The position numbers were made by a program, and so were the translations under genes. Under the pieces are notes generated by a model. That model made no database searches. It had not been told where the DNA came from and was given only the letters and a program-made list of their open reading frames with translations. From positions 26,333-90,332 of IMG/VR virus record IMGVR_UViG_3300025141_013863: 64,000 nucleotides of DNA, one strand, 5' to 3'. Positions 1 through 64,000 of the stretch are shown here, piece after piece (within the stretch, counting starts at the first letter, position 1; each line of letters starts with the position of its first letter). The stretch is from a virus.

Positions 1-2
1 CC

Positions 3-779
3 GTAATTTTTGTTCAAGTGTTGGGTGTCCCTCACTATAAAGAAAGAATCCTGCAATTACAGAAGAAGTATGGCTTTGTGCTTTTAGAAGATTCGTGTGC
101 CGCTTTAGGGGCAGAATACTCCGATGGAACTATGATTGGTGCCCTGGGCGATATGTCTAGTTTTTCCTTTTATTTTGGACACCAGCTGTCATCTATTGAG
201 GGAGGCATGGTTAATACCGACAACAAAGAGCTTTATGATTTGATGTTGATGCTGCGCAGCCATGGCTGGGGAAAGGATCTTGATCAAGAGACATACGATG
301 GGCTGATTCAACAGCACGGTGTGGATGATTTTCATAAGCCGTTTACTTTCTTTGTCGCAGGATTTAACCTGCGCTCGACAGATCTACAGGCATTTTTGGG
401 ACTCAGACAGATGAAAAAAGCAGGCTGGGTTGCCCAAAGAAGGTATGAAAACCACAAACGATATGCAGAAAATTTAAAGGGCTATGTAGAATTTCAAAAT
501 TGGCGTGATCATAAACCAGTATCTATTTCATTTGGAGCCCTTGCAGACAGTACGGAACATCGACAAACTATTGTAGAAAGACTTGTTGAGAACAAGATAG
601 AGACAAGAATTTTTAGCGCCGGTAATCTAGGACTGCATCCTTTTTGGACGGAGCAGTATGGCGAATTTGATGACGAAATGAGCAATAAGATACATTCATG
701 TGGGTTCTTTGTACCAAATTACCCAGAACTCACTAACGAAGATATTGATTATATTTGTAGCGTTATAAAAGGTGAGTAA
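3..779 (+). CDS. DegT/DnrJ/EryC1/StrS-fold sugar 3-dehydratase-like protein (5' end outside window)
   Basis: The frame is open to the first base, so the N-terminus lies upstream. The visible 258 or so residues match the PLP aminotransferase fold: VLLEDSCAALGAEY with its Asp, a GALGDMSSFSFY segment, and EGGMV after the active site. Where ordinary family members have the PLP-binding lysine (SFYPTKN-type), this protein reads FYFGHQLSSIEGG, with His at bases 180-182. From family knowledge, His at this site marks the deoxysugar 3-dehydratases (ColD and CDP-glucose E1 types) rather than transaminases. It is probably a nucleotide-sugar C3 dehydratase. The next gene starts on its stop codon, so it is the visible head of a sugar operon. 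An inactive aminotransferase is the alternative. Confidence 0.8.
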   Translation, partial: VIFVQVLGVPHYKERILQLQKKYGFVLLEDSCAALGAEYSDGTMIGALGDMSSFSFYFGHQLSSIEGGMVNTDNKELYDLMLMLRSHGWGKDLDQETYDGLIQQHGVDDFHKPFTFFVAGFNLRSTDLQAFLGLRQMKKAGWVAQRRYENHKRYAENLKGYVEFQNWRDHKPVSISFGALADSTEHRQTIVERLVENKIETRIFSAGNLGLHPFWTEQYGEFDDEMSNKIHSCGFFVPNYPELTNEDIDYICSVIKGE

Positions 780-1516
780 TGAGAATTCTTGTTATTGGAG
801 ATAGTTGCAAAGACGTTTTTATTTATGGAGATTGTAGTAGATTAGCTCCAGCAGCGCCAGTTCCTGTATTTGTCGAAAAGTATAGAAAGACCAATAAAGG
901 CATGGCCGGCAATGTTTATGAAAATGTATTATCTCTAGGGGTAAAGTGCGATATAATTACTAATAAAGCCGAGATTATAAAGACTCGTTATGTTGAAAAA
1001 AAGACCAATCATATGATAGTGCGTGTTGATTCTGATGAAGAAAAGATCGATAGAATCAAAGATATTAACATAGAAGCTCTACAGCAATATGACGCAGTTA
1101 TAATTTCTGATTATAATAAGGGCTTTTTGCTTGAAGAAGATATACAATTTATTGCTGATAATCATGAGCTTGTTTTTTTGGATACAAAAAAACTTTTAGG
1201 CGATTGGGCAAGGAATATAAATTTTATTAAAATTAACGAACAAGAATATGAAAGAACTAGACACCTTTTGGTAGATAAAGAATGGCTTGACGAAAAGTTG
1301 ATTGTTACAATGGGCGCCCGCGGCTGTATATACAATGGTAATATTTATCGAGTTCTTCAAGTTGAAATTAAAGATTTGACAGGAGCCGGCGACTCGTTTT
1401 TGGCAGCCTTAGTTTATAAGTTTGTTAAAGAGGCAGATATAATATCTGCTATAAAATATGCCAATGAATGTGCTACAAGAGTTGTACAACAAAAAGGAGT
1501 TAATACAATTAAATGA
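779..1516 (+). CDS. PfkB-family sugar kinase, HldE/RfaE N-domain-like
   Basis: A ribokinase-fold kinase of 245 residues. It begins ILVIGDSCKDVFIYGDCSRLAPAAP, resembling the heptose-7-phosphate kinase start with its substrate-binding Asp and APVPV segment. The catalytic signature DLTGAGDSF lies near residue 205 and carries the anion hole and catalytic Asp. It is shorter than the roughly 310-residue HldE kinase domain. The gene for the matching nucleotidyltransferase domain follows two genes later, so the two HldE activities are encoded separately. The likely reaction is phosphorylation of a sugar phosphate at C1; heptose is the best guess for substrate. The ATG overlaps the preceding TAA. Confidence 0.8.
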   Translation: MRILVIGDSCKDVFIYGDCSRLAPAAPVPVFVEKYRKTNKGMAGNVYENVLSLGVKCDIITNKAEIIKTRYVEKKTNHMIVRVDSDEEKIDRIKDINIEALQQYDAVIISDYNKGFLLEEDIQFIADNHELVFLDTKKLLGDWARNINFIKINEQEYERTRHLLVDKEWLDEKLIVTMGARGCIYNGNIYRVLQVEIKDLTGAGDSFLAALVYKFVKEADIISAIKYANECATRVVQQKGVNTIK

Positions 1517-1800
1517 CATTTAAAGAATACTATCAATATTATTTGACTTTACATCAGAATCCTACAAATAGATATTTACACGTACTAGGCCAAATGGTGA
1601 CCATTAGTTATGTTGTATCAATGATCGCAGCCGGCTGGTGGTGGGCACTATTAGCAGCACCATTTGTGGTATATCCGTTTGCGTGGACCGGACACTTTTT
1701 CTTTGAGAAGAATACACCGGCCGCCTTTTCGCGCCCTATTTGGGCGAAAGCGTGCGATTGGGTTATGCTTAAAGATATTTTGACTGGAAAACTTAAGTGA
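1513..1800 (+). CDS. Mpo1/DUF962-like small membrane protein
   Basis: A 95-residue protein starting MTFKEYYQYYLTLHQNP, followed by an NRYLHVLGQ segment and then two or three hydrophobic stretches (residues 30-60). A second His lies in a GHFFFEKN segment. This His-rich pattern is that of the DUF962/Mpo1 family, whose yeast member is an iron-dependent fatty acid alpha-dioxygenase. It overlaps the kinase by four bases and the nucleotidyltransferase by four, so it is translationally linked to the sugar genes. Its role in a phage is unknown. Lipid or envelope modification is possible but not shown. Confidence 0.7.
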   Translation: MTFKEYYQYYLTLHQNPTNRYLHVLGQMVTISYVVSMIAAGWWWALLAAPFVVYPFAWTGHFFFEKNTPAAFSRPIWAKACDWVMLKDILTGKLK

Positions 1801-2189
1801 AACTAGTTTGGGTAAATGGGTGTTTTGATGTTTTACATCGTGGGCATCTTGAAATGTTGAAGTATGCTAAGTCTCTCGGTGATTATTTAATGGTAGGCAT
1901 TGATTCTGATCAAAAAGTAAAGAAAGATAAAGGTAGTAATCGTCCGTTTAATAATGCTGAAGATCGTAAGTTTGCTTTAGAATCAATAAGATATGTTGAC
2001 AAGGTGCTGGTTTTTAATTCTCGTGCAGGATTAGAACACTTAATAAAACTATTAGAACCAGATTATATGGTTATTGGTTCGGACTGGAAAGGAAAAGAAG
2101 TTGTAGGTGAGTCATATTGCACAGAATTAAAATTTTTTGATAGAATAAGTACATACTCAACAACAAAGATCCTGGAAAATAATAAATGA
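1797..2189 (+). CDS. Cytidylyltransferase-family nucleotidyltransferase, HldE C-domain-like
   Basis: A protein of 130 residues with a GTG start in a GTGA overlap. The N-terminus WVNGCFDVLHRGH carries the HxGH motif (residues 14-17) of the nucleotidylyltransferase superfamily. The C-terminal STTKIL (about residues 121-126) corresponds to the ISTT-type motif. The size fits a stand-alone HldE C-domain, which adds a nucleotide to a sugar 1-phosphate. With the kinase upstream it would complete sugar activation. ADP, CDP or GDP specificity cannot be read from the sequence, and glycerol-3-phosphate cytidylyltransferase is a less likely alternative. Confidence 0.85.
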   Translation: MKLVWVNGCFDVLHRGHLEMLKYAKSLGDYLMVGIDSDQKVKKDKGSNRPFNNAEDRKFALESIRYVDKVLVFNSRAGLEHLIKLLEPDYMVIGSDWKGKEVVGESYCTELKFFDRISTYSTTKILENNK

Positions 2190-2524
2190 CGTTTGTATTT
2201 GACATCGACGGAACAATCTGCACTACTACAGACGGTGATTATGATTATGCAGAGCCAATACGGGAACGTATAGAGCTTATAAATAATTTATATGATGAAG
2301 GCCACACAATAGTTTTTCAAACAGCCAGAGGTATGGGCAGAACAAACAACAACCAACTGGCGGCATATGTAATGTTTTATAATTATACTGCGGAACAGCT
2401 AGAAAGTTGGGAAGTTAAATATCATGCCTTATATTTAGGCAAGCCATCTGGAGATATCTATGTTGACGATAAAGCGATGCGAGATGTTGATTTTTTTGAA
2501 CAAATGGAGAAATCTTTACAATGA
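2186..2524 (+). CDS. HAD-superfamily phosphatase, capsule/polysaccharide type
   Basis: A protein of 112 residues. It opens MTFVFDIDGTICTT, giving the HAD motif I DxDGT with Asp6 and Asp8. The motif II Thr is in FQTARG, and motif IV Asps are in DIYVDDKAM. The compact form without a large cap is typical of the small HAD proteins found in polysaccharide operons. A phosphatase step, such as removal of the C7 phosphate of a heptose bisphosphate, would fit between the kinase and nucleotidyltransferase. It overlaps both neighbours by four bases (ATGA). Confidence 0.8.
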   Translation: MTFVFDIDGTICTTTDGDYDYAEPIRERIELINNLYDEGHTIVFQTARGMGRTNNNQLAAYVMFYNYTAEQLESWEVKYHALYLGKPSGDIYVDDKAMRDVDFFEQMEKSLQ

Positions 2525-2886
2525 GCAAAAAGAAGCCACTATCAATGAAGCACGTCCCTAAAGGCTGGGGCTGGGAACGATGGATTGTAAATTGTCCAGA
2601 ATATTGCGGCAAGCTTTTGTTTTTTAATAAAGGGAAGCGATGTTCGTGGCATTATCACAAGATTAAAGATGAAGTATTTTACCTACAGTCTGGTAAAATG
2701 ATGGTTTACTATTCTATGAACGATGATATAAGAGAAGCAAGTCAAATAATACTTAATCCTGGTGAAAAATTTCATGTAGCAACTGGCTTGCGACATCAAA
2801 TGGTTGCACTGGAAGATAGCGAATTATTTGAATTTTCTACAGAACACTTCGACAGTGATAGCCACAGGATCATTAAAGGAGATTAA
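2521..2886 (+). CDS. Cupin-fold protein
   Basis: A protein of 121 residues with a single cupin barrel. The metal-site motif is read in CSWHYHKIKDEVFYLQSG (HxH and a Glu) and the second His in GLRHQMVA. The KGWGWERWIVN start resembles the phosphomannose-isomerase-like cupins found with nucleotide-sugar genes. It may be an isomerase or epimerase, or a sugar-binding protein of the pathway. The sequence does not decide between these. It starts in an ATGA overlap and is followed directly by the RmlB-like gene. Confidence 0.75.
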   Translation: MSKKKPLSMKHVPKGWGWERWIVNCPEYCGKLLFFNKGKRCSWHYHKIKDEVFYLQSGKMMVYYSMNDDIREASQIILNPGEKFHVATGLRHQMVALEDSELFEFSTEHFDSDSHRIIKGD

Positions 2887-3846
2887 ATGAAATTAGTTGT
2901 TATAACTGGATGTTTAGGACTAATTGGTATGCATGTTACAAGGCACTGTCTTGAAAAAGGATGGAAAGTGCTGGGCATTGATAAGATTACGTATGCATCT
3001 AATCCTAAAGTTTTAGGCCAGTTTTCATATTATGAAAATTTTGATTTTAGAAAAGAAGACATATGTGAGCTGAAACAAATGCCAGATTGTGATTACGTGA
3101 TCAACATAGCGGCCGAATCTCATGTTGGAAACAGTATTGTTGATAGTGAAAGCTTTATTCAATCTAATATCTTTGGCGTTAAACATCTTTTAGACTTAAT
3201 TAAAAATAAGCAAGACAATGTTAGTGATCGTCCTGTGTTTTTTCATTTTAGTACAGATGAAGTATACGGTGATATTACCAAAGGGGAGCACACCGAATTT
3301 GATATTCTTAAGCCAAGCAATCCATATTCTGCATCAAAAGCTGCAGCAGATATGTTAGTTCTTGCGTGGGCAAGAACTTATGGAATTAAATATTTAATCT
3401 TGCGCCCCACAAACAATTATGGGATAGGACAGTATCCTGAAAAACTAATACCGCTAGCTGTCAAAAATCTTATGAGAAATAAAAAAATTAAACTTCACGA
3501 CAAAGGAGAACCAATTAGAAACTGGCTACATGCTGAAGACACAGCTTCTGCGGTCACTACTTTAATTGAATCGGGAGTTGTAAACGAAATTTACAATGTA
3601 GCTGGCGGGTTTGAACAAAAGAATATAGAAACTATTATTAAAATTTTAGAATCTTATTTTGATGAAATAAGAGAAGAGGGTGATTGGAGTGAATATCTTG
3701 ATCTTTCATATGATAGAGAAGGCCAGGATGTTCGTTATGCTCTTAATGACCAGAAACTTCGTGCGCTTGGTTGGCGCCCCGAAAAACAATTTGATCGAGA
3801 GATTAAAAATATAGTTAATTTTTATAAAGATAATTTTAAATGGTAA
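2887..3846 (+). CDS. NAD(P)-dependent nucleotide-sugar dehydratase/epimerase, RmlB-like
   Basis: An extended short-chain dehydrogenase of 319 residues. The nucleotide-binding glycines are Gly8, Gly11 and Gly14 in TGCLGLIG. The catalytic region reads HFSTDEVYG, with the Asp-Glu pair used by 4,6-dehydratases, and NPYSASKAA, with Tyr147 and Lys151. RPTNNYG follows. The DEVYG motif is characteristic of dTDP-glucose 4,6-dehydratase rather than simple epimerases. Together with the His-type DegT protein upstream, it would turn an activated sugar into a 4-keto-6-deoxy and then a 3,6-dideoxy sugar. The nucleotide carrier is unknown. This is the last gene of the sugar module. Confidence 0.85.
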   Translation: MKLVVITGCLGLIGMHVTRHCLEKGWKVLGIDKITYASNPKVLGQFSYYENFDFRKEDICELKQMPDCDYVINIAAESHVGNSIVDSESFIQSNIFGVKHLLDLIKNKQDNVSDRPVFFHFSTDEVYGDITKGEHTEFDILKPSNPYSASKAAADMLVLAWARTYGIKYLILRPTNNYGIGQYPEKLIPLAVKNLMRNKKIKLHDKGEPIRNWLHAEDTASAVTTLIESGVVNEIYNVAGGFEQKNIETIIKILESYFDEIREEGDWSEYLDLSYDREGQDVRYALNDQKLRALGWRPEKQFDREIKNIVNFYKDNFKW

Positions 3847-3855
3847 GGAGAAAAA

Positions 3856-4071
3856 ATGCAATTATCAAATCAAGCACTAGGTGCCATCATGATGGCGCTA
3901 CAAGAGTCGCTTTTAAATCAATTGGATATTGTTCCAATTCTTAAGGGCTTTGAGCTTACTGAGTCAGAGTCTGGCCTTGTAGTTACAAACCCACCAACAG
4001 TAAGGTTTACTGACAACAGTGAAATTACCGAGCAAGACTTGGTTAGTTTGGCGGCCCCCAAGGATGCCTAG
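3856..4071 (+). CDS. Conserved small phage protein, function unknown
   Basis: A 71-residue protein with a strong AAGGAG site six bases before the ATG. It starts MQLSNQALGAIMMALQESLL and has an amphipathic helix followed by a short VTNPPTVRF segment. I recall similar short proteins in T4-like cyanophages upstream of baseplate and sigma genes, but no function is known to me. The acidic C-terminus overlaps the next gene by eight bases. It marks the switch from the sugar module to the phage core genes. Confidence 0.7.
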   Translation: MQLSNQALGAIMMALQESLLNQLDIVPILKGFELTESESGLVVTNPPTVRFTDNSEITEQDLVSLAAPKDA

Positions 4072-4330
4072 ATATAGGTATATGTGCGAAGAGTGCACGC
4101 TGACCTTTACAGTATTACACGGAATCAACGAAGTGTTGGTAAAATGTCAAGAATGTGGCGCTTCGCAAAGTATGCGAAAGCTTTTGTCAACGCCTATATT
4201 GATAAAAGATGATATCGTAATTAAAGAAAACAAAATAGGCGAACTAACGAAAGAATATATTGAAGCAAATCGTAAGATTTTAGAAAAGCAAAAAAAAGAA
4301 GCAAAAAGTAAAGATTATGAGCCGACTTGA
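4064..4330 (+). CDS. FmdB-like zinc-ribbon protein
   Basis: The best start is ATG 4064, which gives 88 residues beginning MPRYRYMCEECTLTFTV. That is the usual opening of the FmdB zinc-ribbon family (MPIYEYxCxxC). A second pair, KCQECG, completes a four-cysteine zinc site. The C-terminal half is a charged helix. A longer in-frame extension to 4019 would add residues unlike the family and is rejected. The role in phages is unknown; a regulatory or assembly function is a guess. It overlaps both neighbours. Confidence 0.75.
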   Translation: MPRYRYMCEECTLTFTVLHGINEVLVKCQECGASQSMRKLLSTPILIKDDIVIKENKIGELTKEYIEANRKILEKQKKEAKSKDYEPT

Positions 4331-4655
4331 AATAATTTTATCTGCCATATCGACATTATCCTTGATTATTAATGTTGGCTTGTTCGTGTACGCGCGTTAT
4401 GCTATCGTACAGCTAATATCAGTTTCAGAAGAATTAGGAGATTTACAACAAATGGTAGATTCATTTACAGAACACTTAAAGTCGATCTCTGAGCTTGAGA
4501 TGTTTTATGGCGATGAAACAGTTAAAGGATTGTTAGAACACTCTCTTTCTTTTGGTGAACAGTTGACTACGTTTGAATATATCTATTCATTAACAGAAGA
4601 AGGAACTACTCTAATAGATGACGACACAGAAGAAGCAGACCCGCAAGAAACGTAA
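4317..4655 (+). CDS. Membrane-anchored protein conserved near T4-like late genes
   Basis: A 112-residue protein with one N-terminal transmembrane helix (about residues 5-28) followed by a helical acidic domain containing FYGDETVKGLLEHS. I recall this domain, including ELEMFYGDET, in cyanophage and other T4-like marine genomes, without an assigned function. It sits directly before the late sigma factor gene and overlaps it by 38 bases. The C-terminus is acidic. A membrane-associated assembly or regulatory role is possible but unsupported. Confidence 0.65.
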   Translation: MSRLEIILSAISTLSLIINVGLFVYARYAIVQLISVSEELGDLQQMVDSFTEHLKSISELEMFYGDETVKGLLEHSLSFGEQLTTFEYIYSLTEEGTTLIDDDTEEADPQET

Positions 4656-5319
4656 AAATCATTATTTTACAAAAGACCATGAGAACGCTATAATTCAATA
4701 TAGCAACACCGATTGCATTAGAGAAAGAACAGAACTATATGTAAAATGGATCCAGCCAGCATTTAATGAAATGGTTGATAAGATTGTATTTACTTATAAA
4801 TTTACAAATTTACCAAATTGTGATGTTTTACGAGATGAATGTAAGATTTGGTTGATGACAATTCTTGATAAATATGATCCATCAAAAGGCTCCAAGGCCT
4901 TTTCTTATTTTTCAGTTATAACAAAAAACTGGTTTATTCATAAAGTCAAAAGGCAGCAAAAAAGAAATAAACGAGAAGTTGATTATGATAATATTTCTAA
5001 AAGATTCGAGGAAGAGTTTTTATCAACAAGTGAATCATACCTTTCTAACAGAGAAGAGAACGAATTTTGGAATTCTTTTTATGGGGAGCTAAAATCTTGG
5101 GATGCTTCAACGATGAAAGAAAATGATTTAAAAGTGTATAAGGCAATTAATATTCTTTTTGAATCAAAAGATGACATCGATATTTTTAATAAAAAAGCTA
5201 TTTACTTATACCTTCGCGAAATTACTGGCTTGAACACAAAACAGATTGTTAATTCATTAAAGAAATTTCGTAGAAAATATTATATTTTTAAACAAGATTG
5301 GGAAAATGGAGAGCTATGA
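4618..5319 (+). CDS. Late-transcription sigma factor, T4 gp55-like
   Basis: A 233-residue protein with a basic N-terminus. A sigma region 2-like stretch reads LDKYDPSKGSKAFSYF followed by SVITKNWFIHKVKRQ; FDPxxGxKFxTY is the equivalent in bacterial sigma70. T4 gp55 directs host RNA polymerase to late promoters of the form TATAAATA and needs a sliding clamp and a co-activator. The length (T4 gp55 is about 185 residues) and sequence fit a divergent member. The C-terminus is helical with aromatic residues. It would drive the structural genes in this window. A generic small sigma factor is the alternative. Confidence 0.7.
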   Translation: MTTQKKQTRKKRKNHYFTKDHENAIIQYSNTDCIRERTELYVKWIQPAFNEMVDKIVFTYKFTNLPNCDVLRDECKIWLMTILDKYDPSKGSKAFSYFSVITKNWFIHKVKRQQKRNKREVDYDNISKRFEEEFLSTSESYLSNREENEFWNSFYGELKSWDASTMKENDLKVYKAINILFESKDDIDIFNKKAIYLYLREITGLNTKQIVNSLKKFRRKYYIFKQDWENGEL

Positions 5320-5606
5320 ACAATAATGATTTAGAATCTCTGATTGACGAGGCGCTAGATAATATTCGTAACGACAGAAAAGCAGCTAGAGAGTTTCTTA
5401 ATGAGGTTGCAAATCAAATTGCAAATGATGCAGAACAAAATAAATATCTTAGCCCCGTAGCGGCCAAACACATTGAAACCCTTCAGAGATCTAATGAACA
5501 ATTAGTAAAGCTTATCGGCCTTCGACAAAAGGGCCGACCCCATTCGGTCTCTCTTTCTGACGAAGACAAGGATAGTATATTTGATATGATCCAGGGAGAG
5601 AACTAA
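5316..5606 (+). CDS. Small helical acidic protein next to the sigma factor (function unresolved)
   Basis: The start is ATG 5316, in an ATGA overlap with the sigma gene and after a GGAGAG site, giving 96 residues. The protein is mostly helical, with LIDEALDNIRNDRKAAREFL and a LQRSNEQLVKLIGL segment. It ends in an acidic-hydrophobic tail, DEDKDSIFDMIQGEN. Two roles are possible. A small terminase-like protein would fit the LQRSNEQ segment. A gp33-type late co-activator would fit the position and a clamp-binding-like tail. I cannot choose between them. Confidence 0.55.
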   Translation: MNNNDLESLIDEALDNIRNDRKAAREFLNEVANQIANDAEQNKYLSPVAAKHIETLQRSNEQLVKLIGLRQKGRPHSVSLSDEDKDSIFDMIQGEN

Positions 5607-6832
5607 TGTCTAAAGATTTTGTAGATCCGACCTTGTTATCTGATCCAATAGGCGCCCTGGATATGTATGGTAATTCTCTTAGACAAGCTATACGTTTTGA
5701 TGTCTATGAAGGTAAAACTGTTTTTGAGGCAATCGTTTTGTCAAAGCCAATTTTCCTTGCTGACGCCCAATTGGGCTCGGAAGCCTCCACTTTTAGCCAA
5801 GCATCTGTAGCTGAAGGAAGATTACAAAAATTTTCTTTCAAAGGAAGAATAGTTGATTCCCCTTCGCCTCACGATTTTTTGCCAGATCCATGTGATTTAA
5901 ACGATGCTAGCGATGATAAAATTAAAAAGAAGGTCATAAGGAGAACAAACCTTCATACAACATTTATATCTTCTGATGATTATACGAGAACAAACTCAAC
6001 TTTGCCTAATATTGGCGATAAGGTTCGCGTAGAGCTAACTAAAAATGTACACTCTTATAATTTACAATATGGCAAATTCCTTGGGATTGTAAGTAACTTG
6101 GTGGGCCCCGATGTTCCCAAAACCGAGCAATGTATATCAGCCAGAGTTGCTTTCGGCACTGGCACTGCCGCCGGCGTTGCCACCGCTACCGGCGGCAATA
6201 TGCCCGAGACTGGTTGGAAAATTACTGGAGATGCTCCTTGCACCGGTGAAACTGTAGTTTCTCCATTACCCCCCGGCGGTCGAAATAACGGCAGTTTTGC
6301 GTCTAGCCGGAAAGGATCCATTCATGGTGCTGCAGACTTTTCCGGCAAGATAGGTACCCCAATATTCGCCATAGCTGACGGGACGATCTCGGTGGCCTAC
6401 GCCGGCGAACGAGGCGCACCATGTCCCGATGCCGGCAAGCCCACGTGCGGGCCCAATAAATGCGGAAACATGGTCTGGCCATGCCATTGCGGCGGTTGTA
6501 TGGGAAATTATATAATGATTACACACACTGGGACAGATGAGGGACGAAAAATTGTTTCTTATTATGCACATTTAAGCAGCTATACTGTCGCCAAAGGAGC
6601 CACGGTGACAGCCGGGCAACAAATTGGCACTATGGGAACTACAGGCAATAGTAGCGGCCCGCATCTTCATTTAGAGGTCCGCATCAAGGGTTCCCCAATC
6701 GGTCATGGCTCGAAAGGAAAAGTTGATCCTATAGCCTATATGAGCAAGAATGCAGGGGGCAAGTGTGGCGCCGCCGCGCCAGCCGCTGCACCGGCGCCGG
6801 CGGCCGGCGCCGCCGCATCCACTGGCACGTAA
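5606..6832 (+). CDS. Baseplate hub protein fused to an M23 peptidase
   Basis: A protein of 408 residues. Residues 1-175 form a hub-like domain containing TVFEAIVLSKPIFLADAQ and a beta-rich stretch ending near KFLGIVSNLVGP. An Ala/Gly/Thr-rich linker follows. Residues about 235-370 form an M23 metallopeptidase with the HxxxD zinc motif in IHGAADFSG and the HLH motif in GPHLHLEV. M23 enzymes cut peptidoglycan cross-bridges. At the baseplate tip this would open the cell wall during DNA entry, the role of T4 gp5 lysozyme. The C-terminal tail is Ala/Pro-rich. The linker and peptidase DNA is visibly richer in G+C than the first 500 bases, which may indicate acquisition of the enzyme domain. Confidence 0.85.
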   Translation: MSKDFVDPTLLSDPIGALDMYGNSLRQAIRFDVYEGKTVFEAIVLSKPIFLADAQLGSEASTFSQASVAEGRLQKFSFKGRIVDSPSPHDFLPDPCDLNDASDDKIKKKVIRRTNLHTTFISSDDYTRTNSTLPNIGDKVRVELTKNVHSYNLQYGKFLGIVSNLVGPDVPKTEQCISARVAFGTGTAAGVATATGGNMPETGWKITGDAPCTGETVVSPLPPGGRNNGSFASSRKGSIHGAADFSGKIGTPIFAIADGTISVAYAGERGAPCPDAGKPTCGPNKCGNMVWPCHCGGCMGNYIMITHTGTDEGRKIVSYYAHLSSYTVAKGATVTAGQQIGTMGTTGNSSGPHLHLEVRIKGSPIGHGSKGKVDPIAYMSKNAGGKCGAAAPAAAPAPAAGAAASTGT

Positions 6833-6842
6833 AGGAAATATA

Positions 6843-7107
6843 ATGGGAAAAGATTTTTTAGATCCAGGTCTGTTTTCGGATGCAATATCTGCAATAGATC
6901 TGCACAACAACATGGTTAGACAGCGCTTACGCGGTTTTGATGCTTTTGGAGGGAGAACCGTTTTTGAGGCAATCGTTTTATCAAAACCTATTTTCCTTGC
7001 TGATGCACAGACAGGCGCCGAATCCTCCACCTTTAGCCAAGCATCTGTAGAAGAAGGAAGGCTGGCTTGCAAAAGAGCCATGGCATTGGAGCTATAGCGG
7101 CGGATGA
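6843..7107 (+). pseudogene. Truncated hub paralog with out-of-frame M15 peptidase remnant
   Basis: From ATG 6843 the frame gives 84 residues. Residues 1-73 closely match the N-terminus of the preceding hub gene, including an identical TVFEAIVLSKPIFLADAQ and STFSQASV. After EEGR the match stops and the frame ends at 7097. In the +1 frame, bases 7060-7107 read GWLAKEPWHWSYSGG and a stop. EPWHW is the C-terminal zinc-site motif of M15 D-Ala-D-Ala carboxypeptidase/endolysin domains. That stop (TGA 7105-7107) forms the usual ATGA overlap with the next gene. The simplest reading is a former hub-M15 fusion that lost most of its peptidase by an internal deletion. The short N-domain may still be made. 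Confidence 0.7.
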
Positions 7108-8186
7108 GTAAAAAAATATTTAATGATGACTTTTTCGGAAAATTTCGAAGATCCGAAGATCCCAAGATGCCCGGTGCGGATCCGGAAAAGGATGAAGATG
7201 AGGTTCCTGTAGGTGCGGAGGATCCTCCCTCCCGACCTAGGTTTTCAACTTTACATAAACAAATTCAAGATGGAAAACGCTTCTTTCAAATTCCGGATCG
7301 CGCAGGGCCCATGCAGACCGATTCCGCGGAGCCGAAAATTTCCTTTCGGCCGGCCCCTAGCCAGAGAGTTATAAGCAAAAGAAGCTCATACATAGTCTTT
7401 GGTAAAGACAGGCCTTGCCAACTGCCTTCTGGATATGGCGGAAAGGGCGCCCTAGGTGCTGATGCAATTGATATTGTTGTTGGAAGAATGTCATCCTTGC
7501 CAAAAGTTAATACGAGAAAGCGGCCGAGAATTGTCAATAGTCATTTTGGAGCAGATGCCGCTAGAATATATATTAGTCAATTAACAGATATTGATACAAA
7601 CTTTGCCATTGCCGATGGGGTCATCGGCAACATTAAGGCCCGTTCCGGTATTGGTATAAAAGCAGACGTAGTAAGAATTGTTGGCAGAGAAGGAATCAAA
7701 ATTGTCACCGGTAAAGGGGAATTCCCCGGATTTGGATCATCTGGTGAGCCAAACTCTCTTGGAGGAAAAATAATACAGCCTTCCCCCACAATTGAGCTAA
7801 TAGCAGGAAATTACGACGGCCCTAGAACGGTGTTTGGAGGAATGTTTCTGCCACGAGAATCCATAAATAGCCTACAACCAGTTGTAGCCGGCGATAATTT
7901 AAATTCTGCGTTGAAAGATTTAAATGGAATTATTGAAAAAATAATGTCCGCTATATTTAATTTAGCAGTCATTCAGTCTGCTTTTAACGCTGCAATTGGA
8001 GTAAACCTTTGGCCGGCGAATAGTCCTCATTATGGTGCCGCCGGCGGTGCGTCTGCAACACAAATAATAGATATGGTAATTAATAATATATGGCAAACAA
8101 GAATAAATGCTAATTTATGGGAGAACAATTATTGTACTCCCTACGGATACAAATATATCTGCAGTAGAAATGTCTTTGCCACATAA
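7104..8186 (+). CDS. Baseplate-associated structural protein
   Basis: A 360-residue protein with no enzyme motif. The first 60 residues are charged and probably disordered. The middle is beta-rich with repeating I/V strands (about residues 165-200, ADGVIGNIKARSGIGIKAD), resembling a short beta-helix or spike. The C-terminus holds hydrophobic helices and an Ala/Gly-rich segment. It lies between hub genes and the wedge cluster, so a spike or hub-cap role is reasonable. No specific T4 homolog is recognised. Confidence 0.6.
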   Translation: MSKKIFNDDFFGKFRRSEDPKMPGADPEKDEDEVPVGAEDPPSRPRFSTLHKQIQDGKRFFQIPDRAGPMQTDSAEPKISFRPAPSQRVISKRSSYIVFGKDRPCQLPSGYGGKGALGADAIDIVVGRMSSLPKVNTRKRPRIVNSHFGADAARIYISQLTDIDTNFAIADGVIGNIKARSGIGIKADVVRIVGREGIKIVTGKGEFPGFGSSGEPNSLGGKIIQPSPTIELIAGNYDGPRTVFGGMFLPRESINSLQPVVAGDNLNSALKDLNGIIEKIMSAIFNLAVIQSAFNAAIGVNLWPANSPHYGAAGGASATQIIDMVINNIWQTRINANLWENNYCTPYGYKYICSRNVFAT

Positions 8187-8197
8187 GGAATTAAAAA

Positions 8198-11100
8198 ATG
8201 GCTGAATCAAAATTTTTAAAATATCAAGATAAAAACGGCGATGGCTTAATTGATGTTTGTGAAGACAAGGTAGATGTTAAAGAACCGTTTTATTGTCCTC
8301 CTTGTATTCCAAATCCTTACGCTGCAATCCCAAATTGGAAAGAATTGGATATTGACGAACCGTTCTTTAACGAAAGGGTGTGTAAATATCAGGTTGCAGT
8401 TGTAACAAAATACACCACAACAATGTCTGATGAGAGTTTGGAAAATTCCGATATGACAGGCGAAGAAGCCATCGAAGCTACGAATGAGCGCTTCGATGAA
8501 TATCTTGAAGAAGCGGTTGAATCTTTACTGGTTAATAACTCAAAAGACGATTCGGATCCTTCAAAAAGTGTTATCCGACAGACAATTGAATATACAGATT
8601 TTGACTTAGATGTGCGCCCTAATTCTCGATTAACGCTGCTTTACTCTGTTGAGCAAGAAGTATTGTCAGCCATTGCCGATGCTGATGATGAGGAAGACGA
8701 TGAAGAAGACGATGAAGAAGAAGGAACAGCCACTACTGTAGAGTTCCTTGCGGACGAAATAAGACCTAAAATTACTAAAATAAGAAAAGCCTTAAGGCTT
8801 TACTCAAAATATTTAAAAGTTTTTAGAGCAGTAGAGGGCGGCAACATTCTTAGAGTAAAAGACAATAGTGTATTTAACCTAGAAAATTATGGTGACTCAG
8901 GGCGCCTTAAAAAATCTACACTGGGCTCTATTCTTATAGACTTGGATGCTTTTTTAAACAGCAAAGGCTATAATCTTGCTGGTGTAGGCGGAGGATTTCT
9001 TCAAGAAAAAGTTACAAAAATAAGCTTTAGGTTTACTTCAAAATATAAACTAAAGAAAATGAAAGTTTATACTGCTGGCTGCGGAGATATACCCAAAATA
9101 TATGGAAAGAAAAAGCTTAAAGCTTTGAATGCAAAAAGTTCCTTTAAAGATCCAACAGCGCTAGCATATTTTGCCCAGCTAAACGAAATGGATTCCGTAC
9201 TTCAAGGCCGAGAATCGCCCGAGTGGATAGACGTTATCAAAGAATATACTTATCCAGAAGTTTATGATACTTTTCCATCAGTGGAACAAGATCTTAGAAC
9301 CGGAAGTTGTATAGCTGAACGCTTAAAAGAAGAAGGTAAACAGATTGGACAAGATTTGCTTGATGAAGCTTTTAGTATCGGAGATGCAATTCTCTATTCT
9401 TTTCGTAAAAATACATGCATAGATAGCATTGAAGATTTAGAAGAAGAAGATCGACAGCTTGGATTAACTTATAATCCAAAAGCTACGAGTACTCCCACAA
9501 CCATCAAAGGTATGGCTGCCGAACAAGCACTTAAATCAATTGAGGAAGATGATATATCTTTTAATTCTTTATGCATACAATTCCTTGCATCCTATGGAGA
9601 CTCTAAGCCGGGCGGCATGTCGCTGGAGGACTTATATAAGGGAAGTCTGGATAAAATAAAGGTTTGTGGATTATTTGAGCTGTCGCTTGAAGCCATAGGC
9701 TGCTTGCTTAAAGGTTTAACCCTGGAAGAGGCCGCGGGTCGTATGATTAAGTCTGCAATAAAAGGAATGTCTCTTGAGAATTTAGGAGATTTTTTCTTAG
9801 TAGCGCTTCCGCCACAGAAAGCAAAAGAGATTCAAGATTTAGTGCAGACTAAAATAGATGGTGGAAATGTTTTCCCAGACAAATCAAGATCTCAAGAAAT
9901 TTCAAATGCTATAGCAACTGGAGCCACCGTAGGTGAGCCGTGGACTGATAGCGGAAAAGTACAAGAAGAAAAAGAATCCATGGTAGAAGGAAATCAAGAA
10001 TCCATGGTTCCTTCTAGAAGTAGCGAAGGAGTAACACAAAGCAATGCTGGGTCCGCTCCCGGTACATTGGCCACCGCTAGCGCTTTCAAGGCGCTCAGTG
10101 ATTCTGTAATTATCGAGGCATACGCCGACGCCCTTATAGAGGTTTATGCAGGCGATATTTTATCTCCAATTGAGTTACTAAATAAATATCCAGGCGCCCA
10201 GATAATTGCTACTGCTTTGGCTATGTTTGACTGTCCGGAGGCGCCTGAAGATCCCCCAGTTCCGTCTTTTATGAAGACGGGCGAGTTCCCGTTTTGTAAT
10301 ACTCCGTGGGCAATTTCAATACCGAAATTTGAGAACCCATTTCAGTGGATCCCTGAAATTAAAGATTTTACAGCTGTTATTTTTAAAATACTCAAATTAC
10401 AAATTAAACAAATGATTGTAAGATTAATTGTTCAAATGATGCAGAAGATTTGTGCTCTAATAAGCAGCGCCGCTTGTAAGGGCCTAGGCGCCATCGGTGG
10501 AGCGATTACTGGAGAAGGAGAAACTAATGGCCCCGGCGCATTTAGAGACGCAATAAAAGGTGCAATTTGTGGTGATGATGCCGACGATGAACAAGTAGAT
10601 AATACGATCGCAGACTTATTTAAGAGTTTGGGTCTTGGTGCTGCAGCTTTAGCAAACCAAGAACGTGTAGATTCGTTTATGTCTGATTTGTCATCTTCGG
10701 TGACAAATAAAGAGCTTATGTCTGCATTCGTAGGCGATCCTTCGTCCGAACTACTGCAAATCGTTGATAGGCTGATAGAATACGAGTATACCGAATTCAG
10801 AGAAGGGCTGCCTAATCAGAATTCTGCAGCAGATTTTTTTGCAAACGTAGGGAACTTATTTCCAGCAGATCTTAAAGATGCCATCAGAGATCAATTAGAT
10901 GCTCCCGGCGATGAAGATGTGCTACCTGCTAATCCGTCGTTGTGTGCTACCCCCGAACAGATAGAAGATTTTTGCGAAAGACGCCAAGCACTCCTTGCCG
11001 GTCGCGCTACCCCATCACAGATTGCACAGATGTGTGAGAATACCAGAGATCAAGCAAAGAACGATCTTGAAGATTTAGGTGATTTATTGCAAGGTGGTTT

Positions 11101-14100
11101 GCCACAATATCTTGCAAACAATATGCCACCTTTGGTCTCGGATCCTGGTTGTGATAATGGTCTAATCCCCTATGAATCAGAAGAAGCTGTTGCGGCTGCA
11201 TCTATGGCAGCAAAAAACGAATTAAAGAGATTGGAAATAGCATTTACTGTAGACATGCTTGGGAATGGCCCCGGTGAAAGTAGGTGGGGACTAATCAATA
11301 TGATTATGTCTGATACAATGGGAAATCCACTAACTGCGCATCATAGAAAGGCCTACTTTAACCCATTCTACGTTGACTATTTTACCGAAGAGGACGAGGA
11401 CGATACCGATTGGAAAGATTTACTCGCAGGAAGATTTATACCTGTATCTGTTCAAAGAGGCGCCTTTCCCGCTAAAGTTGCCGAATGGCTAGAATATCAG
11501 CTGCTTGGTGATGAGTCCGTCGTAGCAGCCACAGATTTTCGAGATTCTTTGTCTTTTAGTTCTAACAATAATTATATAGGACCGCAAGTAACTACGGCTT
11601 CCTTTGAAGATTTGGGCCTGACACACAAGCCCCTCGCTGTTCAAGTTGCAGCGGGCGCTCTGACTGTTGCTGGTGCTGGCATAGCCGGCGCCATGGCCGC
11701 CGCAGCTGGTGCAGGGGAGTTATATGAAAAACCAGAAATCAAATTATATGAATTACCTGATTTGGGATATAATGTTGGGATTAAAGTTGATTTAGAAAAT
11801 GAGGGCATGAGGTTTATACGAAAAGGGAGGAAAGCCGATCCAGATACTACGCTCGTATTCAAAGACAATGCTAAAGGGTTGAGACTGGGAGACAATTCAA
11901 AAGACTCAGCATATTCATATGGATTTGATCTTGAAATGTATTTGTCGGATTTAGAGAACACAGCGCCAACGATGTATGCCAGCAACCTCGCCAGCAAGAC
12001 CCAGCCCGTGCCGGAAAAAACTATTCACAATATTTATAGTGATAATGTTAGGATATCAATTGTTGAGAAATATAATCCTGGTGCAAAATTTGAATCTCCG
12101 CTCAATAAAATTTCGTTTTTCCCAATCCCAGCTGTTGGTGACGATAACAACGAAGAGACAGTAATATCTGAGGTAAAGTATGAATTTAGTGCTTCAGATA
12201 ATGCTCTTGATGAACTAGATCTGTCAAATTATCCTAGCTTTGCTAAGAGCTTTTCGGGCGAAAAAGAATATTTGCCGCAAGTTGTGCTCTTGAAAGAGAT
12301 ACTCAATAATAGAGGAGCGAATTTTAGCAGCGCTGATATTAAAAATGCACATGATGAAATAATGACAACTTTCTTAGATAATTTTGCAACAATAATTGGA
12401 ACAGACAATCCTGCCTTTAATTATGGCGCCGAATTCGATCAGCTATCCGAAACTGACGTGGAATATGTTTTAGGCCCAGGCTATAGAGATTCTGGTATAT
12501 CATATGGCGAGGCAGAAATTGAAGGAGAGGACGAAGACGGCAATAAAGAATATCGTAAAATTTTGAATAATGATATGATTTTAGGCATGAGTCGCATGCA
12601 ATATCAGCTTGAGGAAGGAACATATGAGGGCTCTGCTACGATAAACAGAGTGCATTATTTAAACCCTAACCAGTTTGGAGGAACTTATATGAACCCTCCT
12701 GTATATATTGAGCCTATTAAAAATGAAGGTTGGATGGGCGTGTTAGATGCATTATTTCCTGAGTTAACACACTGTAAAAATGGTAAAAAAGATTTAGTTA
12801 ACTTTGGAGAACTTGAAGACTTAATTACAGATCGTAGACCAAACATACCTCACGATGAAAGACTTAAGAGTAGCGATCCTGAGTGCATTGAACAGCTTCC
12901 ATATAACAGAATTTTAGAAAGGGATTCGGCCGCATCCTTAGAGGGAATTATTACTGCAGCCATCAGAATTTTTATTGCCACACACGTTGTAAGATCCCTA
13001 GCAACATTTTCTAAATTTAAGATGGACTTTCCTGACATATTTAGTGATATATATGCTGCATATATTGTTGAGAGTATGGAGGAGGCGTTATCTGGCGCCG
13101 ACGATGATAAGGTGGAAAGGTTTAGCCTCTTTAAAGATTCTGAGTTTTGGATTGCGTTTTTAGAACAGTCTGTCCAAATGTATGCGCGGAGAATAGACGA
13201 CGGCTATGTAAGCGATCCGCCCCGACAAGCTCTCGATGCGTTGGCCAATTTAAACGACATGCAAGGAAGGCACCTGATCGCAAGCAAAGAATCCCTAAAG
13301 CGAGCCAAAGAGGCCAATACCGTTAAAAGAACAAAAACACTAAGAAATTATCGTGAAGAGAAAAATTTCAATGCTGTTTACCGCACGAGAGATGATGCAA
13401 AGAAAGTTCTCAAAGAATTGGTCTCAGAACAATTAAATATAATGGGCCCCCGACTTGTTGACGCTCTTAAATCTATTGGTGTAACCCCAGAAGTTAGAGA
13501 TATGTCTCACTATGTATTTGAAAATTTAGTACAGGGCGCCGAATTAGATTTGTCAGATGAAGCTATGGTAATGACAAGTACCGAGCTGCCTACAGAGGGA
13601 GGCCTTGAAGATCAATATACTTCTGGTGGTGAGTTTAGTGTTTATAAGGTAAATGATCCTGATGCTGGATATTCCCAAGGCGATGAATATGTTGGATATT
13701 ATCATACACATTTAGACGAAGAAGATAACTTAAACTATATGGCAGGAGAAGTTCATGTTGACGGTCCTCATAATTTATTAATGCCTTTCTCAACTAAAGT
13801 TAGTTTACCAATTGGCGATGTTGCCAATTATGGAGCTTCGGCATCGTCGGACAATAGTCAGCCTTTCTTGATTGAGAAATATATTAGTATTGATAATGTA
13901 AAATATTCATCATCTGATGCGGTAGATAAGATTCTAGCAAATGATGGAAATCTAAATATTTCAGATGTATATCCAGGCACTTTAGAGCTTATTTATGCTC
14001 CCGGCAATATTGAATTAGACTTTCACGGCACTGAGGATGAAGAAGCTGCCACGACCCGCGCAGCGCCAACTGATGTGGTAATAGGAATTAAGGGAAACAT

Positions 14101-14827
14101 TGGAGTAAGATATGGCTTGCGTCTTTCCGTTGTTATTGATGGACAAAGAGCCACTGTGACTACTGTAGAAATAGACGCATTAGATACCCCAATATCAGAA
14201 TTTCCTCCCTTTGAAGGAGACAGTAAAACGCTATTGTGTTTGTTAAATTTTCTCAGAGAAGATGTTGATTTTAGACTTTTAACTCGTTATATTTTTCCAT
14301 TAAATAAATTAACTTCTACTCTTGCAATTTATAACGACATGGCGTTTTTGGCCTCTATTGGAGAAGTGACTGTTGAAGATGATTCAACTCACGGTGTCGG
14401 TGTTGAATATGATCAGAAGCCCGGCATGAAGGCAACCATATCTACGGTGGAAGACGATGATGGGAATGAGATTGTAGACTCGATTACTGAAGATCCGTCT
14501 GCTGGCTGGGCTAGCGTGCTAGATAGAAGCCCTGGCTTGTTTGGTGGTCGAATTGTTAATGAGTGGGATAATTGGAACAGAACGCTTCTAACAAGATCAA
14601 AGGTAAAACTAAAAAGGATGTTCAGAAGACACTATCGTAATAGATGGCGCCGACCCGGAGATTTTGGGCTTGATCTCCCCAGCCCAGGCCGAATATTAAT
14701 GAACAATCTAAGAGAAAATTTAAGACCACCAGCCGGTCGAACCCTCTTGCCATGGTGGAAAAGAAGAAGAATACGCAGAAATCCGTATGACAAGAATGGA
14801 AATATTTGTGAAAAAGATGAGGGCTGA
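8198..14827 (+). CDS. Very large baseplate structural protein (2209 residues)
   Basis: It starts MAESKFLKYQ and at once shows DKNGDGLIDVCED, a good match to a calcium-binding EF-hand/Excalibur-type loop (Asp-x-Asn-x-Asp-Gly spacing). An acidic run (about residues 163-174) follows. Long helical stretches fill the centre, with hydrophobic segments near residues 730-770 and an Ala/Gly-rich stretch near 1150-1170. Near residue 1840, GYYHTHLDEEDNLNYMAGE gives a His-x-His cluster of a type I recall in marine phage hub proteins. The C-terminus is Arg-rich. It sits between the hub and gp25 genes, so a hub or tail-tip role is likely. No single T4 equivalent of this size exists. Confidence 0.65.
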   Translation: MAESKFLKYQDKNGDGLIDVCEDKVDVKEPFYCPPCIPNPYAAIPNWKELDIDEPFFNERVCKYQVAVVTKYTTTMSDESLENSDMTGEEAIEATNERFDEYLEEAVESLLVNNSKDDSDPSKSVIRQTIEYTDFDLDVRPNSRLTLLYSVEQEVLSAIADADDEEDDEEDDEEEGTATTVEFLADEIRPKITKIRKALRLYSKYLKVFRAVEGGNILRVKDNSVFNLENYGDSGRLKKSTLGSILIDLDAFLNSKGYNLAGVGGGFLQEKVTKISFRFTSKYKLKKMKVYTAGCGDIPKIYGKKKLKALNAKSSFKDPTALAYFAQLNEMDSVLQGRESPEWIDVIKEYTYPEVYDTFPSVEQDLRTGSCIAERLKEEGKQIGQDLLDEAFSIGDAILYSFRKNTCIDSIEDLEEEDRQLGLTYNPKATSTPTTIKGMAAEQALKSIEEDDISFNSLCIQFLASYGDSKPGGMSLEDLYKGSLDKIKVCGLFELSLEAIGCLLKGLTLEEAAGRMIKSAIKGMSLENLGDFFLVALPPQKAKEIQDLVQTKIDGGNVFPDKSRSQEISNAIATGATVGEPWTDSGKVQEEKESMVEGNQESMVPSRSSEGVTQSNAGSAPGTLATASAFKALSDSVIIEAYADALIEVYAGDILSPIELLNKYPGAQIIATALAMFDCPEAPEDPPVPSFMKTGEFPFCNTPWAISIPKFENPFQWIPEIKDFTAVIFKILKLQIKQMIVRLIVQMMQKICALISSAACKGLGAIGGAITGEGETNGPGAFRDAIKGAICGDDADDEQVDNTIADLFKSLGLGAAALANQERVDSFMSDLSSSVTNKELMSAFVGDPSSELLQIVDRLIEYEYTEFREGLPNQNSAADFFANVGNLFPADLKDAIRDQLDAPGDEDVLPANPSLCATPEQIEDFCERRQALLAGRATPSQIAQMCENTRDQAKNDLEDLGDLLQGGLPQYLANNMPPLVSDPGCDNGLIPYESEEAVAAASMAAKNELKRLEIAFTVDMLGNGPGESRWGLINMIMSDTMGNPLTAHHRKAYFNPFYVDYFTEEDEDDTDWKDLLAGRFIPVSVQRGAFPAKVAEWLEYQLLGDESVVAATDFRDSLSFSSNNNYIGPQVTTASFEDLGLTHKPLAVQVAAGALTVAGAGIAGAMAAAAGAGELYEKPEIKLYELPDLGYNVGIKVDLENEGMRFIRKGRKADPDTTLVFKDNAKGLRLGDNSKDSAYSYGFDLEMYLSDLENTAPTMYASNLASKTQPVPEKTIHNIYSDNVRISIVEKYNPGAKFESPLNKISFFPIPAVGDDNNEETVISEVKYEFSASDNALDELDLSNYPSFAKSFSGEKEYLPQVVLLKEILNNRGANFSSADIKNAHDEIMTTFLDNFATIIGTDNPAFNYGAEFDQLSETDVEYVLGPGYRDSGISYGEAEIEGEDEDGNKEYRKILNNDMILGMSRMQYQLEEGTYEGSATINRVHYLNPNQFGGTYMNPPVYIEPIKNEGWMGVLDALFPELTHCKNGKKDLVNFGELEDLITDRRPNIPHDERLKSSDPECIEQLPYNRILERDSAASLEGIITAAIRIFIATHVVRSLATFSKFKMDFPDIFSDIYAAYIVESMEEALSGADDDKVERFSLFKDSEFWIAFLEQSVQMYARRIDDGYVSDPPRQALDALANLNDMQGRHLIASKESLKRAKEANTVKRTKTLRNYREEKNFNAVYRTRDDAKKVLKELVSEQLNIMGPRLVDALKSIGVTPEVRDMSHYVFENLVQGAELDLSDEAMVMTSTELPTEGGLEDQYTSGGEFSVYKVNDPDAGYSQGDEYVGYYHTHLDEEDNLNYMAGEVHVDGPHNLLMPFSTKVSLPIGDVANYGASASSDNSQPFLIEKYISIDNVKYSSSDAVDKILANDGNLNISDVYPGTLELIYAPGNIELDFHGTEDEEAATTRAAPTDVVIGIKGNIGVRYGLRLSVVIDGQRATVTTVEIDALDTPISEFPPFEGDSKTLLCLLNFLREDVDFRLLTRYIFPLNKLTSTLAIYNDMAFLASIGEVTVEDDSTHGVGVEYDQKPGMKATISTVEDDDGNEIVDSITEDPSAGWASVLDRSPGLFGGRIVNEWDNWNRTLLTRSKVKLKRMFRRHYRNRWRRPGDFGLDLPSPGRILMNNLRENLRPPAGRTLLPWWKRRRIRRNPYDKNGNICEKDEG

Positions 14828-14849
14828 ATAATTATATTGAGGTAAAAAT

Positions 14850-15218
14850 ATGTCTTCTTTAGGTGTGGCCTTGCCACTGCGATTATCCGATGCTGATGGT
14901 TTTGTTATGATAAAGGGCTTTCGGCGCCTTGTCAGACAAAATTTAAAAATGTTAATTTTGACAATTCCTGGCGAAAGAGTTATGGAACCAGAGTATGGTG
15001 TTGGTATGAAAAAGTATCTATTTTCAAGCTTTCATCAAAATCTATATGGCGATCTAGAGAATAACATTAGGCGCCAAGTTAAGATATATATGCCGGCAGT
15101 CAAGATAGAAAATATAATTTTTAACTCGTCAGACCCGGATAATCAAACTTTGGGGATAACTATACGATATTCAATTCCACAAATATCGATAGATGATGCG
15201 CTGCAATTTACTATTTAA
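14850..15218 (+). CDS. 25: Baseplate wedge protein gp25 (GPW/gp25 family)
   Basis: A 122-residue protein, close to T4 gp25 (132 residues). It contains the family core NLKMLILTIPGERVMEPEYG followed by VGMKKYLF, with the conserved (P)GER and EPxYG residues. It is a wedge component that joins the baseplate to the sheath, and is related to the contractile-system gp25/TssE fold. Start ATG 14850 follows a TTGAGG site. It is followed by gp6, as in many contractile phages. This is one of the firmest calls. Confidence 0.95.
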   Translation: MSSLGVALPLRLSDADGFVMIKGFRRLVRQNLKMLILTIPGERVMEPEYGVGMKKYLFSSFHQNLYGDLENNIRRQVKIYMPAVKIENIIFNSSDPDNQTLGITIRYSIPQISIDDALQFTI

Positions 15219-15233
15219 AATGAGGATTCTTTA

Positions 15234-17030
15234 ATGGCCGACAATAGAAAAAAAATGGTACCCATAGATTATACTAATAGGGAATTTAATGGGATTAGAG
15301 ACGATTTAATGGAAATCGTAGAAAGGTTTTATCCCGATAAGTTTCGGGATTGGAGCGAGGGCTCTTTTGGTTCTTTGATGTTAGATGCGGTTGCATATGT
15401 CGGAGATCAGCTTTCGTTTTACTTGGATTACAACGTAAACGAGACCTTTTTAGATACAGCATATCAATATGGCAATATATTAAGACAAGGAAGAGTCCTT
15501 GGCTATAAAAGCACAGGAAGGCCCTCTACATATGGAATAGTTGCTATGTTTGTTTTGGTGCCCGCCTCCCCGACCGCTATAGGTCCAGATACAAGATATA
15601 TACCGATACTTAAAAGAGGTACTTCTTTTCTATCTCGCGCCGGCCTATCGTATATATTAACGCAAAATATTGATTTTTCTAACGTTACTTATCCTAGAGT
15701 GGTAGCAAGAGTAAACGATGATACAGGATCTCCAACACATTATGCCATTAAAGCATATGGGAACGTGGTCTCGGGCCAATTACAACAAGAAGAAATAGAT
15801 GTTGGACCTTATGAGAGATTTAAGAGGGTTGCGATTGCTGATCCAAATGTTTCCGAAGTTATTAAAGTGGTAGATACAGAGGGTAATGAATATTTTGAAG
15901 TAGATTATCTATCTCAAGATATGATATATAAGGAAATATCAAATAAAAACTTTTTAAATGATAATGTGCCCTCTATATTAAAGCCCACTTTGGTATCTAG
16001 AAAATTTGTTGTTGAGAGAGGCAGAGAATCTACCATTATACAATTTGGTAGCGGCAAAGAGGGCGAATCAAGCGTTGTTGCTTCACCGCAAGAAGTTGCG
16101 ATAGATTTATTTGGAAAAAATTATACCACTGATGTTACATTTGACCCTACTAGATTGTCTAAAAATGAGAATTTTGGAATTGTTCCCTCTAATACGACGT
16201 TAACGGTGGTGTATAGAAGCACGAATCCTGTAAACTCTAATGCTGGCGCCGGATCTATCAATAAAGTTACAAACGCTATAATGTCGTTTTCGGATAGACA
16301 AATATTATCAAATGATGAGGTAGTAGCGGTGAGAAACTCAATAGAGGTGTTTAATGAATCTCCAATAACTGGTGATGTCACGGCTATAAGTCCCTATGAA
16401 TTAAAGCAAAGAATTTACGATACATTTCCTACGCAGAATCGAGCAGTAACTCAATCAGACTATGAAAACATTGCCTTAAGAATGCCAGCAAAATTTGGCT
16501 CGGTATCGCGGGTTAGCGTCCAGAAGGATCCTAGCGCCAAGAAAAGAAATCTAAATATGTACATCGTATCGGAAGATTTAGCTGGCAAACTAACACTTAC
16601 GAACCAGACTATAAAAAATAATTTAAAAGTTTGGTTAAACAATTATAGAATGATAAATGATACTATAGATATTTTAGATCCTTATATTATTAATATTGGA
16701 ATATTCTTTGATATTAAAGCTTCAGCCGGTGCAGAAAAGTTTGACACACTCCAAGAGTGTATAGATGCTATAACAAAACAATATAGTTCAAAGTTTTTTA
16801 TTGGAGAATCTTTGTATGTAAGCGATATTTATAAAGCATTGAATGAAGTTCCGGGAGTCCTGGACGTAATCAGTGTTAAACTATTAAATAAAATAGGCTC
16901 TAATTATTCTGGGAATGTTCTTGATATTAAAAGAAACATGTCGCCAGATGGGGGTCATTTAGTGGCGCCAAAAAACGCTATATTAGAAATTAAGTTTCCT
17001 GAAGTTGACATAAAAGGAAAGGTTAGATAA
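15234..17030 (+). CDS. 6: Baseplate wedge protein gp6 (baseplate J-like)
   Basis: A 598-residue protein, near T4 gp6 (660 residues). The N-terminus VPIDYTNREFNGIRDDLMEI and the WSEGSFGSLMLDAVAYVGDQ segment, followed by SFYLDYNVNETFLDTA, are hallmarks of the gp6/baseplate J family. The C-terminal half includes the YELKQRIYDTFPTQNRAVTQ segment that lines the wedge core. gp6 dimers form the inner ring of the baseplate and change shape during contraction. It lies 15 bases after gp25 and its stop overlaps the next start. Confidence 0.95.
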   Translation: MADNRKKMVPIDYTNREFNGIRDDLMEIVERFYPDKFRDWSEGSFGSLMLDAVAYVGDQLSFYLDYNVNETFLDTAYQYGNILRQGRVLGYKSTGRPSTYGIVAMFVLVPASPTAIGPDTRYIPILKRGTSFLSRAGLSYILTQNIDFSNVTYPRVVARVNDDTGSPTHYAIKAYGNVVSGQLQQEEIDVGPYERFKRVAIADPNVSEVIKVVDTEGNEYFEVDYLSQDMIYKEISNKNFLNDNVPSILKPTLVSRKFVVERGRESTIIQFGSGKEGESSVVASPQEVAIDLFGKNYTTDVTFDPTRLSKNENFGIVPSNTTLTVVYRSTNPVNSNAGAGSINKVTNAIMSFSDRQILSNDEVVAVRNSIEVFNESPITGDVTAISPYELKQRIYDTFPTQNRAVTQSDYENIALRMPAKFGSVSRVSVQKDPSAKKRNLNMYIVSEDLAGKLTLTNQTIKNNLKVWLNNYRMINDTIDILDPYIINIGIFFDIKASAGAEKFDTLQECIDAITKQYSSKFFIGESLYVSDIYKALNEVPGVLDVISVKLLNKIGSNYSGNVLDIKRNMSPDGGHLVAPKNAILEIKFPEVDIKGKVR

Positions 17031-18703
17031 TGGCCCTAAAGAGATACACAGCGAGCGCTGACACTACGATTGCGAACGCATACGAGCCTGGACTTATTAC
17101 TAGAGCCACCGGCGCAAATATGGGAGCATCTGATGTGTTAGATGTTTTTTCTGTCTATGCAAGACAATCAACTAGTTCCGCTGAGCTGTCTCGCGTGTTG
17201 GTTAAATTTCCCATAACTGATATATCAACAGACCGAACAAATTCTATAATACCAGCAAGTGGTAGTGTTAGCTTTTACTTGCACCTTTATAATGCTTCTC
17301 ATTCGCGAACAGTTCCGAAAGAGGCCAAATATACTTTTATGATGGTTTCTCAATCATGGCAGGAGGGCGCCGGCTTAGATATGGAAGGCTATACCGACTT
17401 GACACTTGGCAATGAGGGGGCCGATTGGATGTCTGCATCTAATAGTGCCTATTGGACAGATGCCTGCAGTACGTTGTTGGCCGGCGGTTCTTATCATACA
17501 CAATCTGGCGCGCCAAACGATCAGGTAGATACTGAAATTCACATCTTTGACCAAACTTTGTCCGATGGAACCGAAGATATAGAAGTTGATATTACGCCAT
17601 GGGTCGAGCAATGGATCGCGGGCACTTACTCAAATTATGGTGTTGGGGTAATGTTAACAGCTAGCCAGGAGGCCTCCAGTTCTGTTGATGCTCTAGCCGG
17701 CCTCCCAACAGGCAGAGCGGATGACGATGGGCTTATTCAAAACCCAAGCGGTTCTACTACATCATATTATATTAAAAGATTTTTTGGTAGAAAAAGTCAA
17801 TATTTTTTCAAGCGCCCTCACATAGAAGCTCGTTGGGATGATAGTTTAAGAGATGATCGGGGAGACTTTCATTATAGTAGCTCTTTGGCAGATGGTCCTG
17901 ATAACTTAAATACCATTTATTTATATAATTATGTTCGTGGTATATTGAAAGATATTCCCGGAATTGAGAAAACGGGCTCTATCATGGTTAGTTTATTTTC
18001 TGGCAACCTTGATGACACTAGACCAACGGGATCAAGTGGACAGCTGCACATTAATAGCTCTTCAAACCCCGGCAACGAGGGTAAGGTTGGGGGCGTTAAA
18101 CTTCATGTTACCGGCGGCTGGGTTTCGACTGGAATATATTCAGCCTCGTTAGCCATAACTGCTTCTAAAACAACAAGCGGATTTGATCCAATATTGACCT
18201 TATATGATGTTTGGTCCACAGGCAGTATCGTAGACGCTGATCATCTGCAAACACAATTTCATACTGGAACAATTAAGCCGATAATATTAGAATCAGATAA
18301 TAGAATGCAGAAGCATAGAAATTATTTAAGCATTACTAACCTGCGCAACAGCTATAGAGCCGACGAAACAGCTCGGTTCAATTTATTTGTGAGAGAGAAG
18401 AATTGGAGCCCCAATATTTACACAAAAGCCAGCTCTAATATTGAGACAAAGACAGTTCACAGTGCATCCTATAGAGTTTATAGAACTTTAGATGCTAATG
18501 ATTCGGTTACATATGGTACCGGAAGCGATAAACATACATATTTGTCATATGATGTATCTGGAAATTATTTTGATTTCGATATGAGCTTGCTGGAACCTGG
18601 ATACGAATATTCGTTTAAATTTTCTTTTTATGATAATTCGTTATCAACGTGGGTTGAACAAGAACAGGCTTTTAAGTTTCGAGTAGAAGATTATGAGTAT
18701 TAA
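17030..18703 (+). CDS. Baseplate/tail structural protein with DNRLRE-like beta domain
   Basis: A 557-residue, beta-rich protein rich in Ser, Thr and Gly. The N-terminal 240 residues (SADTTIANAYE... SRVLVKFPI... EDIEVDITPWVEQW) resemble DNRLRE-type beta-sandwich modules of surface proteins. The C-terminus has a YEYSFKFSFYDN segment of fibronectin-like appearance. It starts in the gp6 stop and overlaps the giant gene after it by 11 bases. The gp7-gp8 wedge position suggests a wedge or peripheral baseplate role. Confidence 0.65.
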   Translation: MALKRYTASADTTIANAYEPGLITRATGANMGASDVLDVFSVYARQSTSSAELSRVLVKFPITDISTDRTNSIIPASGSVSFYLHLYNASHSRTVPKEAKYTFMMVSQSWQEGAGLDMEGYTDLTLGNEGADWMSASNSAYWTDACSTLLAGGSYHTQSGAPNDQVDTEIHIFDQTLSDGTEDIEVDITPWVEQWIAGTYSNYGVGVMLTASQEASSSVDALAGLPTGRADDDGLIQNPSGSTTSYYIKRFFGRKSQYFFKRPHIEARWDDSLRDDRGDFHYSSSLADGPDNLNTIYLYNYVRGILKDIPGIEKTGSIMVSLFSGNLDDTRPTGSSGQLHINSSSNPGNEGKVGGVKLHVTGGWVSTGIYSASLAITASKTTSGFDPILTLYDVWSTGSIVDADHLQTQFHTGTIKPIILESDNRMQKHRNYLSITNLRNSYRADETARFNLFVREKNWSPNIYTKASSNIETKTVHSASYRVYRTLDANDSVTYGTGSDKHTYLSYDVSGNYFDFDMSLLEPGYEYSFKFSFYDNSLSTWVEQEQAFKFRVEDYEY

Positions 18704-21700
18704 AAAGCTTTTTGATTCGCAAAGATCAAAAAATTATTTATCTGAGACCGACGAAAGAGAGGCTTTCGCCGATATAGAGTCGTCCAGAAACATGAAGGCG
18801 ATCTCAAAGAGGCAGAAGACTTTTGTTCCTCAAATAGATTATACAAAGCCTGAAAGATTTGCACGCTACGGATCGGCATATCTTTATTATAAATCTGCTA
18901 TTGAATGGATTCATGATTATTATCCATATGATGGTTCCGATGCAGAAATAAATGAATATAGAAATAAACTATTAGATATCGAAAGGTATATATTTGATAA
19001 TATCTATCCTCGTACAAACGGGTTTGTTACTTTTGCTAATCCTCATGATGGCGGCTGGGGCGGCACCACTAATGATCCAGATGATTCTGATGGTTATGGA
19101 ATTCCATCCACGCTAGAGTACATTACATTTAAAGGAGGGCCCGGCACTGGTTCCGCCGAAGATGGTGCATTGTCTTCTCTTGTGCCCAATCCTTATAATG
19201 AAAAGATAAAACACGCCAACATATATGATGAAGATATCTACACAAATGCTGGCTTACCAGCAACTTATGGATCGGGCTCTAGAGAGTCTAATCTTAAAGC
19301 TAATTTTAATACAGGCGTCACAGTTGAGTTTTGGTTAAAAACAGGCTCCGCTATTCCTCTAAGTACACTGAATAACGAAACAGAAAAGCAAGTTATCTTT
19401 GATATGTGGAACAACAATGCCGACACTACGCATGATTATGGACGCATAACGATTGAGTTAAATGGGACAGCTAGCAGCGGATCTCCATTTATAGTCACAG
19501 TCCAGTCTGGTAATGCTAACCCTGGAATTTTTCAACAATCAATCGGCGCCGACATAGATGTCGACACCCTTTCAAAATGGCATCATTATGCTTTTGTAAT
19601 GGAGAATACTGGCAGCGGCCATGCTATTAAATTCTATGTAGACGGCGATTATAATGATGTACTGGCCCATACTGGTTCTTTTGGAGAGTTGCCTCAAAAA
19701 GACATGATGGGGCGCCTTGGAGCACTCTTAACGACTCCTTCTGAAACAACCGCCACTGGCTCCCTTGCCGGCGCCGGAAAACTTTCTGGCTCTATGGATG
19801 AATTTCGATATTGGAAAGTCGCTAGAACTGCCAGAGAAATTGGTTTAAACTGGCTCGATCAAATTAGAGGCGGAGTAAACACAGATATTTCTAATACGAC
19901 CCTTGGTGTCTATTATAAATTTAATGAGGGTATAACAACTGTAGCGGCCACCGATAGCGTTGTTCTGGACTATGGAGGCCGCGTTTGCAATGGTGTTTGG
20001 ACAGGCTACGGAAGTAATTCCCGCGCCACTGGCTCTGCGATGGTCTTGGCCAGCGGCTCGGCAATTTCATCAGAATACAAAGATCCAATTATGTATTCAA
20101 ACCACCCAGATGTGTCTGCATTAAAAACAGCTTTATTAAATAGTGGCTCCTATCACGATAGACAAAACAACTCTTCTATGTTGAGCATGGCGCCTTCTTG
20201 GATTATCGAAGAAGACGAAGATCATGGTAGTGAATTTACTACAAATCTTCGATACGTATCTCATATTGTAGGAACATATTTCGATAAATTATACTTACAA
20301 ATTCAGTCTCTTCCAAAATTTAAGCAAGCCGGATATACAAGCGCTTCATATACGCCATTTCCCTTTGCACAGCATATGCCACAATCAATGGGGCTCGTCT
20401 CCCCGGAGCTGTTTATTGATGCATCTGTTATGGAGAAATTTCTCAATAGAAACCAGACCGGATCCTTTGAGGGCGACTTAGCAGAAACTAAGAATCTAAT
20501 TTATCTCAATCTTTATAATAATATAACAAATATTTTTAAGAGCAAAGGTACTGAAAAATCAATTAGAAATGTATTTAGGTGCTTTAATCTTGATGAGAGC
20601 TTGATCCGATTAAACGCATATGCCGATAATACAACATATTTGTTAAGAAACAATACCCTGCAGACTCTTATAAATAAAAATAGTATTAACTTTAATCAGA
20701 AGCAAAATACAAACGCCGTTATTTATCAGAAGCAATATACTGGCTCCGCGTATGAACCGGCCCCAAATGATGTAATTGCTGATGATACCATAGGACATAT
20801 TTCTGGTTCGTGGGGTATCGGCTATAATGCCACCAATGCTCCGGATGATAGGGGTATTGAAGATCCTTATGGATTTACAATGGAAGCTGATATTACGTTT
20901 CCAACATTCTATAGAACCCAAGATAGATTTGATAGAAATTTTTTAACAGGCTCTTTGTTTGGGCTATATACTGTTCCGTCCGGTGCTTCTGGTTATCCTC
21001 TTACTAGGATTAAAAACGGTACCGACACTACGTGGATAACAAGCCTTGGAAACAATGCAGCAGGAGATTCCGAAAAAGGCCCAGACGCAGCAAACTTTCA
21101 AGTTTTTGCAATTAGAGATAGCGAATATTCAAAAAATATTCGGTTTATGATTTCTTCCTCTAATGAGCCGACCCCGATTCCGCTATTAACAAGTAGCACC
21201 TTTTATGATGTCTACTCAGATAGTCGTTGGAACCTTTCCGTTAGAATTGTTCCGTCCCTAACAAGCTCTTATGGTGCTGCCGGCATTGTTAGCGGCTCCC
21301 GAGAATCAGAAAGCAATTATGATCTGATCTTTAATGGCTATCATAATGAAGTTGGTACAATTCAGAATAGTTTTAAGTTAACTGCATCGATAGACTATGA
21401 TACTGCGGTAAACTTTTTAAATGCGGCCAAAAGGGTTTATGCCGGCGCCCGCCGAACAAATATAACTGGTGCTATTTTAAATCAAACAGATGTTAATATA
21501 AACTCTATAAAATATTGGACAAAATATATTGAAGATGGAGTATTAGAACAACACGCGAATGATCTTACTAACGCCGGCATATCTGCATCGTACCAAAACA
21601 CCTCCCCAAGAGATTTAAATAGTTTTGGCCACGATATTTTAAATTTAAATACTTTGGCTCTCCATTGGAACTTTGAAAATATAACAGGCTCAGATAGTAA

Positions 21701-24700
21701 TGGTAATTTTTATATTACGGATATGAGTTCAGGCTCATCAGAGATAAGAGATAATTTTGGCTGGGCTGGCAACTGGGCAGGATATCAACATACTGGATAT
21801 GGATTTGGGTTTAGTACCTCGTCCACCAACGTTGTTGAAAAAAATGCGATCAACTACTTTAAGTTTATAGATCCAGAAAGAGTAGTTTCATCAGATATGG
21901 TCCAGATCTTGTCTAGTGATGATCGAGTTTTTGGCACAGATGATGTCGTTCCGGACTATTATTTCACAGTTGAAAAAAGCATGTATAATGCAATTTCAGA
22001 AGAAATTCTTGACTTCTTTGCTGGGGTTGTAGACTTTAATAATATTATTGGCGAGGCCGTTAATAGATATCGCCATAGATATAAATCACTAGAAAAACTC
22101 CGAGAGATTTTCTTCAGGAAAGTGTCGAACACCAAGGATGTAGAAAAGTTTGTTGATTATTATAAGTGGTTTGATGACTCTTTAACAACAATTATATCGC
22201 AATTGATCCCGGCATCGGCTGATTTTGAAAACGACATGATGAATATTATTGAAAGCCACGTGCTTGAAAGAAATAAGTATCAAACTAAATTTCCAACATT
22301 CGATTTTAAAGAGCCAGATTTAGATTTTGCCATGAAAGGGGCAAAAGAAAGCTCGTATTCGTGGAAAGATGGTAGCTCTACAATTCCGGCTTCTCCTCGT
22401 TCTACAAAAAAGAATAGACTATATTGGGATCGACGCGCTGAAAGATCCGCAACAGAGTTATCCTCCAGTCGCTCAACTAACTCTCCCACGGTTAATTCAA
22501 CTATTGACGGGCAGAGAGAAAAGTTTAAAACGATTATATATTCTAATCCACATATGAGCCAAAGTACGCGCCTTTCCTATACTAGCACTGGTACATCATA
22601 TGATATTGGAGCCCACCGAAGTCGTAGTTATGGAGGCCTCTATAATCTTCAATACGATAGTTATATAGGTTCCGGCAGTACCATTAAAGGCGGCACGAAC
22701 TTCACAGATAATAAAAATATTGATTTTACATATAATGCACTTCGTCCTGCAGGTCCAGTTAATAATGACGGCACCATATTTGTTCCTCAAAATGTTATTT
22801 TGGGATTTGCCAATGACTTGGTTGAACTGCATGAAACTCACCAATGGGAGACTGATAAGTATCCAAGAATATTAACTAAAAGATATCTAAAAACTCTCCA
22901 CGGAAGAAACTTTGAGTACGATGGAACCGGATATAGTAATGTTAAATCTTCCTTCGCATTTCCTTTTAATATTGTAAGTTCTTCAATAAAAAGTGGATAC
23001 AACAAAGTTGTAACCGATAGAGTTACCGGAGGTATTGAAATTGTTAACTTGCATCATGATACTTATGGAGATTCTTTTGAGATTCCAATGCAGGGCCCAT
23101 TTACCAATACTCATGTTGGGGGCCACCAATCACGCCACATTGCAATAAATACAGGTTCAGATCAGTGGTATAACCGTCCGGAAGCATGGAAGATACTTCT
23201 TGGAACTAGTGATCTTGGAACACATAATTTAACAGGCGCAATCGGCATGGTGGGCCCAGATTATCCGTGGCCCGAGGCCAACGAAAGAGGCGGCTCGTCT
23301 CCAGGCGCTTGGATCTCACCATACCCAATGACAGCTTCTCACAAGGCTTGGCTGTATAGAGGCATGGTCGCGAAGAGTCCAGTAAACATTAGGAACATAT
23401 TAACTACAACTGGATCCAGGGTACTTGGAAATTATCAGAGAAATTACGAAATAGTACAGTCGGTTGGTGCATATGAAAATGCTAGAGCATTTATTGAAGA
23501 ACAGCCCACCTTGCCATCTACGGTATACTTGAGCCATTCGGGCAGCACCACAAACGTAAGAACGTTATTAGATCTCCGTCGTGAGTCTGGAAGTCATTTC
23601 AAGTTTGTAGATGAATATAACGCTGGTTATTTAACGGGTACCGAAAACAAATCAATTATGCTATCTAGATTTGCTGCTCCTGGTGGCATAGAAGTGATGG
23701 GTCGAGGCTATTTAGATTTTAGAGCTTCAGAATATTCTGTTTATAATTCATTATTGAATAGAAACTTGACAGTTATCAAGCCCTCTCAGGGCCCAACTGG
23801 TTCGTATTCTGAACTTGTTGGCTCGGGTACTGCGGGAATTCGAGTATTCGATATTCATGGAAAAGATTTTGGATTGCGCTCACACTTGGCAAGACATAGT
23901 GCCAGATTTGGTAGAGATTCCATGTTTGTTACTTCTTCGAATGATATGCCCGGCGCCTCCTATGACCAGCTTCCATCTTTTCATAAGCTTAATAGAAATC
24001 GAAGAGCAGTAATAAAAATAACCAATGCCGGCGACATCTTTAGTCCAAAGACGATAACAACCGCGACGGCCTCGAAATACGATAACTATTATGTGTCCTA
24101 CCCCATCCCCAGATCGGACAGACAATATTCGTGGGTTACTGGCTCAATTACTGGCTCAGATATAAGATTTTATGGCCATGCCCGAATACATGGCGAGCAA
24201 GCAGGTTTGTTTTCTAGTTCTGCTAATGGTTATGTTGCTTATTTTGATTATGTGAGTGCCAGTTCTGTTGTGCCACAACTTACACAAAGTTTATACCAGC
24301 CGACAACAAGATTAAATATTTTAACACACGATCCTTTAACTGCCTCTGGCGACAACAACACGCTTGGACATGCAACAACAATTGATTACGATGAGTATTT
24401 TAATAAAACAATTGTAGATAGATTCCAGATCGAAAACTTCCTTACGACATCCGCGAATTACTTTAACTTGCTGATGACAAGGCGTGGTGGTACTTTTGGT
24501 TGGAACTGGAAGAGGTTAAGGATTCAAGATCACCCAATCTTAGTTGATCAATATTTAAGTAGTACTTTTACGCGTGCCGCCATTACTGATGATGATGTCA
24601 CAACGTATAGTCTCCCACCTGTGTCCATGAGAGGCCGTCCTCTCCTTATTAATTATAGCCAGGATGATTCAGATACAACACTCAAAATTACTCACAACAA

Positions 24701-27700
24701 TGAAAAGATTTATTTTAACAGCACGACTTTAAATGATGAGCTAGGCTTGCCTAATATGGAAACTGTTACTGCGTATGATCAAGTTTTATCGATTATACAG
24801 TCGGCCGATTATTCATTAAATTGGATTATGTATTGCGAAAATGTTTTCCCATCTTTAAGAAACGAATTTGTTTCCTCGTCTCGCGAAAGAATTGGTTTTG
24901 ATAATAAATTTTGGAGAGATGCATCAATAGATCGCTTGGCGGTTGGAAATGCTTTGAAAAATTCCTTTGGTGTAAGGTCTCCCGCTGTTTCACAAAGTTG
25001 TTGGCCCTTAGACGCGCCGGCTAATTTCTTGACGCGCTCAAAAGTGCCAAATGTTGGAACTGGCGGCGGCGATCATGATTTCTTTGAAGAGGGTCAAGCA
25101 GGAGAGCTTCAAAATACTTATTTTGCATATCACACAGGCGCCGCCAAGACCAGCGATGAAGTGTTTACTTTCATGGCCCCCGCCGCCCTTTACGCCAGAA
25201 AACACACTCTTAGTTCACCATTTTCGGTGGCATCTCCATCAGGAATGGATATTCCAGAAACAGGAAGTATTTCAATTGGAGTTCCATTTTGGAAAGGCAG
25301 CTCGCAGATTGATATTTATGCAGGCGAAGCAGTATGGGAAGCCGGCTCACAAGCTGGAATTGTTACAGTTTCTGGTTCTACCTCAATTTTTCAAGCGACC
25401 GCTTCTATTCCCTGGTTCAACGATTATGATGATTATAAAGAAGACTTATTATTGTTGGCTCGCGACTACTCCATTATTCCAGAATTTAGGATTAGTGAAC
25501 ATATCGAAGATTACATAAAGTATGGCTTGGCATCAAAAAATAAATCAAACACTTTCGAGATTCCAGGGACATCAATCAACAGCTCGACAAGTTCTTTTTA
25601 TGTAGATTATTCTAATTCTGAGTTTATGACAGAATTTCTCAACATTAAGCAAGATTCATTGCTTGATGCAACAGAAATTAGATTAGTATGTAGCGCTGCA
25701 ATTAGATTTAATCCGTATAAAGGGTTTTATCCCGCACAAAGAACTTTAGATCTAGTCTCACAGTTTTCTCGTTCTTATGGCGATGGATTGTTTGCGTCCA
25801 AGAAGGGCGACGGTACACAATTTTCAGTCGCCGGCGAAGAGCTTATCAAGAACAGGCCGGGCTTATTGAGGCCTTTGATGACGACACTATATTCTCCAGG
25901 TATTTTATTCAACAGTATTAAATCTGGACTGGCAGTTAATTATCCAGGAATAACTGATACTAGAAAATTAAGTGCATCATATTATGGTAAATCAAAATTA
26001 GAAAATACAGAAAATTGGATGATCACGCCGGCCCTCCCTCCCAATAGTACAAAAGTTGGATATCGCGGCGGAGAGTTCTGGGACATTAAAGTTCCTTTCG
26101 AGGCCATCTTAGCCCCAGAAAAATATATTGCAGGGATACAATTTTTGGATATAGAGCCCCACCCCTCTTGTTCTCTGAATGCAACTGCTTCTTTGGGAGC
26201 GGCAAGTGATGAAATTTATTCTATGATGGCCAGTAATTTTCTCGGAGAAGTTGGGTCTTTCTTCTTGAAAGATAATATGTTTACACAGCTTGCCTCTGAG
26301 CCAGTTACAGATGATCTAAGATTTACATCCGGTAGCGTTTATGGGGCTAGAATAAAGTTAAGAAGATCTGTGTCGGGCTCTAGAGGTTATCTTCTAGAAT
26401 CTGGCTCTGTTGGAGGAAGCGATCCATATGATCTAACAGGTGGTAGAATTTATGATTCAACTTTGGGGGCATATCAAAACGGTGCCTTTCCAATACCACA
26501 AGATCCAAGAGCAACTAACAAATCTTTTCAAGAAAGTTTTACAATGTATTCTCGCCCCTCCGCCTTCGGTCCTCCCGTTGCCGGCCAACCGGATTCAACA
26601 GGATCGAAAGACTCAGTTGTCTTAGCTTCAGATCCATTAGATAGTGTAAATGGGTATTATTGGTCATTCACCCCTCCATATTACAATGGTGAAGCTTGGT
26701 GCGATGTAATTTTTAGACCGGATAGTACGAAAAGCTATGATTTAGAACAAATATTAGCTGAGGCCTCTTTGGTATATTGGCGAGCTGATCCTGGGATTGG
26801 CACAGGTAGTGCTGGCTATTTGGGCTCTAATCCTGTTTTAATCTCCTCTTTTGGTTCTGCCTCATTTACAAATGCTGATAATTATATTTATTCTGGACAC
26901 AATGTTAATGCAAACGCTATGCAAATCAGCGCCAGCATTAATTTGCTTGGTGTTGAAAGGGTCTTGCAGCAAGAAGAAGATAAGTTTGGAAACAAGATCA
27001 AAGGCACAAATATTACCGCAGCAAAACGTTGGGTAATTCAGCCAAAATGGGAAACCCCAATGCTCAATTTTGGTAATCAAGGGGTGCACCCAATAACCGA
27101 AAATGATGGTAACTTAACATTGCCTGATTATGGAAAAGCATCAGTGCCAAGAGGGATGTGGCATCAATTTGGTATAATGCCAGAATCGCCAGATAAAGGA
27201 ATTTTCTTAGAAATTGGAGATATTCCAAAGGATTGGTTAAAAAATCATTACGATGTATTAACAAACGATACCGTTTATAATAATGATGATGCTGATACCG
27301 GCGACAAGGTATTTAAAGAAATGCAATCTTTAACAGATCTGGCAGGCTTTAAATCATCAACGTCAAAGCGCTTAGGAGAAATAGCAGAAAGTAAAATTAT
27401 CAGGGAAGCAGTTGTGGCGGTTCCTTATGTAATACAGAATGAAGCAGGCATATCTAACGAGGCTAGCGCACTTACATCGACCATGAAGTCTCTTATAAGC
27501 ATTCCAAAACAGAGATATGAAGCTGCCATGTCTAGTGCTAAGGGAACGGCGGAAGGTGATTCATTAGATGCCGCTGGAGAGTCAATAAGAAAGCTAGTTC
27601 AAAAAATGGAAAGGTACGTTTTGCCACCTCAGTTTGACTTCCTAACTAATCCAGATGTTGATCCGGTTGTTATGTATATTTTTGAATTTAAGTATATTTT

Positions 27701-28109
27701 AGATCAAAATGATCTATCGTATATATGGCAGAATTTAGCGCCAAGAGATTATAAAAAAATATCCTTTCAATATGAATCAGTTGCACATGAGCTTATGGAC
27801 ACTGAATTGCTGACGGAGGCAAACTTAGTAGATAATGAAAACTTAAGATGGATGGTCTTTAAAGTAAAACAGCGTTCCGGCACTCACTATTATGATCTAA
27901 CGACTGCTCAAGCAGGCCAAGCCTCAAAAGATGTATTTAGCTTTGATGATGATACTTCTGGATACAAGCTTGGATTCAATTGGCCTTATGATTATTTATC
28001 TTTTGTTGAGCTAATTAAGATGGATGCGGAAGTTCTTTTTAAATCATCTGACGATACAGATACCACAAATGGCTCAACTGATGTATATGGCGAACTGGAG
28101 AGCGAATAA
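18693..28109 (+). CDS. Giant baseplate wedge-like protein with LamG/concanavalin-like domain (3138 residues)
   Basis: This is the largest gene in the window. The first 130 residues are a helical wedge-like region. Residues about 205-410 form a LamG/concanavalin A-like module: TVEFWLKTGS, KWHHYAFVMEN, IKFYVDG and GSMDEFRYWKVARTAREI are its typical strands. A helical region follows (about 560-640), then many Ser/Thr/Gly-rich beta segments. The C-terminal 350 residues (DKFGNKIKGTN to the end) are helical and charged. T4 gp7, which occupies this position, has 1032 residues. This protein is three times that size and probably combines wedge and receptor-facing functions. Start ATG 18693 overlaps the gene before by 11 bases. 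Confidence 0.7.
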   Translation: MSIKKLFDSQRSKNYLSETDEREAFADIESSRNMKAISKRQKTFVPQIDYTKPERFARYGSAYLYYKSAIEWIHDYYPYDGSDAEINEYRNKLLDIERYIFDNIYPRTNGFVTFANPHDGGWGGTTNDPDDSDGYGIPSTLEYITFKGGPGTGSAEDGALSSLVPNPYNEKIKHANIYDEDIYTNAGLPATYGSGSRESNLKANFNTGVTVEFWLKTGSAIPLSTLNNETEKQVIFDMWNNNADTTHDYGRITIELNGTASSGSPFIVTVQSGNANPGIFQQSIGADIDVDTLSKWHHYAFVMENTGSGHAIKFYVDGDYNDVLAHTGSFGELPQKDMMGRLGALLTTPSETTATGSLAGAGKLSGSMDEFRYWKVARTAREIGLNWLDQIRGGVNTDISNTTLGVYYKFNEGITTVAATDSVVLDYGGRVCNGVWTGYGSNSRATGSAMVLASGSAISSEYKDPIMYSNHPDVSALKTALLNSGSYHDRQNNSSMLSMAPSWIIEEDEDHGSEFTTNLRYVSHIVGTYFDKLYLQIQSLPKFKQAGYTSASYTPFPFAQHMPQSMGLVSPELFIDASVMEKFLNRNQTGSFEGDLAETKNLIYLNLYNNITNIFKSKGTEKSIRNVFRCFNLDESLIRLNAYADNTTYLLRNNTLQTLINKNSINFNQKQNTNAVIYQKQYTGSAYEPAPNDVIADDTIGHISGSWGIGYNATNAPDDRGIEDPYGFTMEADITFPTFYRTQDRFDRNFLTGSLFGLYTVPSGASGYPLTRIKNGTDTTWITSLGNNAAGDSEKGPDAANFQVFAIRDSEYSKNIRFMISSSNEPTPIPLLTSSTFYDVYSDSRWNLSVRIVPSLTSSYGAAGIVSGSRESESNYDLIFNGYHNEVGTIQNSFKLTASIDYDTAVNFLNAAKRVYAGARRTNITGAILNQTDVNINSIKYWTKYIEDGVLEQHANDLTNAGISASYQNTSPRDLNSFGHDILNLNTLALHWNFENITGSDSNGNFYITDMSSGSSEIRDNFGWAGNWAGYQHTGYGFGFSTSSTNVVEKNAINYFKFIDPERVVSSDMVQILSSDDRVFGTDDVVPDYYFTVEKSMYNAISEEILDFFAGVVDFNNIIGEAVNRYRHRYKSLEKLREIFFRKVSNTKDVEKFVDYYKWFDDSLTTIISQLIPASADFENDMMNIIESHVLERNKYQTKFPTFDFKEPDLDFAMKGAKESSYSWKDGSSTIPASPRSTKKNRLYWDRRAERSATELSSSRSTNSPTVNSTIDGQREKFKTIIYSNPHMSQSTRLSYTSTGTSYDIGAHRSRSYGGLYNLQYDSYIGSGSTIKGGTNFTDNKNIDFTYNALRPAGPVNNDGTIFVPQNVILGFANDLVELHETHQWETDKYPRILTKRYLKTLHGRNFEYDGTGYSNVKSSFAFPFNIVSSSIKSGYNKVVTDRVTGGIEIVNLHHDTYGDSFEIPMQGPFTNTHVGGHQSRHIAINTGSDQWYNRPEAWKILLGTSDLGTHNLTGAIGMVGPDYPWPEANERGGSSPGAWISPYPMTASHKAWLYRGMVAKSPVNIRNILTTTGSRVLGNYQRNYEIVQSVGAYENARAFIEEQPTLPSTVYLSHSGSTTNVRTLLDLRRESGSHFKFVDEYNAGYLTGTENKSIMLSRFAAPGGIEVMGRGYLDFRASEYSVYNSLLNRNLTVIKPSQGPTGSYSELVGSGTAGIRVFDIHGKDFGLRSHLARHSARFGRDSMFVTSSNDMPGASYDQLPSFHKLNRNRRAVIKITNAGDIFSPKTITTATASKYDNYYVSYPIPRSDRQYSWVTGSITGSDIRFYGHARIHGEQAGLFSSSANGYVAYFDYVSASSVVPQLTQSLYQPTTRLNILTHDPLTASGDNNTLGHATTIDYDEYFNKTIVDRFQIENFLTTSANYFNLLMTRRGGTFGWNWKRLRIQDHPILVDQYLSSTFTRAAITDDDVTTYSLPPVSMRGRPLLINYSQDDSDTTLKITHNNEKIYFNSTTLNDELGLPNMETVTAYDQVLSIIQSADYSLNWIMYCENVFPSLRNEFVSSSRERIGFDNKFWRDASIDRLAVGNALKNSFGVRSPAVSQSCWPLDAPANFLTRSKVPNVGTGGGDHDFFEEGQAGELQNTYFAYHTGAAKTSDEVFTFMAPAALYARKHTLSSPFSVASPSGMDIPETGSISIGVPFWKGSSQIDIYAGEAVWEAGSQAGIVTVSGSTSIFQATASIPWFNDYDDYKEDLLLLARDYSIIPEFRISEHIEDYIKYGLASKNKSNTFEIPGTSINSSTSSFYVDYSNSEFMTEFLNIKQDSLLDATEIRLVCSAAIRFNPYKGFYPAQRTLDLVSQFSRSYGDGLFASKKGDGTQFSVAGEELIKNRPGLLRPLMTTLYSPGILFNSIKSGLAVNYPGITDTRKLSASYYGKSKLENTENWMITPALPPNSTKVGYRGGEFWDIKVPFEAILAPEKYIAGIQFLDIEPHPSCSLNATASLGAASDEIYSMMASNFLGEVGSFFLKDNMFTQLASEPVTDDLRFTSGSVYGARIKLRRSVSGSRGYLLESGSVGGSDPYDLTGGRIYDSTLGAYQNGAFPIPQDPRATNKSFQESFTMYSRPSAFGPPVAGQPDSTGSKDSVVLASDPLDSVNGYYWSFTPPYYNGEAWCDVIFRPDSTKSYDLEQILAEASLVYWRADPGIGTGSAGYLGSNPVLISSFGSASFTNADNYIYSGHNVNANAMQISASINLLGVERVLQQEEDKFGNKIKGTNITAAKRWVIQPKWETPMLNFGNQGVHPITENDGNLTLPDYGKASVPRGMWHQFGIMPESPDKGIFLEIGDIPKDWLKNHYDVLTNDTVYNNDDADTGDKVFKEMQSLTDLAGFKSSTSKRLGEIAESKIIREAVVAVPYVIQNEAGISNEASALTSTMKSLISIPKQRYEAAMSSAKGTAEGDSLDAAGESIRKLVQKMERYVLPPQFDFLTNPDVDPVVMYIFEFKYILDQNDLSYIWQNLAPRDYKKISFQYESVAHELMDTELLTEANLVDNENLRWMVFKVKQRSGTHYYDLTTAQAGQASKDVFSFDDDTSGYKLGFNWPYDYLSFVELIKMDAEVLFKSSDDTDTTNGSTDVYGELESE

Positions 28110-29545
28110 TGGCTAAATTTTTAAATAAAAAAGAGCAAGTTTATGATTTAAAGCTTACCTCGTATGGCCACTATTTGATGTCGGTTGGTAAATTCAAGCC
28201 AGCATACTATAAATTTTTTGATGACAATATTCTATATGATGGTCGTTATGCTATGTATACCGGCTCAAGTGCCCCAGAGAAATCTAGTGTCGATTTAATG
28301 TTATATGAAAGTCAAAATCAAGTTCACAAAAGAATAAAAGAAGAGACTCAGTATTTAGAAAGCTTAGTCTTATTTGAAGATGTCGAAAATAACATAGGAA
28401 AACTATCTGATGACAATTTTGAAACAGACGTTACAGCGACCATGGTCGAGCCAAGGTTGGATGTGTTCAGGATTGATGAAGGCATAGGAGACGCATTTTT
28501 AGATGCCGGCACTCAAGCTGCCCCTGCTTGGAAAATAGTTGCTTTAAATGGAGAAATTTCCTCTTCCGCAACAAGTGATCCAGCAAATAATTCAAAAATC
28601 CCTCAAATAAATATCTCTTTAAATTATGAGAAAAAGTTGCTATCTGATATTGAACCCTTGATCGCCCCCGATTCCGTACCTGAAATGGCAGCTAGAACCG
28701 CAAAATTTTCAGACAATTACCAAATCGAACTAGTGTATGATGATGGTCTAATTTATGCTGAAGAAATGAACACCTTATTATTAACTGATAATTTTGATAT
28801 TGAAGTTTTCGAACAACAAACGGAAGATGCGGAAAATGCTGCAGCACAATTTTCCTTTAATGCATCTGGGCCCGGAATCCGAGATGAAACGTTTACAATA
28901 AACGATGGTACAACATCGGCGACGTTTACTTTCAAAGAGACAGCTGCCTCTTCTACACAAATAAAAGACGGTGCTCCACCCAGCACCGCTGCGGTTACAT
29001 TAGCAGAACGAGCCGTTAGAATAATAAACAATTATGTTGCACAGTCTAGCGTCGATCTTAAAGTTAGTGCCGCGTCTGATGAAACCACAGGAGTGATAAC
29101 GATAACCAACACTAATGGCACCGGTAAAAAAACAAATTCCGAAGGCACTACGGCTAGAATAACATCTTCAGATGAAGACAAGATTGCAACTGATGGTGGA
29201 TTTTTTACTGGCGGCACGGATGTAAAGACAAGCCTTATAAAGAAATTTTTTAAGCAAGGGGTACCTCAAGTAGTAGATGGTTTTATGGTTTCACCACAGC
29301 CAATAGAAACCCCACTAGAAGAGCTTCATACAGGTAGCGTAGAATATTACTTCAGCATTGTTGCGGATCAAGAAGTCGATCCAAAGCTAGCATGCCGTGC
29401 CACAGAACTTTTTAATAAAGAATCATATTATATTGATTTAGATTACGATTGCAGTCAATATACATCTTTAACTGAAGATGTATCGCCCAAATATTTTGAT
29501 ATTTATGGGCCAGTAACGGAGCCAGAGATATGCCAAGAGCCATAG
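28109..29545 (+). CDS. Tail/baseplate structural protein with inserted beta domain
   Basis: A 478-residue protein. The N-terminus KKEQVYDLKLTSYGHYLMSV and the following KFKPAYYKFFDDNI are typical of a structural protein I recall from T4-like marine phages. Residues about 250-375 differ in style: they are Thr/Ser/Ala-rich and include FTINDGTTSATFTFKETAAS and ITITNTNGTGK. They look like an inserted Ig-like or tail-fibre domain. The native fold resumes with SLIKKFFKQGVPQVVDGFMV. It follows the giant gene in an ATGG-type overlap and overlaps the next by 16 bases. Confidence 0.65.
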   Translation: MAKFLNKKEQVYDLKLTSYGHYLMSVGKFKPAYYKFFDDNILYDGRYAMYTGSSAPEKSSVDLMLYESQNQVHKRIKEETQYLESLVLFEDVENNIGKLSDDNFETDVTATMVEPRLDVFRIDEGIGDAFLDAGTQAAPAWKIVALNGEISSSATSDPANNSKIPQINISLNYEKKLLSDIEPLIAPDSVPEMAARTAKFSDNYQIELVYDDGLIYAEEMNTLLLTDNFDIEVFEQQTEDAENAAAQFSFNASGPGIRDETFTINDGTTSATFTFKETAASSTQIKDGAPPSTAAVTLAERAVRIINNYVAQSSVDLKVSAASDETTGVITITNTNGTGKKTNSEGTTARITSSDEDKIATDGGFFTGGTDVKTSLIKKFFKQGVPQVVDGFMVSPQPIETPLEELHTGSVEYYFSIVADQEVDPKLACRATELFNKESYYIDLDYDCSQYTSLTEDVSPKYFDIYGPVTEPEICQEP

Positions 29546-32016
29546 AAGATCTTATGTCGGGAAAATTCCCGACGCCCTTTATTGAAAGAGTGTACGTTCA
29601 AAGTCAGCAGACTAATGATTATGAAGATAATACTTCGGATGGCTTACAGGTTGACATAGCGATTTATCTACCCGAGATTGATGGCGCCGAACCAACAGAA
29701 CAAAGAGAAGCTATAAATGATCTGATTTTTTATGCTGTTTATATTGTTGGTGATCCATCAATTACTGCAATCAGCAGAAGAGAAGAGTCTATCTTCGAAC
29801 ATATGAAAAAAATGTATATGTCTGACGCATCTTTTGCCAATAATGCAATGTCAGATATTAAAGCAAACCCTAGCTATCACGATAATCTTATAGCTTATGG
29901 CTACGGAGTATCTACTGAGGCATCTTATACTAATGCAACCTATGCAGAAGATACCAATTCCTCGTCATTGCGCGCCTATTGCAAAACCAACTATAATGCA
30001 ATAACATTTGATGAGTTTAGTGACGAGGGAGAGCTAGTAATTGTTGAAGAGACAGAACGATTTTATAAATATATAGCCTCAATCAGTATCCCTATGATTG
30101 GTGATTATACCTTATTTGACGACTTGATGGATGCTGCTTATCAATCAGACGACAGAAAGGTTGATTATAAAAGCATCAATGTTTATGCATTTAGTTCAAC
30201 AATAGAACATGATTTGGAGAGTGTTGATGTCTTTTCTATTGTAAATGAAAATAAAAATCTCATCAATAAGAGGCACTCAGGTTTAGCATATGAGCAGGTT
30301 TTTGACGACGGCTCGATCACTTCCGAGCCGCGTCTGAGGTGGTTTTTGGCCGACACACTTTGGGACGGCATTCCAATGATCGCGACAGACGGCACGACAC
30401 GAGAGTACTCAGATTTCGATCGAGAACGAATTGTAGAGGCAATATATACGATTATGCCACAAGATCCGGTCACGGAAGAGGGGCAAGAAATTTTAGAGAA
30501 TTTGATGTATTTGGTTGAGGCTGACGCATATGAGCCTACTTTTTTAACAAGATTAAATGAGTATAGAAGAGCTTTCCCTTACAAAGAAGATGCTTTCTAT
30601 ACAAAGCTTACAGAATTAGTAGCTAATGAAAATAATGTTTTATCGGATTCCAGCCCACTACAAAAAAAATTAATTAGAAATTTTAAAGTAATCGACGCAA
30701 GACAGGTGGAGTTTGAAGTAAGTTATGATTATCCGGATGTAGAGGAGTTTGCGGCCGGCACTTATTTAGCTGGTGATGATGAAACTATGGATTCTGAAAG
30801 GATATATGAAAACTCTATAGAGTATTTTACTAGATACGCATATTCATCCGCCGTTGTCAGCGGTACTGATCTCCCTGATTATGAAGATGCAGAAGATATG
30901 TTTTTAAGTTATGGATTTATATTCTTTGATTTTGAAAAAGCGGTTAGATATGATACTGCCTTAGCTGGTGTTTTTAACATACAGTCCCTGGAAGCTTGGT
31001 TTGGCAAGTCTCTTATAAACGCATCATTAAGATTTGATTATACAAGATTGCGAAGATTTTATGATGGAGGTAAAATTCGAACAATAGAGACCCATTATGA
31101 TACACATTCTCCAAGTTATCCGTTTCCGCTTTATACAGCATATAGCACGACAATCGTCGGTGGCTACACTGGTGATCCTGGAGAAGTAGAAGTTTATCCT
31201 GGGGCGAATTCTGATGGTACCCAGGGCTTCGGAGACTATTCATATTGTATGTTGGCGCCATTTTCTGTGCCGGGAATGTCTCTCGGCGCCGCAACAACTG
31301 ACTATCGATTGGCGTGTTTTGCCTTCCAAGATTACTATGATTTAGATTCGACATCGGATGCAACAGTGACTGAATATTCAAATAGCGACACAATGACTAG
31401 CACTAGTGGTGACGATATGTCTATAGAGTCATATGACTTTCAAATAGTTACGGAAGATAAAAGTGCAGACGTTCTTATGGCTATTACTGGTTCGTACTAC
31501 ACAGCAGTTTATGAAGAGTTTCAAGCTTATTATGATTATGCTAATGAATATTGTAGCTATAACGATGTTGAAGGCTATTTTAATGAATTTTTTGTAAATG
31601 CTATGGATGAAATTTATCCTGACGATAGCGCAAAGCCGTGGATGCGGATGCCTGTAATTTATAATGTGCATCAAGATATTCTATATTCTGAATTTGGAGG
31701 AGATTCAGAGAAGCTGTTAGACACTGCCCAAAGCATTTCTGATAGAATCGGACCGTATACAGGAAATTTAGTACAGCTAGAGACGTTTAAAGATCAAATA
31801 GAGGCACTATGGACGCAATTTTATTCAGATGGTGGTCTTGTTGAAACAGCCATAGAGTCTATGATTGAGTCCAGAGGCGCCACTACTATATGGTATAATC
31901 AAGAATGGAAAAGTCTTCCAGAAATAATATATTCTGGCGATGGATCCACTTGGCTTCCTGAAACCGCCAAGGATTATGGCGCGGACACCGGCGATGACGG
32001 CGAGGAAAGTTCATAG
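29530..32016 (+). CDS. Tail structural protein, function unknown (828 residues)
   Basis: An acidic, Asp/Tyr-rich protein of mixed helix and strand. It starts MPRAIEDLMSGKFPTPFIERVYVQ and contains long helical stretches with YEPTFLTRLNEYRRAF and a KPWMRMPVIYN segment. No enzymatic motif is visible. Asp and Tyr content is similar to the 890-residue gene at 34147. Its place in the tail cluster supports a structural role; baseplate rim or fibre attachment is a guess. Confidence 0.6.
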   Translation: MPRAIEDLMSGKFPTPFIERVYVQSQQTNDYEDNTSDGLQVDIAIYLPEIDGAEPTEQREAINDLIFYAVYIVGDPSITAISRREESIFEHMKKMYMSDASFANNAMSDIKANPSYHDNLIAYGYGVSTEASYTNATYAEDTNSSSLRAYCKTNYNAITFDEFSDEGELVIVEETERFYKYIASISIPMIGDYTLFDDLMDAAYQSDDRKVDYKSINVYAFSSTIEHDLESVDVFSIVNENKNLINKRHSGLAYEQVFDDGSITSEPRLRWFLADTLWDGIPMIATDGTTREYSDFDRERIVEAIYTIMPQDPVTEEGQEILENLMYLVEADAYEPTFLTRLNEYRRAFPYKEDAFYTKLTELVANENNVLSDSSPLQKKLIRNFKVIDARQVEFEVSYDYPDVEEFAAGTYLAGDDETMDSERIYENSIEYFTRYAYSSAVVSGTDLPDYEDAEDMFLSYGFIFFDFEKAVRYDTALAGVFNIQSLEAWFGKSLINASLRFDYTRLRRFYDGGKIRTIETHYDTHSPSYPFPLYTAYSTTIVGGYTGDPGEVEVYPGANSDGTQGFGDYSYCMLAPFSVPGMSLGAATTDYRLACFAFQDYYDLDSTSDATVTEYSNSDTMTSTSGDDMSIESYDFQIVTEDKSADVLMAITGSYYTAVYEEFQAYYDYANEYCSYNDVEGYFNEFFVNAMDEIYPDDSAKPWMRMPVIYNVHQDILYSEFGGDSEKLLDTAQSISDRIGPYTGNLVQLETFKDQIEALWTQFYSDGGLVETAIESMIESRGATTIWYNQEWKSLPEIIYSGDGSTWLPETAKDYGADTGDDGEESS

Positions 32017-32029
32017 AATTTAACATGAA

Positions 32030-32037
32030 GATAAATA
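32030..32037 (+). promoter_or_regulatory. Candidate late promoter core (GATAAATA)
   Basis: The short gap before the gene at 32059 contains GATAAATA, one base from the T4 late core TATAAATA, about 21 bases before the ATG. A gp55-like sigma factor is encoded in the window. The match is short and could occur by chance in AT-rich sequence. Confidence 0.35.
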
Positions 32038-32058
32038 AAAACAAGGAGAACAAAATAA

Positions 32059-32610
32059 ATGCCATCATTTAAACTTAAAAAATCAAGCGCTTCAAGCATT
32101 GTTTCCGGTATATCGGCAGGAAGCAGTGTTGCGATTATAAGAGGTCAGCTGGTAACATCTGATAGCGCCGACGCTAGCAATTTGCTGGCGATACAAGGCG
32201 CCTATAAAAAAATGAATTCAAATGGAATAATTACCGTACAATCTCCAACTACTTCTGATAATGATAGCGCGCTAGGCGTGTTGGGGGCTTTAGGGTGCTC
32301 TGTGTGCTCCATGTCAACAGAAATGTCTCTCTTGCCCTCTCAAACTGATACAGACATTGTAGAAAATGAAAATATTTTTGACAAATCTGTTCTCAAGCTT
32401 ACTCCGGATAATGTTTCAGCAACTGATAAGTTTCCTAATTCCGATAGTGATCCGTTTTTTACATTGGACGATGCGCCACCCAGAACCCTTAGAGACAAGA
32501 TTAGTCGAACAACGTCCTATGAGACAACTTCCGATGTTATACAAATAACAGCAGATCTGGTATCATTAAATATATCCAGAGAAGATAGCACATTAAAACA
32601 ATTTGGATAA
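32059..32610 (+). CDS. Small structural protein, Ser/Thr-rich
   Basis: A 183-residue protein with a good AAGGAG site. The N-terminus FKLKKSSASSIVSGISAGSS is Ser-rich and small-residue-rich, and is followed by an ILAIQGAYKK-like segment and an acidic C-terminal half. Two cysteines lie close together (CSVCS, about residues 80-84). No family is recognised. Its position between tail genes and its composition suggest a virion component. Confidence 0.55.
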   Translation: MPSFKLKKSSASSIVSGISAGSSVAIIRGQLVTSDSADASNLLAIQGAYKKMNSNGIITVQSPTTSDNDSALGVLGALGCSVCSMSTEMSLLPSQTDTDIVENENIFDKSVLKLTPDNVSATDKFPNSDSDPFFTLDDAPPRTLRDKISRTTSYETTSDVIQITADLVSLNISREDSTLKQFG

Positions 32611-32634
32611 TATTTATTAAATATGGAGTAAAAC

Positions 32635-33063
32635 ATGGCCACCGGCTTTCCTCAAACATATATGATCACACCAGTAACAGGATCGAGCGATTATGATTCA
32701 GATACTGAGCTATTAACATCTTTTTCTCCAGCTCACTTTGGCCCACTTGAAGAAGAAGAAGACGCCGGCGCCGAGGAGCTTGCAGATCTTCCGTCTTATT
32801 CATTTTGCCTTATACAGGCGGTCAACTATACTGATGCTGGTTTTTATGAATACATGAATTATGCCGCGTACACTGACGATGATATAATTGAGTCATTCAA
32901 ATTTGTGGAGTTGTCAGAGGCGCCATATAGTCCGTATGATCCAGAACTTCCAGGAGATGCGGAAGTTGACGAGGTAGACACTGAAGAAGATGAATCAGAA
33001 GAAATGGGAACAGAGGAAGAAGAGGAATATGCATCTGGGGGCGATGGCGAAGGCTACTCGTAG
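32635..33063 (+). CDS. Acidic structural protein
   Basis: A 142-residue, strongly acidic protein following a TGGAG site. Two Glu-rich stretches occur (about residues 39-52 and 112-132, including EEEEEY). Between them is a Tyr-rich beta segment. Similar acidic runs appear in the 2209- and 890-residue tail proteins, suggesting a shared compositional feature of this virion. No family is recognised. Confidence 0.5.
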   Translation: MATGFPQTYMITPVTGSSDYDSDTELLTSFSPAHFGPLEEEEDAGAEELADLPSYSFCLIQAVNYTDAGFYEYMNYAAYTDDDIIESFKFVELSEAPYSPYDPELPGDAEVDEVDTEEDESEEMGTEEEEEYASGGDGEGYS

Positions 33064-33071
33064 GAATTCGT

Positions 33072-33698
33072 ATGAAGGCAAAAAAATTTGAATATGTTAA
33101 GGGAAACACCAAAACCAATATTCCGTGGTTTAGGCCGGATCCGCACCAGTTAAATCTCTGGAAAGAACAATTTTTCAAAATAGAGGGCGTCGAACACTAC
33201 AAATACTGGATCTGCGGAGGGGTTTTGGAAAACTGGAAAACATGGGATATAGATATTTTAGTAACAGGAAAAGTAAATTCATACAAAGAATTACAAAATA
33301 TTTTATCTAGTGCCACACAGATTGGTTTTGATTATAGACAACTTGTCGATATTAATTGGAACGATTCGTATGAGAAATTTTTAAGCAAAGGTCCGTGCCT
33401 TAGAAGAAGTATTTGTTGTGAACATTACTATGAAAACGATACTTGTGAATTGCAACATTGCCTCACGCCCCACACATTTGAATCAATAACTATAGCGTCG
33501 GAAATAATTAAAAATGAAAAAAAGGTTTCAAACAGGAAATTAGGATCTTCAAAAATATTTGATTCCCTGTGGAGAACTAAATTAACTCTTCCATCAAAAA
33601 AACAACACGAAAGAATTAAAAAAGGCATTATTTATAAGAGCAGGCCTGTTTTACTCACAAAAAATTTAGATTTTAAAGATATTATAGACTGGCCATAA
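33072..33698 (+). CDS. Nucleotidyltransferase-like protein within the tail cluster
   Basis: A 208-residue protein unlike its structural neighbours. Residues 48-61 read CGGVLENWKTWDID, which fits the Gly-Gly ... Asp-x-Asp metal-binding motif of the polymerase-beta nucleotidyltransferase fold, followed by an ILVTG strand. Several Cys/His residues (CCEHYYE, CELQHC) could form a zinc site. The product might modify tRNA, protein or small molecules; the substrate is unknown. It starts nine bases after the acidic protein gene and ends shortly before a structural gene. Confidence 0.55.
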   Translation: MKAKKFEYVKGNTKTNIPWFRPDPHQLNLWKEQFFKIEGVEHYKYWICGGVLENWKTWDIDILVTGKVNSYKELQNILSSATQIGFDYRQLVDINWNDSYEKFLSKGPCLRRSICCEHYYENDTCELQHCLTPHTFESITIASEIIKNEKKVSNRKLGSSKIFDSLWRTKLTLPSKKQHERIKKGIIYKSRPVLLTKNLDFKDIIDWP

Positions 33699-33712
33699 AG
33701 GAGATTTAAAAA

Positions 33713-34147
33713 ATGTCATACGTATATTATTCACATTTTGGCGCCAAAGAATCCGGCACCGGTACTACCACTTTTACTTGGTACATTGGCGGCACCAAAG
33801 ATTACGGAACTACGGCAAACACCGACACCACCTATGCTCTTGGTCCAGACAGCCAGAGTGACACTTGGTCTAGCAAAAAATCAATGACACGAAAACTACA
33901 AAATCAATTTGGCAATCATTCAAGTTCTGAAAATGCATTCGAGGATATCCAATCTATAATTAGCGATGGTATTGACGACTTGGTAGGTCAAATGGAACCA
34001 AACACGCAGGAGGCCACTGACTATATGTCTGTTATCGATTTTGGAGGCACGCTTGAAACCTTTACTACCGCCTTTGAGACCACAGAAACACAAGTAGGCG
34101 TTGAACTAGAAACAACCACGGTAACCGTATCGGAGACATCCTACTAA
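33713..34147 (+). CDS. Small Thr-rich structural protein
   Basis: A 144-residue protein after an AAAGGAG site. It starts MSYVYYSHFGAKESGTGTTT, is Thr/Gly-rich at both ends, and has a helical centre (NQFGNHSSSENAFEDIQSII). The C-terminus repeats Thr and Glu (TETQVGVELETTTVTV). No family is recognised. The composition is of tail-fibre or adaptor type. Its stop TAA at 34147 shares a base with the start of the next gene. Confidence 0.5.
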   Translation: MSYVYYSHFGAKESGTGTTTFTWYIGGTKDYGTTANTDTTYALGPDSQSDTWSSKKSMTRKLQNQFGNHSSSENAFEDIQSIISDGIDDLVGQMEPNTQEATDYMSVIDFGGTLETFTTAFETTETQVGVELETTTVTVSETSY

Positions 34148-36819
34148 TGGCATCAGTTTCTGTTGAATATGTTGATACCAATTTGATATCAGGTTCTGAA
34201 CCGTTGCGAACGCAACTGGAGCAATCTTGGGAATATGTAAGTTCTTCTGAGGGCGTTACTTTAAGTTTTAATGGAAATGTTGATTATGACGGCGGAATAA
34301 CCTATTACTTAAAAGAGGTTCTTACTGATTACGAACAAGTAGCCGAAATGTCAGAAGACGCCATAATACCAAATTACAAAATACCGGTTCGAATTCGCGG
34401 CAATGAAGATCTCATATTAAATGATAATATGTGGAAGTCTTATTTGCTGGGATACTCCTATGGAACAGCGTCTTTCGCTGCGGCTTATAATACCAACGTA
34501 AATGATGATTATTATATTTCATTTAATATGCCTTATGATAATTATGCGGCCAGAGTGTTATCTGAGCTTGACGGAGATAGCTATGAATCTATAAGAGTTC
34601 AGCCAGTTTATAATTATTATATAAAAGAATATCAAGAAGCTATCGCATCCGATGCTGACTATTTAATTCCAAATATATATCTTTATCAAATAGCAGCAGA
34701 TGCAGAGTCCACTGGCCAAAATTTCGATGAAGATATGATGGCTTACCTTACATTAGATGGCGAATTGGGTAATATTATGGGATATTCAACCGACTCCAAT
34801 GTGCTTAGTTCCCTACTTTCGCCAACTGCACACCAGATGCTGCCCCCAGCGGAATCGTTATATGAAGGTTCTGATCTTGATGGCGACTCCACCGATGATA
34901 TTATGCTTGATAGAAATTATGATCTTCGACGTTTTTTAAGCTCATCTTATCCAAACCGTACACTCTCTGCATCCTCAGCCGCTAGCGCTTTCGTTGCATC
35001 GCAACATCTTATTTTTGATCATGAGTCAGCCGGCACGCTATTGAACTCAACCTCTAAAGTTCATACTGACGCCGGCCTCTGGCCATATTATACTGAAATA
35101 GAAATGCCTTTGGGTCGTTCTGGGGGAACAACATTTAGAGATATACTTAAGACCCGAAAATATGTTGAAAGATTTATGTTAGATCTTCAATATTTTACAG
35201 ATGATCGCGTTTCGAAAGAAGGGCACAATATAGTAGCAAACTATTCGTACAATTCAGGCTCAGAGGCCTCCGATATAGTTTCATCTTTAAAAAACTCTGC
35301 AGTTGAAACACACCAATCAATAGATTTTTTGGATTTTTTATATTCATCATATAATAATATTGGCAACCGCAGCTTCGGACAGGGGGCCTTTTACGCAAAA
35401 CCTCTTACTTATGATTCGAAAGCCTCGCAGGCCATAGATGCTCCTTACATATACTATAACATTGGAAAGAATTTAAAAGTAGTTGATGATGTGATATCCT
35501 ATTTAGAGAGCAATCCACCATCAATTGAAAGCATTGAGGATTTATATGATCTGGCCTCATCGTCTAAATATTATGAAGTCTTAGCATATCGAATTGAAAA
35601 AGCTGCACCCAATGGTGAGAATATACAAAACTTTTGGATTTTTAATGCCACCGGCCTGGAAGATACAATAACACTTTATGATTCACAGCTGAGATACGGC
35701 GCCGATTATGTATATAATATTTATATGTATAAATTAATACACGGCATTAGATATAGTCTTTCTGATTTGGTATACACAAAACAAATAGCCCAGCCAGCCA
35801 CATTATCAGACGATACGACAGCCTATTGTTTGCAGTTTTTAAGTGCTGAAACTGGAGAGTTAGCTCAGCCGCTTTATGGTGTTACAGCTGAAGAAGAGAC
35901 GGAAGAAGAGGAAGAAGAGGAAACTTCAACGGATTTAGCAGATTATCTGGGTGATTCGATTTTTAGAGATGCATCAGATCCCTATTTGGCTGATTTTATG
36001 TTAAATTATGAACCGTCATTAAAACTAGTTGAAATTGCGCTGGGCTCAAAAACAATTAGAATTTTAGATCATCCAGCCCCCTCCTTAGACGTATCTTCAT
36101 ATCAGATGCTAGATGATTCTGGAGTAATTGGGTTTTCGATAAACGTAGAAGCATTCGCAAAAACGAAACTGCCAACTCCATTAACGACAGGCGATATGCA
36201 ATATAACAGTAATTACAGATACCATAATGATTTATTAGAAGACGAAAAAGTTACAATGCCCGCTCGATCGCCAACACGTACAATCGAAGTATTTAGACTA
36301 GCGACGAGACCAACCGCGATCGCAGACTTTGGCGAATCGCCATTTAAAACATACGATCTCACAATACAAAATGAAAAGGGCACAAGAGCGGTAGTACAGT
36401 GTCATGATAAAATCTCCACAAATACAAAATATTATTATATGTTTAGAGTATTAAATGAATTTGGTATAGCTGGCCCATTGACTGAAATTTATGAAGTTGA
36501 GCTGGTTAGCGATGGCGGTTATAATTATATGATAACAGAAATTCTTTTTGAAGAGGATCTGGACACAGCCACATATACTAACCCAACAAAATCATTTGGT
36601 AAAATTTTTCAAATTATGCCCCACGCGAGTCAGCTGACTTTAGTGGACTCAGATGTTGACTATGCCGAGCCGTCTTACACACAGATTGATAATTTAGAAG
36701 TAGGAAATGCAGATTTAGAAGATAAAATATGGGGCAAAACATTTAAACTTCGCCTTACATCAAAGAAAACTGGTAAAAAAATTGATTTAAATATTACTTA
36801 TAATGTAAGCAGCGGATAA
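34147..36819 (+). CDS. Large tail structural protein (890 residues)
   Basis: An Asp/Tyr/Ser-rich protein with a mostly beta N-terminal half. There is an acidic run near residues 580-596 (EETEEEEEEETS). Residues about 745-800 (NTKYYYMFRVLNEFG followed by AGPLTEIYEVELV) have the look of a fibronectin type III strand pair. The C-terminus TFKLRLTSKKTGKKIDLNIT is strand-rich. Its neighbours are all virion-type proteins. A fibre-attachment or baseplate-rim role is plausible. Confidence 0.6.
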   Translation: MASVSVEYVDTNLISGSEPLRTQLEQSWEYVSSSEGVTLSFNGNVDYDGGITYYLKEVLTDYEQVAEMSEDAIIPNYKIPVRIRGNEDLILNDNMWKSYLLGYSYGTASFAAAYNTNVNDDYYISFNMPYDNYAARVLSELDGDSYESIRVQPVYNYYIKEYQEAIASDADYLIPNIYLYQIAADAESTGQNFDEDMMAYLTLDGELGNIMGYSTDSNVLSSLLSPTAHQMLPPAESLYEGSDLDGDSTDDIMLDRNYDLRRFLSSSYPNRTLSASSAASAFVASQHLIFDHESAGTLLNSTSKVHTDAGLWPYYTEIEMPLGRSGGTTFRDILKTRKYVERFMLDLQYFTDDRVSKEGHNIVANYSYNSGSEASDIVSSLKNSAVETHQSIDFLDFLYSSYNNIGNRSFGQGAFYAKPLTYDSKASQAIDAPYIYYNIGKNLKVVDDVISYLESNPPSIESIEDLYDLASSSKYYEVLAYRIEKAAPNGENIQNFWIFNATGLEDTITLYDSQLRYGADYVYNIYMYKLIHGIRYSLSDLVYTKQIAQPATLSDDTTAYCLQFLSAETGELAQPLYGVTAEEETEEEEEEETSTDLADYLGDSIFRDASDPYLADFMLNYEPSLKLVEIALGSKTIRILDHPAPSLDVSSYQMLDDSGVIGFSINVEAFAKTKLPTPLTTGDMQYNSNYRYHNDLLEDEKVTMPARSPTRTIEVFRLATRPTAIADFGESPFKTYDLTIQNEKGTRAVVQCHDKISTNTKYYYMFRVLNEFGIAGPLTEIYEVELVSDGGYNYMITEILFEEDLDTATYTNPTKSFGKIFQIMPHASQLTLVDSDVDYAEPSYTQIDNLEVGNADLEDKIWGKTFKLRLTSKKTGKKIDLNITYNVSSG

Positions 36820-36833
36820 ACCAAAATTACTAA

Positions 36834-36842
36834 CTATTTATA
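36834..36842 (+). promoter_or_regulatory. Recurrent gap motif CTATTTATA
   Basis: One of three copies of CTATTTATA found in the few true gaps between structural genes (others at 60992 and 61650). It ends 17 bases before the next ATG, just ahead of a GGAGAG site. On the other strand it reads TATAAATAG, the T4 late promoter core, facing away from the gene. It may be a promoter element or an AU-rich leader. One more copy lies inside the portal gene. Confidence 0.35.
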
Positions 36843-36859
36843 GGAGAGAGAATAATTAA

Positions 36860-37855
36860 ATGGCATTTTTAGATAACTCTGGCGACATTATTTTAGACGC
36901 CGTATTAACAGATGTTGGAAGAAAGAGATTAGCGCAAGGAAACTTTAAGATTACTAAGTTTGCTTTAGGCGACGATGAGATCGATTATACTTTGTTTAAT
37001 AGAGATCATTCTAGTGGTTCCGCATATTTTGACTTGCAAATTATGCAAACACCGATCTTTGAGGCTTTCACCCAGACGAATGCAAATATTAATTATGGGC
37101 TTACGTCACACACAAGAACAGATTTGCTTTATCTGCCAATTTTAAAAGCAAATGAGCTGGTCAGCACAGCTGCAAAAGTAACTTCAAGCGTTTACTATGT
37201 TGCAGCTAATTCAGAAACAGCAACCAAATTAAAGACTGCGTTCAGCAGCTCTAATTATGTTCTAGAATCGAGTCAAGTTTCTGATACTGCGATTTATGTT
37301 GAATCCGGCCTTGATACTACAAACTTAACTAGCGATTCATCAAACCGATCTAGCTATATTGTTAATACAAACTTGCTTGATTCTGCTTATACAATATACG
37401 CTGATAGTCGATTTGTTGCAGGGCTGTTGACTGCGCCGAGAGCGGGTTATTTCCGAAATGGAACAGACGGAACATCAAAAATTAGTATGACGCCGCTGGG
37501 GACCACTACGGCTACCTCAGCGACAGCAGTTTTAGACAACTATAATACATATAGTGCCATTGGGGTTTCCAACGAGGTGACATATAATTCGCTCGTTGAT
37601 GCTACTACGATCTCTGCGATATCGGGCCCTAGAGGATCCGCAACTGCTTTAAATATTGTAGTTGATAGCGAGATGACATCAACTTCTACGGGCGCCCGAT
37701 CTATTAAGTACGATAAATACGGCACCTATGATCAAAAGATATTCGGCGGCAGCGATAAATTTGATTATCTTGATACGACTATATATGTTCAAGGATCGGT
37801 GACATCCGCTCGACTACAATTACCAGTCAGAATTATTAGATACGCAGGCACGTAG
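36860..37855 (+). CDS. Conserved tail/baseplate structural protein
   Basis: A 331-residue protein. The N-terminus MAFLDNSGDIILDAVLTDVG and the following RKRLAQGNFKITKFALGDDE are strongly reminiscent of a structural protein of T4-like marine phages; the GxFxITKFALGDDEIDY stretch is its signature. The rest is Ser/Thr-rich and beta-like. A longer gap (40 bases) with CTATTTATA precedes it, so it may head its own transcript. Confidence 0.7.
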   Translation: MAFLDNSGDIILDAVLTDVGRKRLAQGNFKITKFALGDDEIDYTLFNRDHSSGSAYFDLQIMQTPIFEAFTQTNANINYGLTSHTRTDLLYLPILKANELVSTAAKVTSSVYYVAANSETATKLKTAFSSSNYVLESSQVSDTAIYVESGLDTTNLTSDSSNRSSYIVNTNLLDSAYTIYADSRFVAGLLTAPRAGYFRNGTDGTSKISMTPLGTTTATSATAVLDNYNTYSAIGVSNEVTYNSLVDATTISAISGPRGSATALNIVVDSEMTSTSTGARSIKYDKYGTYDQKIFGGSDKFDYLDTTIYVQGSVTSARLQLPVRIIRYAGT

Positions 37856-37872
37856 AATATCGGAGAAAATAA

Positions 37873-39027
37873 ATGCCAGTAATTAATTACGAAACATTAG
37901 ATACAAACACAGATGTAACTACCACGAGGACGCTTCTTCATGAATCGATCCCTCTTACGGGCGCAATCATAAGCGGTGGCGCCGGTGATGGAGCATTAGC
38001 AACTTATAACAATGAAAATATTAAAAACTATACTCATGGAATGTTCCAGAGTGTTTATGATTATCCTTATTTAAGTTCTTCTGCTAACCATATTTTTGAT
38101 ATTACTATCGGATATGATGAAAGCTCCGCCTTTTCTTCATCTGCCAATAGTCAAAATAGTAAAAAGATTAATCTTTATAACCAATTTTCCCAGGTTCTTT
38201 TGGGCTTCACTGGCTCAAATAATACTGTTAGATTGTTTGAAAGCGATTTGACGCTTGATCAAACAGGCTCTATGAAGTCTTGCTTCTTCTTAAGTTTTTC
38301 TCGACTGCTTGTAAAAGACCAGATTAAGAAAGGTTCTTTTACTATTAAGATTGGTACCGGATCTTGGGGCCAACCTTGGCCAACCGGATCCTCCAACGCC
38401 CCAAGCGGCATATTAACACTGCAGGATCTTTCTGCGTCTACAAACGGACAAGGAACAACTAGTGTTCCGGGTGGTGATTTTGGAATTTTATACGACACTA
38501 CGGCCAGTCTAACTACTCGCGGGCTTGGTGTGATCTTTTATCAGGCCGGCATAATTGTTCTTACTTCGTCTATCTTTGATGACATGGCAGCAGAGACAGA
38601 CAATCATCCAGGTATTTCTTCCGCCGGTACACATGGTCACTATTTCTTTAGTGGTTCTCCCGGAGACGGAGAGCCCCACGTAAGAAGCGTTTCTGGTGCA
38701 TTTACTGGTTCTGTTATTTCTGCATCGTGTGACGCATTAAGGCATAGAATTTATGATATCTCTTTTAATAATACCACAGAGATTAACTCAACAATTTATT
38801 TCTGCAGGGTGCCGCATAACAAGTATAACTATAGTTCTAACCCAACATACTTATCCGGAAGCCAGATTAGAGTTAAGTCTGTCGCATCTGATGAGCCGGT
38901 AGCTTATCTTACCACTATTGGGCTGTATAATTCTAGTAATGAATTATTGGCAACAGCTAAACTATCAGAGCCTCTGAAGAAAACTCCAACAAATGAGATT
39001 ACGTTACGTGTTAGATTAGATTTCTAA
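37873..39027 (+). CDS. Tail structural protein, paralog A
   Basis: A 384-residue, Ser/Thr/Gly-rich, beta-type protein. Its C-terminal third (YNYSSNPTYLSGSQIRV, LTTIGLYNSSNELLATAKLS, LRVRLDF) aligns by eye with the C-terminus of the next gene (YSNNPTF, ISKVAIYDDKKNLIGIA, FKLRLDI). Both also share an LYDxxxS-G-GVIFYQAGI/VVLYDEGFILLTGS-type core. The pair therefore arose by tandem duplication. I recall such C-termini in T4-like marine phage tail proteins. A trimeric baseplate or fibre role is likely. Confidence 0.7.
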   Translation: MPVINYETLDTNTDVTTTRTLLHESIPLTGAIISGGAGDGALATYNNENIKNYTHGMFQSVYDYPYLSSSANHIFDITIGYDESSAFSSSANSQNSKKINLYNQFSQVLLGFTGSNNTVRLFESDLTLDQTGSMKSCFFLSFSRLLVKDQIKKGSFTIKIGTGSWGQPWPTGSSNAPSGILTLQDLSASTNGQGTTSVPGGDFGILYDTTASLTTRGLGVIFYQAGIIVLTSSIFDDMAAETDNHPGISSAGTHGHYFFSGSPGDGEPHVRSVSGAFTGSVISASCDALRHRIYDISFNNTTEINSTIYFCRVPHNKYNYSSNPTYLSGSQIRVKSVASDEPVAYLTTIGLYNSSNELLATAKLSEPLKKTPTNEITLRVRLDF

Positions 39028-39029
39028 AA

Positions 39030-40358
39030 ATGTCAATAAAAAAGTTCAAGCCTAAAGATATTCTTTTGAACACAATGAAAGCTCACCCTCGTTGTGAGTT
39101 TTTCATTTTTGATAGCAAGATATATTATAACAATATTCCTGAACAATCCGGAGCATTTAGTGCAAATGTTAGAAATGTACAACCAGGACATATTAGCCTA
39201 TATGAATATAACATAGATAAGATAACGGGGTCTAGTGATTCTGATTCCCCCTCTGGAGATAACCCATTTATCTATCCTTTTATTACAAAGGACACAGCAG
39301 GGGCTAGCTTCCGATCTGTAACCTCTTCGGGCGGCCTTAACGAGTGGACCACAGCAAGCGTTGGAGATATTTTATACGGCAGTTATCCGATGTCTGCCTC
39401 TATTAGTCGAGAATATATGAACAAAGCAGGCGATAGAAATATGGGAACAAAGCCCACCGGAGAAAGTTCGCCTTTTTCTCACGGCACTAAGAGGTGGGAA
39501 GATTCTCCAAAATATCGTCATTATTGGGCACTAAGAAATAGATTAAATTTTTATGGCATCAGGAGTAAACACTATGTTGTTTCTTCGTCCCTAGAGGATG
39601 GATTTAATGTAGATGATGCCATTGGGTGGGACAAAGATAATCAAAAAATAGGAATGATTTCAATCCCATCTATCTTTTTTGGATCAAAGATTAGGCCTGG
39701 AAGCTTATCTCTTAAGTGGTATTTTACTGGATCGTTGTGTGGAGAGCTGAGAGATACCAAAAGAAACGGGGAACTGATACAGGTTTCCGGCGGCGTGCAC
39801 GCCGATTCATATAATGATAAGGTCGCCGGCGTGGTGCTTTATGACGAAGGGTTTATTCTTCTCACGGGCTCCTGGCCCCTGCAGCCAGAAGCGATTAAGA
39901 TGAAAACAGACGGCCTCAACGCTAAACCGCAGTGGCAGTTTTTCGGCGCCGGCGCAGGCGACGGAGTTAATACAACCTCGGCAGGCTCCACTTTCGTATC
40001 CTGTTCGTTTAATTTATCTTTCGAAGGCACAACCGAAACACAGGTTATGACGATGTTTGCTCACGCCAGAAGAGGTGAAGCAAACTATTCTAACAATCCA
40101 ACATTCTTATTGTACGGACAAGAACAATTAAGAATCACTTCTTCGCAAATTTATGAAGAGAGTTCTGATAGATTATTGGCGAATGTGGTATCATCAAGTT
40201 TTATGAACCACTCCGCCTCTTTTAAACGCCAAGTGTATATTTCTAAGGTTGCTATATATGATGATAAGAAGAATTTAATTGGTATTGCCACTATGGCAAA
40301 CCCTGTATTAAAGCAAGAAGATCAAGATTATACATTTAAATTGCGGCTTGACATATAG
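39030..40358 (+). CDS. Tail structural protein, paralog B
   Basis: A 442-residue partner of the preceding gene, starting two bases after its stop. Homologous segments include YSNNPTF, a KVAIYDDKKNLIGIATMANP strand pair and a closing KLRLDI. It has a longer N-terminal domain (MSIKKFKPKDILLNTMKAHP followed by RCEFFIFDSKIYYN) that paralog A lacks. The core GVVLYDEGFILLTGSW is shared in style with A. This is probably a subunit of the same virion structure. Confidence 0.7.
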   Translation: MSIKKFKPKDILLNTMKAHPRCEFFIFDSKIYYNNIPEQSGAFSANVRNVQPGHISLYEYNIDKITGSSDSDSPSGDNPFIYPFITKDTAGASFRSVTSSGGLNEWTTASVGDILYGSYPMSASISREYMNKAGDRNMGTKPTGESSPFSHGTKRWEDSPKYRHYWALRNRLNFYGIRSKHYVVSSSLEDGFNVDDAIGWDKDNQKIGMISIPSIFFGSKIRPGSLSLKWYFTGSLCGELRDTKRNGELIQVSGGVHADSYNDKVAGVVLYDEGFILLTGSWPLQPEAIKMKTDGLNAKPQWQFFGAGAGDGVNTTSAGSTFVSCSFNLSFEGTTETQVMTMFAHARRGEANYSNNPTFLLYGQEQLRITSSQIYEESSDRLLANVVSSSFMNHSASFKRQVYISKVAIYDDKKNLIGIATMANPVLKQEDQDYTFKLRLDI

Positions 40359-40370
40359 TATAATAATAAC

Positions 40371-40955
40371 ATGATACTTGGTATAGACGTTTCAACCAGC
40401 ATAACTGGCTTTGCGATTGTTGCAGAAGGCGAAATAGTTTTTTATGATTCTGTTGATCTGCGAAAATATAAGAATTTATTTGAGAAAGCAGAAAGAATAA
40501 AAGAGGCGCTATTCAACTTATTGGACAACTATCAATATGATAGAGAAGAGCATTGGCTAGCCGACGATCAAGATAAAGAGAATAAGATAAATCACATCTA
40601 TATCGAACAGTCGCTCCATATGTTTATGGGCGGCAAATCCTCGGCCAAAACTCTCTCAACTCTTACTCGTTTTAACGGTATTGTTTCGTGGCTCGCGTAT
40701 GAGATGTTTGAAATGGAGCCGAAATATATCGCAGCCACCTCCGCCCGCAAGCATGCTGGCATTAAAGTTCCGCGAGGACAAAAAGCAAAACAAGTTGTTT
40801 TACAATATCTGCTTGACAACGAGCCTGCTTTCAGGGTAGAATATACAAAGCACGGAAATCCGAAACCTGAATCGTATGATCGTGCTGATGCAATTGTTAT
40901 AGCAAAAGCAGGGTGGGCGATTGAACAAGCAAGCAGCGAAGAAGATACTGAATGA
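40371..40955 (+). CDS. RuvC-like Holliday junction resolvase
   Basis: A 194-residue RNase H-fold nuclease. The first strand ILGIDVSTSITGFAIV carries the first catalytic Asp (Asp6). IYIEQSL (Glu near residue 79) gives the second acidic residue, and YDRADAIVIAKAG the last Asp pair. This Asp...Glu...Asp-x-x-Asp pattern is that of RuvC. T4 uses the unrelated endonuclease VII for branch removal before packaging; this phage appears to use a RuvC type instead. It overlaps the primase gene by 35 bases. Confidence 0.85.
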   Translation: MILGIDVSTSITGFAIVAEGEIVFYDSVDLRKYKNLFEKAERIKEALFNLLDNYQYDREEHWLADDQDKENKINHIYIEQSLHMFMGGKSSAKTLSTLTRFNGIVSWLAYEMFEMEPKYIAATSARKHAGIKVPRGQKAKQVVLQYLLDNEPAFRVEYTKHGNPKPESYDRADAIVIAKAGWAIEQASSEEDTE

Positions 40956-41859
40956 AGCACTTGGCCGCGGCCTGGATCGAGGCTCGGAAATTCTCTTTCA
41001 ATGTCCGAAGTGCAATCACCACAAATCTAAGCTTTCTGTTAACGTGTCTAAAAATGTATTTAAGTGTTGGATTTGTGATTATCGGGGCCGCTCTATTAGG
41101 CGTCTTATTAGGAGCTTTGGTTCCTATACACAATTACAGAAATGGGACGAAATATTCGGTCGGCAAGATCTGGAAAGATTTGATGATCTCTTTGCTGAGA
41201 GAAGCGTGGAGAGAAACGATCAGACAGTCGATCTACCGGAAGAATTCGTAAGTTTGTGTCACGACAACATACCCAAGACGGGTATATATGCTCGCAACTA
41301 TTTGAAATCACGTGGTATTACTGCCGCAGAGATTCTAAAATGGAAGATTGGATACTGCTTTAGCGGAGAATATCGCAATAGAATTGTGGTGCCTTCTTTC
41401 AATGATGACGGAAATGTTAGCTATTTTGTGGCGAGAAGTTATAATGGCGATACTTACAAATACAAGAATCCACGCTCGTCTAAGAACATCGTGTTTAACG
41501 AATTATATGTTAATTGGAATGAAGACCTGATTCTTGTGGAGGGGGTATTCGATGCAATCAACGCAGGAAATTCTGTCCCGATATTGGGCTCAACGTTACG
41601 CACAGATTCTTCGCTCATCAAAAAAATTGTTTTCAACGACACACCAGTCTACGTCGCCTTGGATCCTGATGCAGTAGAAAAAGAACGAAAAGTAATCAAG
41701 ACTTTGTTAAAGTATGATGTGGAATTATATAAGATAGACGTAACCGGATATGAAGATGTGGGCTCTATGCCGAAAGATGTGTTTGAGGAAAGAAAACAAA
41801 ACGCAACCTTTATCGACAGAGACAACTATTTATTGTTAGATTTACTGTCGGCAGTATAG
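40921..41859 (+). CDS. DNA primase (zinc ribbon plus Toprim)
   Basis: A 312-residue protein with a TTG start. A zinc ribbon has CxxC pairs at residues 28-31 (CPKC) and 49-52 (CWIC). The Toprim core is near residues 170-260: LILVEGVFDAI gives the catalytic Glu, and YVALDPDA the Asp-x-Asp pair. It makes RNA primers for lagging-strand synthesis. No helicase domain is attached, so a separate helicase must exist outside the window. An alternative ATG inside the gene would remove the zinc ribbon, so the TTG is preferred, preceded by a GGGTGG sequence. Confidence 0.85.
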   Translation: MNKQAAKKILNEALGRGLDRGSEILFQCPKCNHHKSKLSVNVSKNVFKCWICDYRGRSIRRLIRSFGSYTQLQKWDEIFGRQDLERFDDLFAERSVERNDQTVDLPEEFVSLCHDNIPKTGIYARNYLKSRGITAAEILKWKIGYCFSGEYRNRIVVPSFNDDGNVSYFVARSYNGDTYKYKNPRSSKNIVFNELYVNWNEDLILVEGVFDAINAGNSVPILGSTLRTDSSLIKKIVFNDTPVYVALDPDAVEKERKVIKTLLKYDVELYKIDVTGYEDVGSMPKDVFEERKQNATFIDRDNYLLLDLLSAV

Positions 41860-41868
41860 GAGAACACC

Positions 41869-42123
41869 ATGGCTAGAAGAAAAAACACAAAATTTATTGA
41901 TCCTCGTTATTTTATGGACGAGAAGGAGGAGGCGCTGAGTGAGGCTACAGATCCCCACGATCAGCCCGCCGGCGGCGAATCGGGCCAAGATGATCCAGAC
42001 AAGATAGAGAAATGTAAAAGTGAAGGTGGAAAATGGAGATACGCCAAAGAGTCCAAAGGCCCCGAATCCAAAAGCTATGATCTCTCTAGAGGCTTGAAAG
42101 GCTATTGCGAAAAAAAGAAATGA
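41869..42123 (+). CDS. Small charged protein, function unknown
   Basis: An 84-residue hydrophilic protein after a TAGGAG site. It starts MARRKNTKFIDPRYFMDEKE, has a disordered Pro/Gly/Asp-rich centre, and ends in a Cys/Lys-rich segment (KCKSEGGKWRYAKESKG ... GYCEKKK). Two cysteines may form a disulfide or metal site. No family is recognised. It is linked by an ATGA overlap to the first gene of the shared-N-terminus set. Confidence 0.5.
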   Translation: MARRKNTKFIDPRYFMDEKEEALSEATDPHDQPAGGESGQDDPDKIEKCKSEGGKWRYAKESKGPESKSYDLSRGLKGYCEKKK

Positions 42124-42170
42124 AAATCACAAAATCCCAACTTAAACAGATTATTAAGGAAGAGCTTGAA
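42120..42170 (+). repeat. Shared 51-base gene start, copy 1
   Basis: The first 51 bases of this gene match the starts of the genes at 46121 (49 of 51 by eye), 42577 (47) and 48085 (46). The match ends soon after, with unrelated coding sequence downstream. Confidence 0.8.
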
Positions 42171-42440
42171 GAAGGCTTAGGGGATATGCTCAAGAAAATG
42201 CGCCGCCGCCATCATATTAATCGCGCTGGTCAAGAAGAAGAGTTCATGAATCAGTATTATATCGACGTTCGTGATGAAGATGGTAGCTTGATAAAAAGAC
42301 ATTCGTATCGAGATCATACTGATGAGTCAGCATGGGAACATGCTGAAAAGCTTAAACGAGAGCTACGTCTCGCCGGAGAAGAGCTTGAGATTATTAAAGA
42401 CACTGAAGACGGAGAGGTCAACTTGGGGTCAATCTTTTAA
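42120..42440 (+). CDS. Candidate head-targeted internal protein 1 (MKITKSQLKQIIKEELEE start)
   Basis: The chosen start is ATG 42120, because it places the shared N-terminal segment at residue 1 and makes the usual ATGA overlap. It has 106 residues. Residues 1-18 match those of the genes at 42577, 46121 and 48085 almost exactly and contain I12-K13-E14, a fit to the T4 gp21 cleavage consensus. The rest (basic KKMRRRHHINRAGQ, then YYIDVRDEDGSLIKRHSYRD with helix) is not related to the other members. It may be packaged in the head and delivered to the cell; this is inferred from T4 internal proteins. Confidence 0.6.
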   Translation: MKITKSQLKQIIKEELEEGLGDMLKKMRRRHHINRAGQEEEFMNQYYIDVRDEDGSLIKRHSYRDHTDESAWEHAEKLKRELRLAGEELEIIKDTEDGEVNLGSIF

Positions 42441-42580
42441 TGCTAAGAAAACTTTCACGATATCTTTTTAAGAAAGGCATAAGCGATTTGGAGCTTTTAA
42501 AGATATTGGGAATTCTTGGAATGGCTACATTTGTTATGGGAATGATGCTCTATGGAGCGATCGGGGCACTATTATTATGA
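42440..42580 (+). CDS. Small single-span membrane protein
   Basis: A 46-residue gene between two shared-N-terminus genes. It starts ATG 42440 on the last base of the previous stop and ends in an ATGA overlap with the next start. The first 20 residues are basic (MLRKLSRYLFKKG), and residues 19-46 are hydrophobic and Gly/Met-rich (ILGILGMATFVMGMMLYG), forming one transmembrane helix. The tight overlaps on both sides support translation. Its function is unknown; a holin-like or inner-membrane effector role is possible. Confidence 0.6.
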   Translation: MLRKLSRYLFKKGISDLELLKILGILGMATFVMGMMLYGAIGALLL

Positions 42581-42627
42581 AAATCACAAAAACACAACTT
42601 AAGCAAATTATTAAGGAAGAGCTTGAA
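42577..42627 (+). repeat. Shared 51-base gene start, copy 2
   Basis: Differs from copy 1 at about four positions, two of them in the sixth codon (aca for tcc) and two silent changes in the ninth and tenth codons. Confidence 0.8.
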
Positions 42628-42924
42628 GAGGCTGCGGCTTCTTATCCTCTTAAAAACGTAGATCAAGATAGCGTGACTGCAGGCGCCCCCGGCGAGCAAG
42701 CCGTTATGCAAACAAAAAGAGCGCCAAACAAACAAGAAGAAGCATCGCAGCTTTTTGGAGATCGTATGAATATCGACGTATCTATGCATGCTTATCGCAT
42801 AGGTCAGCATTTAGGCGAAGAACACCTTGTTAAAAATGTAGCTAAAGCTTTGCAACTGTCTGCTCCCCATGCCGCCGCGGCAATGATCTTAGGCGCCCAA
42901 CATGGATTTGGGGACGACGATTAG
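42577..42924 (+). CDS. Candidate head-targeted internal protein 2
   Basis: A 115-residue protein whose residues 1-18 are MKITKTQLKQIIKEELEE, including the I-K-E motif. The remainder is unrelated to copy 1. It has a Pro/Ala/Gly linker and a helical C-terminal domain (HAYRIGQHLGEEHLVKNVAK, then PHAAAAMILGAQHGFGDDD). After cleavage at Glu14 it would leave about 100 residues. The gene ends 80 bases before the promoter and start of the Mre11-Rad50 fusion. Confidence 0.6.
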   Translation: MKITKTQLKQIIKEELEEAAASYPLKNVDQDSVTAGAPGEQAVMQTKRAPNKQEEASQLFGDRMNIDVSMHAYRIGQHLGEEHLVKNVAKALQLSAPHAAAAMILGAQHGFGDDD

Positions 42925-42942
42925 TCGACAGTTAAAAAAGTC

Positions 42943-42974
42943 TTGACAACAGATCCCGCATAGGGTATTATAAT
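42943..42974 (+). promoter_or_regulatory. Sigma70-type promoter of the Mre11-Rad50 gene
   Basis: A perfect -35 TTGACA (42943-42948) is followed after 17 bases by TATTAT (42966-42971), which overlaps TATAAT (42969-42974, spacing 20). It lies in the 80-base gap before the TTG start at 43005, which also has a GGAGGG site. It is the only clear host-type promoter seen and fits early or middle expression of a recombination gene, in contrast with the late structural genes. Confidence 0.75.
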
Positions 42975-43004
42975 ACTAACGGCATAACTACGTCTGGAGG
43001 GAAC

Positions 43005-46000
43005 TTGAAGTTTGCACATATAAGCGATACTCATATCAAAAATCTGAAGTATCATTACGAGTATAGGATTGTCTTTGAACAATTATACGAAACATTACGA
43101 GAACAAGAAGTCGATTACATCGTTCACTGCGGCGACATCGCACACACGAAGACACAAATCTCACCAGAGTTTGTGGAAATGTGTTCTGGCTTCTTCCGCA
43201 ACTTAGCGGAGATTGCTCCCACATATATTATCTTGGGTAACCACGACGGCAACTTAAAGAACAGCAGCCGCCAGGATGCACTCACACCGATTGTGGATGC
43301 GTTAAACTTAGCCGGACTCAACTTGCTCAAAGATTCTGGCGAAACACACTTGGACGATAAGTTCTGCTTGAATGTGCTTTCGGTCTTCGATCGAGAGAAG
43401 TGGATAAAGCCAAGCAACCCAGACAAGATCAACATCGCGCTCTATCATGGCTCAATTAGCAATTGTAAAACCGATATGAATTGGACGATGGTTAATGGCG
43501 AAGACACAATCACAATCTTTGATGACCACGATTTCTCAATGCTTGGGGATATCCACAGGCGCCAGTTCTTGGACGAAGAAGGCCGCGTATGGTACGCAGG
43601 CTCTACCGTTCAACAGAATCACGGCGAGACTAACGATAAGGGAATTCTAATTTGGGATATTAAATCAAAGGATGATTGGGATATTGAGCCGATTGTGCTC
43701 AAGAATCCAAAGCCGTTCTTTACAATCCCTCTCACATTGAAGGGCAGGATGCCCCGCAAGATTGACGTGCCAACTGGCGCCAGACTTCGCCTTGTTAGCA
43801 CCAATAACTTGCCGCTTGATGTTATGCGCAGAGCAATGGATATTGCCAAGCACAGGTTTAAGCCAGAAAGCATTTCGTTTCTGAATCGTGCTAGTGGTGA
43901 GCGCGGGAATGTGCAAGACATTACTGATGGACTGAGAACAGAGAACCTACGAGATCCAAAGATTCAAGAAGAGCTGATGGATGAGTATCTTAAAGACTAT
44001 CAGGTCCCCGCTGAGACTATGGAAAAAGTTTGTGAGCTTAATCGTACTTATAATAAAATTATCGAAGAGAAAGAGGAAATAGCACGAAATGTAAACTGGA
44101 AGCTCAAGTCGTTCCAGTTCGATAATCTATTTAATTATGGAGAAAAGAATGCTGTCAATTTTGATAGGCTTAATGGTATTGTTGGTATTTTTGGAAAGAA
44201 CTTTAGTGGTAAAAGCAGTATTATCGACGCTGCTCTTTATACTCTTTTTAATACAACTTCAAAGAATGAGCGAAAAAACCTCAATGTCATCAACCAGAAT
44301 AAAGATAGCGGACGAGGAAGACTTAAGATTGAGGCCAACAACGCCACGTACACAATTGAACGAGAGTCCACAAAGTACGTAAAGAGATTAAAGGGGGTTG
44401 AAACTCAAGAAGCAAAGACTGATTTAAACTTTGAGATGCGAGATCACATCACTGATGAGGTAATTTCACTTAATGGCACAACACGTAACGAGACTGATGC
44501 AAACATTCGCAAGCATTTCGGAACTATCGATGACTTCATGGTATCGTCGTTGGCCTCCCAACACGGAGCGCTCGCGTTCATTGACGAAGGTTCAACGCGA
44601 CGAAAGGAAATCATTGCGAAGTTCTTAGATCTGGAGGTTTTTGAGAAGAAATTCCGAATGGCAAAGGAAGATTCTGTCGAAGCCAAGGTAATGCTTAAGA
44701 AGCATGAAGATAAGGATTATAATGAGGAGATCGACACCGTGAATGAAATGTTAGAAGATCATCGCGATAGTGTAGTAGCCAATAAATATTTTTGTACCGA
44801 ATTAAGGGAGGGGCTAGCCCTCTTGCAAGATAGTCTGGGCGCCCTAGATACACAAATCTCCGCAATTCCTAACGAGCTTATTGATATCGCCAAACTTCGC
44901 GAAGAACAAAAGGGTAAGACCGAGAAAGTTGCACTGCTTACAGAGAAGATCCGGGAGCAATCGCGAGAAATTACGAGAAAGAAGAGAGTAGTTGATGATT
45001 CTAAAAGTAAGACTAATAAAGTTGACATCGCCAAGTTCATGAAGCTTCAGATGCAGATTGATCAGTTGCGTGAAAAAGAAAAGGAACTCAGAGAAGAACT
45101 ATCCGAGATCAAGAAAAAGGAAAAGCTATTAGAAGAGCACGAATACGATCCGAATTGTAAGTTCTGCTGTGAAAATAAATTTGTTAGGGAAGCTCATATC
45201 GCTGTCGCCAGCAAAGATCTCGCAGAGCACGAACTTCGAAATGCGACAGTTGATTTGAACGCTCTTAATCCAGCCGACGTGTTCACTAAACTTATGGAAC
45301 ACAGCCGCCTCATTGAATTGATTAAGAAGATTGAAGCAGAAACAACGCAAACCGATCTTGAGCGAGAACGCAACAAAACTGTCAAATCAAAGATCGAACT
45401 CGCTCTTAAAGACATCTCTTCGAAGATTGCTGAGTATGAGGACAATAAGGAAGCAATCGAGAACCTTGAGAAGTTGCTCGGCGAAAAGCGTTCTTTAGAA
45501 AAGAGCATCGAGAGCAATAACAAGAAAATCATATCTTGCGAAGAAGAAACACTTGACCTCGTTAAACTTGTGGGCTCCTACGAGCAGCGTGTAGAAACGC
45601 TGCGAGAGCAAAAGCAAGAATATCACGATCTAAGATCTTCATTCGCAGCATACGATTTGTTTATGCGCTGTATGCATCCAAACGGAATTGCTTACGATGT
45701 TATCAAAAAGAAGATCCCAGTAATCAATCAAGAGATTGCCAAGGTTCTCGCCAACATTGTGGAGTTTGAGATTTTCTTTGAGAGTTCTGGCAATAAGTTT
45801 GACATCTTTATCAAGCACCCGCAATACGATGAGCGCCCGATTGAAATGGCTTCAGGTGCAGAGAAAACGATGGCTGCGATGGCTATTCGGTTGGCGCTTC
45901 TATCTGTGTCTTCACTGCCCAAGAGTGATTTATTCATTCTTGATGAGCCGGGAACAGCGCTAGACGAAGAAAATATGGAGGGTTTTATTCGAATCTTGGA

Positions 46001-46121
46001 ACTAATTAAAGTGTATTTTAAGAACGTTTTGCTTATCTCACACCTTGATTCGCTCAAAGACTGCGTTGATATGCAAATTGTTATAGACAAAAAGCGCGGA
46101 TACGCAAGAGTAAATCAATAA
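43005..46121 (+). CDS. Mre11-Rad50 (gp47-gp46 / SbcDC) fusion protein
   Basis: A 1038-residue protein starting at TTG after TGGAGGG. Residues 1-330 form the Mre11-type phosphoesterase: HISDTH, HCGDIAH, ILGNHDG, LYHGS and LGDIHRRQ are its metal-binding motifs. Residues 360 to the end form the Rad50-type ATPase: Walker A FGKNFSGKSS near 397-406, a long coiled coil with a CKFC zinc hook near 718, signature SGAEKTMA near 950, and Walker B LFILDEPGTAL near 975. T4 encodes these as separate genes 47 and 46, together about 900 residues. The complex processes DNA ends for recombination-dependent replication and host DNA breakdown. Fusion fixes the subunit ratio. Confidence 0.93.
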   Translation: MKFAHISDTHIKNLKYHYEYRIVFEQLYETLREQEVDYIVHCGDIAHTKTQISPEFVEMCSGFFRNLAEIAPTYIILGNHDGNLKNSSRQDALTPIVDALNLAGLNLLKDSGETHLDDKFCLNVLSVFDREKWIKPSNPDKINIALYHGSISNCKTDMNWTMVNGEDTITIFDDHDFSMLGDIHRRQFLDEEGRVWYAGSTVQQNHGETNDKGILIWDIKSKDDWDIEPIVLKNPKPFFTIPLTLKGRMPRKIDVPTGARLRLVSTNNLPLDVMRRAMDIAKHRFKPESISFLNRASGERGNVQDITDGLRTENLRDPKIQEELMDEYLKDYQVPAETMEKVCELNRTYNKIIEEKEEIARNVNWKLKSFQFDNLFNYGEKNAVNFDRLNGIVGIFGKNFSGKSSIIDAALYTLFNTTSKNERKNLNVINQNKDSGRGRLKIEANNATYTIERESTKYVKRLKGVETQEAKTDLNFEMRDHITDEVISLNGTTRNETDANIRKHFGTIDDFMVSSLASQHGALAFIDEGSTRRKEIIAKFLDLEVFEKKFRMAKEDSVEAKVMLKKHEDKDYNEEIDTVNEMLEDHRDSVVANKYFCTELREGLALLQDSLGALDTQISAIPNELIDIAKLREEQKGKTEKVALLTEKIREQSREITRKKRVVDDSKSKTNKVDIAKFMKLQMQIDQLREKEKELREELSEIKKKEKLLEEHEYDPNCKFCCENKFVREAHIAVASKDLAEHELRNATVDLNALNPADVFTKLMEHSRLIELIKKIEAETTQTDLERERNKTVKSKIELALKDISSKIAEYEDNKEAIENLEKLLGEKRSLEKSIESNNKKIISCEEETLDLVKLVGSYEQRVETLREQKQEYHDLRSSFAAYDLFMRCMHPNGIAYDVIKKKIPVINQEIAKVLANIVEFEIFFESSGNKFDIFIKHPQYDERPIEMASGAEKTMAAMAIRLALLSVSSLPKSDLFILDEPGTALDEENMEGFIRILELIKVYFKNVLLISHLDSLKDCVDMQIVIDKKRGYARVNQ

Positions 46122-46171
46122 TGAAAATCACCAAATCCCAACTTAAACAGATTATTAAGGAAGAGCTTGAG
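46121..46171 (+). repeat. Shared 51-base gene start, copy 3
   Basis: Differs from copy 1 at two positions (acc for aca in codon 4 and gag for gaa in codon 17), the closest pair in the set. Confidence 0.8.
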
Positions 46172-46468
46172 GAAGCCTTAAATGAAGGCCACCGCCTTCC
46201 CGGTTCTGTTTATGATCCGCAGGGCGAACCCGAGATTGCATCTCCTCACAGAAAGAAACCACAAAGAAGCTATGGAAGCGGGATGAGTGATGCCGATAGG
46301 GAAGCTCACGAAAAGCGACAAGCTGAGAGAGATCCCGATAGAGAATATATTGATATGGTAAAAGGCCTTATGCGGAGGATGCCGGGCACACGTGTCCTGG
46401 CCACTGATGAAAAAAATCGAGAACTTATCGCGACGGCCGAACAAGAATTTGAAATGGAGCAACAATGA
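46121..46468 (+). CDS. Candidate head-targeted internal protein 3
   Basis: A 115-residue protein beginning with the shared segment, identical in protein to copy 1 through residue 18, then ALNEGHRLPGSV. The rest is hydrophilic and basic/acidic mixed (RKKPQRSYGSGMSDADREAH), with an RRMPGTRVLATDEKNRELIA strand-helix end. It lies between the Mre11-Rad50 and tubulin-like genes, its start on the former's TAA and its stop overlapping the latter. No similarity to the other members outside the N-terminus. Confidence 0.6.
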   Translation: MKITKSQLKQIIKEELEEALNEGHRLPGSVYDPQGEPEIASPHRKKPQRSYGSGMSDADREAHEKRQAERDPDREYIDMVKGLMRRMPGTRVLATDEKNRELIATAEQEFEMEQQ

Positions 46469-47604
46469 GCACAAAAGACAACGATAACGAATTTGATTTT
46501 CTGCCGCCAGCAGAGCCACCACCTTCGTTTAATCAAGAGAAAGATCACTATCATGAAGAAGTTGATGCACAAGATTTCGGAATGGTTGAGGACTTTGGAT
46601 TACAGATGGAATACTCTGATGAAGATCTCCTCCCAGAAAATACTGCTCCTTCCTCTATTAACGTTGGCTTCGTTGGTGTCGGCGGTGGCGGAAACAAGAT
46701 GGCTAACGCTTTCATCGAGCTTGGCTTCAATAAGACATTGCTTGTGAATACCACAGGCAAAGACATTCCGAAGAACGTGGAAGAAGACCACGTTGTTCTT
46801 ATTCCCGATAGCGATGGCATCGGTAAGAATACAGAATATGGAAAGGAAGTATTCACAATGAACGGCGCCGTTATTGAAGACGCGCTCCGCATTAAACTTG
46901 GAAAGGTGGACTGGCTGTTTGTTCTTGCTGGTGGAGGCGGCGGAACTGGAAGTTCTGTGACTGCACTTCACCCGGTATTCGAACGCTATATGAAATCCGT
47001 TCAGTCTTCTGGAAAAGTTGTTTATGTGGTTTCTTGGCCAACAGCGCAAGAAAACCTCAACCCCACAATCGCTCGTAATGCGTTGACGCTGGCAAATGAT
47101 GTTGCTCAGTATCCGCATATTGTTCTCGACAACGAGCGAGCCACTCGCTTGCTACGCGGCAGAATTGGTATGCTTGGTATGTATCCTGTTGCTAATACAC
47201 AATTTGCTAAGTCATTTGCGCAGGTGTTAAAGTTATCAACTGAAGACTCTCCAATCCAATCTTTCGACAGCAAAGATTTGGAAACATGCTTGGGCAATGA
47301 CGGGAGAGCTTTTCTCGGCTCAACCATGATAAAAGATCCAAATACTGGAAAGCTTGGATCGGTGATCCTACACAACTGTATGAATAGGTCTGCCTGCCCA
47401 CCACCTAAAGGAAAAGCTGCAGCCGGCTCCCTAATCTTAGTGGCGTCTGAGGAAATGGTGGCAGATCCAAGAGTTAGTAAAAACATTGAGTCGGCAATCG
47501 CTTATGTCGGCGGCCGATGCGAGACACTATTCTCTGGCGTTTACGTGCGCAAGAATGTGCCTGGATTGATTGCGATACTAAGTATGAATGGATTAACGAT
47601 ATGA
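46465..47604 (+). CDS. FtsZ/tubulin-like protein
   Basis: A 379-residue protein. An acidic, Pro-rich N-terminal extension of about 64 residues precedes the GTP-binding domain. INVGFVGVGGGGNKMANAFI is the N-terminal FtsZ glycine loop. LVNTTGKDI matches the FtsZ AVNTDAQAL strand, and FVLAGGGGGTGSSVT (about residues 150-165) is the tubulin signature loop. By eye, PVANTQFAKSFAQVL then DGRAFLGSTM aligns with the FtsZ T7 region NVDFADVKTVM...YAMMGSG. The Asn is kept, but the two catalytic aspartates appear as Gln and Lys. It probably binds GTP and may polymerise, but hydrolysis is doubtful. Jumbo-phage PhuZ positions DNA or a phage nucleus; this protein is not clearly PhuZ. Confidence 0.8.
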   Translation: MSTKDNDNEFDFLPPAEPPPSFNQEKDHYHEEVDAQDFGMVEDFGLQMEYSDEDLLPENTAPSSINVGFVGVGGGGNKMANAFIELGFNKTLLVNTTGKDIPKNVEEDHVVLIPDSDGIGKNTEYGKEVFTMNGAVIEDALRIKLGKVDWLFVLAGGGGGTGSSVTALHPVFERYMKSVQSSGKVVYVVSWPTAQENLNPTIARNALTLANDVAQYPHIVLDNERATRLLRGRIGMLGMYPVANTQFAKSFAQVLKLSTEDSPIQSFDSKDLETCLGNDGRAFLGSTMIKDPNTGKLGSVILHNCMNRSACPPPKGKAAAGSLILVASEEMVADPRVSKNIESAIAYVGGRCETLFSGVYVRKNVPGLIAILSMNGLTI

Positions 47605-47858
47605 AACCAGATATGTGGAAAATATTTACACTTGTATTAGGGGCAATTATTATGCCTCTTGCAGGCTGGGTGTGGTCTGTAAATGTAGAAGTATCTCAAT
47701 TAAGAAATGATATGGGAGACTTGGAGCGACAAGTTGCAGAACTTGAAGAGCAGGTTGATGAGCAAGAAGAAGCAACGAGAACACTAATTAGAGTTGAGAG
47801 CGATCTTGCTCACGTTAGAAGTATACTTGATAGAATTGAGGATATTGTAACGCGATGA
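47601..47858 (+). CDS. Membrane-anchored coiled-coil protein
   Basis: The start is ATG 47601, in an ATGA overlap with the tubulin-like gene. It has 85 residues. Residues 5-26 form one transmembrane helix (WKIFTLVLGAIIMPLAGWVW), followed by a coiled coil (LERQVAELEEQVDEQEEATR). An N-in, C-out topology with a periplasmic coil would resemble an inner-membrane spanin, but membrane tethering of the neighbouring tubulin-like protein is also possible. It overlaps the next gene by four bases. Confidence 0.6.
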   Translation: MKPDMWKIFTLVLGAIIMPLAGWVWSVNVEVSQLRNDMGDLERQVAELEEQVDEQEEATRTLIRVESDLAHVRSILDRIEDIVTR

Positions 47859-48085
47859 AAACTATTCTTCTATGTCTCATGCTTGCAGCTATTACATTAC
47901 CAATTGATGTAGATAGATTAAAAGCTGATTTATCTGATATGGAGCGGGATGCTTTGGCACTAGAGTTATATTTACAAGACAAGCAAGATCACGAAGATTA
48001 TTGCCCGCATATCAGTTGGAATCAGCCACCACTAAGTACTTATAAAGAGACATTAATATCACATTTGCCAGAAGGATGTAAATAA
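47855..48085 (+). CDS. Small exported protein
   Basis: A 76-residue protein with a signal-peptide-like start (MKTILLCLMLAAITLPIDVD). The rest is helical and acidic, with two further Cys (YCPHISW and EGCK) that could pair in the periplasm. The Cys at residue 7 lies inside the hydrophobic core, so it is not a standard lipobox. It may form a pair with the coiled-coil membrane protein before it. The role is unknown; an outer spanin is one option. Confidence 0.5.
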   Translation: MKTILLCLMLAAITLPIDVDRLKADLSDMERDALALELYLQDKQDHEDYCPHISWNQPPLSTYKETLISHLPEGCK

Positions 48086-48135
48086 TGAAAGTCACAAAAT
48101 CCCAACTTAAGCAGATTATCAAGGAAGAGATAGAA
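48085..48135 (+). repeat. Shared 51-base gene start, copy 4
   Basis: About five differences from copy 1 (gtc for atc, two silent changes, and ata for ctt). Similarity drops after the glutamate run. Confidence 0.75.
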
Positions 48136-48534
48136 ATTCTTTTAGATGAAGGAATCATGGATCGTATCCGCAAAGGATTTGATAAACATGCCCGTTCGGG
48201 ATTTTTTGGGACAGGACCAACAAGCAAAGAGCTAAAAGGAGCAGCCAGGGTTGGAAGGAAGCTTACACAAAGAAGCTCAACACAACAAAAAGCAAAAGAA
48301 TTTGCTAACGAACTTCTTAATCGCGAATACAATAAATTAGAAAATTTATGGCGCGATGATAAGCGAGAGCTTAAAGCTTTGCGGGCTTATGTCGCAAAAC
48401 AAATAGAAAGTTCTGGCCAGGATATATTGGAGACTTTCGTGACAAGCGTTATAGTTAATAGACTACAAGCCGATGAACTTGAAAGTCGTAAGACTGGCGC
48501 ACCCGAACCGGAACCAGAAGGAGAAGACAAATAA
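48085..48534 (+). CDS. Candidate head-targeted internal protein 4
   Basis: A 149-residue protein starting MKVTKSQLKQIIKEEIEILL, with I12-K13-E14. The following DEGIMDRIRKGFDKHARSGF is basic, and the rest is helical (LLNREYNKLENLWRDDKREL) with an acidic Pro/Glu tail. The start codon shares a base with the preceding stop. Outside the N-terminus it is unrelated to the other members. Confidence 0.6.
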   Translation: MKVTKSQLKQIIKEEIEILLDEGIMDRIRKGFDKHARSGFFGTGPTSKELKGAARVGRKLTQRSSTQQKAKEFANELLNREYNKLENLWRDDKRELKALRAYVAKQIESSGQDILETFVTSVIVNRLQADELESRKTGAPEPEPEGEDK

Positions 48535-48535
48535 A

Positions 48536-49039
48536 ATGAAAATCACACTTGAAAGATTGCGACAAATTGTTACCGAGGAGGTTATCAAAGAAGAGATCGC
48601 GCCAGAAGATGCTCAACGCACTATTGTAGCGTTATTGCAGGGCATCCCACCAAATGTAACCGGCGATATTATGGGCGCCGTGTATGATGAAATGTATGAC
48701 GCCGATGTTTCAGAACCTCAGCCCGAGCCAGAAGAAGAAAGCTTTCCCACAGAGTATCAGCCCGGCGGCGCCGAAGGCGATCGCCCCACGATGGGATTTA
48801 AAGAAGACTTAGAAAAAATCATCCAAGAAGAGTTGGAACAACTTATGAGAGAAGAGACTCCGGTTGGTTCAGATCCTAAAGAAATCACTGCCGCTTTTAA
48901 AGCTGTCCCGGACGAAGCTTCGAAACTGGCCCAGCGAGTCCGCGCCGATATAGTAAAAATGACAGCAGAATCTCCTGCTGATCCAATGTCGGTTGCCACT
49001 ATGGTTGCTGGCCTCATAACAGCAGAGTATAGACAATAA
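48536..49039 (+). CDS. Candidate head-targeted internal protein 5, with a second internal copy of the segment
   Basis: The best start is ATG 48536 (167 residues); an upstream in-frame start would overlap the previous gene by 60 bases and lose the shared N-terminus. It begins MKITLERLRQIVTEEVIKEE, a divergent form of the segment. Near residues 87-105, FKEDLEKIIQEELEQLMREE looks like a second copy with an I-Q-E motif. The first part between them is helical, then Pro/Glu-rich. The C-terminal third is Ala-rich and helical. If both sites are cut, two mature fragments would result. Confidence 0.55.
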   Translation: MKITLERLRQIVTEEVIKEEIAPEDAQRTIVALLQGIPPNVTGDIMGAVYDEMYDADVSEPQPEPEEESFPTEYQPGGAEGDRPTMGFKEDLEKIIQEELEQLMREETPVGSDPKEITAAFKAVPDEASKLAQRVRADIVKMTAESPADPMSVATMVAGLITAEYRQ

Positions 49040-49057
49040 AGAAAAAGGAATGAAGTA

Positions 49058-49252
49058 ATGCAAAAGTATGTACAAGGAAAATTAGATAGATTAGTAGAGA
49101 AGGCAATTTCTCGTAAGTTTATGGTTTGGTTGACGGCTACTGGGCTGTTTGCCTTTTATGATTTGGCATCCAGCGACTGGGTTATGATCTCGGCAATTTA
49201 TATTGGCGGTCAGGCTATAATCGACGGTATTGCCAGAATGAAAGGTGTGTGA
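49058..49252 (+). CDS. Small holin-like membrane protein
   Basis: A 64-residue protein after an AAAAGGAATG sequence. A basic amphipathic N-terminus (KYVQGKLDRLVEKAISRK) is followed by two hydrophobic helices (FMVWLTATGLFAFYDLA and WVMISAIYIGGQAIIDG). I recall similar proteins in T4-like marine phages. Small size, two spans and a coiled-coil membrane protein right after it suit a holin in a lysis cassette. No endolysin is adjacent. Confidence 0.55.
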   Translation: MQKYVQGKLDRLVEKAISRKFMVWLTATGLFAFYDLASSDWVMISAIYIGGQAIIDGIARMKGV

Positions 49253-49662
49253 TGATTAGAGTTGACTGGCTTAAAGTTCTTGCATTTGTGAAGAAAAATT
49301 GGAAAGAAATAACAATTATCGTCCTTTTACTTACAGTTATTGGAAAAATGCGTTATGATTATAAACAACTGCAAAATACGTATGAAACCAGCCAGCAATC
49401 TCTTCAGAACCAAATTGATGGTTTGCAAGAAATTCACGCTGAAGAATTAGAGAAAAAAGAACAAGCATTGCAACAATATCGCGATGCCCTAGATTTATTG
49501 GAGAGAGAATATGAAAAAGAAAGAGGAAAGATTGAACTGGTGGTTGAGGAGAGAGTTGTGGAAATTGAAACAACAATCGATAACCGGAAACAATTCACCG
49601 AAAACAAAGAAGAACTCGCAGAACAAGTAGAAGATACATTCGGATTTCAGTATGTTCCTTAA
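49252..49662 (+). CDS. Inner-membrane spanin-like (Rz-like) protein
   Basis: The chosen start is ATG 49252; a GTG one codon upstream is equally possible. It has 136 residues. A single N-terminal transmembrane helix (ITIIVLLLTVIGKM) precedes a long coiled coil (QSLQNQIDGLQEIHAEELEK and onward) ending in a short GFQYVP tail. This is the layout of an i-spanin, which works with an outer-membrane partner to fuse the envelope at lysis. It overlaps the next gene by 11 bases. Confidence 0.55.
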   Translation: MIRVDWLKVLAFVKKNWKEITIIVLLLTVIGKMRYDYKQLQNTYETSQQSLQNQIDGLQEIHAEELEKKEQALQQYRDALDLLEREYEKERGKIELVVEERVVEIETTIDNRKQFTENKEELAEQVEDTFGFQYVP

Positions 49663-50065
49663 AGCACTATTATTTTCTATGGCGGCTCACGCAGAACCGC
49701 CACAGTTTACTATTGTTGGACAAGACGAGCCGGCCCCTTTTGAGGGTGTTTTGTTTAATAAGCGAGGCATTGCGGAGCTACTGGTGCTTCCAATGGAATA
49801 TCGTCTAGAGTGCGATCTAGAAGTAGAGTATCAGATAGATGTTCAGGCAACCGAGTTTCAGCTTGAGCGTCAAAATTTTCAAATTCGTTTAGATGCACTT
49901 ACTAAAGAATATGATCTGCGCATTGAACAGAAAGATATTGAAATTGTTGCGTTGCAAAAAGCAATGTTAAAACAGGCGCCCTCTAATAAGTGGTGGTGGT
50001 TCGCCGGCGGAATAGCCGCTGGTGTTGCAACAACTTATGGCGTATATAGAGTGTTTAATGAGTGA
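49652..50065 (+). CDS. Exported coiled-coil protein with C-terminal membrane helix
   Basis: A 137-residue protein. The signal peptide MFLKALLFSMAAHA is probably cut before EPPQF. The middle is a coiled coil (VQATEFQLERQNFQIRLDAL). The C-terminus has one transmembrane helix (WWWFAGGIAAGVATTYGVY). This places a periplasmic coiled coil anchored at the inner membrane. Next to a spanin-like gene it may belong to the lysis cassette, though a single-span signal plus C-anchor is not a standard spanin. Confidence 0.55.
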   Translation: MFLKALLFSMAAHAEPPQFTIVGQDEPAPFEGVLFNKRGIAELLVLPMEYRLECDLEVEYQIDVQATEFQLERQNFQIRLDALTKEYDLRIEQKDIEIVALQKAMLKQAPSNKWWWFAGGIAAGVATTYGVYRVFNE

Positions 50066-50447
50066 CGAACAGGCCAAGCTTGCCGCTATCGAAAAAGCCA
50101 TCGCAGAGAAGTATGGCAAAGAAGCGATCCAGAACCCAAAGGGAAACTGGAACGAAGCTAAAGAGAAGAGCTATCTTCAACAATCTCAAAAATTTTATAA
50201 GAAACAATATAAAAATGAGGAGTGGCAAGAAAAAATAGATGTTAATGGGATTAAGATCTCAAAAAAACTACTTAATAGAGAATCTTTAAAATGTTGTCCT
50301 GTTTGTGATCGCCTTTCTAAGGAATCTATGGATGATGTTTGTCTCATCAAGTTTGGTTGTTGCAACAGTTGTTACGTCCAGCATGTTGAGGGAAGGGAAG
50401 AAAGATGGATAAACGGATGGAGACCAGAACCAAATGAAACTAAGTAA
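50058..50447 (+). CDS. Zinc-finger protein, function unknown
   Basis: ATG 50058 is preferred (129 residues); an upstream in-frame start would extend 36 bases into the previous gene. The N-terminal half is helical and charged (AAIEKAIAEKYGKEAIQNPK). The C-terminal half has a cysteine cluster: CCPVCDRL and later CCNSCYVQH form a likely zinc ribbon. I recall this C-terminal type in T4-like marine phages. The last bases overlap the next gene by 14. Confidence 0.6.
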   Translation: MSDEQAKLAAIEKAIAEKYGKEAIQNPKGNWNEAKEKSYLQQSQKFYKKQYKNEEWQEKIDVNGIKISKKLLNRESLKCCPVCDRLSKESMDDVCLIKFGCCNSCYVQHVEGREERWINGWRPEPNETK

Positions 50448-50694
50448 ACAAATTCTCAAGGAAGCAATCAGAGACGCCATGGACGAGGCTGTGAGTGCCC
50501 AGGAACTTACAAAGTCTGCCAAGTCCAAAGAGGCCCAAAAGGAAATGGGCGCCCTCACCCCGCGCGAGCGTAATATTTTGCAAACCCTCCAGCAAGTACA
50601 AAAAGCCATGTCAGGCAAGGGTGAGCAAGCTACCCCCAAGGTTACCAGACTGGTGCAGCTGATGGTAGACGAACTACAAAAAGGAGCAGAATAA
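50434..50694 (+). CDS. Candidate head-targeted internal protein 6 (divergent N-terminus)
   Basis: An 86-residue protein. The N-terminus MKLSKQILKEAIRDAMDEAV has the Met-Lys-hydrophobic-(S/T)-Lys start and acidic helix of the shared segment, with L8-K9-E10 as the possible cleavage motif. The rest is helical (LTPRERNILQTLQQVQKAMS and KVTRLVQLMVDELQK). It directly precedes the gene before the terminase. The assignment to the family is weaker than for the four near-identical copies. Confidence 0.5.
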   Translation: MKLSKQILKEAIRDAMDEAVSAQELTKSAKSKEAQKEMGALTPRERNILQTLQQVQKAMSGKGEQATPKVTRLVQLMVDELQKGAE

Positions 50695-51254
50695 TGGCCA
50701 AGAAAAAAGAACCAGTTTCAGTTTTAGATATTGTTCGTGGCTTGGCCCAGGCCGCCGCGAATGCTTATGACGGGGCGCTAACAGAAGATGGAGACGCGCT
50801 CAAGGCCGGCCTCCAAAGAGAAGAAGGAAACCCGCTGCTTGATAAGAGGGTTTTAGATGGCTTTGGTGTATCTTTTTATGGGCCCATGATGTGTATTAAA
50901 TATCATTCCGAAGTCCAACTAAAAGAAGTATACGCTAACGGATTTGAGGGCGACATGGATCAAAGAATAGCAGACATTTCTTCGTTTCTTAAGAAAGAGT
51001 ATCGTAAAGTTACCGGCAAATCTGTAAGCCTAACGAAAGAAGGCGAGATAGACATACATGTAGAGAGCACATCGAGAGTCCGCTCATGGGTCACAGCAAA
51101 ACAGCATTATAAAATTGGTGGTATGGAAGACGTTGTAGTGGTTGGAGAAGCTTCCGAGGACAGACTTGAGGCCGGCTGGCGCAGCTTTCTCGATCAGGGC
51201 GGTCTAGGTAAGCGACCCAAAAACGATACAAGACCAAAGCCAAAAAATGATTAA
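50694..51254 (+). CDS. Conserved structural-cluster protein, function unknown
   Basis: A 186-residue protein immediately before the terminase, with single-base stop/start overlaps on both sides. Residues 1-60 are Ala-rich helix (LDIVRGLAQAAANAYDGALT). A mixed domain follows (FYGPMMCIKYHSEVQLKEVY) and the C-terminal tail is Lys/Pro-rich. The position before the large terminase suggests a packaging or neck protein. No small-terminase motif is recognised. Confidence 0.5.
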   Translation: MAKKKEPVSVLDIVRGLAQAAANAYDGALTEDGDALKAGLQREEGNPLLDKRVLDGFGVSFYGPMMCIKYHSEVQLKEVYANGFEGDMDQRIADISSFLKKEYRKVTGKSVSLTKEGEIDIHVESTSRVRSWVTAKQHYKIGGMEDVVVVGEASEDRLEAGWRSFLDQGGLGKRPKNDTRPKPKND

Positions 51255-52840
51255 TGAGCTTTCAACTAGACAAGAAAGAAAGAGTAAAAGAGATTCTTAA
51301 GTGTGGAAAAGATCCCTCTTACTTCCTTAATAACTACGCAAGAATATCGCACCCATTACATGGACTTATTCTTTTTAACACTTTCGACTTCCAAGATGAC
51401 CTCTTGGAAAATTTTAATGATTATCGTTTTAATGTTATTCTAAAAGCGCGCCAGCTTGGAATCTCAACGATCACCGCAGGTTATATCGTATGGATGATGT
51501 TGTTTCATCGAGACAAGGCTATTCTCGTTATGGCTACCAAATTTGCGACAGCTGGAAACTTAGTTAAAAAAGTCAAGAGCATCATGCGCAATGTTCCAGA
51601 TTGGCTGAAGATTGCAAAGATTAGTGTCGACAACCGCACATCTTTTGAGCTTTCTAATGGTTCTTCGATTAAGGCCGCCTCGACTTCTGGCGATGCTGGT
51701 CGTTCAGAGGCATTGTCCCTTCTTGTTCTTGACGAGGCTGCCCATATCGAAAACCTTGAAGAGCTGTGGACTGGTCTATATCCTACGCTTTCTACTGGTG
51801 GTCGCTGCATTGCCCTATCAACGCCGAACGGTGTTGGTAACTGGTTTCATAAAACGTGCACGGACTCCGAAGCCGGCACGAACAACTTTAATCTTACAGT
51901 GTTGCAGTGGGATGTTCACCCCGAAAGAGATAAAGACTGGTACAAGAAAGAAACAAAAAACATGTCCAAGAGACAGATTGCACAAGAACTCGAATGTAAC
52001 TTTAACACTTCAGGTGAGACAGTCATCGATCCAGAATGTATGGAATACTTATTATCCACAATTTGCGAACCAAAGCATAGAACCGGCTTCGATCGCAATT
52101 TTTGGATATGGGAAGAATTTGATCCTACCTGCAATTATTTAATGGTTGCCGATGTTTCTCGCGGCGACGGTGCAGATTTTTCTACATTTCATATCGTTAA
52201 ACTTGAAACGCTAGAAATTGTGGGAGAGTATCAAGGCAAGCCAACAATTGATATGTTTGCGAATATGCTAAACAGCGTTGGGAGAGAATTTGGTGGCTGT
52301 ATGCTTGTGGTCGAGAATAACAATATTGGATATTCTGTATTGGATAAACTTATAAATGATTTTCGATATCCAAATGTTTATCATTCGATTAAGTCAACAC
52401 ACGAATATATTGAACAACATCAGGCTGAGATAAGAAATTCGGCAGTTCCAGGGTTTACCACTTCGATGAAGACGCGCCCTCTCATAATAGCCAAATTAGA
52501 GGAGTTTATCAGAAACAAACTAATTACGATATATTCTTCTCGCACAACTAATGAGATGAAAACTTTTATTTGGAGGAATGGTAGGCCGCAAGCAATGAAA
52601 GGCTACAATGATGATTTAATTATGGCGCTCGCAATTGCATGCTGGGTAAGAGACACAGCATTGCAGGCAAATGCAAGAGATTTAAATTATCAAAAGGCTT
52701 TTGTTAATGCGGTTTATACTACAAGAACCACCATGAATACTCAAATCAAAGGTCAACAAGGCTACAAAAGAAATGAAGTTTTTGATAAAATGACTGAAGC
52801 AGAGAAAATGTACACACAATATAAGTGGATCATAAAGTGA
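51254..52840 (+). CDS. 17: Terminase large subunit (T4 gp17-like)
   Basis: A 528-residue protein. The ATPase domain has an adenine-binding and Walker A-like segment ILKARQLGIST (about residues 63-73), motor Walker B LLVLDEAAH (about 155-163) and motif III ALSTPNG. The nuclease domain begins MVADVSRGDGADFSTF (about 296-311), whose Asp residues bind metal, followed by VVENNNIG. The enzyme cuts concatemers and drives DNA into the prohead at the portal. The length fits the family (T4 gp17 is 610 residues). The portal gene follows after seven bases. Confidence 0.93.
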   Translation: MSFQLDKKERVKEILKCGKDPSYFLNNYARISHPLHGLILFNTFDFQDDLLENFNDYRFNVILKARQLGISTITAGYIVWMMLFHRDKAILVMATKFATAGNLVKKVKSIMRNVPDWLKIAKISVDNRTSFELSNGSSIKAASTSGDAGRSEALSLLVLDEAAHIENLEELWTGLYPTLSTGGRCIALSTPNGVGNWFHKTCTDSEAGTNNFNLTVLQWDVHPERDKDWYKKETKNMSKRQIAQELECNFNTSGETVIDPECMEYLLSTICEPKHRTGFDRNFWIWEEFDPTCNYLMVADVSRGDGADFSTFHIVKLETLEIVGEYQGKPTIDMFANMLNSVGREFGGCMLVVENNNIGYSVLDKLINDFRYPNVYHSIKSTHEYIEQHQAEIRNSAVPGFTTSMKTRPLIIAKLEEFIRNKLITIYSSRTTNEMKTFIWRNGRPQAMKGYNDDLIMALAIACWVRDTALQANARDLNYQKAFVNAVYTTRTTMNTQIKGQQGYKRNEVFDKMTEAEKMYTQYKWIIK

Positions 52841-52847
52841 GGAATAG

Positions 52848-54860
52848 ATGGCACCAATAAACCCAAAACAAGGAAAAAACCCTGCAAATAGATCATCAAT
52901 GCTTTTTAAATCATTGACAAGATTGTTTTCGGGCCCAATTGTAAATTATAGATCTCAATCGGGTCGAAGAATTAGAAGACAGCATTTAGATAAATTCTCC
53001 TCAAGATTTAAATCTGCATCGGGACAACAGTTTAAAAAATCTTTATATAATCCCCTGGATCAAATTTCAACTAATGCAATCGCGAATCAACGTAGGGCTG
53101 AGCGTTATGTGGATTTTGATCAAATGGAATATATGCCAGAGATTGCATCTACGATGGACATTTATGCCGATGAAATGACGACCTATTCATCTCTTCGACC
53201 GATGTTAAACATTAAATGTCCTAATGAGGAGATTAGGGCGGTCCTTGATGTTCTTTATGAAAATATTTTAAATGTTCAATACAACTTATTTGGTTGGGCT
53301 CGCACGATGTGTAAGTATGGAGACTTCTTTTTATATTTAGATATAGATGAAAAGTTTGGTATTAAATCAGTAATTGTGCTGCCCCCTACGGAAGTTGAAA
53401 GATTAGAGGGATTAGATACAACTAATCCAAACTATGTCCAGTATCAATGGAACTCCGCTGGAATGACATTTGAAAATTGGCAAATTTCTCATTTTAGAAT
53501 TTTAGGTCACGATAAGTATGCCCCCTATGGCACATCTATTCTTGAGCCTGCACGCCGCATCTGGCGCCAGCTAACGCTTATGGAAGACGCAATGATGGCA
53601 TACCGTGTCATTCGTTCTTCTGAGAGAAGATTATTTAAAATTGATGTTGGCGCCATTCCTCCGCAAGAGGTAGAGCAGTACATGCAAAAGATTGTAACGC
53701 AACTTAAGCGTCATTCGGTTGTTGATTCTGCAACCGGCCGCATGGATTTACGCTATAATCCAATGTCTATTGAAGAAGACTATTTTATTCCCATCCGGCC
53801 TGGATCGGCGACAGACATAGTAAACCTTGCAGGAGGCTCAAACACTACGCAGATTGATGACGTTAAGTATCTTCGCGATAAGCTTTTTTCGGCATTGAAA
53901 ATTCCTCAGTCGTATCTTACAATGGGCGAGGGTGCCGAAGAAGACAAGACAACTTTGGCACAAAAAGACATTAGATTTGCAAGAACAATTCAAAGATTAC
54001 AGAGAGTTATAGTATCAGAGCTGGAAAAGATTGGAATTGTTCATCTTTATACGCTTGGGTTCAGAGGAGATGATTTGCTGTCGTTTAGTCTGGCTTTAAA
54101 TAATCCGTCAAAGATTGCAGAACTTCAAGAGATAGAGCATTGGAAGGCTAAATTCGATATTGCCGGCGGCGCCACCGAGGGATTCTTTTCTAGACGTTGG
54201 GTTACGGAGCATATTTTCGGCATGTCTCATGAGGAATTTATACGCAATCAGCGCGAAATGTATTATGACCGCAAGCAAGATGCAGCGCTTCAGGCCGTAG
54301 CCGAAGCCGCAGCTGCAGAAGGTGCAGCCGGCGGCGGCTTAGGTGCAGATGCCGGCGGGGGTCTCGGTGGTGATCTCGGTGGGGATCTCGGTGGGGATCT
54401 CGGCGGTGATCTTGGCGGCGGCGAAGAGATGCCAGCTGGAGAAGCCGGCGCCGAAGAAGCCGGCGGCGAAGATTCAGCTCTACTGGCAGTCCCTCCAGGA
54501 TCTAGAGATTCACCACGTTTAACTCCAAGATCAAAAGGCAAGGCTTATTATCCTGTTAAAAGGGATAAGAGGGCTAGCGGAGCAAGAACACGATCTTATG
54601 CATCGAAATATTCAAAAGAAAAGAGCAGTGCCGCCTTAAGAAATATTATGCCAGGAATACAGGATATTGGCTCTATTGCAAAAATGGGTGGCCTTGCTAC
54701 TGGTATTTATGAACAAGATGAGTCTATTTATAATTTGAGAGAGCAATCAGAGGAAAAGAAACTTTTTAAGGTTAATGAATCTATTCGTAATCTTTTGAAA
54801 GGTTTGGAAGATAATAAGAAAACAATAACGGAACAAAAAGATGAGAATAAAGCACAATAA
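52848..54860 (+). CDS. 20: Portal protein (T4 gp20-like)
   Basis: A 670-residue protein. The core includes YMPEIASTMDIYADEMTTYS and later SSERRLFKIDVGAIPPQEVE, then DDVKYLRDKLFSALKIPQSY, all typical of gp20-like portals. The dodecameric portal is the DNA channel and the site of head-tail joining. A Gly/Leu/Asp repeat and Ala/Gly/Glu-rich stretch (about residues 486-545) forms an unusual low-complexity linker before a basic segment. T4 gp20 has 524 residues, so the C-terminal 180 residues are extra. It overlaps the next gene by 20 bases. Confidence 0.9.
   Translation: MAPINPKQGKNPANRSSMLFKSLTRLFSGPIVNYRSQSGRRIRRQHLDKFSSRFKSASGQQFKKSLYNPLDQISTNAIANQRRAERYVDFDQMEYMPEIASTMDIYADEMTTYSSLRPMLNIKCPNEEIRAVLDVLYENILNVQYNLFGWARTMCKYGDFFLYLDIDEKFGIKSVIVLPPTEVERLEGLDTTNPNYVQYQWNSAGMTFENWQISHFRILGHDKYAPYGTSILEPARRIWRQLTLMEDAMMAYRVIRSSERRLFKIDVGAIPPQEVEQYMQKIVTQLKRHSVVDSATGRMDLRYNPMSIEEDYFIPIRPGSATDIVNLAGGSNTTQIDDVKYLRDKLFSALKIPQSYLTMGEGAEEDKTTLAQKDIRFARTIQRLQRVIVSELEKIGIVHLYTLGFRGDDLLSFSLALNNPSKIAELQEIEHWKAKFDIAGGATEGFFSRRWVTEHIFGMSHEEFIRNQREMYYDRKQDAALQAVAEAAAAEGAAGGGLGADAGGGLGGDLGGDLGGDLGGDLGGGEEMPAGEAGAEEAGGEDSALLAVPPGSRDSPRLTPRSKGKAYYPVKRDKRASGARTRSYASKYSKEKSSAALRNIMPGIQDIGSIAKMGGLATGIYEQDESIYNLREQSEEKKLFKVNESIRNLLKGLEDNKKTITEQKDENKAQ
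54361..54417 (+). repeat. Tandem repeat of a 12-base unit in the portal gene
   Basis: About four to five copies of a unit reading GGTGGxGATCTC, encoding Leu-Gly-Gly-Asp. The unit changes slightly between copies. It lies in the low-complexity linker, and its copy number may vary between relatives by slippage. Confidence 0.8.
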
Positions 54861-55671
54861 AAAGAGAAACACCGCTTTCGTTTACGAGGCACTAATTGTT
54901 GAGGCAACGGTTGCAGTTTTAAAGAAAGATGTGCACAGACAAAATAAAGTAATTAACATTATAAAGAAACACTTTAATTCTGACACTATTTTAAAAAAGG
55001 ACTTAAATTGTTATCGTTCTTTGTATGAGAGCCAAAATTTTAAAACCGATGCTTCAAAAAGAATCGTGAGAGAGGCAAGGCTGCAGCAAAAACTATTAGA
55101 CCCCAATGGTGTTTTTGAGGCGCAAACACAACTAATTCATGATATTAACAAGAATCTTAGCCCTTCTATTTTTAATAACTTTGTTCCAAACTACAAAACA
55201 CTAGCTTCTATCACACAGATGTTTTCAGATAAGACTTCTCCAAAAGATCAGATTATTTTAGAGAATCAAATAATCTTAGACATGACGAAGGCCAAACAGG
55301 CTACAGAAGAAGAGCTTGTAGATAAAACTGTTTATAAGACTTTCGTTGGAAAATTTAATGATAAATATGAAGCTGGATTGCTTTCTGAGCAAAAGGAACT
55401 GTTAACATATTATATTTCTTCTTTTACTGATAATGCGGTTTCATTAAAAATATTTCTTAATGAGGAAATCGCTCGTCTCAAAACGCAACTAAGAGGGGCA
55501 AGAAATACTGAAGAAATTAATACTGATCAAAATATGTTAAAAAAGACCGACGCTATCATTGAAAAACTAGAAAACTTTTCAAAAGAACCAATTAGCGATG
55601 AGCTTCTTCTAACAGTTCTTAAAACACAGGCGCTTGTAAAGGAAATTTATACCGATGGCAATAATAATTAA
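54841..55671 (+). CDS. Probable prohead core protein
   Basis: A 276-residue, Lys-rich, helical protein with NTAFVYEALIVEATVAVLKK near the start and a long central helix (VREARLQQKLLDPNGVFEAQ). I recall related proteins between portal and protease genes of T4-like marine phages, annotated as prohead core proteins. Scaffold/core proteins fill the prohead and are degraded by the gp21 protease. It overlaps the portal gene by 20 bases and the next gene by 17. Confidence 0.5.
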   Translation: MRIKHNKKRNTAFVYEALIVEATVAVLKKDVHRQNKVINIIKKHFNSDTILKKDLNCYRSLYESQNFKTDASKRIVREARLQQKLLDPNGVFEAQTQLIHDINKNLSPSIFNNFVPNYKTLASITQMFSDKTSPKDQIILENQIILDMTKAKQATEEELVDKTVYKTFVGKFNDKYEAGLLSEQKELLTYYISSFTDNAVSLKIFLNEEIARLKTQLRGARNTEEINTDQNMLKKTDAIIEKLENFSKEPISDELLLTVLKTQALVKEIYTDGNNN

Positions 55672-56197
55672 GATTGGCCCCGGCGCGAACGATGCAAAAG
55701 TTCGCCTGGAGATGGACGTTCGTAAAAGTATGAACGGCGATTTAATGATTTTTGATCATGGCGATATTGATATTGTTCTTTCTACTGCTAAAAATAAGAT
55801 TATTGCATTTCCAAAAGACACAATGAACGATTTGGTTTATGGTGCGCAAAATAGATTATTTGCTCATCTTCGCAAAAAAGGATTAATTATTCCCGAATCA
55901 ATCCAGGGGGGCTCTTTTTACGGCTCTTTTGAGGCAACGATGGAACAGGCATCGTCAGAAGAATTAAGTACTCCTAAAATGTCGCTTATTAATATATCAA
56001 AATTCATTGATGAGGAGCGACCCTATTTTGAGTCAACAGAGGCAATTGTTTCTATAACAGATGATGAGCTATCGCACCCCGATAAAGAAGACTCTACTGA
56101 ACTTGGAGAAGTTCCCCAGAGAGCACAGCAGGGTTCCATTAGAAAGGGCTACGTTCGCGATCCATATTCTTTGAATTATTTATATACATTTGAGTAG
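55655..56197 (+). CDS. Head-cluster protein, function unknown
   Basis: A 180-residue protein. The first 110 residues are a compact alpha/beta domain (VRLEMDVRKSMNGDLMIFDH, KKGLIIPESIQGGSFYGSFE). The C-terminal 70 residues are acidic, then basic (IRKGYVRDPYSLNYLYTFE). I recall the first domain in T4-like marine phages near the portal, without a function. It starts inside the prohead core gene. Confidence 0.55.
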   Translation: MAIIIKIGPGANDAKVRLEMDVRKSMNGDLMIFDHGDIDIVLSTAKNKIIAFPKDTMNDLVYGAQNRLFAHLRKKGLIIPESIQGGSFYGSFEATMEQASSEELSTPKMSLINISKFIDEERPYFESTEAIVSITDDELSHPDKEDSTELGEVPQRAQQGSIRKGYVRDPYSLNYLYTFE

Positions 56198-56208
56198 GAG
56201 ATTTTTAA

Positions 56209-56520
56209 ATGTCAGAACTCTTAACGTTTATACTGTGCGCCTATGGACTAACACAAATTCTTGTCTATGGTAAGATTTTTTCTAGACTAAGGCCCAAGAA
56301 AGGCAAACTCGGAGAATTAGCAAATTGTCCCATGTGTATGGGTTTTCACGTTGGGTGGATTTTAATGCTACTTTCTCCGTTTACGGAACTATTTAGTTTT
56401 GATGTAACTGTATTCAATTTCTTCCTTTTAGGGTCTTTGTCGTCAGGTACATCATACATACTCAATATGATTTTCGGAGACAATGGAGTTAAATATGAAT
56501 ACAAGAACATGGACGAATAA
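56209..56520 (+). CDS. DUF1360-like membrane protein
   Basis: A 103-residue protein with a TAGGAG site. The segment ANCPMCMGFHVGWILMLLSP has the conserved Cys-Pro-x-Cys-x-G-x-W/H pattern of the DUF1360 membrane family. Three hydrophobic helices are visible (3-22, 50-62, 68-90). The family is common in Bacillus and in some phages; its function is unknown. Its place between head genes is unexpected for a membrane protein. Confidence 0.6.
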   Translation: MSELLTFILCAYGLTQILVYGKIFSRLRPKKGKLGELANCPMCMGFHVGWILMLLSPFTELFSFDVTVFNFFLLGSLSSGTSYILNMIFGDNGVKYEYKNMDE

Positions 56521-56565
56521 GTGGATGTTGCAGCCTGTACGGCGTTGCTGTAAAGGATCGTGACT

Positions 56566-56988
56566 ATGAAAATGACAAAAAAACAACTTAATAACATTAT
56601 TAATGAAGAGATCGAATCTATGATTCAGAATGGAGAGATCGATGAGGGTTTCCTTGGCCGCACAGCAACCCGCGCCCGAGCTGCCGCTGGCAAGTTAAAA
56701 GATAAAGTTGCCGGCACCTACAAGGGCGGCATGGCCGGCCTAAAAGGAGATGTCAAAGGCGTCGAGGCCGCCATGGCCCAGAAGAAAGGCGCCGAAAAGA
56801 AAGCCCTTGCAGTTAAGGCCGCCCGAACCGTCCGAGCCCACTCAGAGGCCATGCAAAAAGATCTCGATGCGCTAGGTGTGCTTGAGATATATCCCGAAGT
56901 GCGAAGGGCCATTGACGCACTGAACAAAGTTGTTCAAGGAGAGATTGGCCAAGCAGCTGGCATTGCAGATAAGCCTGGAGTTAAATAA
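56566..56988 (+). CDS. Candidate head-targeted internal protein 7 (in the head gene cluster)
   Basis: ATG 56566 is preferred over a GTG six bases upstream because an AAAGGA site lies eight bases before it. It has 140 residues. It starts MKMTKKQLNNIINEEIESMI, a clear member of the shared family with I12-N13-E14. The rest is Ala/Lys/Gly-rich and helical (TRARAAAGKLKDKVAGTYKG, MAQKKGAEKKALAVKAARTV), basic like DNA-associated T4 internal proteins. It lies directly before the protease gene, which supports the idea that the segment is a head-targeting signal. Confidence 0.65.
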   Translation: MKMTKKQLNNIINEEIESMIQNGEIDEGFLGRTATRARAAAGKLKDKVAGTYKGGMAGLKGDVKGVEAAMAQKKGAEKKALAVKAARTVRAHSEAMQKDLDALGVLEIYPEVRRAIDALNKVVQGEIGQAAGIADKPGVK

Positions 56989-57597
56989 GTGGGCAAAAAA
57001 CTTTTACGAGAATACTATGAACTCTGTGAAGGAGGCATCTGTCAAGATCTTCTAACTGAAGAAGAGAAAAGATATGTCGCCAATGGCGGCATGATTTTGT
57101 CTGGAAAGCTACAAGAGGCAGATATTCAAAATGGTAATGGTAGGATTTATCCCCATCGTGTTTTGATGCGCGAGATGAAAAACTACGAGAAGCTTGTAAA
57201 AGAAAAGAGGGCCCTCGGTGAATTAGATCACCCTGAAGACTCTGTTATTAATCTTAAAAATGCGTCTCACTTGGTAACAGACGTGTGGTGGGACAACAAG
57301 AATGTAATGGGAAAAGTAAAAGTTTTAGACACTCCCTCTGGTCAAGTTTTAAAAAGTTTAGTTAGTTCGGGCGTAAAGCTCGGCATCTCTTCTCGTGGAA
57401 TGGGCTCTGTACAAGAAAGCGCTGGCCAAACAATTGTTGAAGATGATTTCCAATTAATATGTTTTGATTTTGTTTCTGAGCCTTCTACTCCTAATGCGTT
57501 TATGATGCAAGAAGCAAAGGGCTTCAATAACAAGGTGTTCACAAAGGCAGACAGAATCAATAGACTATTAAATGAGGTTTTGGAAAATGACAAATAA
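56989..57597 (+). CDS. 21: Prohead core protease (T4 gp21-like, S80 family)
   Basis: A 202-residue protein with a GTG start directly after the previous TAA. The motifs ALGELDHPEDS (His near residue 81) and LGISSRGMGSV (Ser near residue 134) are the catalytic His and Ser segments of the S80 prohead protease, and DFVSEPSTPNAFM is the usual end of the domain. The enzyme matures proheads by cutting core and targeting peptides after (I/L)-x-E. It lacks the long C-terminal part of some homologs. It overlaps the next gene by 11 bases. Confidence 0.92.
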   Translation: MGKKLLREYYELCEGGICQDLLTEEEKRYVANGGMILSGKLQEADIQNGNGRIYPHRVLMREMKNYEKLVKEKRALGELDHPEDSVINLKNASHLVTDVWWDNKNVMGKVKVLDTPSGQVLKSLVSSGVKLGISSRGMGSVQESAGQTIVEDDFQLICFDFVSEPSTPNAFMMQEAKGFNNKVFTKADRINRLLNEVLENDK

Positions 57598-60316
57598 ATG
57601 GTCAAGCTTCGGTACCGATCAGAAAATTATGAATGACTGGAGAGCCTATATGACGGGCGACAAGGTTGAGGGTTGGTATGGCTTAGTTAAGGAAGAGTAC
57701 AGCAAGTTATTGCTGGAAAGTGGCCGGCCCGATCTACTAGAAGAGGGCTTTTGGGAAAAAGCCAAGTATTATATGGGCAAATTCGGCTCTCTTGAAAAGG
57801 GGGGTAAAATATTTGGCCGCGGCAAGGCCGAGCGCGAGGCTAAGTTAAAATTAGCCAATGCAATAGATAATGCCTCTAATAAGCTTGTCAAAGATCTTAA
57901 CGCTAAGATGAAGGAAGAGTTCCCTGAATTCCCCAACATGGAGAAACAGGAAGACTGGGTAAAGGCCCTATTAAACATTGGAGCTGTATATGATTCTATT
58001 GTGGCTGCAACTGAAAAAGATCCGAAAGATCCTGAGTACTTGGATTCGCACTCCGCGAATTCAGTTATTGAATCCCTTAGACTATATACGCGACACCAGC
58101 TTGACTATAAGTTGTCAGATATTTATAAGCACTTCAAGGAAGGCCTCGACAGAGAAGCTAATAAGAAAATAAGCGTTCGCTTATACGAACAAGAGGGCCA
58201 AGCCCCAACGACCGCGAAAGATTGGCAGCAACGCAGTGCTCGCGGGAAAGAAGCTCCTTATACTAAGAGAGGCCGCGTTGGCGGCAGAACAGAAGACGAA
58301 TCAACAGTCATCAAGGGATTAGAAAGTAATGTTTTTCCTGCTCTTTTAGCGGCCGGCGGCGCCGTTGGTATTTTGGCTGGCCTAGTGCTTCAGACTGATT
58401 GGTTTAAGGGCCTTGTAACCAAAACAGTTGAACCAGAATACATTAAACAAACTGGCGAAGTCAACAAAGAAGCCCTTGATCAAATTGAAACAAATCTGTC
58501 CCCCCAGGAAGGCGAGGGAGTTACTCAGATGATGGGTCGAGTTATGGAGGGCGATCCAACGCACTTTGGTCCAGACACTCCAATTAGTGAACTGCAGTCT
58601 GCCATGACAGAGAAAGGTATTACTCCGGAAGACTTATCGAAACTTTCAAAAGACCCTGGTCAATTTATGGAAGCATGGGGCGAAGCAACTAGCGGAGCAG
58701 ATCCTAGCTCTAGTTTGTCAGATGTCTTTGGTGGAGGCGGCGATGTTACTACTGTTGTCAAAGATGTGGTAAAGCAGGCTCCGGATTTTTCTAATTTAAC
58801 TGTTGCCGGCGCAGCCGAGCAATTTCAAAACTTAAACCCAGCACAGATAGAAAAATTTAATGCTATTACTCAGCAGATCGGGTCAAACACCGGCATGCCC
58901 GCCTATGATGCATCAAATGTTGCTAAATTACTAAACGATCCGGCAACGCTACGGGCCCACGGCGCCGCCTCAATGTGGACAGGCAAAGCAGGCATCGGGG
59001 ACTCCAAGTCGATGCAGACCATTGGAGCTGCTTTGGCCGCAGTACAAGATACCGGCGCCGAACAAGTAGTAACGCAGGTCGCGGCCCCGGACACTAGACT
59101 ACACTTAATGCTTGGCAAGAAAGTTGTGAGCACGCTCACAACAAAAATCAAGTGGACTGCAACCAAAACCATTGTTACAAAAATTGGCGGCGGTAAAGCA
59201 ATGACCGCAGCCGGCTCTGCTGCAGTCGCGGCCGGCCCCCTGATAGCCACCATGGGTCTCGGTTTGTTTCTCAGCGGCGCCGCAGTTAAACTTATTCGAA
59301 TTAAGGGAATGAAGTCCTCAAGAGCACAAATGCTAAAAGATCTGTTGCAAGAGCTGGTTGATGTCACAGGGAAAGATGATCCAGACCCCGATGAGTGCGA
59401 GCCGCCGCGTGTTAAAAATGAAGCCGGCGAATGTGTGTGTGAGAATCCAGATGGCACTATTCCAGAATCTGAAGAAGAAGCACTAAAAGAATGGGATGAA
59501 AAATCTAAAGAATGTATCTGCAAGCCATTTGATTGTCCCGAGGATAAAGTTCCAGATCCGGAGACGTGTAAGTGTGTTGACAAGCCTGAGCCCGACCCCG
59601 ACCAAAAGACAAAGCCGGGTATCGCAGTGTTGGATGATGATGAGGTATCTATTTTCCGAATTCGCTGGAGAGACAAGGATAAAATTGATGCACAAGTCGA
59701 TATTTATAAGGCGGCCCAGGAGGCTCCAATCATCGGCCGCGGCACCGAACCCGAGTCGGATCAGGTCGCGAAGCCCAGTTCGGAATTCCGTCCGTTTCAG
59801 GCTGATAGAAAGACCTTCGCCCAGATTAAAAGAGCAGCCAAGGGCAAGACCGGCATGGAACCATTCTTTGCTATCGACGGAAGCGTTATCAAAGATTTGG
59901 CAAACAAAAGCGGCAAATCTGATGGTGCAAAGCTCTCCCGCGCAGGCCTAGGAAAGACAGCCGCCATTCGCATAGTTCGTAATCTGTTCAGGAACATGCT
60001 AAGGAACGAAAGGAAGGCTAGCGAAAAGATGGCCCGCTATCAGCTTCGCCGGGCGAAGATCACAGATGAAGAGCAGGTTGATAAAGCTCTTGCTCAGCTG
60101 CGAGCATATGGTTTAGTACAGCCGGCCGCTGGAGCCAAGAAGGCGAAGAAGCGCAGAGAGAAGGCAACCGGGAAAGTGAAGCGAGTAGCCGAGGGCACCC
60201 GCCGGCGCAAGCCATGTAAGAACTGCAAAAAGAAGAAGAAACTGCAAGAGTCTAAAAAGACAGATCCGTGGGATAGCATTCGTGCTCGTATGAAAGAACT
60301 TTCGGGAATCAAATGA
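57587..60316 (+). CDS. Large membrane- and cysteine-containing protein after the protease (909 residues)
   Basis: ATG 57587 is preferred, eight bases after GAGG. The N-terminal 220 residues are helical (MTNKWSSFGTDQKIMNDWRA). Hydrophobic Gly/Ala-rich segments lie near residues 250-270 and 540-568. Residues about 600-680 are Cys/Pro/Asp/Glu-rich (DECEPPRVKNEAGECVCENP), looking like small disulfide knots. The C-terminus is strongly basic with a CKNCKKKKK motif and ends in MKELSGIK. T4 has its scaffold gene 22 at this place, which this does not resemble. It may be an internal protein that is ejected and spans the membrane during DNA entry. The function is not established. Confidence 0.55.
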   Translation: MTNKWSSFGTDQKIMNDWRAYMTGDKVEGWYGLVKEEYSKLLLESGRPDLLEEGFWEKAKYYMGKFGSLEKGGKIFGRGKAEREAKLKLANAIDNASNKLVKDLNAKMKEEFPEFPNMEKQEDWVKALLNIGAVYDSIVAATEKDPKDPEYLDSHSANSVIESLRLYTRHQLDYKLSDIYKHFKEGLDREANKKISVRLYEQEGQAPTTAKDWQQRSARGKEAPYTKRGRVGGRTEDESTVIKGLESNVFPALLAAGGAVGILAGLVLQTDWFKGLVTKTVEPEYIKQTGEVNKEALDQIETNLSPQEGEGVTQMMGRVMEGDPTHFGPDTPISELQSAMTEKGITPEDLSKLSKDPGQFMEAWGEATSGADPSSSLSDVFGGGGDVTTVVKDVVKQAPDFSNLTVAGAAEQFQNLNPAQIEKFNAITQQIGSNTGMPAYDASNVAKLLNDPATLRAHGAASMWTGKAGIGDSKSMQTIGAALAAVQDTGAEQVVTQVAAPDTRLHLMLGKKVVSTLTTKIKWTATKTIVTKIGGGKAMTAAGSAAVAAGPLIATMGLGLFLSGAAVKLIRIKGMKSSRAQMLKDLLQELVDVTGKDDPDPDECEPPRVKNEAGECVCENPDGTIPESEEEALKEWDEKSKECICKPFDCPEDKVPDPETCKCVDKPEPDPDQKTKPGIAVLDDDEVSIFRIRWRDKDKIDAQVDIYKAAQEAPIIGRGTEPESDQVAKPSSEFRPFQADRKTFAQIKRAAKGKTGMEPFFAIDGSVIKDLANKSGKSDGAKLSRAGLGKTAAIRIVRNLFRNMLRNERKASEKMARYQLRRAKITDEEQVDKALAQLRAYGLVQPAAGAKKAKKRREKATGKVKRVAEGTRRRKPCKNCKKKKKLQESKKTDPWDSIRARMKELSGIK

Positions 60317-60738
60317 AGAAAAATGATCTAAAGGCCTTAATTAAGCCTCTTGTCAAAGAGTGCATTCACGAGGTTCTTCTGGAAGAAGGGCTTCTCTCCA
60401 ACGTTGTAGCAGAAGTTGCAAAAGGGATGCAGGGAAATCTTGTTGTTGAAGCTCAACAAAAGTCGGCCAACCACATAGTCAATGAGGACTTGCAAGTTAA
60501 ACGCAGGTCGCAAGAAGCTAGAGCCAAGTTGAAAGCACATCGCGCAAAGTTAATGGATACGATTAATGCTGGGGCTTATAATGGTGTTGACTTGTTTGAG
60601 GGTACCGCTCCGATGAGTTCTTATGAGACCTCATCACCCAAGGGCGGCTCTGTTGATTTGGGCAGTCCGAAGGATGCAGGAGTCGACATCTCTTCATTGG
60701 TAGGCGGCGCCTCTCAAATTTGGAAAGCAATGAAATAG
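60313..60738 (+). CDS. Candidate head protein with related N-terminal segment
   Basis: A 141-residue protein starting MKKNDLKALIKPLVKECIHE, followed by VLLEEGLLSNVVAEVAKG. This resembles the shared segment in composition, with I-H-E (18-20) and L-L-E (22-24) as possible cleavage sites, but is longer. The middle is basic helix (RRSQEARAKLKAHRAKLMDT) and the end is Ser/Gly-rich. I recall similar proteins in the head clusters of T4-like marine phages. It overlaps the 909-residue gene by four bases. Confidence 0.55.
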   Translation: MKKNDLKALIKPLVKECIHEVLLEEGLLSNVVAEVAKGMQGNLVVEAQQKSANHIVNEDLQVKRRSQEARAKLKAHRAKLMDTINAGAYNGVDLFEGTAPMSSYETSSPKGGSVDLGSPKDAGVDISSLVGGASQIWKAMK

Positions 60739-60745
60739 GATTAAA

Positions 60746-60988
60746 ATGAGTAGAAAAGCAAATGTGATTGTTACCGCTAAAGAGTGCAGAAACAACAACG
60801 ATCGATTAATTCGCAAGTTTAACAAAAAAGTTAAAAAAGAACGAATTATAGAACAAGTTAAAGACAGAAGAAGGTATAAAAAACCATCAGTTGTAAAGAA
60901 AGAAAAACGCCGGCGCGCCGCCAGAAACAGACAGAGAGAGCAATTAAAAAGACAAAGAGCGCAAGAAAGGCGCAATAGAAGAAATTAA
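60746..60988 (+). CDS. Ribosomal protein bS21 homolog
   Basis: An 80-residue, very basic protein. NDRLIRKFNKKVKKERIIEQ followed by VKDRRRYKKPSVVKKEKRRR matches the bS21 layout (ALRRFKRxxxxxGxxxExRRRxxYEKPSxxRKRK), including the Tyr-x-Lys-Pro-Ser step, and ends in an Arg-rich helix. bS21 sits next to the anti-Shine-Dalgarno end of 16S rRNA in the small subunit. Phage copies are known from pelagiphages and huge phages and may shift translation toward phage mRNA. It starts seven bases after the previous stop with an AGGA site. Confidence 0.85.
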   Translation: MSRKANVIVTAKECRNNNDRLIRKFNKKVKKERIIEQVKDRRRYKKPSVVKKEKRRRAARNRQREQLKRQRAQERRNRRN

Positions 60989-60991
60989 TGA

Positions 60992-61000
60992 CTATTTATA
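60992..61000 (+). promoter_or_regulatory. Recurrent gap motif CTATTTATA (second copy)
   Basis: Lies 29 bases before the ATG at 61030, just after the bS21 stop. A weak 5-bp inverted repeat (CTATT/AATAG) followed by six T also starts here, so a terminator is an alternative reading. Confidence 0.35.
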
Positions 61001-61029
61001 TTGAATAGCCATTTTTTAGGAGTTTTATA

Positions 61030-61527
61030 ATGGGAGCAAATTCGTGGAACTTATCGCCGGGGTTACAAAATGTCGGCTCGTATCAGGTTAGTGGCGCGCC
61101 TTATGTAACAGCATCGGTAGTTGTGCCAGCCAGCGCAAGCTTAAGCGGTGACGACGAAGGTTCTGCCGCGGCCACGATGTGTGTACGATTTCCGTATGTA
61201 ACACAATGGTTTGAGGTTAGGGTTTCAGGTTCTGGCCACGAGCAAACCGAGCGCGCCATTCGTGTCGGATTTAGCGCCGAAGGCCTATCAGATCCAATTG
61301 TCTCTAGCGGCGTGAAAACAAGAGGGGGCAACTATTTTCACTTGCCTTATGACGTTACTGGCTCCTACTCTCCCACTCGTTATGAGCTAAAGGTCACAGA
61401 ATTACATTTAATGTCCAATCATAATGTTGCAGCAAAAGTTGATATTGTTGCTGGATTAACAAATATTGCAGTCGGCCGAGCCGAAGGCTCTGCTGGCGCC
61501 AACTGGTCTGGTTCTTCTGGAGTATAA
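61030..61527 (+). CDS. Small virion protein, beta-rich
   Basis: A 165-residue protein after TAGGAG. It starts MGANSWNLSPGLQNVGSYQV and is Ser/Gly/Val-rich with strand-like segments (YVTASVVVPASASL, FEVRVSGSGHEQTERAIRVG) and a SYSPTRYELKVTELHLMSNH core. It looks like a small beta-barrel coat, decoration or fibre protein. The composition continues into the fibre gene that follows. No family is assigned. Confidence 0.55.
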   Translation: MGANSWNLSPGLQNVGSYQVSGAPYVTASVVVPASASLSGDDEGSAAATMCVRFPYVTQWFEVRVSGSGHEQTERAIRVGFSAEGLSDPIVSSGVKTRGGNYFHLPYDVTGSYSPTRYELKVTELHLMSNHNVAAKVDIVAGLTNIAVGRAEGSAGANWSGSSGV

Positions 61528-61532
61528 ACTAG

Positions 61533-61619
61533 ATGGCAAAGTTCGGCCGGGCACACGTTGACAGCACAGCAGTCACCGCAGGAAAGTTTGTGATTAAACT
61601 TTATGGCAACGCATTTTAA
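61533..61619 (+). pseudogene. Probable remnant of a fibre gene 5' end
   Basis: A 28-codon frame reading MAKFGRAHVDSTAVTAGKFV and then stopping. Its start resembles MAKFGWAYIDCDSAESGSAG of the large fibre gene at 61726 (MAKFG-x-A-x-x-D). It lacks a strong ribosome binding site. It is most simply explained as the leftover start of an older fibre gene copy, but a very small real gene is possible. Confidence 0.4.
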
Positions 61620-61630
61620 TATTCTTAATG

Positions 61631-61668
61631 CCTCTTATCAATGCAGCCTCTATTTATAATGAAAGAGG
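61631..61668 (+). promoter_or_regulatory. Possible Shine-Dalgarno-sequestering hairpin
   Basis: AAAGAGGAG before the ATG at 61677 contains AAGAGG (61663-61668). CCTCTT (61631-61636) and CCTCT (61647-61651) upstream could each pair with it. Either pairing would hide the ribosome binding site. The stems are only five or six base pairs. Confidence 0.35.
61650..61658 (+). promoter_or_regulatory. Recurrent gap motif CTATTTATA (third copy)
   Basis: Ends 18 bases before the ATG at 61677, nearly the same spacing as the copy at 36834, and overlaps TATAAT. It precedes the leader peptide and fibre gene. Confidence 0.35.
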
Positions 61669-61676
61669 AGAATTAA

Positions 61677-61724
61677 ATGGTTCCAAGCAACATTTTAAGA
61701 TCTGACCCCGCGAGGCTTGCTTAG
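61677..61724 (+). CDS. Possible 15-residue leader peptide
   Basis: ATG 61677 has an excellent AGAGGAG site and encodes MVPSNILRSDPARLA and a stop. The large fibre gene starts one base after its stop, at ATG 61726, and has no good site of its own. Ribosomes finishing this peptide could restart on the fibre gene. It could also be a chance frame. Confidence 0.4.
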   Translation: MVPSNILRSDPARLA

Positions 61725-61725
61725 C

Positions 61726-64000
61726 ATGGCTAAGTTTGGATGGGCGTATATTGATTGTGACTCTGCTGAGTCTGGCTCTGCCGGCCCTAGCGGATCTTTG
61801 CAGTTTATGTATGCTGATACTGGCCAGACCACCGGTTCGGCATATTTAACATATTACACTGCTTCTGTTCTTGGGTATGATCCAAGTTCTTTAATTCTAT
61901 CTGGAAACTTCATCGCAACAGGTTCGGCTACTGTGGAGGCAGATCTTTCTGTTGGGGATAACCTAACTTTAACTAGTGACTCTTCTGTTATTAGTTTGGG
62001 CGACGGCGCTGACGCGACCTTGACCCATGATGGCACCACTGGTTTAACTATTGCTGCTACTCCAATTTCTATCAATTCAACAGGAGATTTAACATTAGAT
62101 TCTAGCACAGACATTGTGCTTTCTGGCTCTTCAGAGGTAAGAGTTGAAAACGATCTTCGCCTCGATAGCGATTCTTCAGTTCTTTCAATGGGTGCTGGCA
62201 ATGATGTTACCTTGACCCATGATGGCACCACTGGTTTAACTATTGCTGCTACTCCAATTTCAATTGATTCTACTGGAGAGCTGCACCTTAACTCAACAAC
62301 TGGTGATATCAAACTTCAAGATGGCGGCACGGACCAGATCGCATTTGATCTTGACGGAACAGCTGGCGAAGTTATCATGAAGCCGGCCGTCGATTCGGAT
62401 GATTTTGTTATTGCGCAATATGATGGTACAGAAGTTATCCGCATTGAAGACAACGGCGATTTTGATGTTGCCGGCGGAGCCGGATCTTCTGGAGTAACAA
62501 TTACTTCTGCTGGTGTATTGACTGCTGATGGCAGAATTATTACTGACGATACAACCGAAGCCACTTCTACTACTGATGGCTCTTTACAGACTGATGGTGG
62601 CTTAAGTGTTGCTAAGAGCGCTGTTATCGGTGATGACTTGGATCTGTTGTCAGATGGGGCTATCATTAATTTTGGTGCTAGCAAAGAGATTGTTTTAACT
62701 CACGTTGCTGATACTGGATTAACTCTTGAATCAAGCGCCGCAAGCACGCCAGTATTTGAGATCAAGAATACTCACAATGGTGCAACAGCCGGAATACTTA
62801 AATTTAATAACACCGAAGCCGGCAACGATGGCGCCGATGGTGATGATCTTGGAAGTATTACTTTCTGGGGAAATGACGATGGGACACCAAGCGTCCAACA
62901 GTATGCAGGAATCCTTGCAGAAATTTCAGACGCATCTTCTGGCGCCGAAGGTGGAAAGTTAAGCCTTCAGGTGGCAGAGCATGATGGTACCGTTACCACC
63001 GGCCTTTTGCTGCAAGACGGAAATGCTGATGGTGAAATTGATGTCACAATCGGCGCAGGCGCAGATTCTCTCACCACAATTGCAGGCGACTTAGACATAC
63101 CAAATGGCGGATTTGCTTTAGGATCCGACGCATCTGGCGATATGTATTATCGAAATGGTAGTGGTGTTCTAACTCGGATCGCAGTCGGCAGCGATAACCA
63201 TGTGCTTACTTTAGATGGTGCGGTACCCGGCTGGGAAGCTGCTAGCTCTGGCGGCGCAGTATCCGCAGTCGCAAACGGCTCCGATAATAGAATAGCAACA
63301 TTTAGCTCTTCTGACGCATTAAATGGTGAAGCTAATCTTACTTTTGATGGTACAGATTTGGCAGCTACACTAGATACAGCAACATTTACATCGGTTAACT
63401 CGACAGATCCTCTTATTGTTATCAAAAATACTACGAATGATGCTAATGGCGCCCGCCTTAGATTTGTTAAAGATAAGGGCGCCGCCGGCGCCGCTAATGA
63501 TGATGTGGGATTAATTGAATTCTATGGCGATGATGCAAACCAAGATCAGGTATTGTTTGGTCGCATTAGAACGCGTGTCGCAGTACACACAAATGGCCAG
63601 GAAGGCGGAAAGATGCATCTTTCAGTTGCCTCACACGATGGAGAATTAAATCACGGCCTTATTATTGGAGATGGAGATGCCGAAGATGAGGTTGATGTTA
63701 CGATCGGTAATGGTTCCGCATCTCTCACAACTGTTGCGGGACAACTTTCTGGTGCTGCTGGTATAAGCGGCCTAACAGGAACTTTTGAAGAAGGCTTGTC
63801 AGTTGGTAACTCTACAGTAATAAGCGCCGACAAGGCAGTCGCAAACGTGACAACTGTTTCTGGTTCTGGTGGAGTAAGTGGCTTAACAGGAACCTTTGAA
63901 GAAGGAGTGTCAGTTGGAAACGCAACTATAATTGATGCGGATAAAAACCTTACAAATGTTGCAAGCATTACTGCGGGTGGGGACCTAACCGTAACTGGTG
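61726..64000 (+). CDS. Repetitive tail-fibre-like protein (3' end outside window)
   Basis: An open frame of at least 758 codons that runs off the window. It starts MAKFGWAYIDCDSAESGSAG. The rest is Asp/Thr/Ser/Gly-rich, strand-forming and repetitive: ATLTHDGTTGLTIAATPISI and VTLTHDGTTGLTIAATPISI are repeated units, and FEEGLSVGNSTVISADK / FEEGVSVGNATIIDADK another pair. Segments such as VFEIKNTHNGATAGILKFNN occur twice in variant form. These are features of beta-helical fibres or long structural proteins in marine T4-like phages. It would be a host-contact or virion surface protein. No tip domain is visible in this part. Confidence 0.8.
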   Translation, partial: MAKFGWAYIDCDSAESGSAGPSGSLQFMYADTGQTTGSAYLTYYTASVLGYDPSSLILSGNFIATGSATVEADLSVGDNLTLTSDSSVISLGDGADATLTHDGTTGLTIAATPISINSTGDLTLDSSTDIVLSGSSEVRVENDLRLDSDSSVLSMGAGNDVTLTHDGTTGLTIAATPISIDSTGELHLNSTTGDIKLQDGGTDQIAFDLDGTAGEVIMKPAVDSDDFVIAQYDGTEVIRIEDNGDFDVAGGAGSSGVTITSAGVLTADGRIITDDTTEATSTTDGSLQTDGGLSVAKSAVIGDDLDLLSDGAIINFGASKEIVLTHVADTGLTLESSAASTPVFEIKNTHNGATAGILKFNNTEAGNDGADGDDLGSITFWGNDDGTPSVQQYAGILAEISDASSGAEGGKLSLQVAEHDGTVTTGLLLQDGNADGEIDVTIGAGADSLTTIAGDLDIPNGGFALGSDASGDMYYRNGSGVLTRIAVGSDNHVLTLDGAVPGWEAASSGGAVSAVANGSDNRIATFSSSDALNGEANLTFDGTDLAATLDTATFTSVNSTDPLIVIKNTTNDANGARLRFVKDKGAAGAANDDVGLIEFYGDDANQDQVLFGRIRTRVAVHTNGQEGGKMHLSVASHDGELNHGLIIGDGDAEDEVDVTIGNGSASLTTVAGQLSGAAGISGLTGTFEEGLSVGNSTVISADKAVANVTTVSGSGGVSGLTGTFEEGVSVGNATIIDADKNLTNVASITAGGDLTVTG
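62017..62069 (+). repeat. 53-base direct repeat in the fibre gene, copy 1
   Basis: Identical over 53 bases to 62209-62261, 192 bases (64 codons) downstream and in the same frame. It codes for a TLTHDGTTGLTIAATPI unit. The exact identity at DNA level points to recent duplication or gene conversion. Confidence 0.85.
62209..62261 (+). repeat. 53-base direct repeat in the fibre gene, copy 2
   Basis: The partner of the copy at 62017-62069. Flanking sequence diverges on both sides, although the protein pattern continues. Confidence 0.85.

Follow-up and report, generated by a model that had tools for sequence, protein, structure and literature searches.

Probable remnant of a hub-M15 peptidase gene in the enzyme-exchanging hub slot of an uncultured phage

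The DNA analyzed here (the window) is a stretch of 64,000 nucleotides and is part of the 90,332-base record of a marine bacterial virus (IMG/VR IMGVR_UViG_3300025141_013863, positions 26,333 to 90,332). The genes of the hub slot and the two flanking genes lie on the plus strand. A conserved gene of ~100 amino acids (5298..5606), shown by a family search over loci to precede the hub slot in well-covered relatives, probably starts with the ATG at 5316, which gives an ATGA overlap at 5316-5319. It is followed by an intact hub-M23 gene (5606..6832), whose product consists of an N-terminal OB-fold-like hub domain (residues 1-170) and a Peptidase_M23 domain (residues 239-365; Pfam E 9.6e-23). GC content reaches its window maximum in the enzyme part of this gene (56% compared with 40.6% for the window), which is consistent with a recent import. 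Orthology with the M23 domain of the related locus L010 was rejected because the two were 29% identical, no closer than to others, and the two M23 domains were probably imported independently. Behind the slot lies a conserved gene (7104..8186) of a family found in at least 80 loci, which probably encodes a tail spike or tip protein and is referred to as spike-like for that reason. Its AlphaFold model (mean pLDDT 73.6) has a beta-rich middle and long C-terminal helices, and a search of solved structures with the model gave nothing credible. No relatives of the spike-like gene were found among genome contigs, and GenBank phages gave no match to this gene or to the hub domain. A gp25-like baseplate gene is located downstream of the slot.

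In the AlphaFold model of hub-M23, OB-like strands were found within residues 34-170. This region aligned to chains of the phage P1 baseplate (Z 7.3) and the PVC spike (Z 6.8), and unrelated OB proteins scored higher. The enzyme part of the full model had low confidence (mean pLDDT 57), and the structure was interpreted from the hub domain alone, for which no sequence match was detectable in Pfam or PHROGs. From these results, the hub domain may be a tail-tip domain of the OB type, although OB folds are common, and hub proteins would be located at the tail tip, where they would cut the wall during entry. In T4 gp5, a hub-lysozyme, an N-terminal OB-type domain at the tail tip is followed by a wall enzyme, and baseplate genes lie nearby. 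The hub-M23 gene would resemble this arrangement in its putative OB-type N-terminal domain, its wall enzyme, and its proximity to baseplate genes, but here the spike-like part is a separate gene and the enzyme is a peptidase.

Between hub-M23 and the spike-like gene is an open reading frame (ORF) of 84 codons (6843..7097; ATG 6843, TAG 7095-7097), flanked on either side of the slot by both marker genes. Codons 1 to ~72 encode hub domain and the remainder is out-of-frame M15 sequence. The product matched the hub HMM over its first ~75 residues (E 7e-15) and was 68-69% identical to residues 1-75 of hub-M23; past base ~7060, the hub frame yields the meaningless residues LACKRAMALEL. The +1 frame, open from 7051 (KKEGWLAK...), encodes the C-terminal remnant of an M15 peptidase, KKEGWLAKEPWHWSYSGG, up to the TGA at 7105-7107 (7051..7107), of which the part at 7060-7104 is GWLAKEPWHWSYSGG. 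The junction of the hub part with the M15 tail therefore falls within ~7051-7075. The TGA overlaps the ATG of the spike-like gene as ATGA (7104-7107), and ATGA overlaps likewise end the window genes at 1516, 2189, 2524, and 5319. The initial annotation had given the short gene, the EPWHW frame, and this overlap with exactly these coordinates and letters.

We next built an M15 HMM (191 positions) from four intact full-length hub-M15 enzymes of relatives and used it to scan the complete six-frame set of 2,385 stop-to-stop fragments from the window. The fragment +7051-7104 was the top match (E 0.017; next match, E 5), and KEPWHWSYSGG aligned to HMM positions 180-190 of 191, so the C-terminal zinc-site motif E-P-W-H is present. 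Because the fragment ranked first and aligned where a C-terminal remnant should match, we judged the resemblance to be other than chance, in agreement with the earlier reading from the letters that an M15 remnant is hidden in the next frame. EPWHW occurs once in the whole window, in this copy, and a domain search detected no VanY/M15 domain in the entire 90,332-base record. The remnant comprises 18 codons; the domain is incomplete, and HxxGxAxD, the first zinc motif, is missing. It represents the vestige of a gene for an M15 peptidase and does not encode such an enzyme itself; as in a pseudogene, an intact syntenic hub-M15 homologue exists in relatives while here the frame is destroyed and catalytic residues are lost. 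The remnant matched the C termini of the proteins at loci L011, L012, and L067, and, with only 18 codons left in the M15 frame, the identity of the parent gene can be traced no further than this end. A search with the clade alignment for an intact hub-M15 gene of the window's own lineage returned known loci only, and a pattern search of other contigs for tails of the AKEPWHW[ST][YF]SGG type found only the contig identical to the window described below.

Intact hub-M15 genes were found in synteny in two relatives. L005/L012 (IMG/VR 3300006736_003596; hereafter L012) and L011 (IMG/VR 3300030117_008021) each carry, in the same gene order, just one hub-M15 gene (485 and 447 amino acids, respectively), which immediately precedes the same downstream gene. 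The L011 product matched Pfam VanY above the cut-off of 25 bits (27.9 bits, E 2.2e-6) and ends with YDKEPWHWSFDGK; that of L012 was just below it (23.8 bits, E 4e-5) and ends with YDREPWHWSFDGH. Both HEMGLAVDF and EPWHW are present in the two proteins, and the L011 gene stops in an ATGA overlap with the next start, as in the window. Compared with these genes, the short gene of the window lacks ~360-400 codons. The suggestion that the ancestral gene was a hub domain plus an M15 enzyme is thus backed by syntenic intact genes, one of them with the identical overlap, and a short gene with an EPWHW-free end common to all relatives, which would have spoken against it, was not seen among them.

In a tree of the spike-like gene, the window and loci L009, L010, L011, and L012 formed one clade (support 100/99). 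L009, from metagenome 3300002514, which also yielded the contig identical to the window, encodes a hub with another C-terminal domain, followed by an ORF of 104 amino acids in which M15 is represented by its C-terminal part alone (VanY positions 84-131 of 132, E 0.04; E 3e-6 against the M15 end of L012 in a small search). This ORF ends with GGEPWHWSYDGG, and 21 bases of its M15 tail, GAGCCATGGCATTGGAGCTAT, are identical to those of the window tail. Since L009 holds a second and differently truncated M15 remnant, M15 beside the downstream gene would most simply be ancestral in the clade and have been damaged in two different ways. No trace of M15 was found in L010, which belongs to the same clade and has two hubs, and among the hub-spike gaps listed, no clear scar was seen except that of L009.

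Furthermore, we surveyed the hub slot in 80 loci with the downstream spike-like gene. The order of ~100-amino-acid gene, hub gene or genes, and downstream gene was found in most of the sufficiently covered loci. The slot holds one to three hub genes, with two or three in eight distinct loci, the window included. In seven of these eight, the hub N-terminal domains are each other's closest kin within the genome (the eighth, L063/L065, does not resolve), and the C-terminal enzyme clusters differ within each intact array. A Pfam scan of 64 hub proteins gave VanY in 22, M23 in 6, and Amidase_2 in 3, with further matches, some weak, to muramidase, DUF2272, phage lysozyme, SLT, and glucosaminidase. 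On a tree of 55 loci with 26 clusters, the enzyme cluster adjoining the downstream gene changed at least 39 times. The clearest exchange was seen between L028 and L085, from different metagenomes, which share 99.0% DNA identity as far as the hub domain extends and 92.4% from the spike gene onward; between these points, one has Amidase_2 and its counterpart M23. A similar pair is L035 (muramidase) and L038 (M23). These results show that the enzyme behind the hub is often exchanged and that tandem hubs with different enzymes exist; in the window, one of the two is broken. In the divergent loci L078, L081, L084, and L087, the slot is occupied by a long protein or other genes, with no detectable hub domain. 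L022 and L023 carry, between a sigma-like gene and the slot, a 335-amino-acid ORF (2172-3179) resembling cytochrome c oxidase subunit II by eye, possibly an auxiliary metabolic gene.

The two hub segments of the window (72 aligned codons) gave dS 0.97, dN 0.21, and dN/dS 0.22, the ratio being an average over both copies. As this ratio implies selection on both copies over the greater part of the period after their separation, and as the M15 tail is well kept, the second copy appears to have been long under selection and the break to be recent relative to the divergence. The 3' part of the two copies is more similar at the DNA level, and possible gene conversion between them makes this timing uncertain.

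Taken together, the 265-base stretch is very probably a recent pseudogene, the leftover of a hub-M15 gene that stood between hub-M23 and the spike-like gene and suffered an internal loss in what would be a cargo slot. A second hub gene with an M15 (VanY-type) peptidase would have lost ~360-400 codons, so that hub codon ~72 now adjoins, out of frame, the final ~12 enzyme codons. Retention of the end of the M15 gene may be due to its overlap with the start, and probably also the translation signals, of the gene that follows; since the truncated ORF stops 6 bases before the next ATG, translational coupling could persist. More generally, hub domains would be duplicated in tandem or homogenized within a genome, the enzymes behind them swapped, and superseded copies lost. 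The likeliest course would be that the hub was duplicated, M23 was acquired behind one copy, and the other copy lost its M15, so that the window would be a snapshot of M15 being replaced by M23; this order of duplication, exchange, and loss is our inference.

The main rival is a single junction between the genomes of two phages, in which illegitimate recombination joined an incoming hub-M23 and the start of another hub to the tail of a resident hub-M15. Such a genome would never have had complete M23 and M15 hubs, and the tail would still be an M15 relic, as in the internal-loss reading. This course is possible but rather doubtful. It would fit the frequent exchange of enzymes at the slot, where the downstream border is the spike start, as well as the foreign composition of the M23 part and the M15 tail retained in L009 behind another hub enzyme. 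However, the truncated hub is closest to hub-M23 of the same genome, which would fit a resident paralog (although a two-hub donor would give the same picture), and the scar lies inside the hub domain, whereas the exchanges between close relatives fall at its border. As no intact intermediate from the window lineage was found, an internal deletion and a two-genome junction are indistinguishable. Accordingly, the earlier proposal that the phage had two hubs, with M23 and M15, and lost one holds insofar as multi-hub relatives carry different enzymes; intact hub-M23 and hub-M15 may have coexisted in one genome, but a two-phage junction gives the same scar.

It is very unlikely that the short gene works as it stands, whether through its 84-amino-acid product or through one that ends in EPWHWSYSGG after a +1 frameshift; such a role could be, for instance, that of a leader in the translation of the spike gene. 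A ribosome-binding-like AAAGGA precedes the ATG at 6843, there is no internal stop, the ORF stop is placed 6 bases before the next ATG, and the dN/dS of 0.22 would suit a working gene. Yet the OB-fold strands after residue 75 are missing, the AlphaFold comparison showing the ORF to be without most of them, and the short form was kept by none of the relatives found. The frameshift product lacks HxxGxAxD and thus cannot be an M15 enzyme, and a programmed +1 frameshift was rejected as a route to an active enzyme for the same lack of the first zinc motif. An assembly chimera, in which similarity between the hub copies led the assembler to collapse an intact hub-M15 gene, is very improbable. Exact runs of ~20 bases are common to both copies, and contig 3300002514_000109 breaks within the M23 domain, at window base 6494, perhaps owing to sequence variation at that point in the sample. 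Against this, the junction unites unlike sequences (hub codon 72 and the M15 tail) rather than a long repeat, and the ~360-400 missing codons are beyond what a single wrong base explains. The same contig also matches the window over 35,193 bases, junction included, with 8 N and no other mismatch; this identity speaks against chance misassembly, although the two records may share a sample and are not independent if assembled from the same reads.

Exchange of unrelated enzyme domains behind a conserved domain is already known in phage proteins, with endolysins and baseplate proteins named as sites of mosaicism (PMC10684548). Our case resembles that domain shuffling but takes place at a single tail-hub slot of an uncultured phage group, where hubs occur in tandem and the wreck of a displaced enzyme is visible; the word "hub" is absent from the text of PMC10684548. 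According to a survey of enterococcal phages, tail-module proteins bear various wall-cutting domains, including endopeptidases (PMC10194240). The phages of that survey infect one Gram-positive genus, whereas in our loci the hub domain is common to as many as three paralogs in tandem. The nearest isolate by terminase (47%) was Flavobacterium phage immuto (NC_055915), which has a like order of a 101-amino-acid gene, a 938-amino-acid protein (gp033, carboxypeptidase; 156554-159370) ending in VanY, and a 323-amino-acid gene. No hub domain was detectable in the slot protein, and immuto was rejected as a homolog because its flanking genes and the non-enzyme part have no sequence similarity to the window family. 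Within the open papers searched, the combination of tandem copies in a tail-hub slot, very frequent exchange there, and an intermediate that has been preserved seems to be new. This locus shows how a phage may change its wall-opening tool: the hub would be copied, one copy would receive a different enzyme, and its twin would be discarded. Steps of this kind are commonly deduced from their final products, but here one locus offers a broken intermediate together with intact relatives and a near-identical pair differing in the enzyme. The hub slot could also indicate the wall chemistry of the hosts.

More tentatively, the hub slot might be a general cargo port, with tandem hubs loading several effectors on one tail tip at once. 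If so, the cargo would include unusual effectors (phosphatase-like, GDSL-like, and alpha/beta-hydrolase-like), in the manner of the evolved VgrG of type VI secretion, and superseded cargo would leave scars from which exchange can be read in the sequence. In three-gene arrays, the hubs L063:472-1941 and L074:3486-4811 carry a phosphatase-like domain with an HCxHGxDRTG signature (Pfam DSPc, E 2e-4 and 9e-5, respectively, under the curated cut-off), which is a strange cargo for a tail hub. The hub cargo at L075:548-1801 is GDSL lipase-like (E 0.0013, under the cut-off), and that at L077:1224-2582 is, by eye only, alpha/beta hydrolase-like. Elsewhere in the window, six small proteins (at 42120, 42577, 46121, 48085, 48536, and 56566) begin with a near-identical peptide, MKITKSQLKQIIKEELEE, reminiscent of a shared targeting tag. 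A similar peptide, MKVLLTESQLTMVLKEE, opens the truncated M15 ORF of L009.

Follow-up and report, generated by a model that had tools for sequence, protein, structure and literature searches.

A tubulin/FtsZ-superfamily protein with a predicted intact T7 loop in marine phages carrying T4-type structural genes

The window, that is, the whole 64,000-nucleotide stretch of DNA analysed here, comes from a virus record of 90 kb. On its plus strand it encodes a tubulin/FtsZ-superfamily protein (46465–47604, 379 aa), with a fused Mre11-Rad50 (SbcD-SbcC; 43005–46121) as its conserved upstream neighbour and a probable spanin pair (49252–50065) conserved downstream. Further along the same strand are the terminase large subunit of the T4 gp17 type (51254–52840; phrog_2, E 1.4e-50) and the portal protein of the T4 gp20 type (52848–54860; phrog_213, E 6e-69). 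The first spanin ORF (49252–49662) is Rz-like and matches phrog_1152 (E 4e-4); the second (49652–50065) is assigned by position only. The fused Mre11-Rad50, the tubulin and the probable spanin pair were found together in 25/25 loci checked, so the adjacency of tubulin and Mre11-Rad50 reported in the preliminary description holds throughout, and their order is identical in the seven loci for which it was compared. T4-type terminase is present in 24 of the 25 loci and portal in 20, downstream wherever the locus extends far enough. The presence of spanins suggests a Gram-negative host. The Mre11 nuclease and the Rad50 ATPase form one 1038-aa ORF; Microcystis phage Mel-JY01 matches this fusion over its full length, and LR756508 covers it as well.

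The tubulin gene is preceded by a small ORF with the leader MKITKSQLKQIIKEELEE (46121–46468, plus strand; found in 8/25 loci), which overlaps the tubulin start by four bases, and a GGAG ribosome-binding site lies 5' of the tubulin ATG. The product is a genuine member of the tubulin/FtsZ superfamily: it matches PF00091 with E 1.2e-8 (35.9 bits against a gathering score of 33, which two of its relatives also pass) and PDB FtsZ chains with E 3.3e-11 in a single-sequence search (phmmer) and 4e-9 with a profile. The glycine loops are intact, as had been claimed: the T1 loop VGVGGGGNK, which includes VGGGGNK, spans residues 70–78 (46672–46698), and the T4 signature loop AGGGGGTGSS spans residues 155–164 (46927–46956). 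The latter reads GGGTGSS, with Ser replacing the last Gly of the GGGTGxG signature. Residues 1–64 (46465–46656) form an acidic N-terminal extension that is predicted to be disordered; with 18 D/E among its 64 residues, a net charge of -16 and clear conservation, it is just as originally noted. In the AlphaFold model and in the alignments the C terminus comes directly after the last core strand, without a C-terminal tail.

The preliminary description took NTQFAKSF (residues 244–251, 47194–47217) for the T7 loop and concluded that both catalytic aspartates were lost. This is wrong: NTQFAKSF lies inside the core helix H7 (residues 236–257, 47170–47235), and we rejected it as T7 on spacing, on alignments and on the AlphaFold model. 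The companion match of RAFLGSTM to YAMMGSG of FtsZ is correct. In E. coli FtsZ, however, 15 residues separate the Asn of NVDFADV from the Tyr of YAMMGSG (N207 to Y222), while N244 and R281 of the phage protein are 37 apart, and the two pairings are therefore mutually incompatible. The actual T7 loop and H8 start, SFDSKD (residues 266–271, 47260–47277), lies 22 residues after NTQFAKSF, exactly 15 residues separate S266 from R281, and S266-F-D268-S-K-D271 corresponds to N207-V-D209-F-A-D212 of E. coli FtsZ. HMM alignment to FtsZ pairs D268 and D271, rather than NTQFAKSF, with the T7 aspartates. The same placement was obtained with phmmer (PDB FtsZ), profile search, MAFFT and hhalign; for the T7 aspartates of Bacillus phage G gp138 it was recovered with HMMER, MAFFT and hhalign. 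Among 63 pairwise alignments (nine scoring schemes times seven homologues) 62 agree, the remaining one having stopped before T7.

The structure model tells the same story. AlphaFold2 assigns H7 to residues 236–257, T7 to 258–268 and H8 to 269–277, which puts NTQFAKSF in H7 and D268/D271 at the T7/H8 junction. Modelling from 12 near-identical sequences gave a pLDDT of 72 only once phage G relatives and four viral-contig FtsZ sequences had been added (42 before; 26 sequences in the final input, pTM 0.76), and since the input alignment already contained FtsZ, the placement is supportive, not fully independent. N244 sits four residues past Y240, which occupies the guanine-contact position where H7 begins; the equivalents are F182/N186 in E. 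coli FtsZ and Y224/N228 in tubulin. Among 85 full-length family proteins (85–100% identical to the tubulin of the window) S266, D268 and D271 are invariant and Q246 of NTQFAKSF varies; residues 260–275 are almost invariant and are retained in a 62%-identical relative.

Alignments, model and conservation thus all describe the T7 catalytic site as intact. The notion of an inactive T7 tubulin, a GTP-binding cap or a non-hydrolysing filament as suggested earlier, is very improbable. It could draw on Ser in place of the first Asn of NxDxxD and on Ser in place of the last Gly of GGGTGxG; however, the two T7 aspartates are retained without variation, conserved acids being found at the T7 interface in the structure model as well as in the alignments, and phiKZ PhuZ has the identical Ser (S199-L-D-L-M-D, SLDLMD) at what is the sole T7 change of the phage tubulin. 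The 'dead tubulin' story is not worth following.

We then asked how the protein relates to known tubulins. A fold search of the PDB puts CetZ, FtsZ and TubZ on top (E roughly 1e-17 to 1e-20, with most TMq values at 0.6–0.7). The best PDB match is Methanosaeta CetZ (3zid; E 2.6e-20, 22% identity, sequence E 6.7e-10), which is an archaeal cell-shape protein; we know of no N-terminal acidic extension in CetZ. Among viral models an uncultured Caudovirales phage supplies the best match, A0A6J5RW92 ('FtsZ Cell division GTPase'; E 6.8e-21, TMq 0.74), and PhuZ-type proteins follow later at about 1e-10. A0A6J5RW92, of 452 aa and 18% identical, was compared through its fold match; its record means that FtsZ-like phage proteins are already in the databases.

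The closest named relative, annotated as a 'putative FtsZ-like cell division protein', is gp138 of Bacillus phage G (YP_009015441), with a phmmer E of 1e-16 against a small set. It has a canonical T7, NFDKNDL, at the equal place and a matching H7, but it is 24% identical, carries a C-terminal tail, lacks the N-terminal extension and belongs to a far larger genome. Profile comparison with hhalign gives 97.6% for phage G, 96.8% for FtsZ and 0.2% for phiKZ PhuZ. The tree separates three clades, the marine tubulin family, phage G and FtsZ; because of long branches the order among the three is unsure.

With FtsZ the phage protein shares the GTPase domain, the T7/H8 acids and the fold (TMt up to 0.80), but it scores 48.8 with the FtsZ equivalog TIGR00065 against a cut-off of 295.2 (E. 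coli FtsZ control, 471.7), it does not match FtsZ_C (PF12327), which the E. coli control does, it reads GGGTGSS where FtsZ has GGGTGTG, and it lacks the C-terminal tail peptide. PhuZ (phiKZ gp39, 201phi2-1 gp59) is likewise a tubulin encoded by large phages, and the SxDxxD form of T7 occurs in phiKZ too; there is nonetheless no detectable sequence link. PHROG 4733 (PhuZ) reaches only E 0.12, TubZ_C_2 (PF22334) is matched by the phiKZ PhuZ control (E 1.7e-37) and not by our protein, which also lacks the C-terminal helix and acidic knuckle, and an IMG/VR search with the PhuZ query used returned no PhuZ relatives. The tubulin is not an orthologue of FtsZ, PhuZ or TubZ, and we treat it as a distinct subfamily on the grounds of the sub-threshold TIGR00065 score, the unmatched FtsZ_C and TubZ_C_2 domains and the end directly after the last core strand.

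The closeness to FtsZ bears on the proposal of a host FtsZ inhibitor made in the preliminary description. In such interference the tubulin would co-polymerize with or cap host FtsZ, or its N-terminal tail would take Z-ring partners, so that division stops. FtsZ is a known phage target, and in sequence the protein is closer to FtsZ (E 3e-11) than to PhuZ (E 0.12). With T7 intact, however, a dead cap is not indicated and the proposal loses its main argument; co-polymerization is unlikely at 19–26% identity, the gene lies in what its position suggests is a late cluster, away from typical early host-takeover genes, and the phage FtsZ inhibitors that we found in the literature, lambda Kil (PMC3961180) and T5 Hdi (PMC10714956), are not tubulins. 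We regard interference with host division as unlikely.

TubZ of Bacillus plasmids raises another option, namely that the phage genome persists extrachromosomally in a carrier state and the tubulin partitions its DNA. The fold match to TubZ (TMq 0.67–0.69) is as good as that to FtsZ (TMq 0.68–0.69 in this comparison), and the TubZ of a plasmid prophage is a precedent (PMC7950403). Several observations make it improbable: the phage tubulin lacks the C-terminal helix H11 and the flexible tail of TubZ, no iteron array was found in 44500–49300, no tubR was recognized among the neighbours (which include several small ORFs without assignment), and structural genes of the T4 type point to a lytic phage. 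A plasmid database search with the tubulin gave no match.

Within its own family the tubulin is strongly conserved. The N-terminal extension is as conserved as the core, residues 9–64 being 93% identical across the family. The divergent L329 tubulin (IMG/VR contig 3300030419_005853; L329:2048-3178), 62% identical, retains SPIQSFDSKDLE unaltered; its N terminus is acidic and of similar length, with only parts conserved there (FDF, LLPENTA). The terminase of the same phage is 87% identical, and the family is therefore deeper than the close set reveals. Among 94 reciprocal-best orthologues of three 191–196 kb genomes (G001–G003) the tubulin is the most conserved: between G001 and G003, where the median is 56%, its identity is 88.5%, compared with 79% for terminase, 78% for portal and 75% for DNA polymerase III. 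For the closest pair the Jukes-Cantor synonymous divergence of the tubulin is 0.64, the two other pairs are saturated or nearly so, and dN is 0.04–0.10 across the three pairs; the low dN against high synonymous divergence points to strong purifying selection, not recent transfer. The GDP-mannose 4,6-dehydratase of G001 (L226:3155-4126, minus strand) is 87% identical between G001 and G003 and only 26% identical to its G002 match, and has likely been exchanged.

Exactly one PF00091 tubulin is present in each of nine large family records. Where a terminase locus has more than 6.5 kb upstream, the tubulin is found in 8/9; it was not seen at the exception, L307, nor at L300 and L305 (4.6–6.5 kb upstream), contigs that may end short. 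The isolates with the nearest terminases, Mel-JY01 and immuto, share terminase and/or the Mre11-Rad50 module with the tubulin phages, and PF00091 detects no tubulin in them; LR756508 gives a sub-threshold tubulin match only, with a stop. Two scans of GTDB genome contigs with narrow degenerate patterns returned no tubulin relative, and hence no prophage, cellular donor or host was identified.

Judged by sequence and model, the phage tubulin is probably a working filament-forming GTPase. The reading that we place slightly on the likely side is that this active GTPase forms dynamic filaments organizing phage DNA or heads late in infection. As we infer polymerization and hydrolysis, the intact glycine loops would bind GTP, subunits would assemble head to tail, and GTP would be hydrolysed once D268 and D271 of one subunit reach the nucleotide of the next. 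As to cargo and timing, the filaments would most likely arrange proheads or phage DNA late in infection, when packaging takes place, acting as PhuZ spindles do though with no chimallin nucleus. The N-terminal tail, acidic and predicted to be disordered, would probably bind a partner or the next subunit, as C-terminal tails do in FtsZ, TubZ and PhuZ, and may replace the C-terminal tails of the latter two. The PhuZ T7 mutant D190A polymerizes without turnover, leaving the filaments frozen, and PhuZ mutants with impaired catalysis upset the positioning of DNA (PMC4244570); this behaviour, together with the near-invariant intact T7, argues for dynamic, GTP-driven filaments. Conservation and low dN are as expected for a polymer. 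Against the cytomotive reading stand the fact that a DNA- or capsid-positioning role is drawn by analogy from PhuZ, only a distant relation at best (hhalign 0.2%), the lack of a chimallin match, the requirement of PhuZ for its C-terminal tail in filament formation (PMC3678025, PMC4244570), a tail that is absent here, and the missing last Gly of the T4 loop (GGGTGSS).

The gene lies between DNA-processing (Mre11-Rad50) genes and those for lysis and packaging, and such an order suggests that the protein works alongside one of these processes. Filaments at the membrane that aid head assembly or time lysis instead of moving cargo, and so form a scaffold linked to the virion or to lysis, would suit the neighbouring spanin pair, terminase and portal, as well as a TM/Rz-like ORF that overlaps the tubulin 3' end. 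Given that this ORF is detected in only 14/25 loci, it is not a fixed partner, and gene proximity by itself is weak evidence; we think such a scaffold quite unlikely.

A GroEL-type chaperonin is present in all three 191–196 kb genomes, accompanying the tubulin; in jumbo phages, too, tubulin and HSP60 are found together (PMC7824862). In G001 this GroEL/TCP-1 family protein is encoded at L229:14548-16125 (minus strand; PF00118, E 1.7e-64), and the copies in the two other genomes are 67–73% identical to it. Of the phiKZ proteins chimallin, PhuZ and RNA polymerase beta, none had a match in the three genomes. A more specific proposal, possible but tentative, is that the tubulin subfamily is widespread among marine phages of 190–196 kb that have T4-type heads and drives a nucleus-free cytomotive system there, with the N-terminal tail, in place of a C-terminal one, serving polymerization or cargo binding and with the phage's own chaperonin.

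The phage tubulins known so far come mainly from jumbo phages that form a nucleus (PhuZ) and from a plasmid prophage (TubZ). Our literature search, mostly open-access, returned PhuZ and TubZ work and jumbo-phage reviews, and no tubulin in T4-type marine phages. Here each large genome checked from a group of abundant uncultured marine phages with T4-type structural genes has one tubulin copy, with chimallin undetected, which raises a testable question: of what use is a tubulin to a phage without a nucleus? The conserved acidic N-terminal tail offers a concrete handle on its function.

The one large genome that was partly annotated encodes DNA polymerase III alpha, a B12-type ribonucleotide reductase and a DnaB-type helicase. 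Two ORFs of the window are very long, at 2209 and 3138 aa (8198–14827 and 18693–28109), and lie near baseplate genes. Five small, otherwise unlike proteins of the window open with the shared MKITKSQLKQIIKEELEE-type leader (42120–42440, 42577–42924, 46121–46468, 48085–48534 and 56566–56988), and comparable leaders occur in related genomes. T4 internal proteins carry a head-targeting leader, and the MKITKSQLKQIIKEELEE-type leader may be one of this kind.
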